A stretch of 64,000 bases of DNA, from assembly GCA_020081605.1 (NCBI GenBank), contig JAHREC010000045.1, forward strand, positions 310,001 to 374,000, written 5' to 3'. Made by a program: the position numbers and the translations under genes. This document shows positions 1 to 64,000 of the stretch, in pieces (positions within the stretch are counted from its first letter, which is position 1; each line of letters starts with the position of its first letter). The DNA comes from Albifimbria verrucaria (Eukaryota > Ascomycota > Sordariomycetes > Hypocreales > Stachybotryaceae). The notes under the pieces are model-generated. The model was not told the origin of the DNA, searched no databases, and worked only from the letters and a program-made list of their open reading frames with translations.

Positions 1-247
1 GCTCGTTGACTTGAACTACAAACTTGTCGCTATATACTGTCGAGTTCTCCAGCCTCGAATTATCCGGACTTCCCCATGTATAGGACAATGCGACAAATTT
101 CGGCAGATTGTCCAGCCCATGTGTTGTCATGAGAAGTTTTGGGACCGCGAGGCCGAAGGTATACCATTTAGGCCGAGCGAATTGCAAAAGGCGAACATGT
201 TGAGCATTGACAGCATCGTAATGCAACAAAGGGCGCGTGTGCCTCAT
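1..247 (-). CDS. HET-domain protein, N-terminal part (runs off left edge)
   Basis: The minus strand is open from an ATG at 247 to the window edge (82 residues, no stop). About residue 50 reads KFVALSYTWGSP, the signature block of the HET (heterokaryon incompatibility, PF06985) domain, whose core is ALSYxWG. Upstream of it is RPLLHYDAVNAQHVRLLQF, the usual short leader before a HET domain. HET proteins mediate self/non-self recognition and regulated cell death in filamentous ascomycetes. Only the start of the domain is visible, so partner domains (NACHT, ankyrin, others) cannot be judged. Open frames on both strands between 11 and 410 conflict with it, but neither resembles a known family. No frame break is seen in this part. 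Confidence 0.8.
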   Translation of the reverse strand, partial: MRHTRPLLHYDAVNAQHVRLLQFARPKWYTFGLAVPKLLMTTHGLDNLPKFVALSYTWGSPDNSRLENSTVYSDKFVVQVNE

Positions 248-1792
248 CCACCGGAAGATCTCCTGACGTATCCTCGAGAATGTTGTCCCCATAGCGGCTG
301 GCGATGCGAGAAAACTCTGCAAGGCCCGAGAACCCAATATTCAAGATCAGAGATGACGTTATCTCAAGACTCAGCCCCAGGATTCCCTCATAGATTTGGT
401 GGCTGAGCAAGGCTGCCTTGAGATGAGGGGGCCAATCACGAGGGGATGATCACTTATTCATCACATTCTTCATGGTGATTCAATCTGAAGGCACAATGCA
501 ACCATCGCAGTGGTGACAAGGAGAACAGGAGTCTACTCTTAATTGACCACGAGTGGGCTCAAGTATCATACCAACAGACTGAACAGCCAGCCTGGAGCTA
601 GCTAATAACAGGCACAGCGATTTCATTCTATTAGGTTATTATTCCCTTGAGGCCGGTAAGGCTCAGACTATGTAGCAAATTAGTAAATTGACCAATTAGA
701 ATTGGGTAAAAACCAGATACATAGAAAACCTAGTAAATTGGCCGATAATAGATGTACCAGCATTGCCCCGTGTTACATATAGCTACATCACAATGATCAC
801 TATCATCTTGTGGTTTTAAAGTTCTTTTACGTACTGATACGATGACTAAGGCGTTGTGGGGCTTCTACCTAGCCTGAGCCTTACCAGCCTCAAGGGGCTA
901 TCATAGTACTTACAGGCTCTAGCTTAAGCTGAAATTCTGAATATAATATCTGTAATTCATTCTCGTTGCAAATCTACTTCAAGTAGTTACGATTATTACA
1001 CCGTGTTCACAGCATAATGTCCAAGTATAGTCATATAGAATATCGAGATCTGACTTAGCCAAATACTTAGTATAGTAGAAAGTAATCAATTACGTTTGCT
1101 TCGGCTAACTCAAAATACTTTAACGATAGTTTATTCCTGGAGATTATCTTGGATTGTCTCCATGGCTTCTACAGCTAAGGTGGACTTGTGTGTTCCTCGA
1201 ATTCAGCTATCTCATTGGTAAAATTTGTACGATCAGACCCATGTGTTGGACACATGGTTCGCAGCACTCCACATCGGATTTTCTGTTTCAGTAAATGTTT
1301 TATCCTTCAAAAAGCAAACCAGTCAGACCTGTTGCACTTTGTACGCCGAGCCTTTGACATCATATTCGATCACCAACAGTTGGCCATTTGGACTCTTGTT
1401 TGGTCAACATTTTCCAGGGCTAGTGATTCTTTTCCATAATCAAAAAGTTATTCTACTCACACAGGCCATGAAGTCCATGATGTCGGCCCTCAATCAATGT
1501 CAACGCTGCATTTCTTAGCCAAGTTCAAGCGCACCTAAAAGATTGCGATTCACTCCTTCTACCTAGAGTATCGATCATGATGGCTATAAGATAGTTTAAT
1601 GCCAAAAATAATTCATCTATTACAAAATTTATGATATCGTAGATTATTGGGTACAGGATATTACCTTGCGCGAGTGTGGAGGCAAAGTGCATAACAACGT
1701 TGTAATTCACAAGTCATCGGGATTAGAGAACCGCATCGCATTCTGGCCAGGCTGCTATGTAAGAATAACGGGTTGTAACGATACTGTGATTT
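248..1792. other. Intergenic, no gene recognised
   Basis: AT-rich sequence, with short open frames only at 1188-1518 and 1525-1710 that show no recognisable domain. The right part holds the 3' flank of the xylanase-like gene. I see no repeat or RNA gene here. Confidence 0.5.
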
Positions 1793-2733
1793 CTACTCCT
1801 CCAATACTTCCTTGAAAGTGATATTGGCTTTTCCGTTACTGTAGGAACCTTGAACGGTCACTGCTTGATAGTCATATGACCCAAGGACTACCCCTTTGCT
1901 CTGCCACGCGTCGAAGTGATTTTTGTTGTAATTGTGCCTCCTATGCGCTTAGTCGTTCTCACGGACCACATCCTCACATATGTCCTGACTCCGTCAATCG
2001 AGGGTTGGTTGTATCGCATCTCTTGGGAAATGGAATAAACACCGTTATCTGACTTAATGGTCCCAAGGTATTTACCAGCCGCGGCGGGAGTAACTGCCGT
2101 CATCGTCAGCCTAGTAGAATGATAGATGGTATAATGAAGTTGAATTATTTGTCGCTCTCTCTTTTTTTTCTTTTTAAAGGGCGTGAAAGTAGGGACTGAA
2201 TTGGTCAGACGTACTGAAAGATGTCAGCAAAGCATACATACAGTTGCCAGTTTGTAAATGCATGAACTTACCGTGTTCCAAAGTTGTCAATTATAAAGTA
2301 TTCGACTAAAGGGTTCTAGGGTCTCGTAAATGGGGATATATCTCCAGTGCACAGGACAGGAACATCTACGTACTCTTGTCCACCCCGTTACACCAATGAA
2401 GCTATATCCATTGGACTCGTATGTTCCAGCATAGGAAATATTGCGATCGGATCCTTTGTGCCACCCCTTTCCAGCCTCAAAATTACCAGCGTGATACCAA
2501 GCCACATTGAAATTGGGGCTATTGTATGCACTTGTGAAATTGACAGTATCTGGGGTATCTGTGGCGAAGAAATCGCGATAGGGATCATCAATATCCGCAT
2601 GCCTTGGAAGACCAGACAGGGATGCTTTGTGAGAGGCTGCCCCTATACTACTGATCGATGCAGAGAGGACAGTGTTGAGGGCTGCAAGTAATAAGATGGC
2701 CAAATTCAAGACGGCCATTGTATACGACTTCAT
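1793..2733 (-). CDS. GH11 endo-1,4-beta-xylanase-like secreted protein
   Basis: Three exons: 2733-2374, 2315-2272 and 2110-1793, with introns 2316-2373 (58 bp) and 2111-2271 (161 bp). An N-terminal signal peptide (MKSYTMAVLNLAILLLAAL) is followed by GH11 landmarks: GKGWHKGS, a strand ending VTGWTR, then NPLVEYFIIDNFGT across intron 1, which contains the nucleophile Glu of the PLxEY motif, and PSIDGVRTYVRMWSVR in exon 3. GH11 enzymes cut xylan backbones outside the cell. Two oddities. The frame slips by one base at a T run (1920-1924), after which the expected NHFDAW-type block continues in another frame. The acid/base glutamate, expected in a TEGYQSSG-like block near the C terminus, is read as Gln (codon at 1850-1852). 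The fold family is certain; activity is doubtful. Confidence 0.85.
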
Positions 2734-4048
2734 CTTTCAGTAGTAATGATTCAGAAGATGCCCGTAGACAAGATGGAGAATCCGGGTATATCTAGGTTAC
2801 GACAAGAAAGACGGCTGCAACGGTAGCAAGTCTTTCTGTGTTCCTTTATTAGGATCAAGGCAAGCTGCCGTCTCTGAAAACTAACCTTCATTGTAACTAC
2901 CCGACACGTGGACATGCTCTGATTCTTGGCTTTGAATTACCGGTTTAACCGGTTTTTCCATACAGTTTACTACTCAGCCGAAGTGTGGCACTGCATAAAG
3001 CGAAACCTAATAGGTGGAACTTTCAAAGGATTTAAATGTTCTTACTTGAGCTGCATTCTTTATCGCTCAGAGTGAACTGGCTATATAGGTTACATCCTCC
3101 GATGCCCGATTCTGTAATACGAGGCGGACAAGCGAGTCACAGCGCATGAAAGCCTGTGCAAAGTGTTTTTCAAACCTGGTATTTATCGGGTTATAATTAC
3201 AATATTCCCATATTCAAGTCCTTATATTCATATCCTATATTCATTTGGAAATCAGTTTAATAAGTACTCTTTACTGGCAATGCTTTGAGACGCGCAAACG
3301 AGGACTTCTAATAGGTGGGTGTATTTAAGAATGTGTCTCTGAATCCACGTAATCCCTAGTTATGCCTATAAATCACCCTAGCACCTTGCTTATCTGAGGC
3401 TTGCTCAATTATGAGAATCGCCGTGCGTTGCTTCATATCTTCAACCCTGTTTCGCCGGAGTCTTTCGTAGGAATTTGCATCATACGTGTGGAAAACTGTC
3501 TTAGCTTACTCAATCCGTCATAATGTTCACGATAGAGTGCGTATCATGACGCTAGTGCCGCTTGCCATTACCTGGCATCATTTACAAATGCGGCATGTGT
3601 GTATGAATGCTTATAAATCCGCAACTTTCTGAGGCCCATATATATTCCCAATGCTGCCCAGCGCTGACCTGTCAGAGTTAGGATCATTATTGGCCGAGGC
3701 AAGTATTTGCGAATGCGCAATCCCGCACGATGTTTTACCAACTTCGGTTGACGCTTGGAACCTGAGAGAGATATCGAGTTAATCAGGGTCTACCTTGTCA
3801 CCGATTGTTTCCAGCCGAATACATGCACACTTGTTGGGTTGCTTGATAATCGGAATTACCACTACCCAAAACCCATGATTGCTGACGTGTGGAGTACTAG
3901 CCTGTGTGGTCCATGTGCGCAGTTGTAGAGGTTTCTAGCACCACAAACTTCAGGTAACATTTTCAATATAAAAGGCGTTTCCTAGCCATGTATCATTTGG
4001 CCTCATCCAATTCATCGTACAAGTCTTCAACAGCAGTAATTCTGAATC
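2734..4048. other. Intergenic, divergent promoter region
   Basis: About 1.3 kb between the divergent xylanase-like gene and the epoxide-hydrolase-like gene. It is AT-rich. No coding frame, repeat or RNA gene recognised. A TATA-like stretch lies near 3965 (atataaaag), about 80 bp before the start codon at 4049. Confidence 0.5.
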
Positions 4049-5172
4049 ATGTCTCTTCCACAATCCTGCCAAACATTCCTATGTCTAGCCACGCTGCTCC
4101 TAGGCTTTCTAGCTGCTCCTGTACGATCATTTAACTGTAGCACCGCTGCTTTGGACTTTTTCAGAACTGCTGATGGCGCCAAATACGCTTACAGCTACAC
4201 ACCAGCGCAAGGGAAAATGCCACCTTCCTCTTTCTACATGGGTACCCTTCCTCGCACAAGGATTGGCAGTCACAGATCGCGGCCCTCACCGCGGAGGGGT
4301 TTGGAGCTCTGGCACCAGATATGCTAGGCTTTGGTGCTTCTGACATGCCGACTGACCCTAAACATTATAGGGGCAAGCGACTTGCAGGTCACTTGAGGGA
4401 ACTCCTGGATCACGAAGGTATCGAGACCGTCATTGGTGTAGGGCACGACTGGGGCTCAGTGATTCTATCACGGTTTGCGCTGTATCATCAAAAGCGACTT
4501 GAAAAGCTGGTTTGGGTCAACGTTGGCTATCAAGCCCCAGGTGGCTTTGTCGACCTGGACGCTATCAATACGCTGGCAGCATCCGAATACGGCTACATGA
4601 CTTACGGCTATTGGTACTTTTTCATCCGGTATGACGCCGGTAACTTGATCAGGGATCATGTAAGTGTACTCGAAAGACCAAGATTGGAAAACATTGATCA
4701 TTGACAACAATTCTTCTTCCTAGCTGGATTCATACTGGCACATTGTATTTCCTGAAAACCATACGGTCTGGAAAACCGATTTTGCACCAGTGGGAGCTGC
4801 CCGCGCTTGGCTAAATGCCAACACTTTAACGAAAGATGCACCATTTTCGAGCGAGGCATACAAGACGGACTGGAAGGACTGGATGAGCCGACCAAATGCT
4901 ATAGAGGCTGGACTGAACTGCTACAGGTCACAGTTTGGAGGTGTTAATGATGCTGATGAGGCCAACCTTAATCAGGAGGACTGGATGCTGCATGTGCCTG
5001 TCCTGAACATTGCTGGAGCTGCTGATATGGTGGCTCGGCCTGAATTCATGGAGGGCACAAAACGTTGGGCTGCAGCAGGATTTACTAGTCAAACGTTGGA
5101 AGGGGTCACTGGTTGTCGCAAGAGCTGCCTGAGCATGTGAATGAGCTCCTTCTCGAGTTCGCTCGGGCATAA
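4049..5172 (+). CDS. Secreted epoxide-hydrolase-like alpha/beta hydrolase
   Basis: Two exons around an intron at 4660-4723 (64 bp). A signal peptide (MSLPQSCQTFLCLATLLLGF) precedes an alpha/beta-hydrolase fold with HGYPSS (oxyanion HGxP), DMLGFGASD, the nucleophile elbow GHDWGS (Asp nucleophile, as in epoxide hydrolases and haloalkane dehalogenases), and NIAGAADMVARP, which carries the usual acid-bearing strand. Length and order fit microbial soluble epoxide hydrolases. Two one-base breaks interrupt the frame: an A run at 4214-4217, just before the HGxP strand, and a G run at 5102-5105, just before the catalytic-His HW motif. Beyond that the C terminus continues in another frame to a stop at 5170-5172. 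Both breaks fit undercalled homopolymers. Substrate unknown. Confidence 0.85.
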
Positions 5173-6091
5173 GCCTATTCAACAGTCAAGGACGGCTTCA
5201 AGTCAATCGCAGGAAGTATTGTGCTATCTTGTATATTCGTAACATAGTGCCTAACAGATTGTGGATAAATAGGTCCCAGAACTCGCTAAAGTGGTTCTAG
5301 TAACTCGAAGAGTAATGCAAATTCACCTGGCTGATCATTTGTGCTGATTTGAAGCCGCTTATATATTACAGTGTGACCTTCAGCTTCTATGAGACCCCGT
5401 CCTGATCCCGAGCCTCCATCCGTAAACTGCTTGCTTCCTGGGTGTTTCAACGATAAATCATTCGTGCTATAGTTACGTGGTGCTTCCGCCTCCTATCATA
5501 TTTATGTTTCATAGCTCTGTGTATCAGAGAGCTAGTAGCACATCGGCAAAGATCCCTATCATTGAGTCGTGCATCTTGGGACTAGAATTCCGTCCAGATC
5601 CCGCCCAGTCCATCTAGATTCTTAGACAGTATTTGGCGTGGCAAAATAGCGACGTTCTTTCCGTCGACACCAGGCTAGGATGAAGTCACATAGTGGCAGA
5701 TGTGTGCATTTTCTTGAATACTCTCCTACTTGTCATAGCTACATAGGTGATATGCTGTTGCTGGGCTAGACAAGCTGCGACTTTAAGTTACTCGTAAGTA
5801 AGGGTAGAAGTATACAACAGCATGGGCTAGTTCGGATTTAAGCGTAGCATCATTACTAATAGCACCAGAACTTATAGATTTAAGACCTAATATAGCCTTC
5901 CTTCTTATGTAGAAGCCTTGATCTTAAGATCAAAGATCTTATTTAAACGTCAGCAAAAGAAAATGTTAATCCGGAATTATCCCAATTTTATGCTTCAACT
6001 AGCTCTGTAGTGGGCCCAAAATTTGAATTCTCGTTCATGACACCATGTATATCACGACTATTTAACCAACCCGCTACCCTTTTGATCTTGG
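5173..6091. other. Intergenic between convergent genes
   Basis: AT-rich 0.9 kb between the 3' ends of two convergent genes. No coding frame or repeat recognised. Confidence 0.5.
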
Positions 6092-7847
6092 CTATAAATC
6101 CTTAATCGTCTCCCTTGGATAGAATTTTAGGTTCGGTCCATCTTGAGTTGACGAAAAGATGTCATATATCTGAAATTCCTTTGGTCTGTGCCTCTCATAA
6201 GGTGCACCAGGAGTTCCGGCACCTACTTTGCCTAGTTCACCCTCTGCAACTTCGAAGTCGAAATACCATAGGGTCCTCGCAATAATGAGGCTGGTTTCCA
6301 AATAAACCATTGATTTCCCCACATCCGCGAGGACCAGACGAGAAAGCAGCAAACGCACGGTTCATACTGGCTTTGGTGTGTTCATCAGCCTCAAGCCAAC
6401 GCTCCGGCTTAAATGTGAATGAGTCGGGAAATATTCCTCGTTATGATGAAGTGAATATGTGTTGACACCCACTAGGGTTCCAGGGGAATCACATGACCGT
6501 CAACAACTAGTGGCTTTGTCTTATCCTCGTCACCATATAATTGCCGCCAAGTAGTGCCGCTCACAGGAGGAGACATGCGTAAAGCCTCATCAATAACTGC
6601 ACGGAGGTAACGGCAACCAGAGAGAATGGGCCCACCATTGATATCCTTACCATTGGTAAAGGCGGAACGGATTTCTTCGGCAAGCTTGCGATATGTGTCA
6701 GGATAGCGGGAGAGGTAGAAAAACACACTGCTTATAGCAGTTGCCGTTGTATCACCGCCTGCAGATGTTAGACTGACTGGCAGTAGAAGCGGGGGGATAG
6801 ACGAAGGAGAGGCGAACCTGCTGGGAAAAAGAACATTGCTTCTGCCCACACATCACTCAAACGAACGTTGGTGGTTTCATCAAGCTGATCGACAACACGA
6901 GCATACAAATCTTCATGAGCATCTTTTTTCTGCGACAAGCGTGTTGAGATCATCAAGTCGAGCATCCTATAAAACTTTCTCAACTCAGTATGCGTAAGAA
7001 GGTCTGTAAAAAGAACGAGTAACGAGTTCGAAAGAACTGGCAGCTGCATTTTGACATTGCTAATACCATTGCCAAAGGTGATGGTCGATGGTAGCCAGCG
7101 ATACTTGGGATCGGTCTGCGCGTTGAGCGAAAAGCCAAATGCCAAGTGAGCAACAATATCTGATCCCAGCAGCCGGATGCGTTCCGCCATTCGGACCACT
7201 TCGCCCTTCTCACTGGCCTGGAGTATAATTTTGAGGAAGATGTCAACTTCGGTAGACATGGTGGGCTCGAACAAGCGCAGGGAACGGTCGGTGATAGCCG
7301 AACCCACCAACTTGCGGCGTGTACGATGAACGTCGCGGTCGATGGCGTTGAAGATGCAGATTTTTCCCGTAGTGGCCAGTGTAACGAGATAGACATCTGA
7401 TTTAGTCACCCGCTCGTTGTTATAGATGTCTGTCTATTAGCTAGAGTCCAAATCCGAGGCTTAGGTATCGTAATACTCACCATGATAAGCTTGGACCGAA
7501 TTGAAGACGAGCCGGTTGGGTGCATGCCGCATCACCTTGCCTGCACCATGTTGGTGTCAAAATGTCTCCTCGAATCTGGAGAATACTTACCATATTTTTG
7601 TGGTCGCTAAACGTCACTTGTGGAAGCCTCAATCGCATGGAATGCCAGCCAGCATATAGATCAGTCACGCTGGCCAAGAATGGTCCTGGATACTTTCTCA
7701 ACGGATGGAGAAAAATATTGTATCCAACAACGGACATGAACTGGTATAGTTAACAGCCGTATATACCATCAGACGAGGGTAGCTTACATATGTTATGAAG
7801 CCGGCGACAGCATACTTGGCAACGGTGAATAATGTGTCGTAAGCCAT
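6092..7847 (-). CDS. Cytochrome P450 monooxygenase (first of the RiPP-like region)
   Basis: Start at the ATG ending at 7847 (MAYDTLFTVAKYAVAGF, membrane anchor), with a first intron just after it (acceptor near 7758). Then come HPLRKYPGP, a split N-terminal region, the I-helix block AGGDTTATAIS (interrupted by an intron with a CTAAC branch point near 6770), the K-helix EALR, PERW and, near 6320, the heme block FSSGPRGC. Heme-thiolate P450s of this kind oxidise secondary metabolites at the ER membrane. Three frame breaks fall at runs: T run 7595-7599 in the HKKYG region, G run 6475-6477 after the K-helix region, and C run 6317-6320 directly after the heme cysteine (here two bases seem absent). 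If these are not read errors the gene is dead. Confidence 0.85.
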
Positions 7848-8593
7848 CGCTATGAATATCGTGCTTCAGTTAGATGTCCGAGATTATGTTCCCTGTAGAA
7901 GTGTCAGTATTATTCAACAGTGGGCCATTGGTGGGTTTTCAATGGCGCACTGTGATGGACATGATGATTAGCACATCAAGCCAAGGTTGCAGTTATGCCA
8001 AGCAAGGCAAGTCAAGTGAGCTACCTTGACAACCAACCAAGGCAAATAATTTCTCTAGCGTCAAGAATTGCTCGGGGTTGTTTCCCCTTGAGACATGCTT
8101 CACACATTCTCTTGGCCGGACGGGGGTCAAGAGAGGGAGGGCGCAAAGGAAAACATAGATATGATTGTTGGTCAGACGTGCTTACATGTGACCGACATGG
8201 AACCGGTGGTAGTGCATCCAGTGACAGGGTTATAGTATATGAGATTGTGGAGATATGCAAGAGCAGGCCCTGAGTAGCCCCCAAAACAAGGATCTTGTCC
8301 AATAAAACGAATACGTGCGTGGAGTGTCTTTACTTTGTGTTGGTTGAGTCTCACGGCGGGGACCAAAAACGGGACGTGGCTAGCGATCCAAAAAGACGTG
8401 ATATTATATTCTGTGTAGAGATGACCGAGATTTTCGCTGGGTGTCCTCTATCCATGACATATTTCTTACAAGCTATCTATGGATGAAGGAAGAAGTGAAC
8501 TAGGCTATGTAATCTATGTAAATGAATTTAACGTCCCTCTTTATTCAAATAATAATTCTGACAAGCGCTGTTTAGCTGGTGTTCGGTCCCACT
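7848..8593. other. Intergenic, nothing recognised
   Basis: Overlapping open frames of about 90 codons on both strands (7995-8302) have no recognisable domain and look like chance. This is the 5' flank of the P450 and the 3' flank of the phosphotransferase-like gene. Confidence 0.5.
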
Positions 8594-10042
8594 CTACAAT
8601 CTTTCTCTCGGCAGATTCCTCATCTTTCTTTGCACAAAGGGCTCCATAGCATCTCTTTCATCCTTTGTAAGCAAATCAAATCTCGTCTTCCACAGTTCGT
8701 TCTTGCTAATATTGCTGGCACGTCGTCCAAAGAATCGTTCGTCTAGGAATGTCCAATACGCCATGTCAAAGGCCCAGCACTTTCTTGCAGCGTAGCTTAG
8801 CCAGAACCGGCCAGTGCTCCAGCTCTCCTCCATATACTTCGACAACGGGGCGGGAAACGGACTCGAGAGCTTAGATGTTTGCTCGGCTTGCCTCATCGCA
8901 CATAGCCAGATTTGGAGCCGTTTTTCGTACGTCTCTAGCCAGTCTTGGAGCCCCCTTCCCATTGCTCGGCCACTTGGAGGAGGAGCCACCAGGGAGGGTC
9001 AAGTATAAACTGAGAGGGCCCAGCATATGTATACTCCCAGTCAATAAGAGCGGCTATATTGTCATCTTTGTCTAAAAGAATATTTCCTGCTCGTAGATCA
9101 TCCCCCAAAGACGGAAAGAGTCAGTACGAGATGGAGCCGAACATGTAGCCAGCCCAGGGTTATTGGAGGACTGAGCAGACCAGTGATCCTCTGCAAACCC
9201 AAATGTAGAGAGTCGACCTTCCTTGGCCAGCCTACGGAAGATCTGGCGTGCAACATATTTATTTCGGCAATCATCCTCTGACCGTATAAAGTCGTTATGC
9301 TGAAAAATGAGCGTGGCCAAGTGCATCTCTGCCAGCGCCGTGAGCCAGTCATCCGCTGTTGCAAAAGTAGTGCCTATCCGAGGGAGAGCTGGACGAGGCA
9401 CATTTGCCAACCGAACCATGTCAACCATAGAGTGGGTTATGGGTCGTCCTGAGACCTTCAATGTGCCCGTATCAGTTCTGACTAGGGACCCAATGCGAGG
9501 GAAGCTAAGCTGCGCTAGTTCGAGATAGCAGTCTGCTACTTGGGTCCAAAGTCTGCTGAGCAGAGACTTATCAATGTGTGGATCAAGTGTATGGGTTTCG
9601 TTTGGGTTCTTGTACTTGAAAGTAGTCCTTGCAGATAAGGTGCCATTATTTTCAATCTTTTCCATAATAATGAATGGGCCAACGATTGAATCATCCTCGT
9701 AGAAGATCTGACGGGGACTGGAACGTTGGTGTGCTCCGCAATATATACAGCTGTGGCAGCCTCTTGAATTGTCTTCTCCTCGGGATCCTGGACGAGGAAG
9801 GGTATTGGCAGTCGAACCATGACCTCTCGAGCGTGTCCGTCCAGAAGCATTCTGTACAGCACATTGAAGCCGCCAAAGAAGACCGGCCCAACAAACTCTG
9901 CTTCTGTGCCAAATTTTTCCGCCACAAGCTCTTCTATGTCGTTAACAAAGGCGGACATCCGCATGTCTTTGACAGAAATGTCATAGTCGTCGTCATTCCT
10001 ATCCCAAACTAGTTGGTCCAATTCTTCTTGACAATCATACAT
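8594..10042 (-). CDS. APH-family (aminoglycoside-phosphotransferase-like) kinase-fold protein
   Basis: Start chosen at the ATG ending at 10042 (MYDCQEELDQLVWD). An N-terminal lobe with a FGGFNVLYRMLL nucleotide-binding strand and EAATAVYIAEHTNVPVP is followed by the C-lobe. The catalytic loop reads DDLRAGNILL (Asp...Asn) and the metal-binding strand ALIDWEY, as in fungal 'phosphotransferase enzyme family' (PF01636) proteins. The helical C terminus follows and ends in RERL. About 470 residues, normal for the fungal family. The substrate is unknown; such genes are common beside biosynthetic clusters. Frame breaks occur at the G run 9713-9716, the C run 9102-9106 right before the catalytic loop, and within 8951-8960. 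All are one missing base in a run. No introns are needed. Confidence 0.8.
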
Positions 10043-10124
10043 GGTTGATACTGACAGTAACCTGAGAAAAACTAGCGGACATGGAATAAAATAGGTATGA
10101 GTGGGAGGAATCGAATACAAAACC

Positions 10125-10320
10125 TGGAAGCAATTTTGGTATAATATGGTAGGATGGCTGGAGTGAATTGGTGTGTGGATGAGCCAATTTTAACCCCGCT
10201 TGATGAAGCACTTTTGATTGGCATATGCAGGACTGAGCGAAAATGGCAACCCCTTCTCATGTTAATACGCATCCTCATAGCTGGATAATCCAGGCAGGTA
10301 TTTAGAGATACTAGAGCTGG
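10125..10320 (+). repeat. Dispersed repeat, copy A (partner at 11950-12160)
   Basis: About 195 bp align by eye with 11950-12160, including shared blocks such as ggataatccaggcaggtatt near the right end. Many differences are G-to-A or C-to-T in copy B relative to copy A, as expected from repeat-induced point mutation. Copy A runs directly into a P450 fragment. Origin of the repeat unknown. Confidence 0.7.
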
Positions 10321-10445
10321 ACTCAGACCCATTCCTTCTATTATGAATGACAGATGTAAGTATGGCAACTGCTCAAGGATCTTGGTGTCAGGGTCTGCGA
10401 TCACCCCGAGAGTTCAGTGCGAAGCCATTGCAGTATCTAGTGCGC
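10315..10445 (-). pseudogene. P450 fragment duplicated from the gene at 12234-13979
   Basis: The minus strand reads [14 protein letters not shown] and IIEGMGLSP, nearly the same as the K-helix region of the neighbouring P450 ([24 protein letters not shown] at about 12700-12790). The ExxR arginine is replaced by Gly (EGMG) and no flanking P450 exons follow. It is a truncated duplicate of about 130 bp, not a gene. Its fusion to repeat copy A suggests it arose together with that repeat. Confidence 0.8.
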
Positions 10446-10661
10446 CAATAGAGGATAAACAAAGCCTAATCTGTCACTTGAATTAGATTTTTCGGATTAT
10501 CCATGCATGATTTTAGGATAACAAGGGTTGGATTTCAGGTACTAAGGCTATAAGGTAGTCTATATAAGTGCGTGGCCCCAGTTTTTGAACCCTGCCCACG
10601 GCATTCACATTAATAATCTTATTCTTGATATATCCATACCCCGAATCTCATAAGTGCGGCT

Positions 10662-10964
10662 CTATTGGACTGAAGGGTATTAGTTAAGAATAAAGCACAA
10701 TTTTACAGTTATTATAGTTGTTACGCACCTGCTCCGTCTGGTATACAGACATCTGGCCCACCTGGATTAAACAGGTTAGGTTCAAGATGCTCGCCGGGAG
10801 GGCATTCTCCATGGGTCCTTTTATGGACCCTGCCTAGAAATAATTAGCAGAAGTAGCTAGATATCAAAAACTGACTGACCTGAAGGATTGAAGGGACTTG
10901 GAGGTGGGGCCGCCAGTGATAGGGTCACGAGAGCGAGAACGGTAAAAGCTTTCACAGTCTTCAT
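10662..10964 (-). CDS. Small secreted peptide with a KR processing site
   Basis: ATG ending at 10964. Exon 1 encodes a signal peptide (MKTVKAFTVLALVTLSLAA) and a Pro-rich start (PPPSPFNPS). A 46-bp phase-1 intron (10834-10879, GTCAGT...CTAG) follows, then GRVHKR, THGECPPGEHLEPNLF, NPGGPDVCIPDGA. A lysine-arginine pair (Kex2-type site) would free a C-terminal peptide with two cysteines. A second 57-bp intron with a CTAAC branch point probably gives a stop at 10662-10664; without it translation stops at 10721-10723. About 65 residues. The layout, MKT start, signal peptide and phase-1 intron just behind it, matches the repeat peptide at 23151-23380. No known family recognised. Confidence 0.55.
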
Positions 10965-12233
10965 TTTTAATTTTTCTTAGAGGTTTATAGGGAAGTGAGA
11001 TATCTTATTGTTTGTAAAAGTGTGGAGATATAAGTTTCTTAAGATGTATTAGGCTATTTATATGTTTAAAATTAGCCATATGGTAATAATATCATACTAG
11101 GTAGCCCCTAAAGTGTTCATTAGCACCCTGTAAATCAACATTATATAAGTCTGTGTCAGATTTTGTGCAGGGCTTTTATATAGAGCCTGAAACTAATTAG
11201 CTCACTATAGCGTAAATGATTCATTGTCTCAGTTTGGTGCTTGAAATCTGTCTTTCCTAGAAATTTTGCACATTCTATCCTTTGCGTTTGTCTTTTAATC
11301 AGTGTCTTACAATCGTAGATCTACGAAATATCAAAATATTACATAATAAGTGTCTCGGAATTTGGAATATAATCTCAAACAAGCTATAGAGCTTATGGAA
11401 TTTAGCATAATATGTGAGACTAGCTTCACCCAGGTAAGCGAAGCAAGTGGGGATGTTGTAGGTTAGTGTTGGTGTACGAGGCTAAATATTACGTTATATA
11501 GGTACTTTAGTCTTCCTATAGATATTTCATTGTTGAAAGGAAGATCAGATTGACGCCATCTTCACCACGGAACTCGAGGCGCTGTGCCCCGGATGATTCT
11601 GCCCCAAGCTCAACCATTGTCTATTGTTCTTCGTATTATCGCAAGAAGATTATATATAATGCTGATGAGATAGCCGTTACTTTCTCTCGGACGACATCTA
11701 ACTTGCATCACCCAGGTAAGGACGACTTAAGGACATATCCCGGAGTAGCGAAGTACACGAAGTTTCCTTAAATCGACCTTTGTATGAGATAGTCCCGCCA
11801 TCCCGCTCAACCGCCGCCATAAGCATCGTATCACTAAATGAAGTACCTTCCTGAACGCCTCACCACCAAATAGAGTTAGGAGTTCTAGCTAAATTATATA
11901 GTTTAATAATAGAGTAAACGAAATATAATCGAACAGATCAAGCAAACCGAGGTGAAAAAAAGCCCGGAAGCAATATTATCATAATACAACAAGATAGATA
12001 GAGCAAATTGGTGCATACGGAGCCAGTTTTAGCCCTGCTTAATGAAGCATTTTTAATTAGCATATCTAGAACTAAGCAAAAATAGCAACCCCTCTCCTTT
12101 TGATACGCATCCTTATAATTGGATAATCCAGGCAGGTATTTAAGGACACTAGAGCTGGTTCACTATGATTCCTTGGATATCCCTCTTCCAGAGCTATCTT
12201 CATCAATAACTTGAAATCCAAATCGGCTTCCTA
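10965..12233. other. Intergenic, AT-rich, holding repeat copy B
   Basis: No coding frame with a recognisable domain. An open frame at 11550-11771 looks like chance. Repeat copy B at 11950-12160 is listed separately. Confidence 0.5.
11950..12160 (+). repeat. Dispersed repeat, copy B with RIP-like transitions
   Basis: Partner of 10125-10320. Compared with copy A it carries a run of G-to-A and C-to-T changes (for instance gcttgatgaagcac becomes gcttaatgaagcat), which is the direction of repeat-induced point mutation. Unlike copy A, it is separated from the P450 K-helix region by about 530 bp. Confidence 0.7.
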
Positions 12234-13979
12234 TCAAGCACTACGTCTAGTCACTAAACCGTTTAATACAGCCCCGCCCCTGGTGCCAATGATGAATTGA
12301 TCACTATTCATTATAAAATCTGCACCTTCAACGTTGGCGAAATGGAAATCAAACCGTCTGACAAGATGGAAGATAATCAGATACATTTCTGCCCAGGCGA
12401 GACTAACAGGAGACGCTGGTTAGCAAGATCAACTGGTATATAGAGTTAGTGAACTAGAGACGTGACCTACTGCATTCCCAGACAGCTTCTTGTTCCTCGT
12501 GAAAATGGAGCGTACGTTTTTTCCAGCTTTCTCCGAACTTCGAAGTCCATCCAGCGATCCGGTATAAACAATAGAGGCTCTGGATATAAATTCTCATCGG
12601 TGTGCATCAGAATTGTCGTCATTCCCACAGGTGTGCCTGCGGGGATGCGCCATTCACCGTAGTGAAGGTCCCGGTCGTGAGCAAGACGTGCCATACGGGA
12701 CCCAATGGCTGGGCTGAGACGCATTCCTTCCATTATGATGGATGTAAGGTATGGCAATTGCTCAAGAATCTTGGTGTCGGGGTCTGCGCTCACCCCGAGA
12801 GCTCGGTGCGAAGCCGTTGCAAAATCTTGTCATTGCTAAAGACGTGGTACATTATGAGGCGTAAAACACTCGCCGTAGTCTCGAAGCCAGCCCCAGTGAC
12901 TGTTGCAACATCGTCCAAGACTCGCGAAACCTTCTTTTCGGATGGAGGTAGTCCTGATTGAATAATCTCGTGGACAATAGTAGGTGGTGAGCCTGCCGCA
13001 GAGGGTGACGCCATGGCATCACTGAGTAAAGCCTTTGTGTCCTCTTCAGTCTCCTACACACCGTTATATTGTGTTGTACGTTATGATGTTTATTGGGATC
13101 GTACCATGAGATATTGAAAGAAAGCTTTGGTGGCATCATTTGCAAATCTTGAGATAAGACTTCTGGGCACTGATTTCATGCCTGGGCCAAACCAACGAAA
13201 GTGCTTGGTGATGAGCCACATTTTGCCGCCTTGTTGCATGACCTCCGTTACAGAAACATTGAAATCATCCTGTTCTAGGCTGGCGTATGTCTTATTGAGA
13301 ATAAATTCGCATGCTACATCTCGTGAGATAGCGCTCAAGGCTGCCCCCAGATTGACGGTAGTGCCAGAGAACTCGGATAGTCTCTGGCACAGCTTCGCAA
13401 CATTAGAGTGGATGATGTTTTGCCGAGCGGCAACCCGCGCTTTGGAGAAGAAGTGGTTCAGGGGCATGCGTCGTGCCTTGTGGAGATCGTGAGATGCAGT
13501 GCTGCGTTTGTGTCAGCTGAATGTGTTTCTGTACAAGTTTCAATGACAAAATGCACCAAATAATTGAGCCCTGTGCGGAGAACGCATTATATGACCATGA
13601 ATATTTGTCCCATCGACCATCTTGGCGATACAGTTTCTCGAAGAACTGAGGGTCGATAATATGCAGCTCATAAGGGCTGATTCGAACTATTGGACCTACA
13701 AAACGATATGGGATCAACAGGTGGAGAGGTAGCTGGAGCGGACTCATACTAACCGTATTTCTTGTGCATCTGGACGATCTCAAATTGATACTGTCCATTG
13801 CAGATGACGTCAAAGTAAGCCTCATACCATCGTGTTGCGGCTGCGAGTTTGGGCCCTGGGAATTGAGCAAGCGGATGGAAGAAGAGACGGTAGAAAACGA
13901 CAGTCGCGTAATAAAGGATCAATACAACTGCAACGGATTGCCAGGACAAAACCTCTAGAATCTTCGATATGGCATTCAT
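12234..13979 (-). CDS. Cytochrome P450 monooxygenase (second of the RiPP-like region)
   Basis: Start at the ATG ending at 13979. N-terminal membrane helix ([15 protein letters not shown]), then [16 protein letters not shown] and, after an intron, [12 protein letters not shown]. Further introns lie near 13500-13560 and 13040-13100. The I-helix reads [12 protein letters not shown], the K-helix IMEGMRLSP (ExxR), then FIPDRWM and the intact heme block [11 protein letters not shown] (FxxGxRxCxG). A last intron with its acceptor near 12390 leads to LAWAEMYL and a C terminus ending at 12234. All P450 landmarks are present at normal length (about 500 residues). One frame break is seen, at a C run at 12793-12796. 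It probably oxidises a product of the surrounding cluster; the reaction cannot be told. Confidence 0.9.
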
Positions 13980-14283
13980 GGCTTGGAAAAGCAAAAACCA
14001 CAGTTCTGAGAGTGCGGGTTCAATCGATTGTGTTGAGTAAGATTAGTGAAGATGAGCAGTTGAAAAGACTGGAAATCTTGTAGACCCCAGAAAACAGATA
14101 CCCTGGCAGAACCCGATTAGGATTGTCCCAGAACCAACAGGCAAGGGGCTTTGGCAACGTGTGAGACGAAGCAGCCAGGAGAATGTACTCCTGCATGCAG
14201 ATACTGATGTCCGGCCGGCCGATCTATCAGTGCTCACATATTTGAGGAGACCCCAGGGCCTAAAACCTGTTTTTTCTTCTTCC

Positions 14284-14306
14284 TTTTTTTTTTTTTTTTT
14301 TTTTTT
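14284..14306. repeat. 23-base poly-T tract
   Basis: An unbroken run of 23 T directly before the left end of the inverted-repeat element. It could be an insertion-site feature or the complement of a retroposed poly-A tail. No retroelement body is recognised beside it. Confidence 0.9.
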
Positions 14307-14314
14307 GGTTGCCT

Positions 14315-14535
14315 CGTATAAACTCGAGATATCCGGACATTGAAGCGAGGGGGAGGAGAGGGATCACAGATACCCAGCGAGTAAGATTTGTTATCAGTAA
14401 ATCTCACTGTTATGTAAAATAGGCATCTTAGTATACAACCATTCTCTATGTAGATTAGCTATACATAAGTCACAGGGGTCCTATGCCCGCTAAGACGTTC
14501 CCACTCCGATGTCCAGATTTCTCAAGTTTATACGG
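14315..14535. mobile_element. MITE-like element with terminal inverted repeats
   Basis: About 220 bp bounded by imperfect inverted repeats of about 35 bp. The left end reads cgtataaactcgagatatcc and continues ggacattgaagcgaggg. The reverse complement of the right end reads ccgtataaacttgagaaatc and continues tggacatcggagtggg. No transposase frame inside. The same ends bound 28804-29435, so this is a family and not a chance palindrome. A target-site duplication is not clear. Confidence 0.75.
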
Positions 14536-14899
14536 TATAGGTGGAAGTAAGCCTGTTGGGAAGCGTAGAACAACATCACAGCCAACAACAGAGCCGTGTT
14601 CCAAGGAGTAGCTGATTTATGCTTTTCACATTTGTTGCTTGTTCTTCTGAGCACTGTGGTAGAGCATCATTACGCGTTTCTGAGTCTCCCAAATCAACAA
14701 ACCTGGTTGTAGAGACAAATATCATTGCACTCTCCAGCAACCACCCTCCTTAGATACTCACATCCGCCGTCGAACTGCAACATCTCCGCAGTGATTGATA
14801 CAACATGCGTCGCAGCAATTATCAGCTCCAGTTCTGGATCATTCAACGGATCCTGACTCACAAGACTTTAACGAGGGTTTTCTGAGTCGAGTCAGCAGG

Positions 14900-16085
14900 T
14901 CGAAACCAAGATTGAAATGGCTTTGCAGCTATCTCTATAGTATGTATTAGGAGTCAAATTGGCTGTTAGAGTCGTGGCTGTCGAGTTCGCTAGTTTGATA
15001 ATGCTTTTGGACACAATGATTGTCAGCACGCTCAGCCCGGCCTCCAACCTGCGAAGGTGTCTTCCCGCTGGAGGTTTTGACCAAGTTGACCAGGCGGTTC
15101 AGAGCATCACGGGTGGTTTCCATTCCTTAATACATGTTTCATAGTATGCAAGTGTATTCCAGTTGGGAAGGTTTGTTACGAACCGAATCCTTCACTTGAT
15201 CATAAGTCTGATGAACAAATTAATCCAGCGGAGCGCCACAGCCCCTGACTGGGCGGATCTAAGAATATTTCAACACCAGGGCTCGTGCACAAGAATTGCT
15301 ATCCTTCTTTTGGTACCTAACTATGGTAGTGGACATTCTTGGTATTCTTTTCTGTGTTCGAGATATGTTCTGTCATTCGTAGCACTGCTAGCTCTTCGGC
15401 AATGTTCATAGTTGGCCAGTTCGTTGCTGGATTTGGAGCTACTAGAATTAGCAATGGGTCAATCATTATCGTTTGCAATTGCGCCCTTCTCATTAAGCGA
15501 CCCTGTACGTTATTTCATTCCTGTACGAGAATTGTACTCATACTCAATACCAGCATTGATTGAACTCACCATGGGTTGTACGCCAACCTTTGTTGCTGAC
15601 CTACCACCAGAGACTGAGCTACTGGCCTGCATTCAACCTCCTTGGACTTGTAGTTGGCCCTCTTCTTGGCGAAGAATTCACCTCGTATGCTACTTGACGA
15701 ATCTTCAACTGGTAAGTGGCTTCTATTGGCACTCTTGAGCTCTTGTGGGCGAAGCTTTACTAAGGCGTTGCTTATAGGCCATCATGGCTGTCTAGTTTGC
15801 CATGGAAGCAGAAGAGCTATCGTCCGGTTCTGGTTTCATTAGTTTCATTCAAGCCCTTGATCCTGCGAATACTCTGACTTTGTTCAATGCTCCAATTCTT
15901 TCGACTTTAAGAAGCCAGATTACACAACAAACTCTTCTGGTAAGCCCCACGGATATCATAAATGTTGATGCAACATGGTTCCGGTCTCTCGTCACCTTTA
16001 GGGATTTACCAAAATTACTTGTGGCATATTCAAATAGTATTGGCCATGTATTTTACCTGGTAGCAGCTCTTACACCAACTTAAGG
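14900..16085 (+). pseudogene. Decayed MFS transporter (multidrug/toxin efflux type)
   Basis: Pieces in different frames follow the order of a fungal DHA2-like MFS transporter. They are LIMLLDTMIVSTLSP (helix 1 motif), GGFHSLIHVS and a stop, FEICSVIRSTASSSAMFIVG followed by QFVAGFGATRISNGSI (helices 3-4), a GP-rich 'LGLVVGPLLGEE'-like block near 15640, FIQALDPANTLTLF, and ATWFRSLVTF...LLVAYSNSIGHVFYLVAAL near the C terminus. Stops, several frame changes and missing helices occur throughout, and no run of more than about 60 codons keeps the family match. Unlike its neighbours it cannot be rescued by a few homopolymer corrections, so I call it a true relic. It may have been the exporter of the neighbouring cluster. 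Confidence 0.75.
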
Positions 16086-16770
16086 CGTTTGTCTCTGGGG
16101 AATGGAGCAGTACAACATCCGAAAGAAATAAGAGACTTGTAGCATTGGTTTAGGCAATATGACCACATCAATAGGACACGGCAAAGGAGCCAAAACTGCT
16201 TGAGATGCCACTTTTATTGCTTGGTTGCCATATAAAGGATAAATTTCCTTGTCTTCTTTTCCCATTTCCATCATCTTTACTGGTGAAGCTTTATTCTGGG
16301 ATAATTGGTCCCTATGTGTCCATGGTGGAGGGATTAAAGCAACAATAAACTTGTGAAAAGACAGAATCACACTATTCTATTAAAAGCGCCATGCTATGCA
16401 AAATAATATACCTATTACTCTTCTTACTACGTATTATAACAAGGTCACATAGCTGTTCCGATTCCCCGTCATTTGTACCGATCTGGCCCCTCCTGATCCC
16501 TGTTTGCTACCTCCATGCATCCTTCGAAAATGGCCTGTTGCGTTTTCTATGCATGTGAGATTATGGGAGGACCTACTCAATGTTCAATAACGCACGGATC
16601 TTGCCGCAGTATTGCGCCCGCACCTTTCGCCGACATGGACTATTGACTGTCCTCTCGGACATATAATAGAGTCTGCCTGCATCGTAGCTACATGTTCTTA
16701 CGGAGCCAACACATTGTGCTTCTATCAACTGATCATTGGGAGGTCAACCAAACTTTCTTTACCTAGCATC
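16086..16770. other. Intergenic, tyrosinase promoter
   Basis: No recognisable gene; an antisense frame at 16080-16370 has no domain. It contains the 5' flank of the tyrosinase gene. Confidence 0.45.
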
Positions 16771-18181
16771 ATGTATGCTCTCCCGCTTCTCCTCGCTTCA
16801 GTCGTGGTTATGAGCCATGTCTGCGTCGCTCTCAACAGTGGGACTCAAACACTTCTTATTCGCAAGGAATGGTATATCTCATGACTTACTTCCAACCGCT
16901 TGGCTCGACTGACGCTGTGCTCTACTTAGGCGTACTCTTACAAGACGAGAACGGCTAGATTATATCGACGCTGTCAAATGCATGCAAGCCGAACCTAGCA
17001 GAGTTGATGGGTACTGGGAGGAGCCAAATTTCGTTTCGATGATTACCAAGCTATCCACATAGCGCAGACGGACTTTATGCATTTTTCTGTGAGGAAATCT
17101 CAGTGTGAACATGTACCATGGAGATAGATAACTGACTACTACTAGGGGCAATTTCTACCGTAAGTCCGTCACACAAAAAATCTCTCTAGGCATGATCCAG
17201 CCATTGAACAAACGTTATCAGATGGCACCGGTACTTTATCCGGCTTTGGGAGGAAGACTTAAGAAAGGCTTGTCGCTATAGCGGCGCGTTGCCCTACTGG
17301 GATTGGACACTTGACGCTCAAGACAACACCACGTTGGCTAAATCACCATTATGGGACCCTGTTTATGGATTTGGAGGTGAAAATACTTGCCTGCACACGT
17401 TGGATTTTACACTAACGGGGATATCACAAGGCAACGGCCACTATATTGAAGATGTCAGTCAATTTCCTCCATCGTGGATCTTACCAGGCATCGTTGTCCC
17501 TCACCGAACTGGGGGTGGATGCGTTACGACTGGTCCCTTTGCAAAGCGAAATGTAAACATGGGCGAAGGTAACACTACAGCATATACACCTCATTGCCTC
17601 CACCGCGACTTTAGTGGTGAACTATTCGCCATTACTACGAATGTGACAGTTGTTGACTGGGCTATGAAATCATCAAACTTCTGGTGGCTTGATCGGAACA
17701 TTGAGGGCTACGGTCTCACGATTGACGGTCTCAGGGTGCATGGCGGTGGTCATATCAGCGTCGGTGGTCAAGTCGGCACGGTAAGAAATCAGTTTTGTAA
17801 AAATTTTTCTATGCTAATAGTCTGACCGTTTTTAGATGATGAATACTTATTCTTCTCCTGGTGACCCGGTGTTCTACTTACACCATGCTAATATTGATCG
17901 CCTGTGGGCCTCGTGGCAAAAGCAGAGTCAGTACACTTTCTCATTTATAAACGGTAAAAATTGCGTGCTAATAAATAACCATAGAGTGGCCAGTCCGCAA
18001 ATATGACATTGGCGGTCCGGATACGCCTTTCGCATATCCGTACAACTTCTTTGGCGATATACCTTATAAGAACGTGACATTAAAAACCTCTCTCAACTAC
18101 GGTCCGTTTGCAGAGACTATTAAGATCCAGGATACGATGGATGTTGGGTCTCTTTGCTACACATATGACAAGTTTTATTAG
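16771..18181 (+). CDS. Secreted tyrosinase-type copper oxidase
   Basis: Signal peptide [20 protein letters not shown], then RKEW, an intron, and [17 protein letters not shown]. The CuA region reads [12 protein letters not shown] and [13 protein letters not shown] over two short introns, then [13 protein letters not shown]. The CuB region reads VHGGGH and, after an intron ending near 17834, [16 protein letters not shown] short C-terminal domain ends at 18181 with no long propeptide. Tyrosinases hydroxylate or oxidise phenols. In ustiloxin and phomopsin clusters a homologous enzyme (UstQ/PhomQ) modifies the core tyrosine. Frame breaks at a T run (17029-17031) and around the splice sites at 17095-17165 fit missing bases in runs. 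It converges on the O-methyltransferase gene (3' gap about 180 bp). Confidence 0.88.
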
Positions 18182-18357
18182 CGGCGAATCTTGTCAAGAT
18201 AGCACATATTAGGATAGCAGAATCACTCTGATAACTTTTGGGGACTTAATATGATATGATGCCTGCGAACACAATTTCTATTTTCTCTTCATTAATAAAA
18301 ATCTCTAGTCCTGCGAACCCGAACACTAATGCTGATATCAAGATGAACCCCTATTCA

Positions 18358-19744
18358 CTAAATAGAAGACGGTTTGTACACCAGCTCCATGATTCCTAAA
18401 AGTGCACCTGGCACAACATGTATCTCAGCTACCTCAAGCTGGGGAGTTGCCAGCTTGAGAACTCTCTTCCAGTCTTCTATAGTACGTTCTTTAGAGTTCT
18501 GCATGATGTGCATTTGGAGGTCCACCGCTGCAAGCAGCCTTTGAATGTTGCGAGGTGAAGCCCTGGCAGTATAACATCAAAAAGCACGACACGTGCACCA
18601 GGCCGCATCGCTGGAACTAACTGGCGCATAATGTCCACCACGTATTTATCGGACCAGTCATGTAGTACTGACTTGATGAGATATACATCTGCTTCCACAG
18701 GTTGCAAAGTGAAGAAATCATGTGCCTGAAAGGTGACTCGCCCCGTGTCTTGTAACTCTTTCGGCACACTAGCGTGAAATGCTAACTCCATCGCGGAAAG
18801 GTCCTGTACTATGAATCGGATGCGAGGATATTGATTGGCGAGCGTAACGCTGATATGCCCAGTGCCGCCACCGACCTATACAAAGAGATTAGTTAACATG
18901 ATCCAGCGCTATTGAATGGGGTGGCGTTGCTTACGTCTACTACTGTCTTGTCTGCCAAAGCAGCCCAGTCGTATAGACCTAGGACGGTATCAACACCAAC
19001 CGTCGCCATCAATGGCAGGGCTTGCATCGCTTCCCCATACGGATCGCTCTAAACCCTCTCGGCTGGTTTGGTTTCTCGTAATTCTCTAGAAACTGGAGAA
19101 ATGATAAGTCTCGTCGTTTGCCGTCCTCAAATGCCAGAGGAAACGCGCAGTGTTCATTCTCCTCTGTTGGCTGGCTGGTACCCTCGAACCATTTTTGCAA
19201 GGCCTCGACACCTTGCGCGGCTGCTGGCTTTACGTCCTCCATGCAATGAGCGATGAGGCTGCCTATCACCGGCTGGCTCGCTATAAATGCCGTGGCTGAT
19301 GTATGTACAACTCGGTCACTGCCGGGGTCTCCTCTGCGAAGAGATGGGACGCAATGGCGAAGCGGAGGAGGCGTCGTACGATGGACTCGGGAAGCCGTGT
19401 ATGCGACGCAATCTCGTCATAGCTAGCAGAGCTGGAGAGCGGTATCGCGCTGTAAAAGTTGAAGCGGTGAAGTGCATCGAATACAAAGGATTCTTGATTC
19501 AGGAGGAATGCTTGCTGAATAACATACTCAGTCGGACCTGTCGCGAGATGCAGCATGTCCATCAGATGCTCTATCAGCTGGAGACGCACACCCTGGATCT
19601 CAGGTGTTGCGGGGAGAACGAACGGTCCGTCGGCGGCGAAGGAGGGTTCAGGATGATTGGCAATTCTAAGCTCAGCGGAGAGGATTGCAGCCAACTCGGC
19701 GATTCGATTGCCATAGCTTTCTATGGAGAGGGAGTTTGGGACAT
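18358..19744 (-). CDS. COMT-type SAM-dependent O-methyltransferase (first)
   Basis: Start at the ATG ending at 19744 (MSQTP). This needs one base restored in the following C pair region; the long frame itself has no ATG. The N-terminal winged-helix part (FNFYSAIPL, HTRLPESIVRRLLRF) is followed by FRAIRMG, an intron at about 18880-18935, the SAM-binding strand VDVGGGTGHISVTLA, and VLHDWSDKY, which carries the catalytic His-Asp of plant and fungal COMT-like enzymes. Then come PGARVVLFDVILPG and KERTIEDWKRVL. The length (about 425 residues) is normal. Frame breaks occur at 19324-19327, 19033-19036 and 18561-18563, each in a G/C run. It likely methylates a hydroxyl on the cluster product. It shares a divergent promoter with the UstYa-type gene at 20072. 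Confidence 0.88.
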
Positions 19745-20071
19745 GATTCAATAGATATTGTTTCAGGTAAACAGAGAGCTGTCAAAGTGTGAGAATAAAG
19801 GAGGACACAGCAAGTCCTCTCCTAGCATTCAGTTTGTGAAAGGCACCTCCCAAGCTTACACACCCTTGCATGCGTGCTCAAGTGTGGAGGCTTGTTATGC
19901 CCACCCCTGATGCCCTGTTTCTTCCTCTCTTCTCATCTACAAAAGGCACAGGCCATGTGTAGAGTAAAGGGATCGCATCATAAAATATCCTTATAGAGTC
20001 TTTCTCTGTTCAACTGCTCTTGTTTCTTCTGACCTGATCGGCGACAGGAAAGCCCTTATTGACAATCAGTA
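19745..20071. promoter_or_regulatory. Divergent promoter between methyltransferase and UstYa-type gene
   Basis: 327 bp between two start codons pointing apart, which suggests shared regulation of the two genes. No specific binding motif is identified. Confidence 0.5.
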
Positions 20072-20792
20072 ATGCTCTGGTCGTCAACTATTGCGTATCG
20101 ACCTCTGGATGGTGATTTTCCGTCGCCGTCCAAGTCTTTAGTACGGCACAAATTTCTTGTCGTCCTGTCAAGCTTGGCGATGGTCGCCCTAGGTTTTGCA
20201 TTTGGACGCTGGTCAGTAAGAAGTATAGAAAATCAGCCTGCGTGTAAGTGAATTGCCTTGGACGCTTTTGTAACTCTACTAAATCTCATCCAAGTCGAGA
20301 AATCATGGTATACTTTCTCATACAATCGCACCTTTGGGGAATCCTCAGATCAGGCGGACAAGGCCTGGGAAGACATCTTTCCGAGGCAAAAGGGATACTT
20401 CTCGCACCCAATTATTGCACCTGAACGATCGACATTCTCTGTATATCACTATTTACATTGCTTGGTATGCCATCCTTTGTAATGACGAGAAACGACAGCT
20501 AACAGTTTAAGTAGAATGGCATTCGTAAAGGCTACTGGGCCATGCATGATATGGCTGTGGCCGGTCATGGATTCAATGAAAGCGGTTTGCCTATGATGAT
20601 TTCCCACCACATATTCGACACTGTATTGATCTGTTGCGACATAGTCTTATGTGCAATGCTGATCTGACAGTCGAGGTGAAGGACCAAAAGGCTGGTGGTG
20701 TGCATGGGTTTGGCACTCAGCATCAATGTATAGACTGGTCCGAACTCAATCACTGGACAACACAGTGGGAGTCGAAGAAGACCAGGCAATAG
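20072..20792 (+). CDS. UstYa-family (DUF3328) oxidase, first copy
   Basis: Three exons. The N terminus is cytosolic (MLWSSTIAYRPLDGD) with one transmembrane helix (KFLVVLSSLAMVALGFAFG). After an intron comes the lumenal domain (KSWYTFSYNRTFGESSDQAD, then AWEDIFP). The first HxxHC motif is HYLHC, placed exactly before the second intron. The second is HIRHC, followed by IDLLRHSLMCNADLTVE and QHQCIDW. Two HxxHC motifs and one membrane anchor define the UstYa/DUF3328 proteins that oxidatively cyclise dikaritin RiPP cores (ustiloxin, asperipin). The second motif lies after a one-base break in a C run at 20603-20605. About 205 residues, normal for the family. It converges on the second methyltransferase (52-bp gap). 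Confidence 0.9.
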
Positions 20793-20843
20793 GAACAAAT
20801 ATCCAATAGCACTGACTGCATAGCTACGAAAAGAGCTGCCTAT

Positions 20844-22242
20844 TCACTGTGATTCCCAAACTACTTCCAACATTGCGAGTGAAGAGGGTGGCAGCTGAAC
20901 TACAGACTTGAGTTGGAAACGAGGGTCAGCCTTAGTGACAAGCTGCGTCCATTCTTCGATAGAACGCTCCTTGCTGTTGAACACGGCCATCATCGCAAGA
21001 TCTTGGCATCTAGTCTCTGTCAGCAACATGGATCAAACGAGTTCCAAGGGGGCGGGGCCGGAGGACATACCTAACCTGCCGTTCCTGAAATTTTGAAATG
21101 ACTCCAGGAGGTGGGATACAGTTGTCATTGATGATGATCCTAGCACCCGGCTTGAGCGCAGGAATCAAATGCCTCAAAATACGAAGGCAGTAATCGTCAG
21201 GCCAATCATGCAGGATCTTACGAAGGAAGTATGCGTCTGCGCTATGGACAGGCTGCGGTGAGAAGAAATCATGTTCCATCAGTGTAACAGCATCCGTGCT
21301 TCGTGGTGGAAGCGTCGAGCGGGTGTGCTCAATCACACTAGGCGTATCCTGGAGGACCACGCGTAAAGTAGGATGCATGTCAGTAAGCATGACGGCGAAT
21401 GCACCATCGGCGCCACCAATATCGACGACGGTCGCTCCTTGGCCGAGAGCGCCCCAATCGTAGCCCCTGAGTGCCGCCGAAGGCTCAAAGCCAGGCATGC
21501 TTTGCATCATACCCATGCTGCGGGCAAAGCGACCCGCCCGTGCCGGGTCCTCCTCGATCTTTGCGAAGAAAGGAAGTTCGGTGCGCTCGGCTAAGTTGTG
21601 TCCTGTCTGCGTCGGGAGCGGTGGACCGGGCCACTTTGCTAGTGCGGGAACAACATGGGGTGCGGCTGGCCACATGTCCTCGCATGCATTCCCGATAAAG
21701 TCGTTTAGGGCTGGCGACTGGGCGAGCATGGCGGAGCAGGCGGAGTGAGCGATGTAGCCCGGGCGCGGCTGGTCTAGAAGATAATTGGTGACTGCATGCT
21801 GCAGGATGCGGGACATGGCATCCTCATTCGCACCAGACCGCTTTGATACTTCTGCGATGGAGACCTCCTCGCCGACAGGAAACAGCCCGGCCACCTTGTA
21901 ACGGTACAAGGCATGCAGACTCACCAGGTCATACTTTGATCCACCAGTCAGTTCATGTAGACTCATAGAGTAAGGAGCGGTGCAGACTTACCGTGTGGCC
22001 TACCTGGTTCAAGAGCCAGCCCATGGGTCCTAACAGCAGGGCATTCAGCTCATCCAGTGCTGACAGAGCCGCATTGAGAGATTGTTCAAGCGCAGGAGGA
22101 AGCAACAATTTGGGGGTGAGCCAGGGGCAAGTGAGGGACTTGGTAGTCCATTGTCTTGCAGGTAAGTCTCGATACTCGTGGTATGCTCCAGTATAGCAGC
22201 AGCAAGCTGAACCGTGCGTGGGGAGGACTGTGGTGATTCCAT
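20844..22242 (-). CDS. COMT-type SAM-dependent O-methyltransferase (second)
   Basis: Start at the ATG ending at 22242 (MESPQSSPRTVQ). The N-terminal part continues over an intron near 21970-22010 into the winged-helix dimerisation region (LHALYRYKVAGLFP, GANEDAMSRILQHAV). Then come RSMGMMQSMPGF, the SAM-binding strand VVDIGGADGAFAV, and ILHDWPDDYCLRIL with the catalytic His-Asp, then LKPGARIIINDN. A last intron near 21010-21060 leads to DLAMMAVFNSKERS and the C terminus VVWESQ. Full length, about 430 residues. It is clearly a paralogue family member of the gene at 18358 but not a recent duplicate. One frame break lies at the G/T run 22110-22116. It probably acts in the same pathway as the two UstYa-type proteins flanking it. 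Confidence 0.9.
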
Positions 22243-23150
22243 GACTGTAGCCAAAACGGTATCGAATCTATTCTGCTTCTGTCGTTCGTCTACGGTGAGT
22301 GAGATAACAGGGAAGTGGCAGGTAATTTCATTGCTCCAATGTCAGCATATTATATCCGAAGCCAACATACGCCACCAACAAGGTCTAATGGAGATAGAGA
22401 GCTGACTGCATCGAGGGCTCATATGATATTGGTTGGTGCCATGCACTAAGCATAGGTATGCCATTTTACTACATCCAAACAACATACATGGTGGCAGTTG
22501 GTTGCCAATGTAAGCAGGATTCAACCTTTCATCCTATTTACTCCAGCTTAACCAATAGGAGGTTGAGATTCTTGACAACGGACGGCACCCCTTGCAACTT
22601 CTTCTTGGCGCAAAGGTGCACATGTCACACACCATCCAAGGATCTAGGCGCGCCAACACAGAAAAGGTAACTCTAGGCGCTCTTGTTTTGCACGGCATAC
22701 TGTAGGGTCCCGATTTATCCTGCCACGACGATCCAACGAAACAGAAGAGGAGATCTGGATGAACGATGTAATACCACTTTAGAGCTAGACAGGGATTCTA
22801 GCGGATGGTGCGGATGATTCCGGATACAACGAACCTCAAACACGTCAGGTAGGGATGTATGGATCCCAAAATTGGTCACCAACAGTTTTGAGAAAGAACT
22901 CTACACTTGAAATCATGACGCAACTTTCAACTTCCATATCTGCGCTGGTTTGTTTGATAGCATCGTGGTCAATGCGTGGCAATATATTGATAGCCTCTAG
23001 CCTCTAGCTTAACACCCAGCATTTTCTAGCTACCTAGTAATACTTAATTTCTGCAACATATTCTTAGAGCAATTGAGACAAATCCTTCCAAATTCCACCC
23101 TATTGATTGTCTAGTTTCCTAAGCTCCTTGAGATTGTGCTTTCCCATCTT
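22243..23150. other. Intergenic, no gene recognised
   Basis: Open frames of 60-70 codons (22342-22670) have no domain. It contains the 5' flank of the methyltransferase and the 3' flank of the repeat peptide gene. Confidence 0.5.
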
Positions 23151-23380
23151 TTAGTCGTCAGTGTAGAGATCAGGGTATATGATCTCGGCATCAGCATCAG
23201 GCTCGGGATACACTATAGTGTCGTCGACGTCTGGCTCTGGATAGACGATAATGTCGTCCACATCGGCTATATCTCGTCAATATCTAGACCTGGCTAAGTT
23301 GACGACAGATTCTTACCAGGGAGTGGAGCGGCTAACACGCTCACAATGGCATTTATGAGAAGAAACAGAGAAGTCTTCAT
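23151..23380 (-). CDS. Repeat-containing secreted peptide, candidate RiPP precursor
   Basis: Not in any long open frame because it is split by a 50-bp intron (23267-23316, GTAAGA...ATATAG). Exon 1 (23380-23317) encodes a signal peptide (MKTSLFLLINAIVSVLAA) plus PLP. Exon 2 (23266-23151) encodes A and three 11-residue repeats, DVDDIIVYPEP, DVDDTIVYPEP and DADAEIIYPDL, then YTDD and a stop: 59 residues in all. Each repeat has an Ile/Val-Tyr-Pro core behind an acidic spacer. This is the form of dikaritin precursors (signal peptide plus tandem Tyr-containing cores), but the usual Lys-Arg spacers are missing. It lies between an O-methyltransferase and a divergent UstYa-type gene. The family assignment is inference; the gene structure and repeats are directly visible. 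Confidence 0.7.
23166..23264 (-). repeat. Three in-frame 33-bp tandem repeats in the peptide gene
   Basis: Units at 23264-23232, 23231-23199 and 23198-23166. Units 1 and 2 differ at seven bases, six of which are silent third-position changes and one changes Ile to Thr. Unit 3 is more diverged (Ala for Val and Asp, Glu, Ile, Asp-Leu). Confidence 0.9.
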
Positions 23381-23859
23381 TTTGATGAGCTGGGAGTTAG
23401 GTAACCAAGCTTTGGTAGAGAATAGGGGCTTTCGTCTATCACAGCAATATAACCGAGCATGGGCTCGTGTTTATACTTAATACTCTACGCTGCTCGATCA
23501 ATCCAGTGGTGCGGAGCTCGTGGGAGCAGCTGCTCGTGTAACACCGTGTCGGTAAAGGAACGCTTTTGCCGATGGCCATCTATGTTCGATGCAACGTACA
23601 GCGCAACTTATTCCCAATACAGTACCTTGGCATACTGCCACTGCATGTGCAGACTGACAGGATTGTAATACCCTCATCAGCTACTCTATTTGGAACTTTG
23701 GTATGCATATGCAGCAGCAGGGACCTGCAGACATCACCGGATCTGCATGGTCCAGGCAAGGATCGCGCTATTTACCCTGATACAGAACTTGCTACCCAGA
23801 GAACCTATCACTCCTGTAAACTTTATCGAAAACATTGAACTCCCTATTTCTTTTCGTCG
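23381..23859. promoter_or_regulatory. Divergent promoter between repeat peptide and UstYa-type gene
   Basis: 479 bp separate the start codons of the peptide gene (minus) and the second UstYa-type gene (plus). Co-expression of substrate and oxidase from one shared region would be expected. No binding motif identified. Confidence 0.55.
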
Positions 23860-24781
23860 ATGTTAGCTCCCAGAGTTGTTCAAAACATACCAATGATGCA
23901 ACAAGACAACAGTATGGCAATTGTAGAAGAAAGGCCTCTTCTTGGCTGTCAAGAAGATGATTCCGACAATACAAACAACTTGATGATCAAGCCTTATTCT
24001 GAGAAATCGTCTCCTCGATACTGGATCTATGCTGTTGCTCTTCAAATAGTACTCCTTCTCGGCTATAGCTTAATTTCTCTCGCTATCATCAGAAGATTCG
24101 TCGATGCGACCTCTGATCCCGACATTAATGGTTAGGAACCCTGTTTCCTTCTATGAAGAACTTAGGAGAGATTTGATGGTTACTAACCATTTTTCAGCAT
24201 TTGCTGGACTCGCTGTGCGATACAAGTTCCGATTGTACGACAACTTCGTCAACAGCCCTTACGCTGGCGAACCGACACCCGAAAGCGATCAGGCCTGGCA
24301 TGTGTTGCTCAACAATATGAGCGTTCGAGTGACGGCAGAGGAGCTCGAGGCTCATGGCCAGACATCTGTCGCTTTGCCCAACGGAGGTTACCTGGCCTGG
24401 CTTGGTGTGTTTCATGAATTACATTGTGTCAAGATGCTCCGGCAATGGAGCTGGCGAGAACATTACTTTCCAAATCTCACGGCACATGATCACATGCATC
24501 AGATGGTTCACATCGACCATTGCCTGGACTGGCTTCGTAACGCTGCCATTTGCAGGGCCGACACAAGTGCTTTGGCTGTATTCAAATGGGATAAAAGAAT
24601 GCCACATCCAATGTTGAACACACATCGAGTACAGCACCGCTGTGTAGACTGGGACGCAATGATGGAAAGCCATGCTGACCGAGTTGTGCCGCATGAAGAG
24701 GTGGCAAATCTGCAGAACCCACTTATGGGAGATAATATTACGGCAAATGGTGAAGACATTGCTGTTGATAGACTACCTTAG
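23860..24781 (+). CDS. UstYa-family (DUF3328) oxidase, second copy
   Basis: Exon 1 encodes a cytosolic N terminus (MLAPRVVQNIPMMQQDNSM) and one transmembrane helix (WIYAVALQIVLLLGYSLISL). An intron at 24131-24197 with a TACTAAC branch point follows. Exon 2 has AWHVLLNNMSVRVTAEEL, ALPNGGYLAWLGVFHELHC (first HxxHC motif), a short helix, HIDHCLDWLRNAAICRADT (second HxxHC motif), and HRCVDWDAMM. Both motifs lie in one uninterrupted frame, so this copy is intact. UstYa-like proteins act as copper-dependent oxidases on secreted peptide cores in the secretory pathway. It is divergent to the repeat peptide gene. About 285 residues including the long cytosolic tail. Confidence 0.93.
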
Positions 24782-25405
24782 GTCCCAGAGAGTAACCAAT
24801 CGCTAGCTCTATCACCCTTAAGTCTCTTAGATACAGATGTTATAAATAATAGTGCCTTCGTAGTGAGAATTTCGTGTTGGGTTTACTAGCTGAAAGCTCT
24901 ATGGATTGTTCTCTGCGCCATCACCTCCCCATTAGGTTGTGGGCCTCCAAACTTGGAAATTCCTTTTCTTAGAACCCCTGAGGTTGATTACTATCTTCAA
25001 AGTCCCTTGTTGTCTAGAACAGGGGTGATTGCGCGCTAAAGTGATATTATGTCTCATCGGTCACACACCATATCTTTAGCTGGTAAGGTGAACGGCTGTG
25101 CTGCATCTGCATGAGACCCCAGGGCTTGGCCAAGTTAGGAATGCACACCAAACAATATCTGATATTGTATGGATACACGGATGAGAGTTACAGGTGAATG
25201 CAAGAGTAACAGTCAGCCCGGTCCCTTTCCTTTCCCAAATATTTGTGGTTATCCTAGCCTCGCAATGTCGCCTGGGGAAACGTCCGCCTGATGCCTTTAA
25301 ACAAACTTGCGACTCCACGGTTCCTTCAGTAGAAAGTCTTATTAGCCGGCTGGAGTCCAATCTAAAAGAATCATCGTTACCACTATTCAAGGCGCTTGAC
25401 ATACA
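24782..25405. other. Intergenic, no gene recognised
   Basis: Promoter of the rhodopsin-like gene and 3' flank of the UstYa-type gene. The antisense frame at 25076-25402 shows no domain. Confidence 0.5.
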
Positions 25406-26632
25406 ATGCTGTCACCTCAAACACCGCTACCTCCCGATGAGGACCGCGGCCCACAGCTGCAGGCCATGCATTGGACTTGGACTGCGTTGGCTTCCGTATT
25501 CCTCGCTCTGCGCTTCCATGTCCGCATCCGAATGCGCATGGTTGGTTGGGATGACTGGATGATGCTCTTTTCGACAGTAGGTTGTGGTGATAGTAATGGT
25601 TATTCATGCAGTATGGCTAAGGCGCGACAGATTCTCTTCATCATTGGGACGTCTGTCCTGACGTACGCCACAAGTCTAGGAGGCTCACGACATATCTTCT
25701 ACTTGACACCGACGCAAGCGTTGGCCGCAGCAAAATGGAGCGTGGTGTCACAGCCCTGGATAATATTTCTCTACGCGACAGCAAAAACATCAATCGGCTT
25801 ACTGACTCTACGCTTTATTGGTCCCACGAGTCTCTGGCGCCGTCACACCATATACGTCGTGATCGTTGTCATGCTCGTAATGCACTCTCTGGGTTGCATA
25901 TTCACGTTTGCCCAGTGCAATCCACCACAGGCTTTGTGGACGCCAAATTTACCAGGTTCATCATGCTGGCACCCTACAGTTCTGACAAAGTTCAATTATG
26001 TTCTTTCTGGTGAGAAATTCCTTCCATTGGTTTGTTGATTGCCCTGTCCAAAATAAATCTCACCAGTTCCAGCTCTGGATATCGCTGCCGACGTCATCCT
26101 GGCCTTGATGCCGTCAACATTCATCGTCACACTGAAGCTAAATATTGGCAAGAAGATCTCCTCTGCGCTTTGCTTGCCCTGGGCTTACTGTAGGTGGCTC
26201 CTTTTGTCATATGTATCTGTGCTTCCTTCCAGGAATTCAGGTCGGTTGACCTTGTTGCAGCGGCGCCGCATGTTGTGCTATCAGAATCAGATATCTCGTT
26301 GACCTAACCTCCCGAGATGACATCACATGTAAGTTCTGCAAGTGATTCCAACGTTATGAATTACTAGATTCTGAAACTTCAACCACCCAGGGTATTCGTA
26401 TAACGTTCAAGTCTGGGCCGGTGCCGAAGCATTTGTGATTATACTATGCGGTAACCTCCCACCCATGGCACCACTCTGGGGCCGTTTCGTGACACGGACA
26501 TTAGATGCCTCGTACGGGCGAGTGCCTCTCAATTACCAAAGGAGTGGTTTCTCAAGAATAGAAGCGAGTCAGGGAGTAGAGCTAGCCTCCAACAAGAGTT
26601 TGACAACGCATGAAGTGGAGGATCAATTCTAA
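25406..26632 (+). CDS. Fungal rhodopsin-domain (PF20684-like) integral membrane protein
   Basis: Start at MLSPQTPLPPDEDRGPQLQ. Several hydrophobic helices are seen: WTALASVFLALRFHVRIRM with the family's DDWMML block, SVVSQPWIIFLYATAKTSIG, HTIYVVIVVMLVMHSLGCIF followed by TFAQCNPPQALW, then after an intron VPALDIAADVILALMPSTFI, and after a second intron near 26330-26390 WYSYNVQVWAGAEAFVIILC with NLPPMAPLWGRF. This order (DDW, CxP-W, D-x-x-DxxLALxP, PxxxPL) is that of the SAT4/rhodopsin-like membrane proteins of ascomycetes, found in many clusters without a firm role. The part between 26160 and 26300 changes frame at least twice near runs, so the fifth to sixth helices cannot be read cleanly. 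Confidence 0.75.
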
Positions 26633-28803
26633 TAACTCCTGATCATAGAGGAATCATCATTTGACAAGACGTAAGGTTCCTATCTTTGAGTCGCTATTTT
26701 ACTCTTGTGCAACAGATAGGGAAACAATCTTCTTGCGAGCCCATATTGCCGTACTAATATTATCATTGTACTATTCCTCGTGTTCGTTATGTACATAGAC
26801 TGTTCTACGAAAAGAACCGGCCCTTTGAGCATGTTTTAGTGTGCTTACAGCATTCCGAGAATCACAAATGTTCACAGCGTAGCACCGTCGAGATACACAA
26901 AGGGGTATACATGTAATATCTCAACAGTTCTAGTTGAATGTAAGTGCCAGTTGAATCTCAAACCAACAATTGGAGGAGTAACAACTTTAGTAATGTATCT
27001 GCCAACGGAGTGTCCGAGAAGTGGAAGCAATATTCAGCAAGCAAAACCCACCCTTGTAGGGTGCAGTGAAACCCCAGTACAGAGACATCCCAGTCAAGCC
27101 GTGTGGATCCAGAGGACACATCTTTGGGAGGCAATGTAAACACCGAGGTTGTGAACACGGTTCAACAAGTAATGGTTTTTTGTTCATTACGACTCCTAAT
27201 GGAAAGCAATAGCGCACCTTCCCATCAATTTGCCAAAAATATCAGGGTTACTTTGGCTACTAAACTCTTCACGGTGAACGCATTGGTTGCCCATTCGTGG
27301 CCGGTTGAACTGGGCTATTACACGCCTGTCGCCGGGGCCTTCAATACAAACGTGGGGTCTGAAGATACAATGTCACATGAGCCGGCGATAAGTTTGCGTA
27401 TAACCGGTTAGAAATCTTATGAATATGGAATCTTGGCTGAAATGGGTTGGATTGAGTATGCGTGATGTTGGTTGCAGACAGTTGTGTAAGTTGCAGGTAC
27501 CCATCTCCGTAATCAGCTCCGTTGCAGCCAATAACCGCTTTCAAGAAGAGTTGTTATGTGGTGCTTGAATCGAGATGTTCCTCTGGAACTCTGCATATTT
27601 GTGAATGATACCAGCCAAAGTCCTGACCGGCACCCAGTTCTCACCTTCTGACGGCTACTAGAGGGTGGCAATGTTATCTGCCACGTTTGCCAAGTGACCT
27701 GTACCCAGGAAAGGCTGCGCGTAGGGGTCTATTTCCTCACTTCTACGCATTGGTTATGTTTCTTTCCAGAAGATTCGCAGCGGGAAATTAACCAACTTGG
27801 CACTACCACGCACATGATGGAGCCTACGCTGCTGCAGCTCTTACCAACACCCTTTGCGTTGCATTATGCAGTCACGGTGTCGTTAGACTGACCCGCTTGG
27901 TGGACTCGACCCAGTGAGAAGGCCAAGGAAATGAGACAAGGCCTTGCAAGAAAAGTGTGCTATGTATCTCATTTCGGCTTTCATTCTGATTCTGTAGAAT
28001 TGTCACATCTTGGTGCATGCTTCAAATGGGTGTTGGGGTCAAAACCTCTTGGTTTGCGGGTATGCGACCACCAGCAAATGGAGCTGGGCTCTTTGCCTCT
28101 GGATCCAGCTTACTCCCAATGCAAAGAGGTCTTGGGAATCCTCTACATTTTCTTTTCCCACCCATTCCACACTCGTGTAAGTCCCAGTTTACACCCCTTC
28201 GTGTGATATACATCATAGTTAGTCTAGGGTAGGCTCTGGTTGCAAAGGCGAGAAGAGATCCACTCACCGGTACAGTTATTCGAGCGGTGAAAAACCTCTC
28301 ACCTTCGATCTGTGCTGGATGAGCATGTTATTATGGTCCTGGCCAGTGACCCAAATCGATCTAACTATCTAGGTACTTAAGCCGCCTGTTACCCAATCTG
28401 GACTGAGGTTTCCTCTAAACAGGTCATCTTGCTGCAAGTTGGCGCAGATCCCTGTTGAGCAACGCACAGCAAAGGGTCACTTTACCCGGCCACATAAAAG
28501 CATTCCACTGCTCCTCCACTTGATGTATGCAACGCTGAGTTAGCTGTCTCTGCATTTTACCACCGACAGTCAAAATCGCCTTGGAAGATACTCCCATGGT
28601 ATATTCTTGCGTTATGGTCATTTACCAGAGGGATAGCGCGGGATATAGCTGGAATTCAACCCTATCACCTGCCTATTATTGTGCCAAACCGTGAGGGCTC
28701 GAGTTTCCTCGTTGTGCGCACGACTTTGAGCTTGCATTGCTGCCGCCAATCGACAAGCTGACGGCTGTCAGACTCACGGACCCACTCAAACGCAGCAACA
28801 TAC
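26633..28803. other. Gene-poor stretch, nothing recognised
   Basis: Many short frames on both strands (up to about 100 codons) but none with a recognisable domain, consistent splicing or repeats. It may contain decayed sequence that I cannot identify. Confidence 0.45.
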
Positions 28804-29435
28804 CACATAAACTCAAGAAATCCGGACATTGAAGTGGGGGCCAAGTTAGAGATAGCTGGCATGTAAGATTTGTTATTAAGAGATCCTATTACTGCCATTA
28901 ATAATACAAGGATATTAATTAAGTAAGAACTAATTTGTTAGGCTGAAATCCTCAACCCACTCACACAACTGCGGTGCTTGCAGTTCAATACGCTCAAGAT
29001 CAAAAGCTCAGACTTACAGATTGTAAAAGTGTTGATTGATTGAGAAAAAGGTAAAGCCAGTGTCATTATCGAAGGCTGTTCGGATTGCTCATGGCTCTAG
29101 GGTAAGTATGAAGCAAAGTAAAGCCTGGTCATTCCATTCCCAACATAAATGGAAATGAAGTCTAGTTGAAATTATTAAAAATAAAAGTTATAATTCATAG
29201 TATAGAAAGCTTTTTGTGTTAATAATATTGTCCGTATTTATTAGACTCATACTTGATTAAATATTTGAATAATTTCATATCTATACTTATGTCAATATAT
29301 TTTCTTCATGTTAATTCATCTCTTAATAGATCTATTTCTTACATACATTAGCAATATGCTAGTCACAGGGATCCTATGTTTGCTTAGACCCCCGCTTCCC
29401 TTCTCCAATATCTGAATTAGTTGAGTTTATACGGT
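28804..29435. mobile_element. Larger inverted-repeat element of the same family
   Basis: The left end (acataaactcaagaaatccg then gacattgaagtggggg) and the reverse complement of the right end (ccgtataaactcaactaatt then cagatattggagaagg) match each other and the ends of the element at 14315-14535. About 630 bp, very AT-rich inside, no coding frame. A shared internal block (gtaagatttgttat) occurs near the left end of both copies. It looks like a longer non-autonomous relative. Confidence 0.65.
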
Positions 29436-29566
29436 GTTTTATTGTTTTTATTCCGCTGCGACCATAATCTGACCACCACCTTTTGAGTCTGACATTCTCA
29501 ACAGTCTGTCTGATTCTATTCTCCTTCCTATTGCTCGTCTTCGGCGCCTCTCCCGGAAAGCTCAGT

Positions 29567-31498
29567 ATGCCTATTTACACGAAACTTCCTGGCGATCTCC
29601 AAGAGGTGGATGTCATCATTGCAGGCGGTGAGCAGCGAGTCCTGCCATCTGACTCCCCGGTCTGAGCGGACATGGCCCTTGGCCTTGATGCTAATTTCTG
29701 TTTCTTGCAGGCGGTACCGCAGGCTTAATTGTTGCTGCGCGAATCAGCGATGTTGACCCAGAGCTCAGCGTCCTGGTCATCGAGGCTGGCCAAGACAACT
29801 ACCAAAATCCGTCCATAATTCACCCGGCCCTCTTTCTGGGTGCTTTAGCCCCGGTAGTACCACAGCGGTCCTTTACCAAGGCAATAGTGAACCTGCCGTG
29901 GGTGGTAGGCAACTTGTTGTGCCGGTTGGCGGTGTGCTCGGCGGCGGGTCATCCATTAATCTTATGATGTATAGCCGAGCACAACGCAGTGACTTTGACT
30001 CGTGGAATGCGTCAGGCTGGACCGCGGATGAGTTACTACCATTCATGAAAAAGGTAAAAACACTGCATATGAAATTGCAATAGAAACTGCTAACCTGATT
30101 TAGCTTGAGACCTATCATGGTCAAGGCACTCCAGGACGTCACGGCACTGACGGTCCTGTCCAGATATCACGCGGCACATACAACGCGCAGAGACCTGAAG
30201 ATGATTTTATTCAAGCTGCAGCCCGGATTGGCTGGTCCGAGAAGCCTGATCTTCAAGACTTCGATAGCAATAATGGCATCCAACGTGCTGTGCGTTTTGT
30301 TGGCCCTGATGGCAGGAGACAGGATACGGCGCACGCATATTTGCATCCTCGTCTTCGCGATGAGAGACATCCCAATTTGCATGTCATTGTTGAAACTCAA
30401 GTTACCAAGGTCCTAATTGAGAAAAGCCAGGCTGTTGGTGTCGAATTTAGGGCCAATCCTCTCTTCCAAAAATCCGAGGGTGTCCAAACTGTGAAGGCCA
30501 GACGGATGGTCATTTTATCGTCAGGTGCCCTGGGCACCCCATCTATCCTAGAACGGTCCGGCATTGGGCATAGTGACGTGCTTCGAGACGCGGGAGTCAC
30601 ACCTATCATCGATCTTCCCGGAGTCGGTAATAACTACCAGGATCATCATCTAATGTGTTACTCCTACAAGACTAGTCTCCTTCCCAACGACACTGTGGAT
30701 GGAATCATCGCAGGCCGGGTCAACGTAACGGATCTTGTGGCAACCAACAGCAGCATTCTAGGGTGGAATGCTCAAGATGTTACCTGTAAAATTCGGCCTC
30801 CCGAAGAAGAGGTCGCAGCACTATCCCCTGAGTTTCAGGCGGTCTGGGAGCAGGATTTCAAGAATCAACCGGATAAGCCCCTTGTTCTTATGGCCCCGGT
30901 TAACGGATTTCCCGGTGACCCTAGTACCGTTGGTACTGGACAGTTTCTTTCTTTGTCCACCTTTTCAGTTTACCCCTACTCTCGGGGAAGTATTCATATA
31001 AAGGGTCCTAACATAGAGGACGGGGTTAACTTTACAACTGGTTTCCTCTCCGACCCAAATGGGGTCGATATACTGAAACATATCTGGGTATATAAAAAGC
31101 AGCGAGAAATTATGCGACGTATGAAAGCATACAGAGGCGAGGTAGCATTCACCCATCCGCCATTCCCCGCCAACTCTTCAGCTGTAGCCATCAGTCTGGA
31201 CGAGCCGCTAGCAGACGATGTGCCGGATATTAAGTACACGAAAGAAGACGACGCCATAATTGCCAAGTTCATCCGCGAGGCTATCGGCACTACCTGGCAT
31301 TCTCTAGGTACATGCAAGATGGCACCACGGGAAGAAGGCGGGGTTGTTGATGAGCAGCTTGGTGTTTACGGTGTGTCAGGATTGAAGATTGCGGATTTGA
31401 GTATCCCACCGCGGAATGTAGCAGCAAACACTGCTAATACTGCAATGACCATTGGCGAGAAGGCGGCGGATATTTTTATCAAGGAGCTTGGGATCTGA
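29567..31498 (+). CDS. GMC oxidoreductase, alcohol-oxidase type
   Basis: The start is at MPIYTKLPGDLQ (ATG 29567); a longer upstream frame lacks an ATG. An intron at about 29632-29710 splits the ADP-binding AGGGTAGLIVAARI motif. Then come VLVIEAG, the GMC signature region VPVGGVLGGGSSINLMMYSR, a second intron (30053-30104), and RGTYNAQRPEDDFIQAA. The C-terminal catalytic region reads TTWHSLGTCKMAP and VYGVSGLKIADLSIPP followed by RNVAANTANTAMTIGEKAAD, which resembles alcohol oxidases in having WHxLGTCxMxPRE and Asn in place of the second His. FAD-dependent oxidation of an alcohol is expected. One frame break lies at the T run 29844-29846. About 600 residues. Confidence 0.9.
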
Positions 31499-31839
31499 GT
31501 CTACGTCGCCGGCTGTTATAACTCTTCCTGTTTGCTCGAGTAACAGATCTAAGACTTATTTGCCAGTGTTTGTCTGACACGACTTTGGATCATATTATGC
31601 AGTTTCTAATGCATATGCCATAATGTAGAACTATTCTTGAAGTCGTGAAGCCCTGGAAATGCATCACCGCTTACTTAACGCTGCACATATCCTGCACATG
31701 TTGCCATAAATGGCATGTGTTGTGTGTTTTTAAGGCGGCCTGCCTAAACTTGATATTATATTATATAGACAGTAGAATCTTACAATAGTACGGTCCCTTG
31801 ATGTAGATTACTGATTACTCCACTATCTCTCATCCCTTC
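31499..31839. other. Intergenic between convergent genes
   Basis: 341 bp of shared 3' flank. No gene or repeat recognised. Confidence 0.5.
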
Positions 31840-33675
31840 TCAGATTGATCTCTTTAGGCCGGCACCCCAAATCTTGCAGTGATCGCCCGGGTCAACGTGC
31901 TTATTTTCGAACAAGCAGTCAACATACTGGGAAGTGCACCTCTCATAGCACTTGATTGGTGACTCCTTGTTGTTGTCGTGGGACCAGCTCCACCACTCAG
32001 GCTTGCAACTCTCAACATAAGTCTCCTTGCACTCCTCGTATTGTTCTTTGCAGGCATCCTTACAAGCGTCGGAGCAATAGTTACGTGAGTAGGACTTGCA
32101 GCGTCGGCTATCTGGCTCGGTATATAGCTTGAAAGGGCGATTCCCAAAGTCCTGCTTTATGTCATTGCAAGTCACCAGAGGGAGCTCGATGCCCCCACAG
32201 GGTTGCCAGGACCATAGTTTTGCTTTTGGAGGTTGGCTGCTTGCAGATATTGGTTGGCTCAGGAATGACAGACGTGGCAGAAGATTTGGTGCTGGTTCGG
32301 ATAGTAGTAGTGGTAGTAGGGCAGGGATAGACGCTAGTAATTGGAGGCTTGGGAGGTTTAGGGTTTTGGGGCTTGTTCTTGTCGTAGCAATTCTTCTTGC
32401 TGCATGTCTTTCCTTTGCAGTCGCTGTGGCAGTACTTCTTGATGCCTGAGCACCAGTCGCTGAAATTGAGGCAATTGAGGGAGGCCGGGAAGCCAGCATA
32501 CTTCCAGCAAGAGGTAACCAGTTTCGCACACGACTTCCAGGCGTCAAGACATCCATCCTCGTGATCCCAATCGGGAGAGATGGAGCACACCAATTGCCAA
32601 CCTTATACTCACACTCGCTAGGGGAGTTATGGTGGTAGTACATAGAGACGAGGTACTAGTGATGGTCGAGGTGAACTTGGTGGTTGTGCTTGGAGCAGTA
32701 GTTGTGCCTGGAGCAGTAGTACTATCAACATAAGATGAGGTCGCCGAAGAAGACAGGGATGGCTTGGATGTAGATGTTGGCGTCGTCACAGAAGTGGAGC
32801 TGGTGGTATTAACGGGAGGGTTATGACCACAAGGCTCAAGTGACAAGAGCTCTCGAGCGACGTATAGGGTCAAACGTCTGCTGCCACCACATATTTGGGA
32901 GGGGTCTCCACGGCAGGGCATGTTGCAGTCTTCTGCAGGAGCCTCCGTGGTGTAGTTTCCCATGACAGAACCACAGTAACATTCCTCTGAATCAGTAAAA
33001 GTCAGCTTTCATCTGGGATATAATAAAATACTCGGGAGTTAACTCACGCGCATACTCAGTGCCAGCAAAGGGAAATCCCCTATCCCGGCAAGCAGATAAA
33101 CATTGGGCAGGGGTAAAAGTCTCGTGGGGAATATCTCGCGGCCAGGGAAGAGAGCGACCGTTGGGGCCTTCATCTGTGTAGCAACCAAGATGAGCGTAGT
33201 CTTCAATATCCACCTCATTGGGGTGGGTGGTGAAAGTCGGGTCCTGGTAAATAGACAAGGCGTCATTGCCGCCGCAGGTTTCAGAGCTGTTACCATTGCA
33301 CGGGAGGTTACACTGGCTCTCAGTCAAAGCTGGAGAATTGACAGTAGCACCACAGTAGCACTCTCCGTAGTACTCGAGACCAGCATAGCGGAAACCGTTA
33401 CCTGTGAGAGCATGGTTAGCCAATTTCTTCAGAGCGAGCAACACGACCCCTAGGAAACTTACCCTTGCACTCAGCAACACAAGCCTCGATGGTCATGTTC
33501 CTACTGCTCTGATCGGAGCGGTACTCGAGGGTCCTGGGAGAACCATCTTGAAAACATCCCGAGTAGACGAAGGGTCTGAAGGGTTCGATGCAAGGGGCAG
33601 CTGGAAGTTGGTGGCCTGAGTATGCTTGAAAATGAAGAGAGCTGCGACAGCAAACAACTTCTTTGTGGCGGCCAT
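31840..33675 (-). CDS. WSC-domain secreted protein with Cys-rich C-terminal region
   Basis: Signal peptide MAATKKLFAVAALFIFKHTQ, followed by two WSC domains. The first has YSGCFQDG, CVAECKG, an intron, GLEYYGECYCGATV, CNLPCNGNSSETCGGNDALS and IYQDP. The second has HLGCYTDE, CLSACRDRGFPFAGTEYA, an intron, ECYCG and CNMPCRGDPSQICGG. A Ser/Thr-rich stretch (TTSSTSVTTPTSTSKPSLSS) follows. Then comes a long cysteine-rich region (CKSYSRNYCSDACKDACKEQ, CYERCTSQYVDC) with a Thr/Pro linker inside. WSC domains bind cell-surface polysaccharide in stress sensors and secreted enzymes. No transmembrane helix follows the Ser/Thr part, so it is probably secreted and not a Wsc sensor. Frame breaks occur at a G run (33594-33597), near 32600-32640 and near 32230-32245. 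Confidence 0.85.
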
Positions 33676-35651
33676 AGCTGATGGCGACAAGGATTGTTAG
33701 TCCTATAGATCGACAACTATGAAGCCAAGCAGGGCACTTCGAATTGAAGGGTGAAGGTGTACTTCAGAAGACTGATGGAGAACAGAAAAAAAGCCGGGAG
33801 TAGGACGAAGCAAAAGGAGATATATAATTGTGTTCAGCAATGGAAAAGCATCACAACAGGTGGAAGGTCCACACCAGCTGCATACTATACGAAGGATTGA
33901 CTTGGCGTTGACAGTTTCGGCTCGACCCGCAGCAGGCAAGGTCAGATCTAGACCATCAGGCGGCATATGTTTCCTTCTTCCACGAGGCCACAATGCATCA
34001 ATCTCCACCGTCAGGTGGACCTTTGGGCTGATGTTTTGATCTGCCAAGTCGACAGGAGCCATTCGGTCCCTCGCAGGTGGTGACGGATCAGTTCGAACCC
34101 CAGATCCCAAAGCGACTCCATTCCTACGTCGTTGGTGAGGGTGATACGTTGACGGAGAATATTAAAATTGGAGCCCAGGCTTGCCCGATATAGACCCTTG
34201 TCATAGGCCGCAAATGGGAAGTGGCAGGGGTTAGGATACGCAAGATTATCAATAAAGTCGGCAATATTCCGCCCTGCATAATGAGGCCCCGGTGAGGCTG
34301 ATGTTTTTATTGCTCCATGCATAGCATGGCAGCAATAGTGCTGGTCAGGCCGCTTGGCCATCACACCTACTACGGCCGCTTCGCATATATACCTGTTATC
34401 GTGCTGCAGGAGGACCCTGGAAATCAGACTCTTCCTTTGAGATTAACACCTCATATGGCTGAAAGGCCAGTAAATCATGTCTCACCGCACAACAGTGACC
34501 AGGACAGCATAATCCCTTTGCGAAATAGGTTCTAGAAATACATCGAGCGCGGGCGCATTGGGACGTAGCATGCTCAAATCCAATTTTTGGAGGAGGTAGA
34601 GTGCGAGAATTATGCGGCGCGATTATATGGGAGTGAGAAGCCAGTTTAAACAACACCTGAACATTGTCACAAGGAGTAGGCCATCTCCAGGCTGAAGCCG
34701 TGAACGGTTCTACCTACACAATGGATACTGCAATGCCGTATACAACGAACAATTTATAGGTGAAATAGAAGAAGATACTCTTCACCTCTTCTACCTCTTC
34801 TGACCTGTTCAAACAATATGAGATCAGTCCCACTGCCTACTATGGTAGTATACCTGGAAGGTTCGCAGAAGCTCCAACAACTCGCATGATAACATCCCAA
34901 AACAAGAAATATGCATATGTAATTGCCTATTCCCTGCCGGTCCGACGGTTTTCCTTTTGCACATCTTCCTGCAGGCCTTGTAACCAAAGTGGTCGTGCAT
35001 CTTGGCCTGAGATAATATGGACCTTAGCCTCCAAGGTGTAGGGTAGTGCAGCTGATCGAAATTGACGAGAAAGCACTTACAGTATGATCAGAATCAAAAC
35101 CTTTCAATGCAACCAAGAATTGTATTAAATCGGAGAAGAGGAAAATTTGCTGGATTAAACTATCGATGCATTCAAATCGTATAAGTTGATTAGTGCCAAT
35201 GGTCTTAAACTTTTGTTGCTTCTCTTACGTTGAACACCCATCATATTTGATGAGCGGAGTCTTCCAGTCAGATCAACCAAGTTCTTTCTCAAAGGATTGT
35301 CGTTTATTTGACTTATTTCAAACTAGACTATAACGATAAACCCTAGAATGCTCTATTTATGAAGAAACATTGGGTGGAGGTTTGAAGAACTTGGCCTCGA
35401 TGTTCTGACAATAGTTTACAAATTAAGAAGTCGATCTGTTGAATAAATTTCTACTTGGCCGTTCTAACTATTGCTTAATCTTGGACTCTATTCTGTGCAT
35501 ATCAAGCTTCCTACGTCTCTAACGAAACCGAGAATCAAAACCCGCTCATTATGATCGTAATGCCAATTCCAAGACTAGCACTTGGCCCCTAGGTTTCACT
35601 AAGCGCTCTGAGTGGCACCAATTCAAGAGTTGTCCTGGTTTGTTTCCACCT
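33676..35651. other. Intergenic, no gene recognised
   Basis: Frames of 70-135 codons, mainly on the minus strand (33703-34364), could be remnants but show no domain and no splicing that extends them. Confidence 0.4.
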
Positions 35652-36927
35652 TCATGACAATTTTGGTTCCCATATTTTGGCGTGCACTAGGTTAGCGAGA
35701 AATCCGTGCATAAGAAAGTAGTCTGTTTCGGCAGAAACCTTGACAGAAAACTTCCCGTTGTTACGCAAAGCGGCATAAGTGAAGCAATTGTCATCAAATT
35801 CTGAAGATAATTCAATATACAGATTCTCCAGCCCAGGTGCATCAAGCTCAAGTTCTTTGATAAGACCATACAAATACTTGTTAGTCTTATCGACATCTTC
35901 GTCTTCATCCTCATCTGAAAATTCTTGAAGAAAGTCGAGAGCTTCCGCCTCTATTGCGATTATCAGGCGGCGCATGCTACCATGATTTTTGAGACCGAGA
36001 CGTAGGCGTTCAGTCCAGGTACTCTATAGCAAGTTAGATATATTCGTGTGACTGAGGAAACATATAGTTACGTAAAAGGCAGAACGTTCTGACTTGTCCA
36101 GCTGTTCCGGTTCGAAAGCTGGTGCATAGATCGTTAGACACTCGAGCTTTGAAAACCCCTGTAGAATAATATCAAGTCTTGCATAGGCTTGCTGAATAGT
36201 GTTCCCGTCATATAGAATCCGCATAAGGTTCAATTCAATACCACGGAGACCCGGATGATGGGTTGCGAGCAGCTCAAGAACTGGCCACGTATTGGTATTG
36301 GAATCAAATCCATGGTCGATGCCTATAAAAACCTCCAAGTTCGAGAAATTTTTATAATGCTCATGGTGTCTTGTTCTGTCGCGACGACATCCAAATATTT
36401 AACTTTCCATGGTACGGCATCTGGACGTTCCTCTTTGATCCTTGTCATGGCGCTGACAAAGTCAGCACTGTCGCTTTCGTCGTCCAGCTCAATACATAGT
36501 TGCTTCAGATTTGGAGTATTTTGGATAACATCGTCGATTATCCGAGGCAGTTCACCGTCTTCACTGTTATCTTCGAAAGTGGAGAGAGCCACGCGGCTAT
36601 TGTGTATTAGTAAATTGGTGCATATCATGCATCGTCTACGTACCGGGCATAAGTTCTGGCTTCGTTGAGGTCAACCGATTCTCCTCTTCCCGCTGAACTT
36701 GCAATATATGAATTCACTTGTTCTCGAATATTCGAACGCCTGCTATCTTTGTCAAAAAGTACACCATAAAAAGCCCGCCCAGCAAATTTGTTATGCATCA
36801 ACTTGGAAAGTCGGGTGAGCGTGACAGCATCTGATCCAGGTAGTTCCCAGGCAATCTTGTCGCAAATCTCAAATGGTAAAGAGGCAAGGTCGGTTTTCTT
36901 GCCTGTGCTAGAACTTGATTCGGCCAT
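35652..36927 (-). CDS. F-box-domain protein
   Basis: Start at the ATG ending at 36927 (MAESSSSTGKKTD). The F-box reads LASLPFEICDKIAWELPGSD then AVTLTRLSKLMH. Exon 2 follows an intron at about 36599-36647 (ARRVALSTFEDN). Leucine-rich segments (NTPNLKQLCIELDDE, LRGIELNLMRILYD, FSKLECLTIYAP) suggest a short solenoid. A second intron at about 36025-36071 leads to STWTERLRLGLKNHG, and the C terminus has an acidic EDEDEDVDK tract. F-box proteins select substrates for SCF ubiquitin ligases; the expanded family in ascomycetes mostly has unknown targets. One frame break in an A/T run near 36350. About 395 residues. Confidence 0.8.
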
Positions 36928-38618
36928 TCTGTAGTTGGTGAACTAAGTAGGCTCTAATACACTGTCATATCGAGGCTCTTGAGCTGGGACAGGACAGTCA
37001 GCATGAATTGGGAATAGGTTTTATACAAAGCCAACACCTAGATATTTTGACTTGTTATTAGTTGACCTGCAATCATGATTCTCCACAGATATAAGACAGT
37101 GATAAAATATCATGGAGTTGTAACTAATCATGTGCTACCAACTGTTGCATACATTCACTGCTCATGAGCGGCTACTGAACCTTCCCCAAGTTGCTCGGGA
37201 GTACCTAAAGTCTATGAAAACGGACTACATCCTTGCAGGAAATAGGTATAGGGAATTGGTGAAGACGGAGTCTTGCTGCGTCGTTGGAACCACAACTTAT
37301 TCAGTTACATTATAGAATTGATCGATCGACGATGTCGACAGGTAGAGTTAATACATCCGTCGAATACGATTCGATACAATTGTTTTGTATGATTAAAGTT
37401 ACCTAAATTATAGTTGGCTTCTTTTACCGAAATCTATAATCTTTGCATCGAACAGTCAGTTCGCATTTCGTAAACTATGGCCAGCCGCTTCGATATTGCG
37501 TGGATTGTTTTTTCTTTTTGACAGGACAAGTGTCGGCTGTTAATGCCTATAAAGAACGATATTTAATAGCCGATCAGTAAAGATTTGCTTGATTTTCTAT
37601 TGGGATGTTATGGTTCTTTCTCGTTTAAGGATTTGGTTTTCAGTGGACCTAGGAGTTATTGCCCATAGCCTGAATTCAGGCTCTACATTGGAAGCCTGAC
37701 TCCTGGCGCCATACTCATATAGCAGTATTTTATCGGAGTAATTCTTGTTCCCAGCTGTGGCACGGGAATTATACATCCATCCACTAGTTAAGAAGTATGA
37801 GCTGGCGAACGATTGTGCCACATTTCAAAGCTGCCCTTCTCTGTAGAAGCCCTTTCAACAGGTACGTAATTTAAATTGAATTGTTTGGCGGAGTCTATGG
37901 AATTCCATGAATATCCTACTGCCTTATCCAGCAAACTACGTAAATCATCTTGCTCGTTGACACCAAATCAGACTTCCTGCACACCCAATAAAATAGGCGC
38001 ACCCCTTGCTCTATAGATGACCCTCGCTCCTATAGAGGTATTTTTATCTACCCAAGCTAGGATTTTGGCTGGCCGTCCAACTTCTGTAGGCCAGTTCCAT
38101 GTCTTCGTTTATGACTCTGCAGAAATATTATGTCGTCTTGTACAGAAAATTCAAGAACCATTGGAGGAGAATTTCTGAAGAGCTGGCATCGTTTTCAAAC
38201 GCACCAACAACACGCATAAACATGAGGGGACACCCTGCGGGATGCTGCCATTCTACAGCACTAGTCAGCCACTCGGCACAGATAGCCGGACTATCAACCA
38301 GTCTAGACTTGGAGGCCCAGATATTGTCTACACTTCCGTGAAGCCGTCAACATGCCGTGATAATGATGGTCAATTTAATAGTAATTCACTATTCTATGAT
38401 ATTCCACGGGTGAATATCATCCGAAGATGGCATTTGCACACGGAGCTGTAATTTTCCGCTTTGAAGTCCCACGCTGTCTAATGGGTAATTTATATAAAGG
38501 TCGGGGCTCACATCACTCGTTCAAGAATGTTCAAATCTCTATATTGATCTATCTGTACTCGAAAGAGCTCCCTCAAAGGCCTACCAACATACCCTGACGG
38601 TAGCAACCTGAAATCAAT
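36928..38618. other. Intergenic; holds possible coding remnant
   Basis: Promoter of the F-box gene at the left and of the GH54 gene at the right (TATA-like tataaagg near 38493). A possible degenerate gene at 37597-38330 is listed separately. Confidence 0.45.
37597..38330 (-). pseudogene. Possible degenerate coding remnant, unknown family
   Basis: The minus strand has pieces of protein-like sequence in changing frames: EWQHPAGCPLMFMRVVGAFE, a stop, VGRPAKILAWVDKNTSIGA then RVIYRARGAPILLGVQEV, a stop, and LDKAVGYSWNSIDSA. The composition looks coding, but two stops and frame changes break it and I do not recognise the family. It could also be a real gene with introns I cannot place. Confidence 0.3.
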
Positions 38619-39790
38619 ATGGCTCCCTTTCAAGGCTCTTTATTGTATTGCCTCTTGCCCTCGGCTCTGCTGCAGCCACTGGACCCTGTGATATCTATTC
38701 CGCTGGTGGCACGCCATGTGTTGCGGCTCATAGCACTACCCGAGCGCTTTATGGTTCTTACACTGGATCACTTTACGAAGTAAAACGGTCCGATGGCTCT
38801 ACAACGAATATCTCACCAGTTTCAGCTGGTGGTGTTGCAAATTCTGCTGCCCAAGACACTTTCTGCAAGGGCAGTAGTTGTGTGATTAGCATCATCTACG
38901 ATCAGTCTGGAAAGGGCAATCACCTCACTCAAGCTCCTCCGGGTGGGTTTCAAGGTCCTGCTCCGGGTGGCTACGACAACCTTGCCAGTGCAACCGCTGC
39001 GCCCGTTTATGTGAGCGGACAGAAGGTATACGGCGTTTTTGTCGCGCCTGGCACTGGATACCGCAATAATGCTGCCAAGGGCACAGCAGTAGGCGATCAA
39101 CCGGAGGGATGTATGCAGTCTTGGACGGTTCCCACTATAATGGGGGTTGCTGTTTTGACTATGGTAATGCCGAGACTAACAGTAAGGACACTGGCAATGG
39201 ACACATGGAGGCTATTTACTTCGGCAACTGTAATGTCTGGGGCACAGGCTCTGGGAGTGGGCCCTGGATTATGGCTGACCTCGAGAATGGCCTCTTCTCC
39301 GGCTACAATGCCAAGAACAACCCTGCTAACCCTACTATATCATATCGGTTCACGACCGCTATACTCAAGGGAACTGCTAATCTTTGGGCACTTCGAGGTG
39401 GGAATGCAGCATCGGGATCCCTGTCAAATCTCTACGGTGGCCAGCGCCCAGCTAATGGATATAATCCGATGAAGAAGGAGGGGCAATCATTCTGGGAATC
39501 GGTGGCGACAACAGTCACGGCGCCCAGGGAACCTTTACGAGGGTGTCATGACCTACGGGTACCCTTCCGATTCTACCGAGAATCAAGTGCAAGCGAACAT
39601 TGTGGCGGCCAAGTACAGCACCACCGGCAATACTGGTTCGGGCAACCCGCCCGCGTCAAGCACACAGCCGCCAGTAGGCACACAAACGCACTGGGGTCAG
39701 TGCGGAGGAAGTGACTGGACAGGCCCAACGAAATGTGATTCTGGTTTAACCTGCCAAACACAGAACCCGTATTACGCCCAATGTCTTTGA
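38619..39790 (+). CDS. GH54 alpha-L-arabinofuranosidase with C-terminal CBM1
   Basis: Start at ATG 38619 (MAPF...), followed by a signal peptide ending in GSAAA. The GH54 catalytic domain follows: [75 protein letters not shown] (contains the nucleophile Glu of AbfB enzymes), and GIGGDNS (acid/base Asp region), then YGYPSD. Instead of the CBM42 domain that normally follows, there is a Ser/Thr/Gly/Pro linker and a CBM1 ([23 protein letters not shown]). It removes arabinofuranosyl side chains from arabinan or arabinoxylan and would bind cellulose. No introns. Frame breaks at 38632-38633, 39106-39108, 39480-39483 and 39534-39536, all in runs. Confidence 0.92.
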
Positions 39791-41570
39791 GTACTAGGAG
39801 AGAAGACTCCTGGCATCATACCAGAATGTGGGTGCCAGCACAAAGGGAAGAGCGCTACGGCTACGATTATGTGACACTAGTTAAAAGAAACCCCCTTTGC
39901 GGGAGCAGTAGGCTCCTTAAATTACTAGCTGTGTCTTGTTTAGTGATCAGAAACCCCTGTGCTAGGAGCCTTGGCATATAGCCTACGATTGAGGCATAAA
40001 GGGACTGGTGACCGTAGAGATACGTAATCAGGAGTCATTGCACATTGGATAACTCCAGCATGGCGAGCAGATTCGGGCTTATGATGATGAGGTACTGTTG
40101 AACGAAAGTTTGTGGCTGATGGGCATTAAGCTTGTACCCAGCTGCGGGCTGTCGATCGTCATGATTGATACCTAATTTCTGCTCTGAAGGGAGCATATGG
40201 TACCCAAGGCAATGGGGAAAGGTTATTCGCCAAGCAGCAAGCAAGAGAATAAGAGATGCGATTGGTTTAATTCGAGTAACGCCCTGGGAAATTATCATAA
40301 ATACGAAACCTTTCCTTAAAGACTGTCCAGTTTAGACGATGAATGAGTGAGCGAAGCATAGCTAATGCTTTGGGAGCGTAGTGAGCACTGTGCATTCACA
40401 ATTTTATGATGCTCTTCTGAACAGAGCTTATTGAATCGACGTGAAGTAGATATGGGAATGTCCATTTTTAAATGGTCTGTAGTACTCCCTCGAGAATTGA
40501 ACAACCAATCGACAACTAATATCCACATTCATGGTTGTTCATGCCATGGGCTGTCACGACTAACATCTGGGATTATTCTGATGGAGAGAAAGCCAATCCT
40601 CTCACAACATTTGACATCCTCGGCTTGATTCAGTTGTAATAGGCACGTTTTACTCTAGTTGGGGTTTGGTATCTAATTTAAAACGCTTTAATAACAGCGA
40701 TGCTCTCCATACCACGTGAATACCTACCCCTTGGTAGCGATGGGTGTGTGGCCCACACACATCTTGACCTACAGGTAGTGGTGGCTTACCAACATGGCAT
40801 GTGGCTGCAACAGACAAGGTTCACGCGGACAGACTTACGCCGTGAGGTTTACATGACGAATTCGTGGTACCATGCATTGTCCTTCGACTACCACATAGCC
40901 TCTGAAATCGCTCAACTGATTTAGGGAATTCTAGATGGCAGTAAACCATGACCAACAGCGTATCAGCCTCTTATCTGTTCGGATCAAGAACTAGGGACCT
41001 CAGAAAATGAATTTAGTCACTTCGACCTCGTAGATCCAAGAGGATGACCAGGACAAGTTTGTGGGTATTTGAAGCAAATACAGCTGACGATGAGACGCAG
41101 TGAGATCTTGAAGGGGCTGCAGAGTCAACAAACCAATTGTTATTCCACGAACCACCTACTCAGGTGGCTGGATGGTAACCACCTCTTCGCAGATCCACCA
41201 ATGAAGCACAGTTACATAGCGAATTATCTTGTCTCGATCATGACCCCACCCCAAGCTTCAAAGGAATTCCCTGCATTCTGCCATCATAATGCATTCAGGT
41301 TGTGAAGCGAGCATGCAAGAGAAGGGTCACATCGCGTTGTAGATCTCGATAGAGGCAGGTATAAGTCCCTACCATTGGCCAGGGCGCAGTTGTAAGTTCC
41401 GGGTCGGGACAATTAATTCGTGCCTCCATATAGCTCGGATGCACGGCTCCGCCCCTACCATTAATGCAGTACATAAGGTCCAGGGTATTTCCAGCCCTGT
41501 GTATCGTTGATAAATTGTTAAGGGCTAAATCTAGTTGACCTGAAAAGAAGTTATCTTGATCAGAATAGAT
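39791..41570. other. Intergenic, no gene recognised
   Basis: Short frames on both strands only, and no domain. The right part holds the promoter of the LPMO gene. Confidence 0.5.
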
Positions 41571-42533
41571 ATGGTTAAATTCAGTCTCGCAGCTGTGTTG
41601 CTGCCCTCCCTGGCGGCAGCCCACGGCTTCCTGAAAAACGTTCAAGCCAACGGCCAGCTGTATCCAGCCTGGCAAGTCTTCTCGGACGACTATTTAACAC
41701 CACTTCCAGTGCGTTACGCAAGAAGAATCAAGGAGAACGGCCCTGCTGCGCCTTTCACGGGCAAGAACATAACGTAATGACAGTTGCAACCAGAGTGATG
41801 TGAGACTAAAGCTGACGTTGTAACCATAGATGCAACTACCCAGGCGATGCGGCTGGAGCAACTATTGACGTTAAGGCGGGCGACAAGGTGTAAGTCAAAG
41901 TAGCCCCAGACGATTCATCAAGTATTCTCTGACTTTCATTGCAGCGTCATGCTTTGGGATCAGTGGAATAGTGCGCACAGCGGCCCTGTCATGGATTACA
42001 TTGCCAGGTGCACCAATGATAACTGCCAAACATTCCAGGGCACAGGAAACGTCTGGGTAAAGATCAGCCAGCTGGGATATAACCCATCGGCCAACCCACC
42101 ATGGGCCTCTGACTTCCTCCGGGAACGCGGTGCCAAGTGGGACGTGGTCATCCCTTCTGGTCTAGCTCCAGGATCGTATCTGCTCCGTCACGAGATCCTT
42201 GGGCTGCACGCCGCCGGACAGCGTAACGGTGCTCAGTTCTACCCAAGTTGCACACACATCCGCGTAACATCTGGAGGATCTACCCAGCTCCCATCAGGGA
42301 TTGCGCTCCCCGGTGCATACAGCCCTGACGACACCCAAGGAGTGAGTCAAGCAATCATTCTGAGAAACCCAAGACTGACTCATTGGACAGATTCTTGTTG
42401 ATCTATGGAGGGTCAACCAAGGTCAAGTAACTTACACCGCCCCGGTGGTCCAGTCTGGAGCGGTGCCGCCCCAACCCGAACAGATCGGGCCCTTAACCAG
42501 TCAAATTCATTGGGTGGTATTAGGGCTGTCTGA
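41571..42533 (+). CDS. AA9 lytic polysaccharide monooxygenase
   Basis: Signal peptide MVKFSLAAVLLPSLAAA followed directly by HGFLKNV, so the mature protein starts with the copper-binding His1. Introns lie at about 41776-41829 and 41890-41944. Then VMLWDQWNSAHSGPVMDY holds the second copper His, and CTNDNCQTFQGTGNVWVKI, GLAPGSYLLRHEILGLHAA and NGAQFYPSCTHIRV (axial Tyr region and conserved Gln) follow. A third intron at about 42342-42391 precedes ILVDLWRVN. These are the AA9 landmarks of copper enzymes that cleave cellulose oxidatively. A frame break in a G pair (42444-42445) separates the C terminus; the restored frame ends at 42533. No CBM1. About 250 residues. Confidence 0.92.
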
Positions 42534-43174
42534 ATTCTTTTCTCGCAGATAGTACCTTGAGCTGTGCTCTCCAATAATTAACATTATTGGCATATTCGTA
42601 TATACATCAACAATAGAACGGGCCATGTAAGTGGCTATACAACAAATGTGCTGCAAACAAATTTTAGTGGTGCAATGAACATTACTATGCTTTTGAGGTG
42701 GCGAATAGAGAAATACATATAAAACCTACTGGTGGAAGGGAAGCTGGAGTGTTAATATCTTGGGGCGCGGGAACACCCTGTGTTGTGATCCGATATGCCA
42801 TGATTCTAGAATCCATCAAGTGTTTTATGCATCCGTATCTGATTGTAATAGAAACAGCTAGACTCGAAAAAAGTATTGAACTCGTTATTGACAAGTTGTC
42901 AAACAATGGCGGGACTACAACTGCCAGATTCCCATCTCCATGATATGAGAAGTCATCAAATCGTTAACAGAGGGAGATCTTGACCATCTTTCGATACCCT
43001 TCTTTCTGAACTTTTCTTCCTACTGGTTATATAGACCAATGACTAGTAAATAGCAGCTAACATTGAAACCTCTGGCCGTCTAGAGCAAGTAGATGCGACA
43101 ATGTAAGTAAGCCTATATGGCATGTGGTGCATTGCCAATGGGATAGAGATAATACTATTGTATCTTTCGAGCAA
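42534..43174. other. Intergenic, no gene recognised
   Basis: Between the convergent LPMO and P450 genes. Nothing recognised. It forms the left border of the polyketide cluster. Confidence 0.5.
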
Positions 43175-44896
43175 TCAAGTTGTTTTCCACCCCATGAATA
43201 TTGCCTCGCTCTGATGTACTTGCTCATAATGCTTCTCGATATCCTCCCTACTAACTCCATTCCTAAGCTTGATTGCGACGTCCAGGCTTTTCACTTTCAG
43301 AGTAAGGTCCGACACGAAGCCGGTGTCAAGGTCTAGATCGACACCCCTCTCCGCACTTTGCGGCTGCAGCTCAAATGCCCACAGAAACTTGGCCATGCCG
43401 ATCAAGAAGCTCTTCTTGGCCGACTCCATTCCTAGGCACACCCGCCTACCTGCGCCAAAGGTGTAGTTGGTTCGCCGTCCCTGTCCCTCAAGGCGTGCGG
43501 GATCGTGGTTTGTGTCCACTCTCATTCCAAGCGGATGATGGAGGAAACGTTCTGGGATGAATTCGTCAGGCTTTTCGTAATCTGCCTCGTTGTGGTGAAT
43601 GTGCCAGACGTTGGGGATGATGGTAGCGCCTTTCGGGATACGATGGCCGTTGACAGTGTCGTCTCGTGCTGGTGCATGAGGAATGCCCATAGGAGCGACA
43701 GGGCGCCAACGAAGAATCTAAGGAATAGGTAGATTAGAAAAAGTGGCGACATCATTGTCTGATAGGTAACTATGGCAGCAGGATATTTACCTCATTATAG
43801 CATGCTTCCAAGTACTTCAGATCCGGTAAGTTGTCTACTTGAGGTGGTGCACCACCCAGCAACTCGAGGATCTCGTTTCTAACCTTCTGTTGAACGTCTT
43901 GATATTTGGCAAAAACCATGAGTGCCGTGGAGAACAAAACCAGAGAGGAATCTGAACCACCTATCAGCATGGTAATAGCAATTAGGCTCAAGTCTCTCGG
44001 CGTGTAGAAGGCGTCCTTTTCGGCAGCTTGATCTCTCATGATTTTAGCCAATAGACTCTCAAATGCTTTCGAGCCTGCGTCTATAGAAGCACGCTGTTTT
44101 CTGGCGGCTTCGCGAACCGCGTTACCAGGAATCAGAAGTGCGTTCCTAACGCCTAGGGCCTTACGCTTCCATTTTGCCATGAACCCAGGGACGTATCGTA
44201 ATAGAGGAAATACGTCGGTCGCGCCAGGCGTGGAAACGGCGAACCAGTCCTCCATTACGTGTCTGAAGTTGTCAAATACACCGAGATCATCTGGCCGCAT
44301 GCCGCACAGCTCGATGCAGGGCACACTCAGCATCCCAAGCGTCAAAACATCCATGAGATCGTCCCCAGATGCCGGGCCAGATTCCAGTACTTTGACCAGA
44401 AGCCTAGCAGCTTCAGCCTCGAAAACTGGAGATAGCTTCTTGATAGAGGCTGAGCTGAGCATAAGCGAGACGTCTTTGCGCCAGCGATTAAGCCACGCAT
44501 CATTATTTCGAAACACTGCAATGTTCATATCATGGCGCAAGATCCATTCTGCGTTGATATACATGTATGGGCGATCACTGTACACGGCTCCGCGTTTGTC
44601 AAAGAACTCGTGAACCTGGCGGGCACTGTTTAGTACGATGACGTTATTGGCAGCTGACTTCCACCCAAGGGGTGTGTCACTGCCATACAGCTTTGCCCAC
44701 TTGCTGAAAGTACGGAAGGAAATTTTCTGTCAACTTGGAGAAGGTTACCAAGTCCGGGCAGTCCCAAGGGCCCAGGTGGGAAAGACTTCGGGCGGAGGGT
44801 GCCATAGAGGAAAACCAAGATATTGGCAAGTATGAACAACAAGGGTGTGTAGACGAGGATTTTGTAGGCGAACGGAGTTTCTTGGAGAGAAATCAT
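43175..44896 (-). CDS. Cytochrome P450 of the polyketide cluster
   Basis: Start at the ATG ending at 44896. N-terminal anchor (VYTPLLFILANILVFLYG), then PPGPLGLPGLGNLL. The I-helix reads ITMLIGGSDSSLVLF (Gly-Ser-Asp-Ser in place of the usual AGxDT). The K-helix is NEILRWRP, interrupted by an intron at 43718-43788, then PNVWHIHHNEADYEKPDEF, PERF, and the heme block FGAGRRVCLGM. Full length, about 515 residues. It fits the CYP class near O-methylsterigmatocystin-oxidoreductase-like enzymes. In betaenone and stemphyloxin clusters a single P450 oxidises the decalin scaffold, so a similar role is inferred. One frame break at an A pair (44716-44717). It is divergent to the SDR gene. Confidence 0.9.
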
Positions 44897-45544
44897 CTTG
44901 TATAGTTACAAAGTAAGCTGTGCCCCTGTAAGTGGCCAAGCATTGACATGGGCACAATGGTTGTAAATGTGGTAGGGATAAGTCGAGGTGTCGACTCGAT
45001 CGAAACAAAGTATCCTTGCGTTTGAGACATACCCCTCATTCATTACATCTTTTTCTACTTTATCCCTTTATATGACAAATCAGACTCCGCGCTTGATTTC
45101 CTGAGGGTCCCAAGATTACGTCGGCATGAGTTTGGGAGGTTCAGCTGAGGGCCAGCATCACTTCTTCGGTCTTCAGATCACCCATCTCCTGATCTCCTCT
45201 TCTTCGCACTTCAAGAATAAAGGAGCCGGAAGTACCGATCACATAGGAATCCTAAGATAAGAGCTGAAACGCCGATCAGTCGATAACGGCATTGGGACAT
45301 CGGAAATTCCGGAGCCTTGTGTCGGACCGGACCGACAGTGCTTCATGCATAAGCAGGGTGGTATTCCGTCTCCCCTCTCGGTACTCCGATTGTTATTGTC
45401 AGCATGCTAAGCCGTTTCGGTAGATCCTTGTTCGCCCTCAGATGATAGACTGCGTGACCGAATCTCTCTTCCTGCATCCATTCCTCTTCTCACATCCCTC
45501 TCTCACTTCTGTACGGACTCTGGTTGGTTAACCCACGATCAACC
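44897..45544. promoter_or_regulatory. Divergent promoter of P450 and SDR genes
   Basis: 648 bp between divergent start codons. It holds a CGG-N6-CCG site (listed) inside a GC-rich patch near 45300-45340 in otherwise mixed sequence. Confidence 0.6.
45323..45334. promoter_or_regulatory. CGG-N6-CCG candidate zinc-cluster site
   Basis: Reads CGGACCGGACCG, an inverted CGG pair spaced by six bases, about 210 bp before the SDR start and 430 bp before the P450 start. The form fits a dimeric Zn2Cys6 regulator such as the one encoded at 57943-59193. A second site with the same spacing lies in the PKS/ER promoter. Confidence 0.4.
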
Positions 45545-46482
45545 ATGGCGAGAAAGTCAGTCCTTATCACCGGCTGCAGCGATGGGAGTCTCGGCTATGC
45601 AATGGCTAAGATATTTAGCGAGCATGGTTTCTTGGTTTTTGCCACTGTACGTGACGTTGCCAAAGCTGGCTCGTTGACCCAGGATAAGAACATTGAGGTT
45701 GTGGTCCTCGATGTAACCTCAAGAGAATCCATCAACAGCTGTGCACAGACTGTACAACAGAAGACCGGTGGTACCCTGGATGTCCTGGTCAACAACGCTG
45801 CTCTGAGCACCTGGTTCCCGCTTCTCGATGTCGACGTCGACGAAGCGAGGCGGGCTTTGAAACCAACCTTTGGAGCACGTTAATCATCACCCAAACCTTC
45901 ATTCCTATGCTTGTCCGCGCCAAAGGCACTGTCTGCAATCATGGCTCGATTGCTGGATGTTTCCCGATGCTATGGGATGGTATGCTTAATTCCAATCTGT
46001 TGAGCACTAAACTATACATTGATTTGGGCTAATTTTGCAACTGTCAAGGTATTTACGGAAGCTCCAAAGCCGCTGCTAAGCACATGTCCGAAGTCCTGCG
46101 ATACGAACTAGAACCACTAGGGGTGCGTGTCCTATGTGCCCTGATTGGGATCGTGGACACCCCTATGTGGGACAAGCAAAAGCCCCTCGCACTCCCTGCC
46201 AACTCTCTCTATCGGCCTGTACAAGGAATCATAGATCAAGTGCGATCTGCAGAGAAGGGTGCCAAGCCTACAGGGCGGGACAGTGCAACACCGGAGGCCA
46301 CTGGAAGGGCAATCATACGCCACATTCTACAAGGTCGAACAGGTTTTGTATGGGTGGGTGGCATGGCTGGTAGACTAAAGTTTCTCATAAATTGGCTTCC
46401 TCCCAGCGTAGTCTTTAAAATCATGAACAAGTCAAGGGGCTTGGAAGCGCTGAGAAATGCTAATCTGGTTGGAAATATCTGA
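45545..46482 (+). CDS. Short-chain dehydrogenase/reductase (AYR1-like) of the polyketide cluster
   Basis: Start at ATG 45545 (MARKSVLITGCSDGSLGYAM); the longer frame upstream lacks an ATG. The Rossmann motif TGCSDGSLG, the LDVLVNNAALS strand, the catalytic Ser in HGSIAG and, after an intron at about 45981-46048, the active-site YGSSK are present. A C-terminal hydrophobic part (WVGGMAGRLKFLINWLPPSV) suggests membrane attachment, as in the yeast AYR1-type acyl-DHAP reductases. NADPH-dependent reduction is expected. Betaenone clusters include an SDR that acts on the PKS product. One frame break at the G run 45852-45854. About 290 residues. Confidence 0.88.
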
Positions 46483-46966
46483 GAGTCCTGTATTACCTTT
46501 TTGTTCTACAAATTGCTAGCTTGAGGAGAGAACGTCCACTGTTCTGACAATTATCAACACATATATGTTGTACTCGAGTTGCATTAGGAGCTCAGTTTGG
46601 TATAAATCAAGACATGTCTTATAATCCTCTTGTTCATGTCCGCGATTATTGATACAGCGTTCAAGAGAATGACGATAGATCAACATAATCACTCGAGGCT
46701 AGATTCAAGGCTATCTAATAAACACCAGCCGCCAAGCTCAGGTGGTATTATTCATATGTTAAAGATTAGTTTCAAGTCAAAGAATGAATTAGGGCGGACG
46801 ACAGTCTACGAGATCATGTATTACACTAAGTGAGAGGGGATATTGTTCAAACTAATGAGAATCAATCTTCTTATCCATACAACTCCAATAACTCCACCAA
46901 CTCCGTTTTGCGCCGTAAGACGATCACCTAGCTTTTAACCACTGAATTCGCATAAACGATACCTCC
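46483..46966. other. Intergenic between convergent SDR and PKS
   Basis: 484 bp of shared 3' flank. The open frame at 46630-46833 shows no domain. Nothing else recognised. Confidence 0.5.
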
Positions 46967-49900
46967 CTAGACCTTTCCACGACGCAAGCTAGGAGCTTGA
47001 ACTGCATAACCGGTATCAAGAAAAGAGCTCTCCACACCTCGGCTCATACCCATTTCCGTTGCCTTCCGCAACCACTTGTCCAATGGGTAAACTTCGACGT
47101 CTGATCCAAGCTTCTCCTGTACATGGCAGCGAGATTAGCCATGCCGTATTTCTCGTCACTGCAGTAATTGTGTATGGCGAATAGTTCTCCATCATGGCTT
47201 AGGACCGTCGACACAAACGTGGGTGCTAATTCTTCCACGTCCATGACTTCGAGCTGTCCCAGCCATCGCTCGGGATTCAGTGCCGGCACGGCTCGCATCT
47301 TAGTGCAGTAGAGGTCTAGCGCAACAAGATAGTGCTCTTCTGGGGCTCCGTTACCCATGATGTTTACGAGGCGGTGCACAGCACTTGGTATTTGCCCAGG
47401 CGCCTTTTCAATCAGCATCTCAGCCACCCACTTGCACGTTGCGTAGCCAAATCCAGGCCTTAGCTGCGACTCGGCATCTGATGGAGGAGAGAAGCTTGAC
47501 ACTGAGGTCTCGGCCAGCTCACTAGCCCCACCTTGGAGTAGGGCGACCGCTGAGGAAGAGATATAGTGGAATGGGACTCGTCGTGGTGTAGCCATTGCAA
47601 GTAAAATCTGGGTCGAGCCGAGGTTGGCGTTACGCAGGGCCTCGTAGGACTTGAGCAGATTTACATCGGCTCCCAGGTGGATAATTACATCGGCTGTTTT
47701 CGCAAGGCTAGTGAAGTCTTCAGAAGAAAGTCCAAGCAGCGGCTTAGTCAAGTCGCCTTGATATTCGCGGACTTTGGAATGCTGGACTCTGACACGCCGT
47801 GAGCGAACTGCAAGGCAGTGAATCTCTGCAACAGCTGGGTCGGCAATGAGAGTGCGGAGTATATGTGTGCCTATGAATCCGGTGGATCCTGTGATAACCA
47901 CACGGCGTCCATTGGATTGATGAGGAGTCCGTGCTGTCAACACCCTGGGGACGAGAAGAGAGATCCCATCTATGAGTCCTTCCACCTCCTTCGCCCAATC
48001 TGTTTGCTTGTCAATAGACTTGGTGTCATTAACAGCGGGGACGGCGCCGTTAGTGGCCTGAGCGGTGCCGTTTGTGACAGGAGAGGCGCCATTCGCAACA
48101 GGAGCAGTGCCATTGACCTCAGGCTCTGGTTCTTTTCGAAGCTTTCGCCAGTCCACAAGCACATCTTCACAGAGTCGTGACATTGAGTAACTCGAGGACA
48201 GAATCTTCAAAACCGATACGTCGACGCCGACTTCCTCGAGGAACCACTCTCGAATCCGGACAGCCACCAGGAATCGATACCCAGGTTAGCTACAGGCATA
48301 TCCCGGTCCATCTGCTCAGGGTCGATCTCTAATACTCTACCCAAGGTTTGCGAGAAACACTTTTCTAGAACCGCCAAACAAAGCGCCGGTTCCTTAGCAG
48401 CGGCCAACTGAGCCCCAACGCTTGTGCTTTTGCTTTCTTGGGCTTTTCCTTTCGCTTGCTGCGAGCCCGAGCTGTCTTGTCGAGCAAAATAGCATGAAAG
48501 TCTCAAGTCGCGCCGCCTTGGGACCTCGGAAGATGTCTCAAGACCAGTGATTAGCTCTGGTGGTGCGTTCGAACCCGGTCTACCGCACACTATGGCTTCT
48601 GCCAACATTTCGTGGAGTTCTGTCTCGCTCTCTCGAACAGCCCTTGCGAAGCCAGTTTCTTGCAAGGTTGCGGCGTGGTCTGCATTCGTTCGGAACACGT
48701 AACCGAAGCCTGACATAACAGCCAAGACGACAACTGACCCGGGCAGCCCTCTGTTGCGTCGTTGACGAATAAGGCTGGTCATGGCAAGGTTGGCAGCATT
48801 GTAGGCAGACTGACCGATATTTCCAACAACCGTCATTGTTGAAGATAATGCAATAAAAATTCCAATTCGGGATGACCATCACTGAAGATTTCGTCAAGAA
48901 TTTGAGTTCCCTTCACCTTAGGGGCTAACACTGCCGCAAAGTCGGTCCAAGACATGTTTACAAACATGCGGTCACGAAGCACCATAGCGCCGTTAATGAC
49001 GCCCCCAACCGGTGGCATGGTAGATTTGATATCAGCATATGCAACACGCAGAGCGTTTCGATCTGTAATATCCACAGCCATGGCGCGCACGGTGGCACCC
49101 TTCTGTGCCATGAACTCGATCACGCTGGACGGGACTTTGGGGTTCGGCTAACCAGAACCACATTCTGGGCTCCATTTTCTACCATCCATCGGCAAACGGA
49201 TATACCCATGTCTCCTCCCATTCCAAATAGAAGATAAGTCTTGTCGGGAGTGAACAAATGATGATCCAGAGGGCGAACAATGGTGGTCACGTCACTGGCA
49301 GCACGCCAGTCAAGCACCATTGTAGGCTCGGTTTGCTTTAGTGTCTCTGCCAATGTTACCTGGTCGATAGATAAAATCGGAGCACTTCTCAAGTCCTTTG
49401 AACTATCCCGGAAATGCTGCTTGGCCAACTGGAACAATTCCCAGCGGCTTACAATAAGATTCGTACCTCCGAGTTCCTTTACTTCTGTTGAAGAAGGTAA
49501 AGTGGCTCGCATCAAGGTGTGAAGCGCCTCATTCTGTGGGTTTTCCAAGTTGATAAAGGTGCGCACATCCTTGGGGCGAATCTTATTTAATGCTCCGCTG
49601 TTTGCGTAAGGGTGAATGAAGATGCTACCAGAAGAATTGGCAGTGTCAGATGTAGTCTGGAATACTGAGATATTCTGCTCTTCAGCAGCGTAGTCAATGA
49701 ATTGCTTGAGGTCCTCTGAGGCGCCGTGGACCCATATGGGCGAGGTTGAATCGCGAACAAGATTTTCGGCCAGTACGCGTGCCAGAAAGTTGCTCAGTTC
49801 TGTAGCATCGTTGGTATCGCTGCTGGCTGTCTCGGTCTTGGCCCAGCGATATAAAATTTGATCTTTGTCAGCTGTGGCCAGGGAACTTCTTGAATGAGAC

Positions 49901-52900
49901 AGAGCGAGGATCTTGTCTCCCGAAACAAGTTCCGTGCCAATGCACAGGTATACAGGTCCATGCTTGTCAAGATTAAGGGTAGAAATCGATGATACTGTAA
50001 CTCGGAGTTGAGTTTTGTTATCTTTCTCCAGGCTACGAGGAAGAGCCTGCAGTTCGAGTGTCCCCTGCTCAGAGAGCACGACAGCTGCATCGGTGCGGTC
50101 AAGCTTAGTCTCTTGACTCACTTGTCGGTTCCTTGCGGCGGTTCGATGATTTACCGTATCTAATGAGAGCACCCTGGGTATATAGATTGCTCCATCCCGT
50201 AGCGAAAGTTCCGGCTCATGCGTCCATTGCACGTCGTCCCACCTTGACTCACCTATGCAGGCAAGTCGTAGAAATAGGGTCGCTAGCATGGATGGATCAA
50301 TGGCGGACAGCTCGTCGACATCAAGGAATTGAAGCCGAAGATCACTCCGCTCGACTAATGCCGTTCGTCCTAGTCCCACGGTGACGCAAGCTTCAGGATT
50401 CTTCCCTGAAGTCGCCCCAAGTGTAACCCAGAGAACAACATCTGCATTTTGAATAATATTCTGTAGGCCCTTGAATCTCTGTTCATTCATGTCATGGAAA
50501 ATGGGGTCGTCCACATCGCTGAGGCAGAGAACAGCCGCTCCAGTGGGGATTTCGATGCCCTCAAGCTTAGACTTCCTGGTAGCTGAGGCGCCAGTAGTAG
50601 CACTCAGAATGGCTTCCGTCCTTGACGCTAGGTCGGAAGTCTCACCACCTAAAATTAAAATCTCGCCAAGAGGTGGTAGCGTCTCCGGGGTTGCAGCCAG
50701 TGGCTCACGGAGGATTTGTACCGTCTCATCAGTCGCTTGAGACATCATGACACTACAAAATGAAGGTGTCGAACTTGTATCAACACCAGAAAAGCCTGTG
50801 GACTTCAACAGAGTATCCCATCGATCAACACTGACGGTCGGTGACCAAACACGCCCATCTTCAATGCCTAAGAACCAACCAGGAAGTGTAGACATGTAAA
50901 GTTGCATGGGAAGATTGTCGTCGGTAATTTCTACCAGAAGCAGATATCCACCAGGTCGAAGCAACTGTCGACAATGCTGCAAAGTTTCCTCTAGTCGCCT
51001 TGTAGCATGCAAAACATTCGAGGCAATGACCATGTCATATGAACCCTCGCTGAATCCTTGGGCAATCGGATCATTTTCGATGTTCAGCGTCTTGAATGTT
51101 ACGTTGTTACTATCCTTCTTGAAAAGACTGCGAGCTTTCTCAAAGAAGCCCACGGATATATCTGTGTAGGTGTAGGAAGCGTAGTGGTCCCCTATGGAAG
51201 CTAACACACTCTTGGTAGCACCGCCCGTGCCGGCTCCAACTTCGAGTATGCGCATGCGTGGGTGTCTACACGCTAGCTGTTTTGCCAGATTATGGATATC
51301 AGTGTTCACAGCCTCGACTCCAAGTCCTTCCACGTACAGGCGCTCAATCATGCCATCTCGCATGAGCACCTGAAGGAGGGACGTTGCCCTGACGATGTCT
51401 GGCAGATTTTGACCCACGGCATGCAACAGATTCATGTCAATATTTCCCGATGCCAAATAACCGCTGCCGAGCTCTTGGAGCATTTCCAGCGTGTCATTCT
51501 CCCACTCCGGTCGTATGTCTGGGTGTTCACCTGCTTCGATTTGGGGAAGAGGTGTTCTAAGACCCATCTCATCAAGTGTCTCTGATACTTTTCAAGAGAG
51601 TCTAGCTCTGAGGGTTTGATCTCTTTGCGAAGAAGGCGGTAATAGCAGTAGGCTGTACGCATTAAAAGTTCGCCCAGTGCTATGTCTTCGTCTGAAAGCT
51701 TGGCTTTGAGATTCGGCTCAATGCCAGAAGCAGCGTCCCTTATCCAAGTCTCACTGGCGTAGAGCCAACGATCTTTGTGCTTACCAAGTGCCATCAAGCG
51801 GACGCCACGCATTTGTACCTCAGTGTGCGAGTCTGTTGCGTCAAACAGATCAACATCGCCAATTATGGATGTTGCGTCTCCAGAAGTTACCGTGATATCG
51901 GCCTTGAAAAGAGGCGATGGCGACGGCGAAGGCTCCATGCTAATTCTTACACAGTCGATGTGAGTGGGCAGATATGTCGTATGAAGACGGCCATCTCCAG
52001 GGAATGAAAAGGCAGCCAATAGGCCTTGGATGGTGGTGTCTACCGGAGCAGGGTGCATGGACGCGCGCATCGTGGAATTCTCTGGAGGTGGAGCAACCGT
52101 TATCTCGGCTTGGTTGAGTCGACGCATGATAGATGGAACAACAAACTTCCCCGAGTAGTTGTATCCCAGCTGTGAGAGGCTTGAATAGAATATTTCCGTA
52201 TTCAATGGGTCCGTCGGCAGCAATGGCTCAACTCTGGGAGGCAGGCTATGCTCCTTGGCCTGGCCCAACCAGAGTCGCACGCCTCCGCTGAAGTGGGCAT
52301 TGATACCAGGCTGGAAGCTATCATGTTGGCCCTGAGCATCAACCGCGCCGCTGTAGCACGCCACTTGAGCGGTGATGCAGTCAGCTGTCTGACTGGTAGT
52401 GCGTATGGTGAAGAGAACTTCCAACCCTGTGGAGTCCTCTTCTAGGCGCATAGGTCGTACCAAGTCAATGTCATGCATTTCAACAAGGCGAATTGGCTGC
52501 TCATCATCTGCAAGTCGTACTGCAGCTTCGTACGCCATCGACAGATATCCAGAGGCTGGGAACAGGACTTCGCCCTGAATACGGTGACCGCGCAGCCAAG
52601 GAAGCTCACTCAGTCTAAAAACCTGCCGCCAATGAACCTCGCGCCTGTCTTGCTCGCCATGTTTGAGAGGATGACCCAGAAGCTCGTGCCGAGGTTCGCT
52701 TTGAGTACGTAAAATCCGAGACGCCCTTGGCTCTTTCCACCATGTATTCTCATGGTCCCAGGAATATGTTGGAAGGTCCTTCATGACGACAGGTTTCCGT
52801 GATGTGCTAGATGGGAATGCTCTATTGACTCCTTCAAAGGTGATTAGTGGACGTGACGATGGGAAAGACTTCCACACAAGTCCCAAGGCATCCGCGAAAG

Positions 52901-55851
52901 CTTCAGCCGCATTCTTGCCACGGCTCAAAACTCCGGTGTATGGAAGGAGATGCCTGTTAATGCTTGGATCGTTTCGGAGCTTGGACCCTTCAGGGCTGGG
53001 TGAGGTCCAACTTCGAGGACGATGTCGAAGCAATGCTCCTCGGTCACTGCTCTAGTCAGTGCCTGACTGAAAAGTACCGGCTTCGTCAGGTTCTCGACCC
53101 AGTACTGTCCCTTAAGGATCTGGCCCTGGTCATCTTCAAACGAGCGATTAAAGCCACTGGATCCCCAAACGCTTGAGTACCAGGTAGACGTTTTTGAGCC
53201 CTTTAGGGCCTTCATTCCACAGCGCTCCATCGCCTCCAGATACGGTGCGGCACATGGCTGCATGTGGTGGGAATGATAGGCAGTGTCGACAGCCAGTACG
53301 CGAGCGAAGAGCTTGTCCTGCAAGCGGGATTTGGCATCCTCGATAGCGTCAGCATCACCTGCGAGTGTACAGCTGGTTGCAGAGTTGCTAGCCGCCACAG
53401 TAATTCTACCTCCATATTCACTGCAAAACTCGGTTGCTTCATCCATGGACATACCGACAGCCATCATCTTGCCTCGCTGCTCTCCTGGGCCCTGAGCCAG
53501 GCGAGAGTAAATACCTCTGTAATACGCAATACGGATAGCATCACCAGCTTCAAGGTATCCAGCAGCATATGCAGCACCAATTTCACCAGACGAGTGTCCA
53601 ACAACGGCAGCGAACTCAATACCGGCAGCATGGATAACATCGACCAGAGCAACCTGGAGGGCAGTGCACAGAGGCTGCGAGATGGCAGCCGTGCCGATTC
53701 GGGAGGTGTCTTTCGGGGCCGAAAGCTCGTCCATCAGCTTCCAGTCGGGTCGATCTGCCTCTGGAAGTGAGTTAAGGCTGTGCTGCATCTGAGCCATAGC
53801 TCGGCGGAAGACATCCGATGCTTCATAAAGTTCCTTGCCCATGGTGGCCCACTGCGCACCCTGTCCAGTGAAAACGCCAAGAATCCGGGGTGGTAACGAC
53901 TTGGGAATGGATGCAATACGTGAGGTTTCCTTAAGCGTCTCTGTACTCGCCTCTAGCTTTTCGATGAGCTGTGTGGTGGATGTGGCTGAGAAGGCGGCAC
54001 GGAACGGAAAGCTGCCCCTGCGGAATAGAGTATAGGCGAGTTCGGTAAGATCAGTGTCAGGATTCCGTCGTAAGTGGCTGGCCAGCGTCTGTGCTGTTGC
54101 AGCCAAGGCCTGACTTGAGTTCGCAGATAGGACAAAGAGCCTACTGCCTCCCAACTTCGAGGAGTGCGTTTTCTTGCAGAGCCATCCCAGCTCTCAATGA
54201 TGGCGTGGGAGTTGGTGCCCCCAAAGCCGAAACTGTTCACACTCACACGGCGTGGAGCGCCCTCTGGAATGCTGGGCCAAGGGAGTGTCTCCGTTGGCAC
54301 ATGAAGATTATCGTAAAAGGACGGATCTTGGGGTTAAGCTCTTGGAAGTGGAGGTTGGCTGGGATTCGGCCGTGTTGCACTGCTAGAGATGCTTTGAGCA
54401 ACCCAGCGAGGCCCGCACTGCCTTCAGTGTGACCTATGATGGTCTTTATGGAGCCCACTAGGAGCTTGTCATCCTTTCTGTGTGATTGCCCGGGAAAAAG
54501 ACACTTTTGATTGCCTCCGCCTCAAGGGCTGGTGCGTGTTAGCGTTCAGGTTCAAATGCAAAATGGGTGTTGTGGAGACTGTAGTTGGTATATAAAACAA
54601 AATCATAGAAAGGCGGAAGTTCTTATAAACACGCGAGGCCTGGAGCAAATTACAGCAGAATAAGGACAGGTTTACATACGATCTCCTGTGGGTGTACCAG
54701 TTCCGTGGCACTCAAAGTATTGTGGACGATCGCGCTCGGAAGTTGGATCGAGTCCGCACTTAGCGTAAGTGGATCGAATTAAGGCTGCTTGGGCGGTCGC
54801 ACTCGGCATTGTTATACCTAATTCCATTCCTTAGCTCATGAATATTTGCAGACGGCGGGTAGACAAACCTGGAGTTCGTCCGTCCTGGTTGACTCCTGTT
54901 TCACGGATAATGCACTCGATGTGATCATTATCAGCAAGTGCTTGACTCAATGTCTTTAATACAACAACAGCAAAGCCATCGCCTCGAGTGTATCCGTCGG
55001 CACCGGCATCCCACATGTAGGACCGGCCGTTCGGAGACAACATGTTGAGCTTGAGTGTCATCTTGTTAGCTTTCATATTCATCAGAGCATCACATCCCGA
55101 CGGAGCTAATACGACGTACATTTGTTGCAGCAATAAACGGATAAGGGTCAAGTAAAAGATTTGTGCCTGCTGCGATAGCCATGGTTGAATCTCCATTTCG
55201 GAGTGTCTGAACCGCCTGGTGGAGCGCTACCAGACTCGACGAACAGCCCGTGTCTACTGAAACTGATGCGCCCCTCCAATCGTAGAAGTATGATACTCGG
55301 TTTGCCATGATAGATCTGGCAGTACCGGTGATATCGTATTGTGGGAGACTATCAAGCCCTCGCATAGAGATGAACTGATAATCGACGAGCATGGTGCCCA
55401 CAAATACACCAGTGTCCGAACCTTGAAGTTGTTGTACCGAATAGCCGGCTGATTCGATGCCCTCGTATACTGTCTCGAGAAGCAAGCGGTGCTGTGGGTC
55501 CATTGATTCCGCCTCTTTTGGGTTCATCCCGAAGAAATCACGGTCAAAGACCCGAGGATCTTCGTCGATAAGGTACGCATGCCGCACATTAGAGCTCTAT
55601 TGTCGCAATGTCAGAGTGTGGTATGAGGGACAACTATGAGGGAAAACTCACTCCGTGATGTTGACTGTCTGGGTGATAGAACGCCTTGATGTTAAAGCGA
55701 CTGGATGGGACTTCTTGGACAAAGTCTTGAGGGTCCATGAGGACGTCCCAGAGTTTGGAGGAGATGACGCGCCTCCTGGTAAACGACAACTGCTCCCTAT
55801 TATCGCAATAGGCTCTGGGCCAGAGCGGCTGTTGAATCCTTGGCTGCCCAT
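46967..55851 (-). CDS. Highly reducing polyketide synthase with terminal reductase (KS-AT-DH-MT-KR-ACP-R)
   Basis: Start MGSQGFNS at 55851. KS: catalytic Cys in DTGCSSSL (about 55257), His in [11 protein letters not shown] and [10 protein letters not shown]; introns at 55597-55651, about 55057-55118, 54814-54870 and 54530-54690. [10 protein letters not shown] and GHSSGE (about 53590). [12 protein letters not shown] (HxxxGxxxxP, about 52590). C-methyltransferase: LEVGAGTGG (about 51240). A structural stretch without an ER follows. [11 protein letters not shown] and catalytic Tyr in QSAYNAAN (about 48805). ACP: GIDS phosphopantetheine Ser (about 48280). Terminal reductase: ITGSTGFIG and YATCK, which releases the chain as aldehyde or alcohol. 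About 2,800 residues. The missing ER is supplied by the next gene. This architecture is that of betaenone-type PKSs. At least ten one-base breaks lie in runs (for example near 55760, 54493, 54318, 54168, 52940, 51550, 49135, 48857, 48277 and 47110). Confidence 0.93.
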
Positions 55852-56586
55852 GTTGAATACTGCGACAAGGGGCAAGGAAATTGATACTCAGTAAGTGATG
55901 ATCGATTTGATGGCTAGTTTGATTGTGAGAACTATCCAAGAATATAGAAGAAACGTGTTAAGCCACGAGCGAGAGGGCTCCCTTATTACAAGATTGAGAA
56001 GTTGCCACTATCAACCCTACTGTGGTATTATTCTGTGGCAAGTCAAACATCACCACTTGGTGACTTTTTCTCGTCCGGTGGATGGTGTTAATCAGCTCCA
56101 CGTCCTCGGATGCAATCCTGTCGCCCCTCAAAGTGCCGTCGTATCTCGGTTCTCGCAGCTACCGTTATTCCGCGATTCCAAGATTCCGTTGCTATTCCCA
56201 TTTTTGCGTCAAACAAGAGTTATTGCAGGAGTACTGCTTGCTGGCAAGTTTCTGCCGGTGCCACTCTAGTCCTTTGGGGCGTCGCCCGAATCGCTCGACC
56301 GGTAATTGCCGAGTTCCGCCTCCGGTCCCGCTTCAGCTGCCACTTTCGGTTTGTGCGTCCACCCCGATGCCGAGTTTACATGCAGCCGATGTGACATTGT
56401 GACGAGCCGTATGCAGGCTGGAGAGTCGACTTTGAAGTTATGCTGACCACCTGCAGCTAGAAAAGAGGAGACTTCCAAAACCCGAAGTACAGACAGGCTC
56501 GATCTTCTAGTCAATGCTCTTCGATTTCCCATGAGTCTTAGTTAGTCATATTCACACAACAACACACAATACGCCAGATCCTTGCA
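55852..56586. promoter_or_regulatory. Divergent promoter of PKS and trans-ER genes
   Basis: 735 bp between divergent start codons, with a second CGG-N6-CCG site (listed). Open frames inside it have no domain. Confidence 0.6.
56300..56311. promoter_or_regulatory. CGG-N6-CCG candidate zinc-cluster site
   Basis: Reads CGGTAATTGCCG, about 280 bp before the ER start and 450 bp before the PKS start. It has the same spacing as the site at 45323-45334. Confidence 0.4.
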
Positions 56587-57719
56587 ATGAGAGGTACGAT
56601 GAGGGCAATTGTTGGCGGCGACGCTGGTGACTACCTTCTTGCGGATAACGTTGAGATTCCTATTCCGGGTCCAGGCACAATTCTTTGTCGTGTGCATTCA
56701 GTAGCATTAAACCCTTACGATGCATTGGTTCTCGATAATTCCCCGACTAAAGGAGCAGTTGGCGGTTGTGACTTTGCTGGCACAGTTGAGGAAGTGGGCG
56801 AAGGCGTAACACGGTTCAAGGTGGGCGACCGAGTGCTCGCAGCCACCGCAGGGCTTAACCCATCGAACAAGTCAATGGGTGCCTTTGCTGAATTTGCCTT
56901 GGCAAATGAGAATGCAAGCTGTCGTATCCCAAAGACCTTGGCCTTTACAGAAGCATCATCTATGGGAGTTGGGATTGCCGCTGCCGGCTTGGCCCTGTTC
57001 CAAGCGCCTGGGCTGCAGCTCCCATTGCCACAGCTCGGACTTGGCAAAGGTCAAGCTGGCGCGACCGTACTGGTGTCAGGAGGTGCTACAGCCACTGGTA
57101 CAATGGCCACACAGCTTTTGAAAATGTGAGTGGAAGATTCACGGATCTCTTTTGGAATAAGAATTGACGTGACAATCTACTTCAGAGCCGGCTACACGCC
57201 TATCGTTACTTGTTCGCCCGGAAACAACACACTCTGCGAGTCATATGGTGCCTCAGCTTGCTTCGACTACAGCTCTCCAGCATGTGGTGCTGATATCCGT
57301 TCTCACACTGGCAACGGTTTGGCATACGTTTTGGATTGTGTTGCTGACTCTGAGACCATGAGTATGTGCTACAAAGCAATTGGCTCTTCTGGTGGTAAAT
57401 ATGTCTCCCTGAAACCAGTTGTTACCACCGTCAAGTATACGCGACGAGATGTTCGTGCTGGCTGGGTAATGGCAGAGACGGCCATAGGAGTGCCTGCTCG
57501 ACACACAGACACGGTCGGGCGCCCAAGTTCGAGTGAACATAGGATCTTTGGACGGCAACTTTTTGCTTTCATCGAGGAGTTGCTGCAGGAAAAGAAGATC
57601 AAAACCACCCGCTTGAAATTCGAGAGGGTGGTCTAGGAAGTATTCCACATGGTGTGGAGGATCTACGAGCTGGACACGTACGAGCGAAGAAAGTCGTGTT
57701 GCCTTTGATAGCTGTGTAA
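56587..57719 (+). CDS. Trans-acting enoyl reductase (LovC-like MDR family)
   Basis: Start MRGTMRAIVGGDAGDYLL (a second ATG at 56599 is equally possible). A GroES-like N-terminal domain (VALNPYDALVLD, GGCDFAGTVEEVG, VGDRVLAA) is followed by the Rossmann part (VLVSGGATATGTMATQLLK). An intron at about 57127-57186 is followed by GYTPIVTCSPGNN, and then the C terminus (FGRQLFAFIEELLQEKKIKT). This is the zinc-free medium-chain reductase type of LovC, Bet3 and similar proteins, which reduce enoyl intermediates for a PKS that lacks ER. Divergent to the PKS, as expected of a partner. One frame break in a C run near 57606-57609; the restored frame ends at 57719. About 350 residues. Confidence 0.92.
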
Positions 57720-57942
57720 GCGGCATTTTATTGTCAAGAGACCTTATGCAAGTCGATAGAACTTCTCTATGTAGCGACGCTTCACAAATAACCGAAGTTG
57801 AAGGTCAATATTCTAGACACACCAAGGGCTCTATAAGGAACACAAACTTTTTTGTCTTCATGGATTTTTGGACTTAAACTTCTCTATTCCCTGAATGCTT
57901 TGTGTCTAACTCTACTCCCATCTGCCAGTAAGTGCTAGGCTT

Positions 57943-59193
57943 CTAAAGAATATTTGAGACTTCTATTCGTGTAAGGAGCATTTGTATAACTCTTTTGAGC
58001 TTAACGTGTTCCTCGGGTAATGTACTGGCGAGTACTTGAGCAATTACTGGAATGCTTTGTGAGACTTTGGTCTCTGCGAGCTCGGTTCTCGCTTGGTATG
58101 TCGTGAGCTCTTGGGTATCGTTTTCTAAGCTCGCAGGGGTGATGAAAAGACTTTGGTCCATACGACTGATTAAATGCATGAGTAGCTGTAAAACCATGAC
58201 AGATTGAGCCGACGATGGCCCTTCTCCATGAAGACCTCGCTGATGCTGTTTATTTTCCACTATCATAGCCTCCACGCAACGATCCACGGAGTCACAGATA
58301 GCTTTGAAGAGCCCTAGGAGGTGCTGGTGAGAGGCGAGTACTTGGAACACTAGTCCTGAGGCCATGGGCGATGGCCCAACCGTAGTAGAAACATGCACCA
58401 TATCGCCTGTAGTATTGAGTTTGGAGAGATCAGGAATACTGCTGATGATGCGTATGAGAGCTGACGTGGCCTCAAAGGCCTCATTGACAAGAGGAGAATT
58501 AACTGTTGGCGGACTACTCCTGGTAGAGCGATACACCGAATTGCATGCATTATTCGGGCATTCAATCTTGTCAGCTGATGGTTTAAAGTGCTGACTGGGT
58601 CTTCGTCGTCAGGTGGTGAAAGTGAGCCGTTAGTATTTGTGGTGGTGGATTCCTGGTCCCCAACGATATTCGATGTTGATCCGACCAAGGACATGGGCGA
58701 GAAAAGGTTCTTGTCCCAACTTATCGGATCGCTGCCGTCAAAATTGGAGACTGCTTCCGCAACAGCGAGGGCCCGGTCATCCAAGCCTGAGAACGCACTC
58801 GCCAGGTCATCAACGTCGGTCCCCAGTGCTCCGCTCCTCGAAAAAGGGCTGTGACATCTGACCCTGTCGGCATCCCGGACATGTTGGACTCCGCAAGAAC
58901 AGCTTTACGACCAGAAGGTTGTCCAGAAGGGCGCCTAGCCCTGTGCCTTACTATAAGATTCCCGGGTTAGCCATTTGTTTCTACAGGGGCAAGTGTGGCA
59001 TTATCTCAATACGGGAATGGCATCAGCCAGCATAACATACAGCTATATACGCAGGCTACACCGGCCTTTGTACATCGGTCGCACGGGGCAGTCTTTGGCC
59101 CGGGAAGTTGTAACTGCCTCCTTGTGGTTCTTCTTGGAGACATCGCACCTTTTGCTGGCGGCAACGATCACACGATTGCCGGTAGGACATCAT
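57943..59193 (-). CDS. Zn2Cys6 (AflR-type) pathway regulator
   Basis: Start [18 protein letters not shown] at 59193; the longer frame upstream lacks an ATG. The second half of the binuclear cluster ([14 protein letters not shown]) follows in another frame after a one-base break at a run in the cccggg stretch (about 59100), giving a long loop between the third and fourth cysteines. An intron at about 58945-59033 leads to [16 protein letters not shown], a basic segment. The rest is AflR-like: acidic and Ser-rich middle ([18 protein letters not shown]), helical C terminus ([38 protein letters not shown]). Further breaks occur near 58830 and 58546. It likely activates the adjacent polyketide genes through CGG-type sites. 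Confidence 0.85.
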
Positions 59194-61987
59194 ACTGCTG
59201 CTGGAACTGTAAGAGAACGTATCATTCAAAAGTACGCGAGACGTCGCTTTCTCCCTAAATAGATAATTATTTCTAAGCACAATGCATTAATAACGTCAGC
59301 TTGCCACAACCCACAATCTAGCGCATGTGCTGTGACTCCAGGGTCTTGTGGCTACTGAAGACAACGCACAGGCACTTCCTGCTACGCCCTTTGCAGGCCT
59401 CGTGCTATATACACGGTGAAGGTGGTCTTAGAGTTACACCCGACCCAGTAGGGTTGCAGCGGCATGCGTACCCTTGAGCATCCGAAACCGAAGATAATGT
59501 AATAAATGAAAGGACTGGCCAATTGAGAGAAGAAACGATTTAACACACCGAAGCCCCAGTCGGATAGTCGGTGGTATGTACCAATATTGCCCCTCGCTAC
59601 ATGGCTACTGAGTGTTCTCATTGACAGTTATCACCGGATACAGTAGCCGTATTTATGTAACATTCTATTGACTAGAACATTGTGGGCCAGCTACATTCTC
59701 CCCGACCTCGGACACTCAGTGGGTAAAACCTGAGGTGTAAAAGAAGTATCTGATCATAGAGCGTCTTCTAGAAGGAAACTGAGTCGCGTTGTGCTTCTTT
59801 TGATCTGTCAGTCTGGCCAAGCCTAGGTATCAGATAGAGGAATTGAGGCAATCAATGATTGGACGGAGTTGGCAAATGCTAAGTGTACAACATATCACGG
59901 CTTCTGCTGCTATTGCTTCTTATTTGCTTTTGTTTTTGCTCGCAGAGTTTCAGGACCCCATGTCTAAGCCTCAAAACACACCCCGGTGTATCCGTACTTT
60001 TGTAACACCTTCTACACTGGTCTGTGCAATGACGTTTCGACAAGGCCCGGTCTGGTGCAGTTCTGTGCATGTGGCCCATGAACTGCTCAAAGTGAGCAGC
60101 TCAGAAGCTTGGAAGTTTTGTGGCCTGATCCCTCGCCAGTTCGAGTATTGGTGCAGCGGATCCACAGCCTAACCTTCCGAGCCCACTTCCACCACCACTG
60201 ATATCACCGGCCCGCATAAGTTGAATGCAATGTTGAGGCTCAAACACCAGCAAGGACCCGAGCTTGGCCTTTCTTTTGCCAACTCTTCATGTGGGTGGGA
60301 GGCATACTGGATTGCTCTAATTCTGGCTGTACATCACGGCTAAGGATTGGTATCTTTCCCATCTTCCTGATCATAAGGGAGTTTGTCAATCAAAAGATGT
60401 GAGATTGCTCAAAGCAATACGCCAGGCTTAGCATTGTTACACCCACAGACGAGTGCATCATCCTGCTCCACCATCTTTATCCTGGTAAAAGATCGGGCTC
60501 TAATGCAGTCGTGACGATCGTCTCATTAACCCCGCTCTATCTCCTCAAGCTGACCAGTGCCACACAATTGATATGGGTATAATCCAATCAGAACTTACGG
60601 ATAGTTGATGATTGCTGCTCGGACATAACTATTTTAAGTAACCTGCATAAAACCCCAGAATACGCTACGGGTATCAAAGGCTCTCCGTGGGGGCTGACAT
60701 AAGATGTGGTGGCTTCAACTTGTCTCATGGTCCACTCACGAGGAAACATCAATGCAATCACATGCAGGAGTGTTACACAGTTGTGACAGTTCCGGAAGAG
60801 CACCCTCCAATTGTTATCGAGTGGGCCAAATGGAGAATAGACCCATGTTTGTTAAACGCCGCTTTTTACGCTTTGGGCTGTATAAACGGATGGAAGTAAG
60901 CGAGCCGACTAGCTGTTTTAGATGAACTTGTAGGACAATCTTGCTAAGAAAACAGACAATTGTACATTGAGGGCCAGCAGGTTTAGCAAAGATAAAGGTT
61001 AACCATCTCTCGTGTTGCCATTAGGGGGACCCTTGAGCCGCGTGATATTTCTCTCCTTCCAGGACAGCACGAGTCAGAACTGCTTAGCGGGGGTAGATCT
61101 TCCAAGGCCAATGACCAAGATGACAAGGTGACTGGGGCATTGTGGATCGTTTTCTTTGTCAGCGGGCTCATCTGCCGACATGAATGCCAGGCACTGGCCT
61201 GGAGCCTTTGCAGACGGCACACGGAGAAGTTGTCGTCTCACTTGGCTGCATAAACAGCAGCAATAACACAACGCAGTAAAGGGCGTTGGACCGGAGTAGT
61301 CGGGAAATCGTATGATCCGCTCGGAAGCCTCCTGTCCTATACGCGGTATATTATGCAAGTAAGACCACGGGCAGTTTCCGATGGCCGAGGTTGCAGTCGG
61401 TTCGTGGCCAGCGGGTTGAGCGGCCACCCTAAGTCTAGCGGGGATTGGTCCCCGAATAGGATCACTGCAATAGCTAGACTACTGCTTGGATATACCTTAT
61501 ACTCATTTCACAGTGGCAAGGAGTGAGTGCTCTTCTGTCTTCAAGCAAAAATGCAGCATGTATTTGGACTTGCTTCTTTGGGTAAATCGCCGCCTGGGAA
61601 CTGGAGTCTCTGCTCCTCATCATGTCCGATCGGCTTCCGTGTATTTGTACCGAAACAGATGTCGGAGCGGGTGCACTTTTAGTCTCGGCTCGGGCCGTCC
61701 CCTGTTCTTCTATTCACTTGCGGACCAGACTCCATCCACGGGCTACGATCCTGTATCCAAGGCCCCGATGGCAGGATGGACTAGATCCGACACTGCTTGA
61801 TCTCTTGAAACTTATCACGTGTTATTCCGATCATGAGGAGATCACTCTTGACTGAGTAACGCATCACAGGATATAAATTACACCCATGTTCTATCAAGTC
61901 GTTTTCTTTCTCAGAGCATGAGTCTAGAAATCAAACACAATAACACATTTAAGCAATCATCACTTTGAGCACGCAAGTCAAAGCATC
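59194..61987. other. Long intergenic stretch, no gene recognised
   Basis: About 2.8 kb with frames of at most 117 codons on either strand, none with a domain or plausible splice extension. A TATA-like stretch near 61872 (gatataaatt) precedes the hydrolase gene at 61988. Confidence 0.45.
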
Positions 61988-63007
61988 ATGGAGCGTCAAG
62001 ACATCGGCTTTCGAACCCTAGATGGCCTTACCTTGCGTGGCTGGCTGTTCCCTGGAACCAAGGGCGGCTCAGCAGTGATCCTCCACAACGGTGTAAGCAA
62101 GGGTTCCACAAGAAAATGATGTCATACAGATGCTCACTCTTTGGTCTTCTGCATTAGTTCAATTACCCCAAGGAGCTGATCCTAAACCCCGTGGCAACGT
62201 GGTTCCAGCAGCATGGTCTAACCGTACTTGTCTACGATGTCCGCACGGTAGGCGAGAGCGATGGCGAGCCACGCAGCGATCTTGACCAGCGCAAGTTGAT
62301 CGAGGACATGCATGACGCCGTCACGGTAAGCACATCTCTCTCCAACATGCAGAACCAAGTTCTAAAGTTGCTATCAGTACGTGCAATCCCTGGAATGGGT
62401 TGACCCTCAACGTGTTGCTCTCTGGGGTTTCTTTTGGAGCGGCACTCAGGTTCTCGAAGCCGCCTCCTCGACAAGCGCGTGGCCGCCGTCGTCTCCATCG
62501 GACCGGTGTTGGACTGGAGTCTTGACCCCAAGCTAGGACCTGCCATGATGGCTCGGGCCATCGAAGACCGTGTTTCACGACTTCAGGGCAACCCACCTTC
62601 GTATATTCCTTTTTATAAGGAAGAAGGAGAGCATTTCATGATTTTCAAGGCGTTCACGGAACTCAGCAAGGAGCAAAGGACTCAGGTGGCCGGCATGGTC
62701 CAGCACGCCAAGGATCAGGCTCCCCGTTTCCAGGACCGTGTCACTGTGCAGACTCTCTACCGTATCGCCAACTGGGAACCATTCTCCCGTTACAAGGCGC
62801 TTGGCCCCACCCCGTCATGCTGGTCATCCCAGAGATTGACGAGCTCTCCGCGCCGGCGCTGCAGCACAAAACCTTTGAAAGCTTCTCCGAGCCCAAAGTC
62901 TTGGAGATAGCCAAGGAAAAGGTCATTTCAACTACTGGTATGATGCGAACCTTGATGAGTTGCTGGCAAAGCAGCTGGGATTCCTGAAAGAGCACTTGAA
63001 GTTTTAA
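61988..63007 (+). CDS. Alpha/beta hydrolase of the polyketide-transferase (fumagillin PT / AKT2-like) type
   Basis: Start MERQDIGFRTLDGLTLRGWL (the family's DGLTLRGWLFP opening). An intron at about 62092-62158 leads to FNYPKELI and VLVYDVRTVGESDGEPRSDL. A second intron at about 62324-62376 leads to WVDPQRVALWG and the nucleophile elbow. There the main frame reads GFFWSG, with Phe where Ser is expected, and a neighbouring frame reads GVSFG. Then come DKRVAAVVSIGPVLDWSLD, FYKEEGEHFMIFKAF and, after two more breaks (62803-62806 and about 62920), DANLDELLAKQLGFLKEHL. Such enzymes move or hydrolyse polyketide acyl groups. It lies 2.8 kb from the regulator, so cluster membership is uncertain. Confidence 0.75.
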
Positions 63008-63926
63008 GCAGACCACTTTTCATCTCATGGGGTGTTAATTTCTGTGCATTCTGTTATTGAATCTGAGTCAACACTTGCATATTATTGTATAGATTTCTAC
63101 CCCTCGCTCGGAAGGGGTTGAGACTACTGGCACAATACATACGTCTATTTGCAGTTGTATTGTGGGCTCAATTAGCGTCCGAGCAGGTCGGCCTAGAGGG
63201 TACGTTGGTTACCTATACAATAGTCAATATGATTTTCTACCAGATAGTTATGATCAAAGTTTATTGAGAATGAATTTGTTGTGACTCAAAAGTGGTAACG
63301 ACATTACTGACTATGCGAGCGTTAGCTGAGATATTGCCTTACCAATCCCGAGGAACGTCACAATGACCTTGAGGATGAACTTGAAACTCCAACTGCTCAT
63401 GCAACATCCAAGAAGACTCACTAGATGCCTGGAAGGACACAGGGTCCTTGCACCACCAGCTCCTCGCTCCCTTGGTGAGGCCTCAAAGCTAGTAGTCTCA
63501 ATTAGTCTGCAAGTTACACCAAGCGGTTAAGATGCCTCAGTAATTGGAAATACTTACTTGAAGGTGACTCGCAAATAAACTTTAGGAATAGCATGAGGTT
63601 GATGCAACAATTCCGGTCGCGCTGTTAGCCTAGAACATAGTCGACCCCAAGCAGAGTTGGGATGTTTCATAATTCTTCTGTTTGATTGTTGTAATTGATC
63701 TCAACGTAGGAATGCCTCTTTCTCGAGACATAAATATACAACCAATAGCTTGGCGAATTATTCGTACTGGTACTTATATACAAGGTATAATGATCATCTG
63801 TGAAGAAATGTGAAGGAAAAGTAAAGAAACCCAGGTGTTGGAAATATATTATTTCTAGTAAACAAAGCAGTATTTAATCAAGCATTTTGTTCATCATCTA
63901 GCTTTTAGCCTACCTTCCATCTTAAA
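63008..63926. other. Intergenic, no gene recognised
   Basis: AT-rich, with one short frame (63085-63267) without a domain. Confidence 0.5.
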
Positions 63927-64000
63927 ATGGCTAGTATTCAATCGACCTTACCGGATTGCTTAACCGAGTCATTTTTGGCTGATATCCCTGTCCGTGTTCA
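63927..64000 (+). CDS. Possible gene start running off the right edge
   Basis: An ATG with A at -3 (aaaatgg) opens a frame of 24 codons to the window end (MASIQSTLPDCL then TESFLADIPVRV). Too short to assign. It could also be chance. Confidence 0.3.
   Translation, partial: MASIQSTLPDCLTESFLADIPVRV

Follow-up and report, generated by a model that had tools for sequence, protein, structure and literature searches.

A 59-residue precursor peptide and the UstYa-type protein encoded beside it (UstYa-2) probably constitute a conserved two-gene unit in Albifimbria verrucaria. The likely product of this unit is a modified ribosomal peptide, a single polycyclic 37-mer whose tyrosines UstYa-2 would oxidize. 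The two genes lie head to head in the window, which is the whole stretch of 64,000 nucleotides analysed here; the fungal assembly searched comprises 48.4 Mb. The original prediction placed a tyrosinase, two O-methyltransferases (OMTs), two UstYa proteins, and a small peptide with three Tyr repeats within 8 kb. All of these parts were recovered there, as matches to PF00264, Methyltransf_2 (two genes), and PF11807 (two genes) and as a peptide gene whose exons and GT-AG intron could be placed. The features are as follows.

16771..18181, + strand, short tyrosinase with a signal-like start (PF00264, E 1.5e-22 on one exon)
18358..19781, - strand, O-methyltransferase 1 (OMT1; Methyltransf_2), open frame broken several times
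20072..20792, + strand, UstYa-1 (DUF3328; PF11807, E 2.7e-15 on the C-terminal piece)
20447-20461 and 20610-20624, + strand, HxxHC motifs HYLHC and HIRHC of UstYa-1, by eye, with a frame change between them
21010..22242, - strand, O-methyltransferase 2 (OMT2; Methyltransf_2), a 325-residue open piece at 21013-21987 plus an N-terminal part in other frames
23151..23380, - strand, precursor peptide gene (59 residues)
23317-23380, - strand, peptide exon 1 with the signal-like N terminus (read 23380->23317)
23267-23316, - strand, peptide intron, 50 nt, GT-AG
23151-23266, - strand, peptide exon 2, encoding the 37-residue mature part
23381..23913, no strand, intergenic region between the divergent peptide gene and UstYa-2, 533 bp (479 bp when counted to the upstream ATG)
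23914..24782, + strand, UstYa-2 (DUF3328), exons 23914-24130 and 24198-24782, by eye
24413-24427 and 24509-24523, + strand, HxxHC motifs HELHC and HIDHC of UstYa-2, by eye

The Precursor Peptide Is Conserved over Its Whole Mature Part

The mature part reads DVDDIIVYPEP, DVDDTIVYPEP, DADAEIIYPDL, and YTDD, so that three 11-residue Tyr repeats are followed by a fourth Tyr. The N terminus of the precursor is hydrophobic (MKTSLFLLINAIVSVLAAP), and the label "secreted," used for both the peptide and the tyrosinase, refers to the look of their N termini. A helix at residues 3-16 appears only in a low-confidence model (pTM 0.23), which tells nothing about the fold of the peptide.

A large protein set was queried with the peptide, UstYa-2, and the tyrosinase. 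Six homologues of the peptide were found, with E values from 4.2e-20 to 4.6e-11; Podospora didyma, Echria macrotheca, Lasiosphaeria miniovina, Rhypophila, and Xylaria sp. FL0043 are among the fungi that carry it. The alignment of the seven sequences contains 30 invariant columns, 29 of them inside the mature part, and given the homologues and these columns the peptide gene is real and not a chance reading frame. In Podospora didyma and Echria macrotheca (records P0001 and P0003) the mature part is identical at 37 of 37 positions, and the signal part differs. The number of repeats is three in all seven sequences, and the spacers between the repeats are as conserved as the core. Such conservation suggests a defined biological role, which is unusual for this class. 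Within one protein, repeats 1 and 2 resemble each other to the same degree as they do between species, which leaves separate roles for them unsupported. No second copy of the peptide was found across the genome of A. verrucaria, and an exact-word search of the literature with four stretches of the peptide gave no match.

Kex2 (KR) sites part the cores in ustiloxin-type precursors. The mature part contains no Lys or Arg in any of the seven sequences and therefore no Kex2 sites; trypsin would likewise find no site in it. The monoisotopic masses calculated for the unmodified window peptide are 4226.899 for D23-D59, 4676.163 for A18-D59, and 4747.200 for A17-D59; each cross-link would lower them by 2.016, whereas a hydroxylation would raise them by 15.995 and an O-methyl group by 14.016. 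The original prediction assigned the cluster to a dikaritin-like RiPP. The conserved peptide and the contig-level linkage to UstYa-2 described below give good support to a ribosomal peptide modified by a UstYa enzyme; membership in the ustiloxin, phomopsin, and asperipin kind is not supported, because Kex2 sites are missing in 7/7 sequences and the spacers are conserved like the core.

Conservation of the entire mature part, unlike that of most RiPP cores, would also fit a peptide that is not a substrate but is secreted as a signal or effector, or that acts as a protein partner to UstYa-2; Kex2-processed fungal repeat proteins include pheromones (PMC7329392). We consider this quite improbable, and the three Tyr-Pro repeats and the fourth Tyr suit an oxidase substrate. 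A role as copper carrier is unlikely because a composition count found no Cys, His, or Met in the mature part of the window peptide, and its relatives contain at most one Met there.

UstYa-2 Is Linked to the Peptide

UstYa-2 matches PF11807 with an E value of 3.1e-40. Its start at 23914 was chosen after its homologues, and an upstream in-frame ATG is present at 23860. The paired HxxHC motifs claimed for both UstYa proteins were borne out, with all four located by eye. In UstYa-2 the motif residues are invariant or at least 90% conserved among 32 aligned sequences; the alignment took 31 of 37 relatives and left out P0030, P0035, P0037, P0038, P0042, and P0043 as fusion or short/partial matches. 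In the structural model both motifs are predicted to lie in helices, after a predicted membrane helix. No solved structure was found by sequence, or by fold at E <= 0.001, and scanning viral and genome contig sets with the UstYa-2 alignment revealed no relatives.

Podospora didyma, Echria, Lasiosphaeria, Neoarthrinium (N. moseri), and Diaporthe (D. amygdali) have relatives that share 69-79% identity with UstYa-2 in matches covering 79-92% of the query. Among the other UstYa loci of the same genome, the best-scoring match is 33% identical to UstYa-2 over 183 columns, and a 39-column piece reaches 41%. A search for linkage in other fungi, proposed with the original prediction, was successful in part. 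For three of the six peptide records, relatives of the peptide and of UstYa-2 occur on contigs of equal printed size (6,970,587, 3,990,345, and 32,040), from which a shared contig was inferred; for the other three, no UstYa-2 relative on an equal-sized contig is listed. Close linkage outside the window is shown only by the 32 kb contig, because the other two span megabases. Judged from sequence, the conserved unit appears to be the peptide gene and UstYa-2 head to head, and the 533-bp region between them is a possible two-way promoter.

Neighboring Genes and Other UstYa Loci

The two window O-methyltransferases match Methyltransf_2 with E values of 2.6e-23 and 2.1e-19 and are 38% identical to each other over 105 columns. 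The N-terminal part of OMT1 shows a weak likeness to a dimerization domain, under the Pfam cut-off. OMT2 adjoins the peptide gene and likely has a C-terminal exon reaching ~20.84 kb, placed by eye. The predicted nearby P450s were found as domains at 6.8-7.4 and 12.5-12.8 kb, and no tie to the peptide was detected. Broken transporter-like frames are visible by eye at 15.0-16.1 kb, where two pieces had no Pfam match.

A UstYa, a tyrosinase, and an OMT fell within 10 kb of one another in 74 of 20,000 random placements, so that on this simple control such a grouping of enzyme kinds exceeds what chance would give. An ordinary dikaritin pathway would have the tyrosinase, both UstYa proteins, and both OMTs act jointly on three protease-freed cores to give a small methylated cyclic peptide. 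Every enzyme kind is present inside 8 kb, the pairing of UstYa and OMT recurs in the same genome at C8:832-837 kb, and lichen RiPP Clan R1 has the same gene kinds, with no precursor found (PMC12048977). We nevertheless judge this pathway unlikely: the mature part is devoid of Kex2 sites, the spacers are kept as well as the core, and no tyrosinase relative was found on the peptide-bearing contigs (matched by equal size) among 120 listed of 224 matches.

A second UstYa and OMT module is situated at C8:829-839 kb, where a scan of open frames only, with introns ignored, detected no Tyr-bearing repeats. With 44% identity over 52 columns, the UstYa-1 C-terminal piece is closest to the UstYa of this module, whose OMT shares ~38% identity with OMT2; relatives of UstYa-2 are only 28-40% identical to the UstYa-1 piece. 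These similarities favor two adjacent modules, in which the tyrosinase, OMT1, UstYa-1, and OMT2 would make a compound unrelated to the product of the peptide and UstYa-2. The genes interleave, however, and OMT2 neighbors the peptide gene. This arrangement, which concerns the neighbors and is compatible with the two-gene unit, is possible but somewhat doubtful.

Around other UstYa matches, 19 stretches were scanned, within open frames alone, for Tyr-bearing repeats present at least three times. The scan revealed one canonical-looking Kex2-type precursor (L032, 2705-3214), with six repeats parted by KR, KKR, or KER, as well as a short repeat of the GYP type (L034). None of the 19 stretches yielded a relative of the window peptide.

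Broken Reading Frames

Frame changes occur inside the tyrosinase, UstYa-1, OMT1, and OMT2. In the tyrosinase the change is near 17.01-17.03 kb, and the five exon pieces 3' of it are clean. HSP70 genes at C8:3626024-3627277 and C36:775439-777420 also shift frame, with no gap in the family match, and by eye the window polyketide synthase and an arabinofuranosidase-like gene do so as well. Because of these further shifts, assembly error is likelier than decay of the cluster. As a counterpoint, the best HSP70 gene (C15:2599961-2601685) is unbroken over 571 family positions, so not every gene is affected.

Proposed Pathway

The most likely class is a dikaritin-like RiPP whose precursor matures in one piece and whose tyrosines are oxidized by UstYa-2. 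The peptide would enter the ER. A DUF3328 enzyme has been shown to be a di-copper oxidase, with its catalytic part proposed to lie in an organelle lumen (PMC12435403), and UstYa-2, by analogy with this enzyme, CctR, may oxidize the Tyr residues of the peptide. For each I/V-I/V-Y-P unit, the simplest link would join the Tyr to the Ile two residues earlier or to the adjacent Val/Ile. The acidic peptide would then be released as one polycyclic 37-mer, as opposed to three cut cores; alternatively, three cores may be cut at acidic or proline sites. In A. verrucaria, further hydroxylation and methylation may come from the tyrosinase and the two O-methyltransferases.

A more tentative proposal is a new fungal RiPP class with a Kex2-independent, leaderless precursor. 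All 37 residues of the acidic mature part would stay together as a single product. A dedicated di-copper UstYa oxidase would convert it into a polycyclic peptide, perhaps with catechol groups, whose task (metal binding or signaling, for instance) is conserved, unlike that of a fast-evolving toxin. If true, this would hint at the missing precursor type in DUF3328 clusters where repeat and Kex2 searches fail.

Comparison with Known Systems

As in the window, the dikaritins (ustiloxin, phomopsin, and asperipin-2a) pair a DUF3328/UstYa enzyme with a small adjacent repeat peptide that contains Tyr and Ile/Val. They differ in that the window peptide has no KR sites between its repeats, only three copies, and conserved spacers. 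Tyrosinase is needed for ustiloxin and phomopsin, and we know of none in the asperipin-2a cluster. Ustiloxin and phomopsin cores have Tyr first, whereas in the window peptide Ile precedes Tyr. A tyrosinase and a methyltransferase nearby are common to the window and to ustiloxin and phomopsin (PMC6514808). The window methyltransferases differ in being of the Methyltransf_2 O-type, and OMTs had not been reported before in dikaritin clusters, according to PMC12048977.

Kex2-processed repeat proteins (KEPs) resemble the window peptide in their signal-like start, tandem repeats, and nearby DUF3328 gene. The KEP survey took repeats parted by Kex2 sites as its criterion (PMC7329392); the window peptide family differs in having no such sites. 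Lichen Clan R1 likewise has two DUF3328 genes with a tyrosinase upstream and an OMT between, and no repeat precursor is identified for it (PMC12048977). A UstYa from Lobaria immixta is 40% identical to UstYa-2. Clan R1 differs by carrying an FGE-sulfatase (PMC12048977); PF03781 was not found near the window cluster, its three matches in the genome being on C8, C6, and C15.

Precursor searches in the large fungal RiPP survey (PMC7329392) and the lichen study (PMC12048977) are described as using signal peptides, Kex2 sites, and repeats. If a conserved precursor family free of Kex2 sites, with three repeats throughout, has its own UstYa oxidase, such searches would overlook part of the class. The pair would also offer a short, synthesizable substrate and a likely partner enzyme for probing the action of DUF3328 copper enzymes on Tyr.

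The plant BURP-domain peptide cyclases belong to a protein family unrelated to UstYa, of plant origin. Like the enzyme of the proposed system, they cyclize ribosomal peptides in a copper-dependent way, and according to the CctR paper BURP enzymes have a like plane of four His (PMC12435403).

Gene Content of the Region

The fungal assembly spans 48.4 Mb in 41 contigs, and the window occupies C33:310001–374000. The original prediction had placed a tyrosinase, two O-methyltransferases (OMTs), two UstYa-type proteins and a small Tyr-repeat peptide within 8 kb. All are present, and Pfam backs the tyrosinase, UstYa (DUF3328, PF11807) and Methyltransf_2 domains of the enzymes. The order of the genes is as follows.

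Short tyrosinase, plus strand
OMT1, minus strand
UstYa-1, plus strand
OMT2, minus strand
23151–23380, minus strand, peptide precursor
23914–24782, plus strand, UstYa-2

The reading frame changes inside the tyrosinase, UstYa-1, OMT1 and OMT2; these breaks are described as found, none being mended. The peptide gene and UstYa-2 have clean reading frames. Elsewhere, two HSP70 loci (C8:3626024–3627277 and C36:775439–777420) change frame with continuous family coverage, and the best HSP70 gene in the genome is unbroken. Because HSP70 genes and, judged by eye, further window genes also show broken frames, the assembly probably contains indel errors.

Heavily broken transporter-like open frames adjoin the tyrosinase at window 15000–16100, and two pieces of them gave no Pfam match. 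A polyketide synthase-like gene broken by frame changes lies at window 43178–57633, flanked by P450, short-chain dehydrogenase and zinc-alcohol-dehydrogenase-like frames (all named by eye).

Conservation of the Precursor Peptide

The peptide consists of 59 residues encoded by two minus-strand exons, with a 50-nt GT-AG intron between them. A hydrophobic N terminus is followed by DVDDIIVYPEP-DVDDTIVYPEP-DADAEIIYPDL-YTDD. Searching 5.8 billion proteins turned up six candidates, every one homologous (E 4.2e-20 to 4.6e-11), from Podospora didyma, Lasiosphaeria miniovina, Echria macrotheca, Rhypophila sp. PSN 637, Xylaria sp. FL0043 and one JGI record. In all seven sequences the mature part is 37 residues long, lacks Lys and Arg, and carries 13–14 acidic residues. 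For two homologues (P0001 and P0003) it is identical to that of the window peptide over 37 residues, with a variable signal part. Cys, His and Met are all absent from the window mature part; among the relatives, P0005 and P0006 contain a single Met each. The N terminus of P0006 resembles unspliced sequence, and its similarity starts where exon 2 starts in the window, a pattern that would fit an intron at the same position.

Repeats 1 and 2 of one protein are alike at 9.4 of 11 residues, about as alike as each is across species (9.7 of 11 and 10.2 of 11, respectively). The comparison of the seven sequences revealed no sign of repeat multiplication. Repeat 3 shares few residues with repeats 1 and 2 (4.9 and 5.0 of 11, respectively), but across species 9.0 of its 11 residues agree, so it was probably already distinct before these fungi diverged. 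Neither four stretches of the peptide sequence nor, in titles and abstracts of related literature, a description of the peptide was found in searches whose coverage excluded most subscription papers and all preprints.

Linkage of the Peptide with UstYa-2

Among 557 candidates, 37 relatives of UstYa-2 were found at E 1e-10 or better. The six best, from Lasiosphaeria, Echria, Neoarthrinium, Podospora and two Diaporthe, are 69–79% identical. Taking equal size of each record's longest contig to mean the same contig, the peptide and a UstYa-2 relative fall on one contig in three of the six peptide records, at 6,970,587 bases (Podospora didyma), 3,990,345 bases (Echria) and 32,040 bases (JGI record), but no UstYa-2 partner on a contig of equal size is listed for the other three. 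Of the shared contigs, only the 32,040-base one makes close linkage visible. A 14,476-base contig (P0035, source lgn), probably from a sister species, carries a sequence very similar to UstYa-2 exon 1, read through the intron.

Tyrosinase and O-Methyltransferases

The genome holds 35 PF11807 matches, merged into 28 loci, along with 37 tyrosinase and 20 Methyltransf_2 loci. Six UstYa-OMT pairs within 10 kb were observed against 0.24 expected, in two places (the window cluster and C8:832–837 kb), and three UstYa-tyrosinase pairs against 0.44, two of them in the window cluster; these counts are inflated by side-by-side genes, and one gene's matches may count as two loci. UstYa, tyrosinase and OMT fell within 10 kb in 74 of 20,000 random placements, a control that takes no account of clustering among biosynthetic genes.

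A second UstYa-OMT module (G000:C8:829001–839000) has UstYa-type matches on both strands with a Methyltransf_2 gene nearby. One of its UstYa proteins is the closest to the UstYa-1 C-terminal piece (44% over 52 columns), and its OMT is ~38% identical to OMT2. A scan of the open frames at C8:829–839 kb yielded no repeat peptide with Tyr. UstYa and OMT thus appear to form a separate module, and the OMTs need not act on the window peptide.

Tyrosinase relatives, countable only where a gene model exists, number 224 at E 1e-40 or better. Among the 120 listed of these, the top match is from Thozetella (67% identical), and none lies on the contigs of the six peptide records (contig sizes compared by eye). 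Since a relative as conserved as UstYa-2 would be expected at the top of the listing, the tyrosinase was probably added locally.

Of two further stretches, one (G000:C8:181001–191000) pairs a UstYa match with a short tyrosinase ~2 kb or less away, and the other (G000:C15:254001–264000) holds three UstYa matches inside 5 kb.

Proposed Mechanism

The DUF3328 enzyme CctR is described in PMC12435403 as a membrane-associated di-copper oxidase whose catalytic part is proposed to lie in an organelle lumen. A UstYa-2 model built from 32 sequences (pLDDT 78.1, pTM 0.64; numbering from the upstream ATG) predicts a membrane-type helix at 52–83 and places both HxxHC motifs in helices 160–175 and 186–209. 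By analogy, UstYa-2 would act on the peptide Tyr residues in the secretory path, Tyr being the readily oxidized side chain of a mature part without Cys, His or Met. The absence of dibasic sites and the conserved spacers suggest that the 37-mer remains in one piece.

Comparison with Known Dikaritin Systems

According to PMC6514808, the first ustiloxin intermediate requires UstQ (a tyrosinase), UstYa and UstYb, and the four-gene asperipin-2a cluster includes AprY and has no tyrosinase. PMC12048977 describes lichen clusters with two DUF3328 genes, an OMT between them and a tyrosinase, in which no repeat precursor was identified, and states that no OMTs had been reported in dikaritin clusters.

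The observation behind the original prediction stands, but its interpretation moves from a new dikaritin to a dikaritin-like pair, formed by a conserved peptide free of Kex2 sites and its own UstYa oxidase, that by analogy would work like a dikaritin; the role of the extra enzymes is uncertain. The ustiloxin-type precursors surveyed in PMC7329392 were defined by an ER signal and Kex2 sites between repeats, whereas the window peptide has no such sites and is for that reason not classed with them. A canonical-looking precursor occurs in the same genome (G000:C8:595001–605000, 2705–3214, minus strand), with six ~25-residue repeats of the EVFSGDGHLGINSDASESSYDVKR type and UstYa exons nearby, and is a candidate ordinary dikaritin. 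Its repeats are separated by KR, KKR or KER, in contrast to the Lys- and Arg-free mature part of the window peptide.
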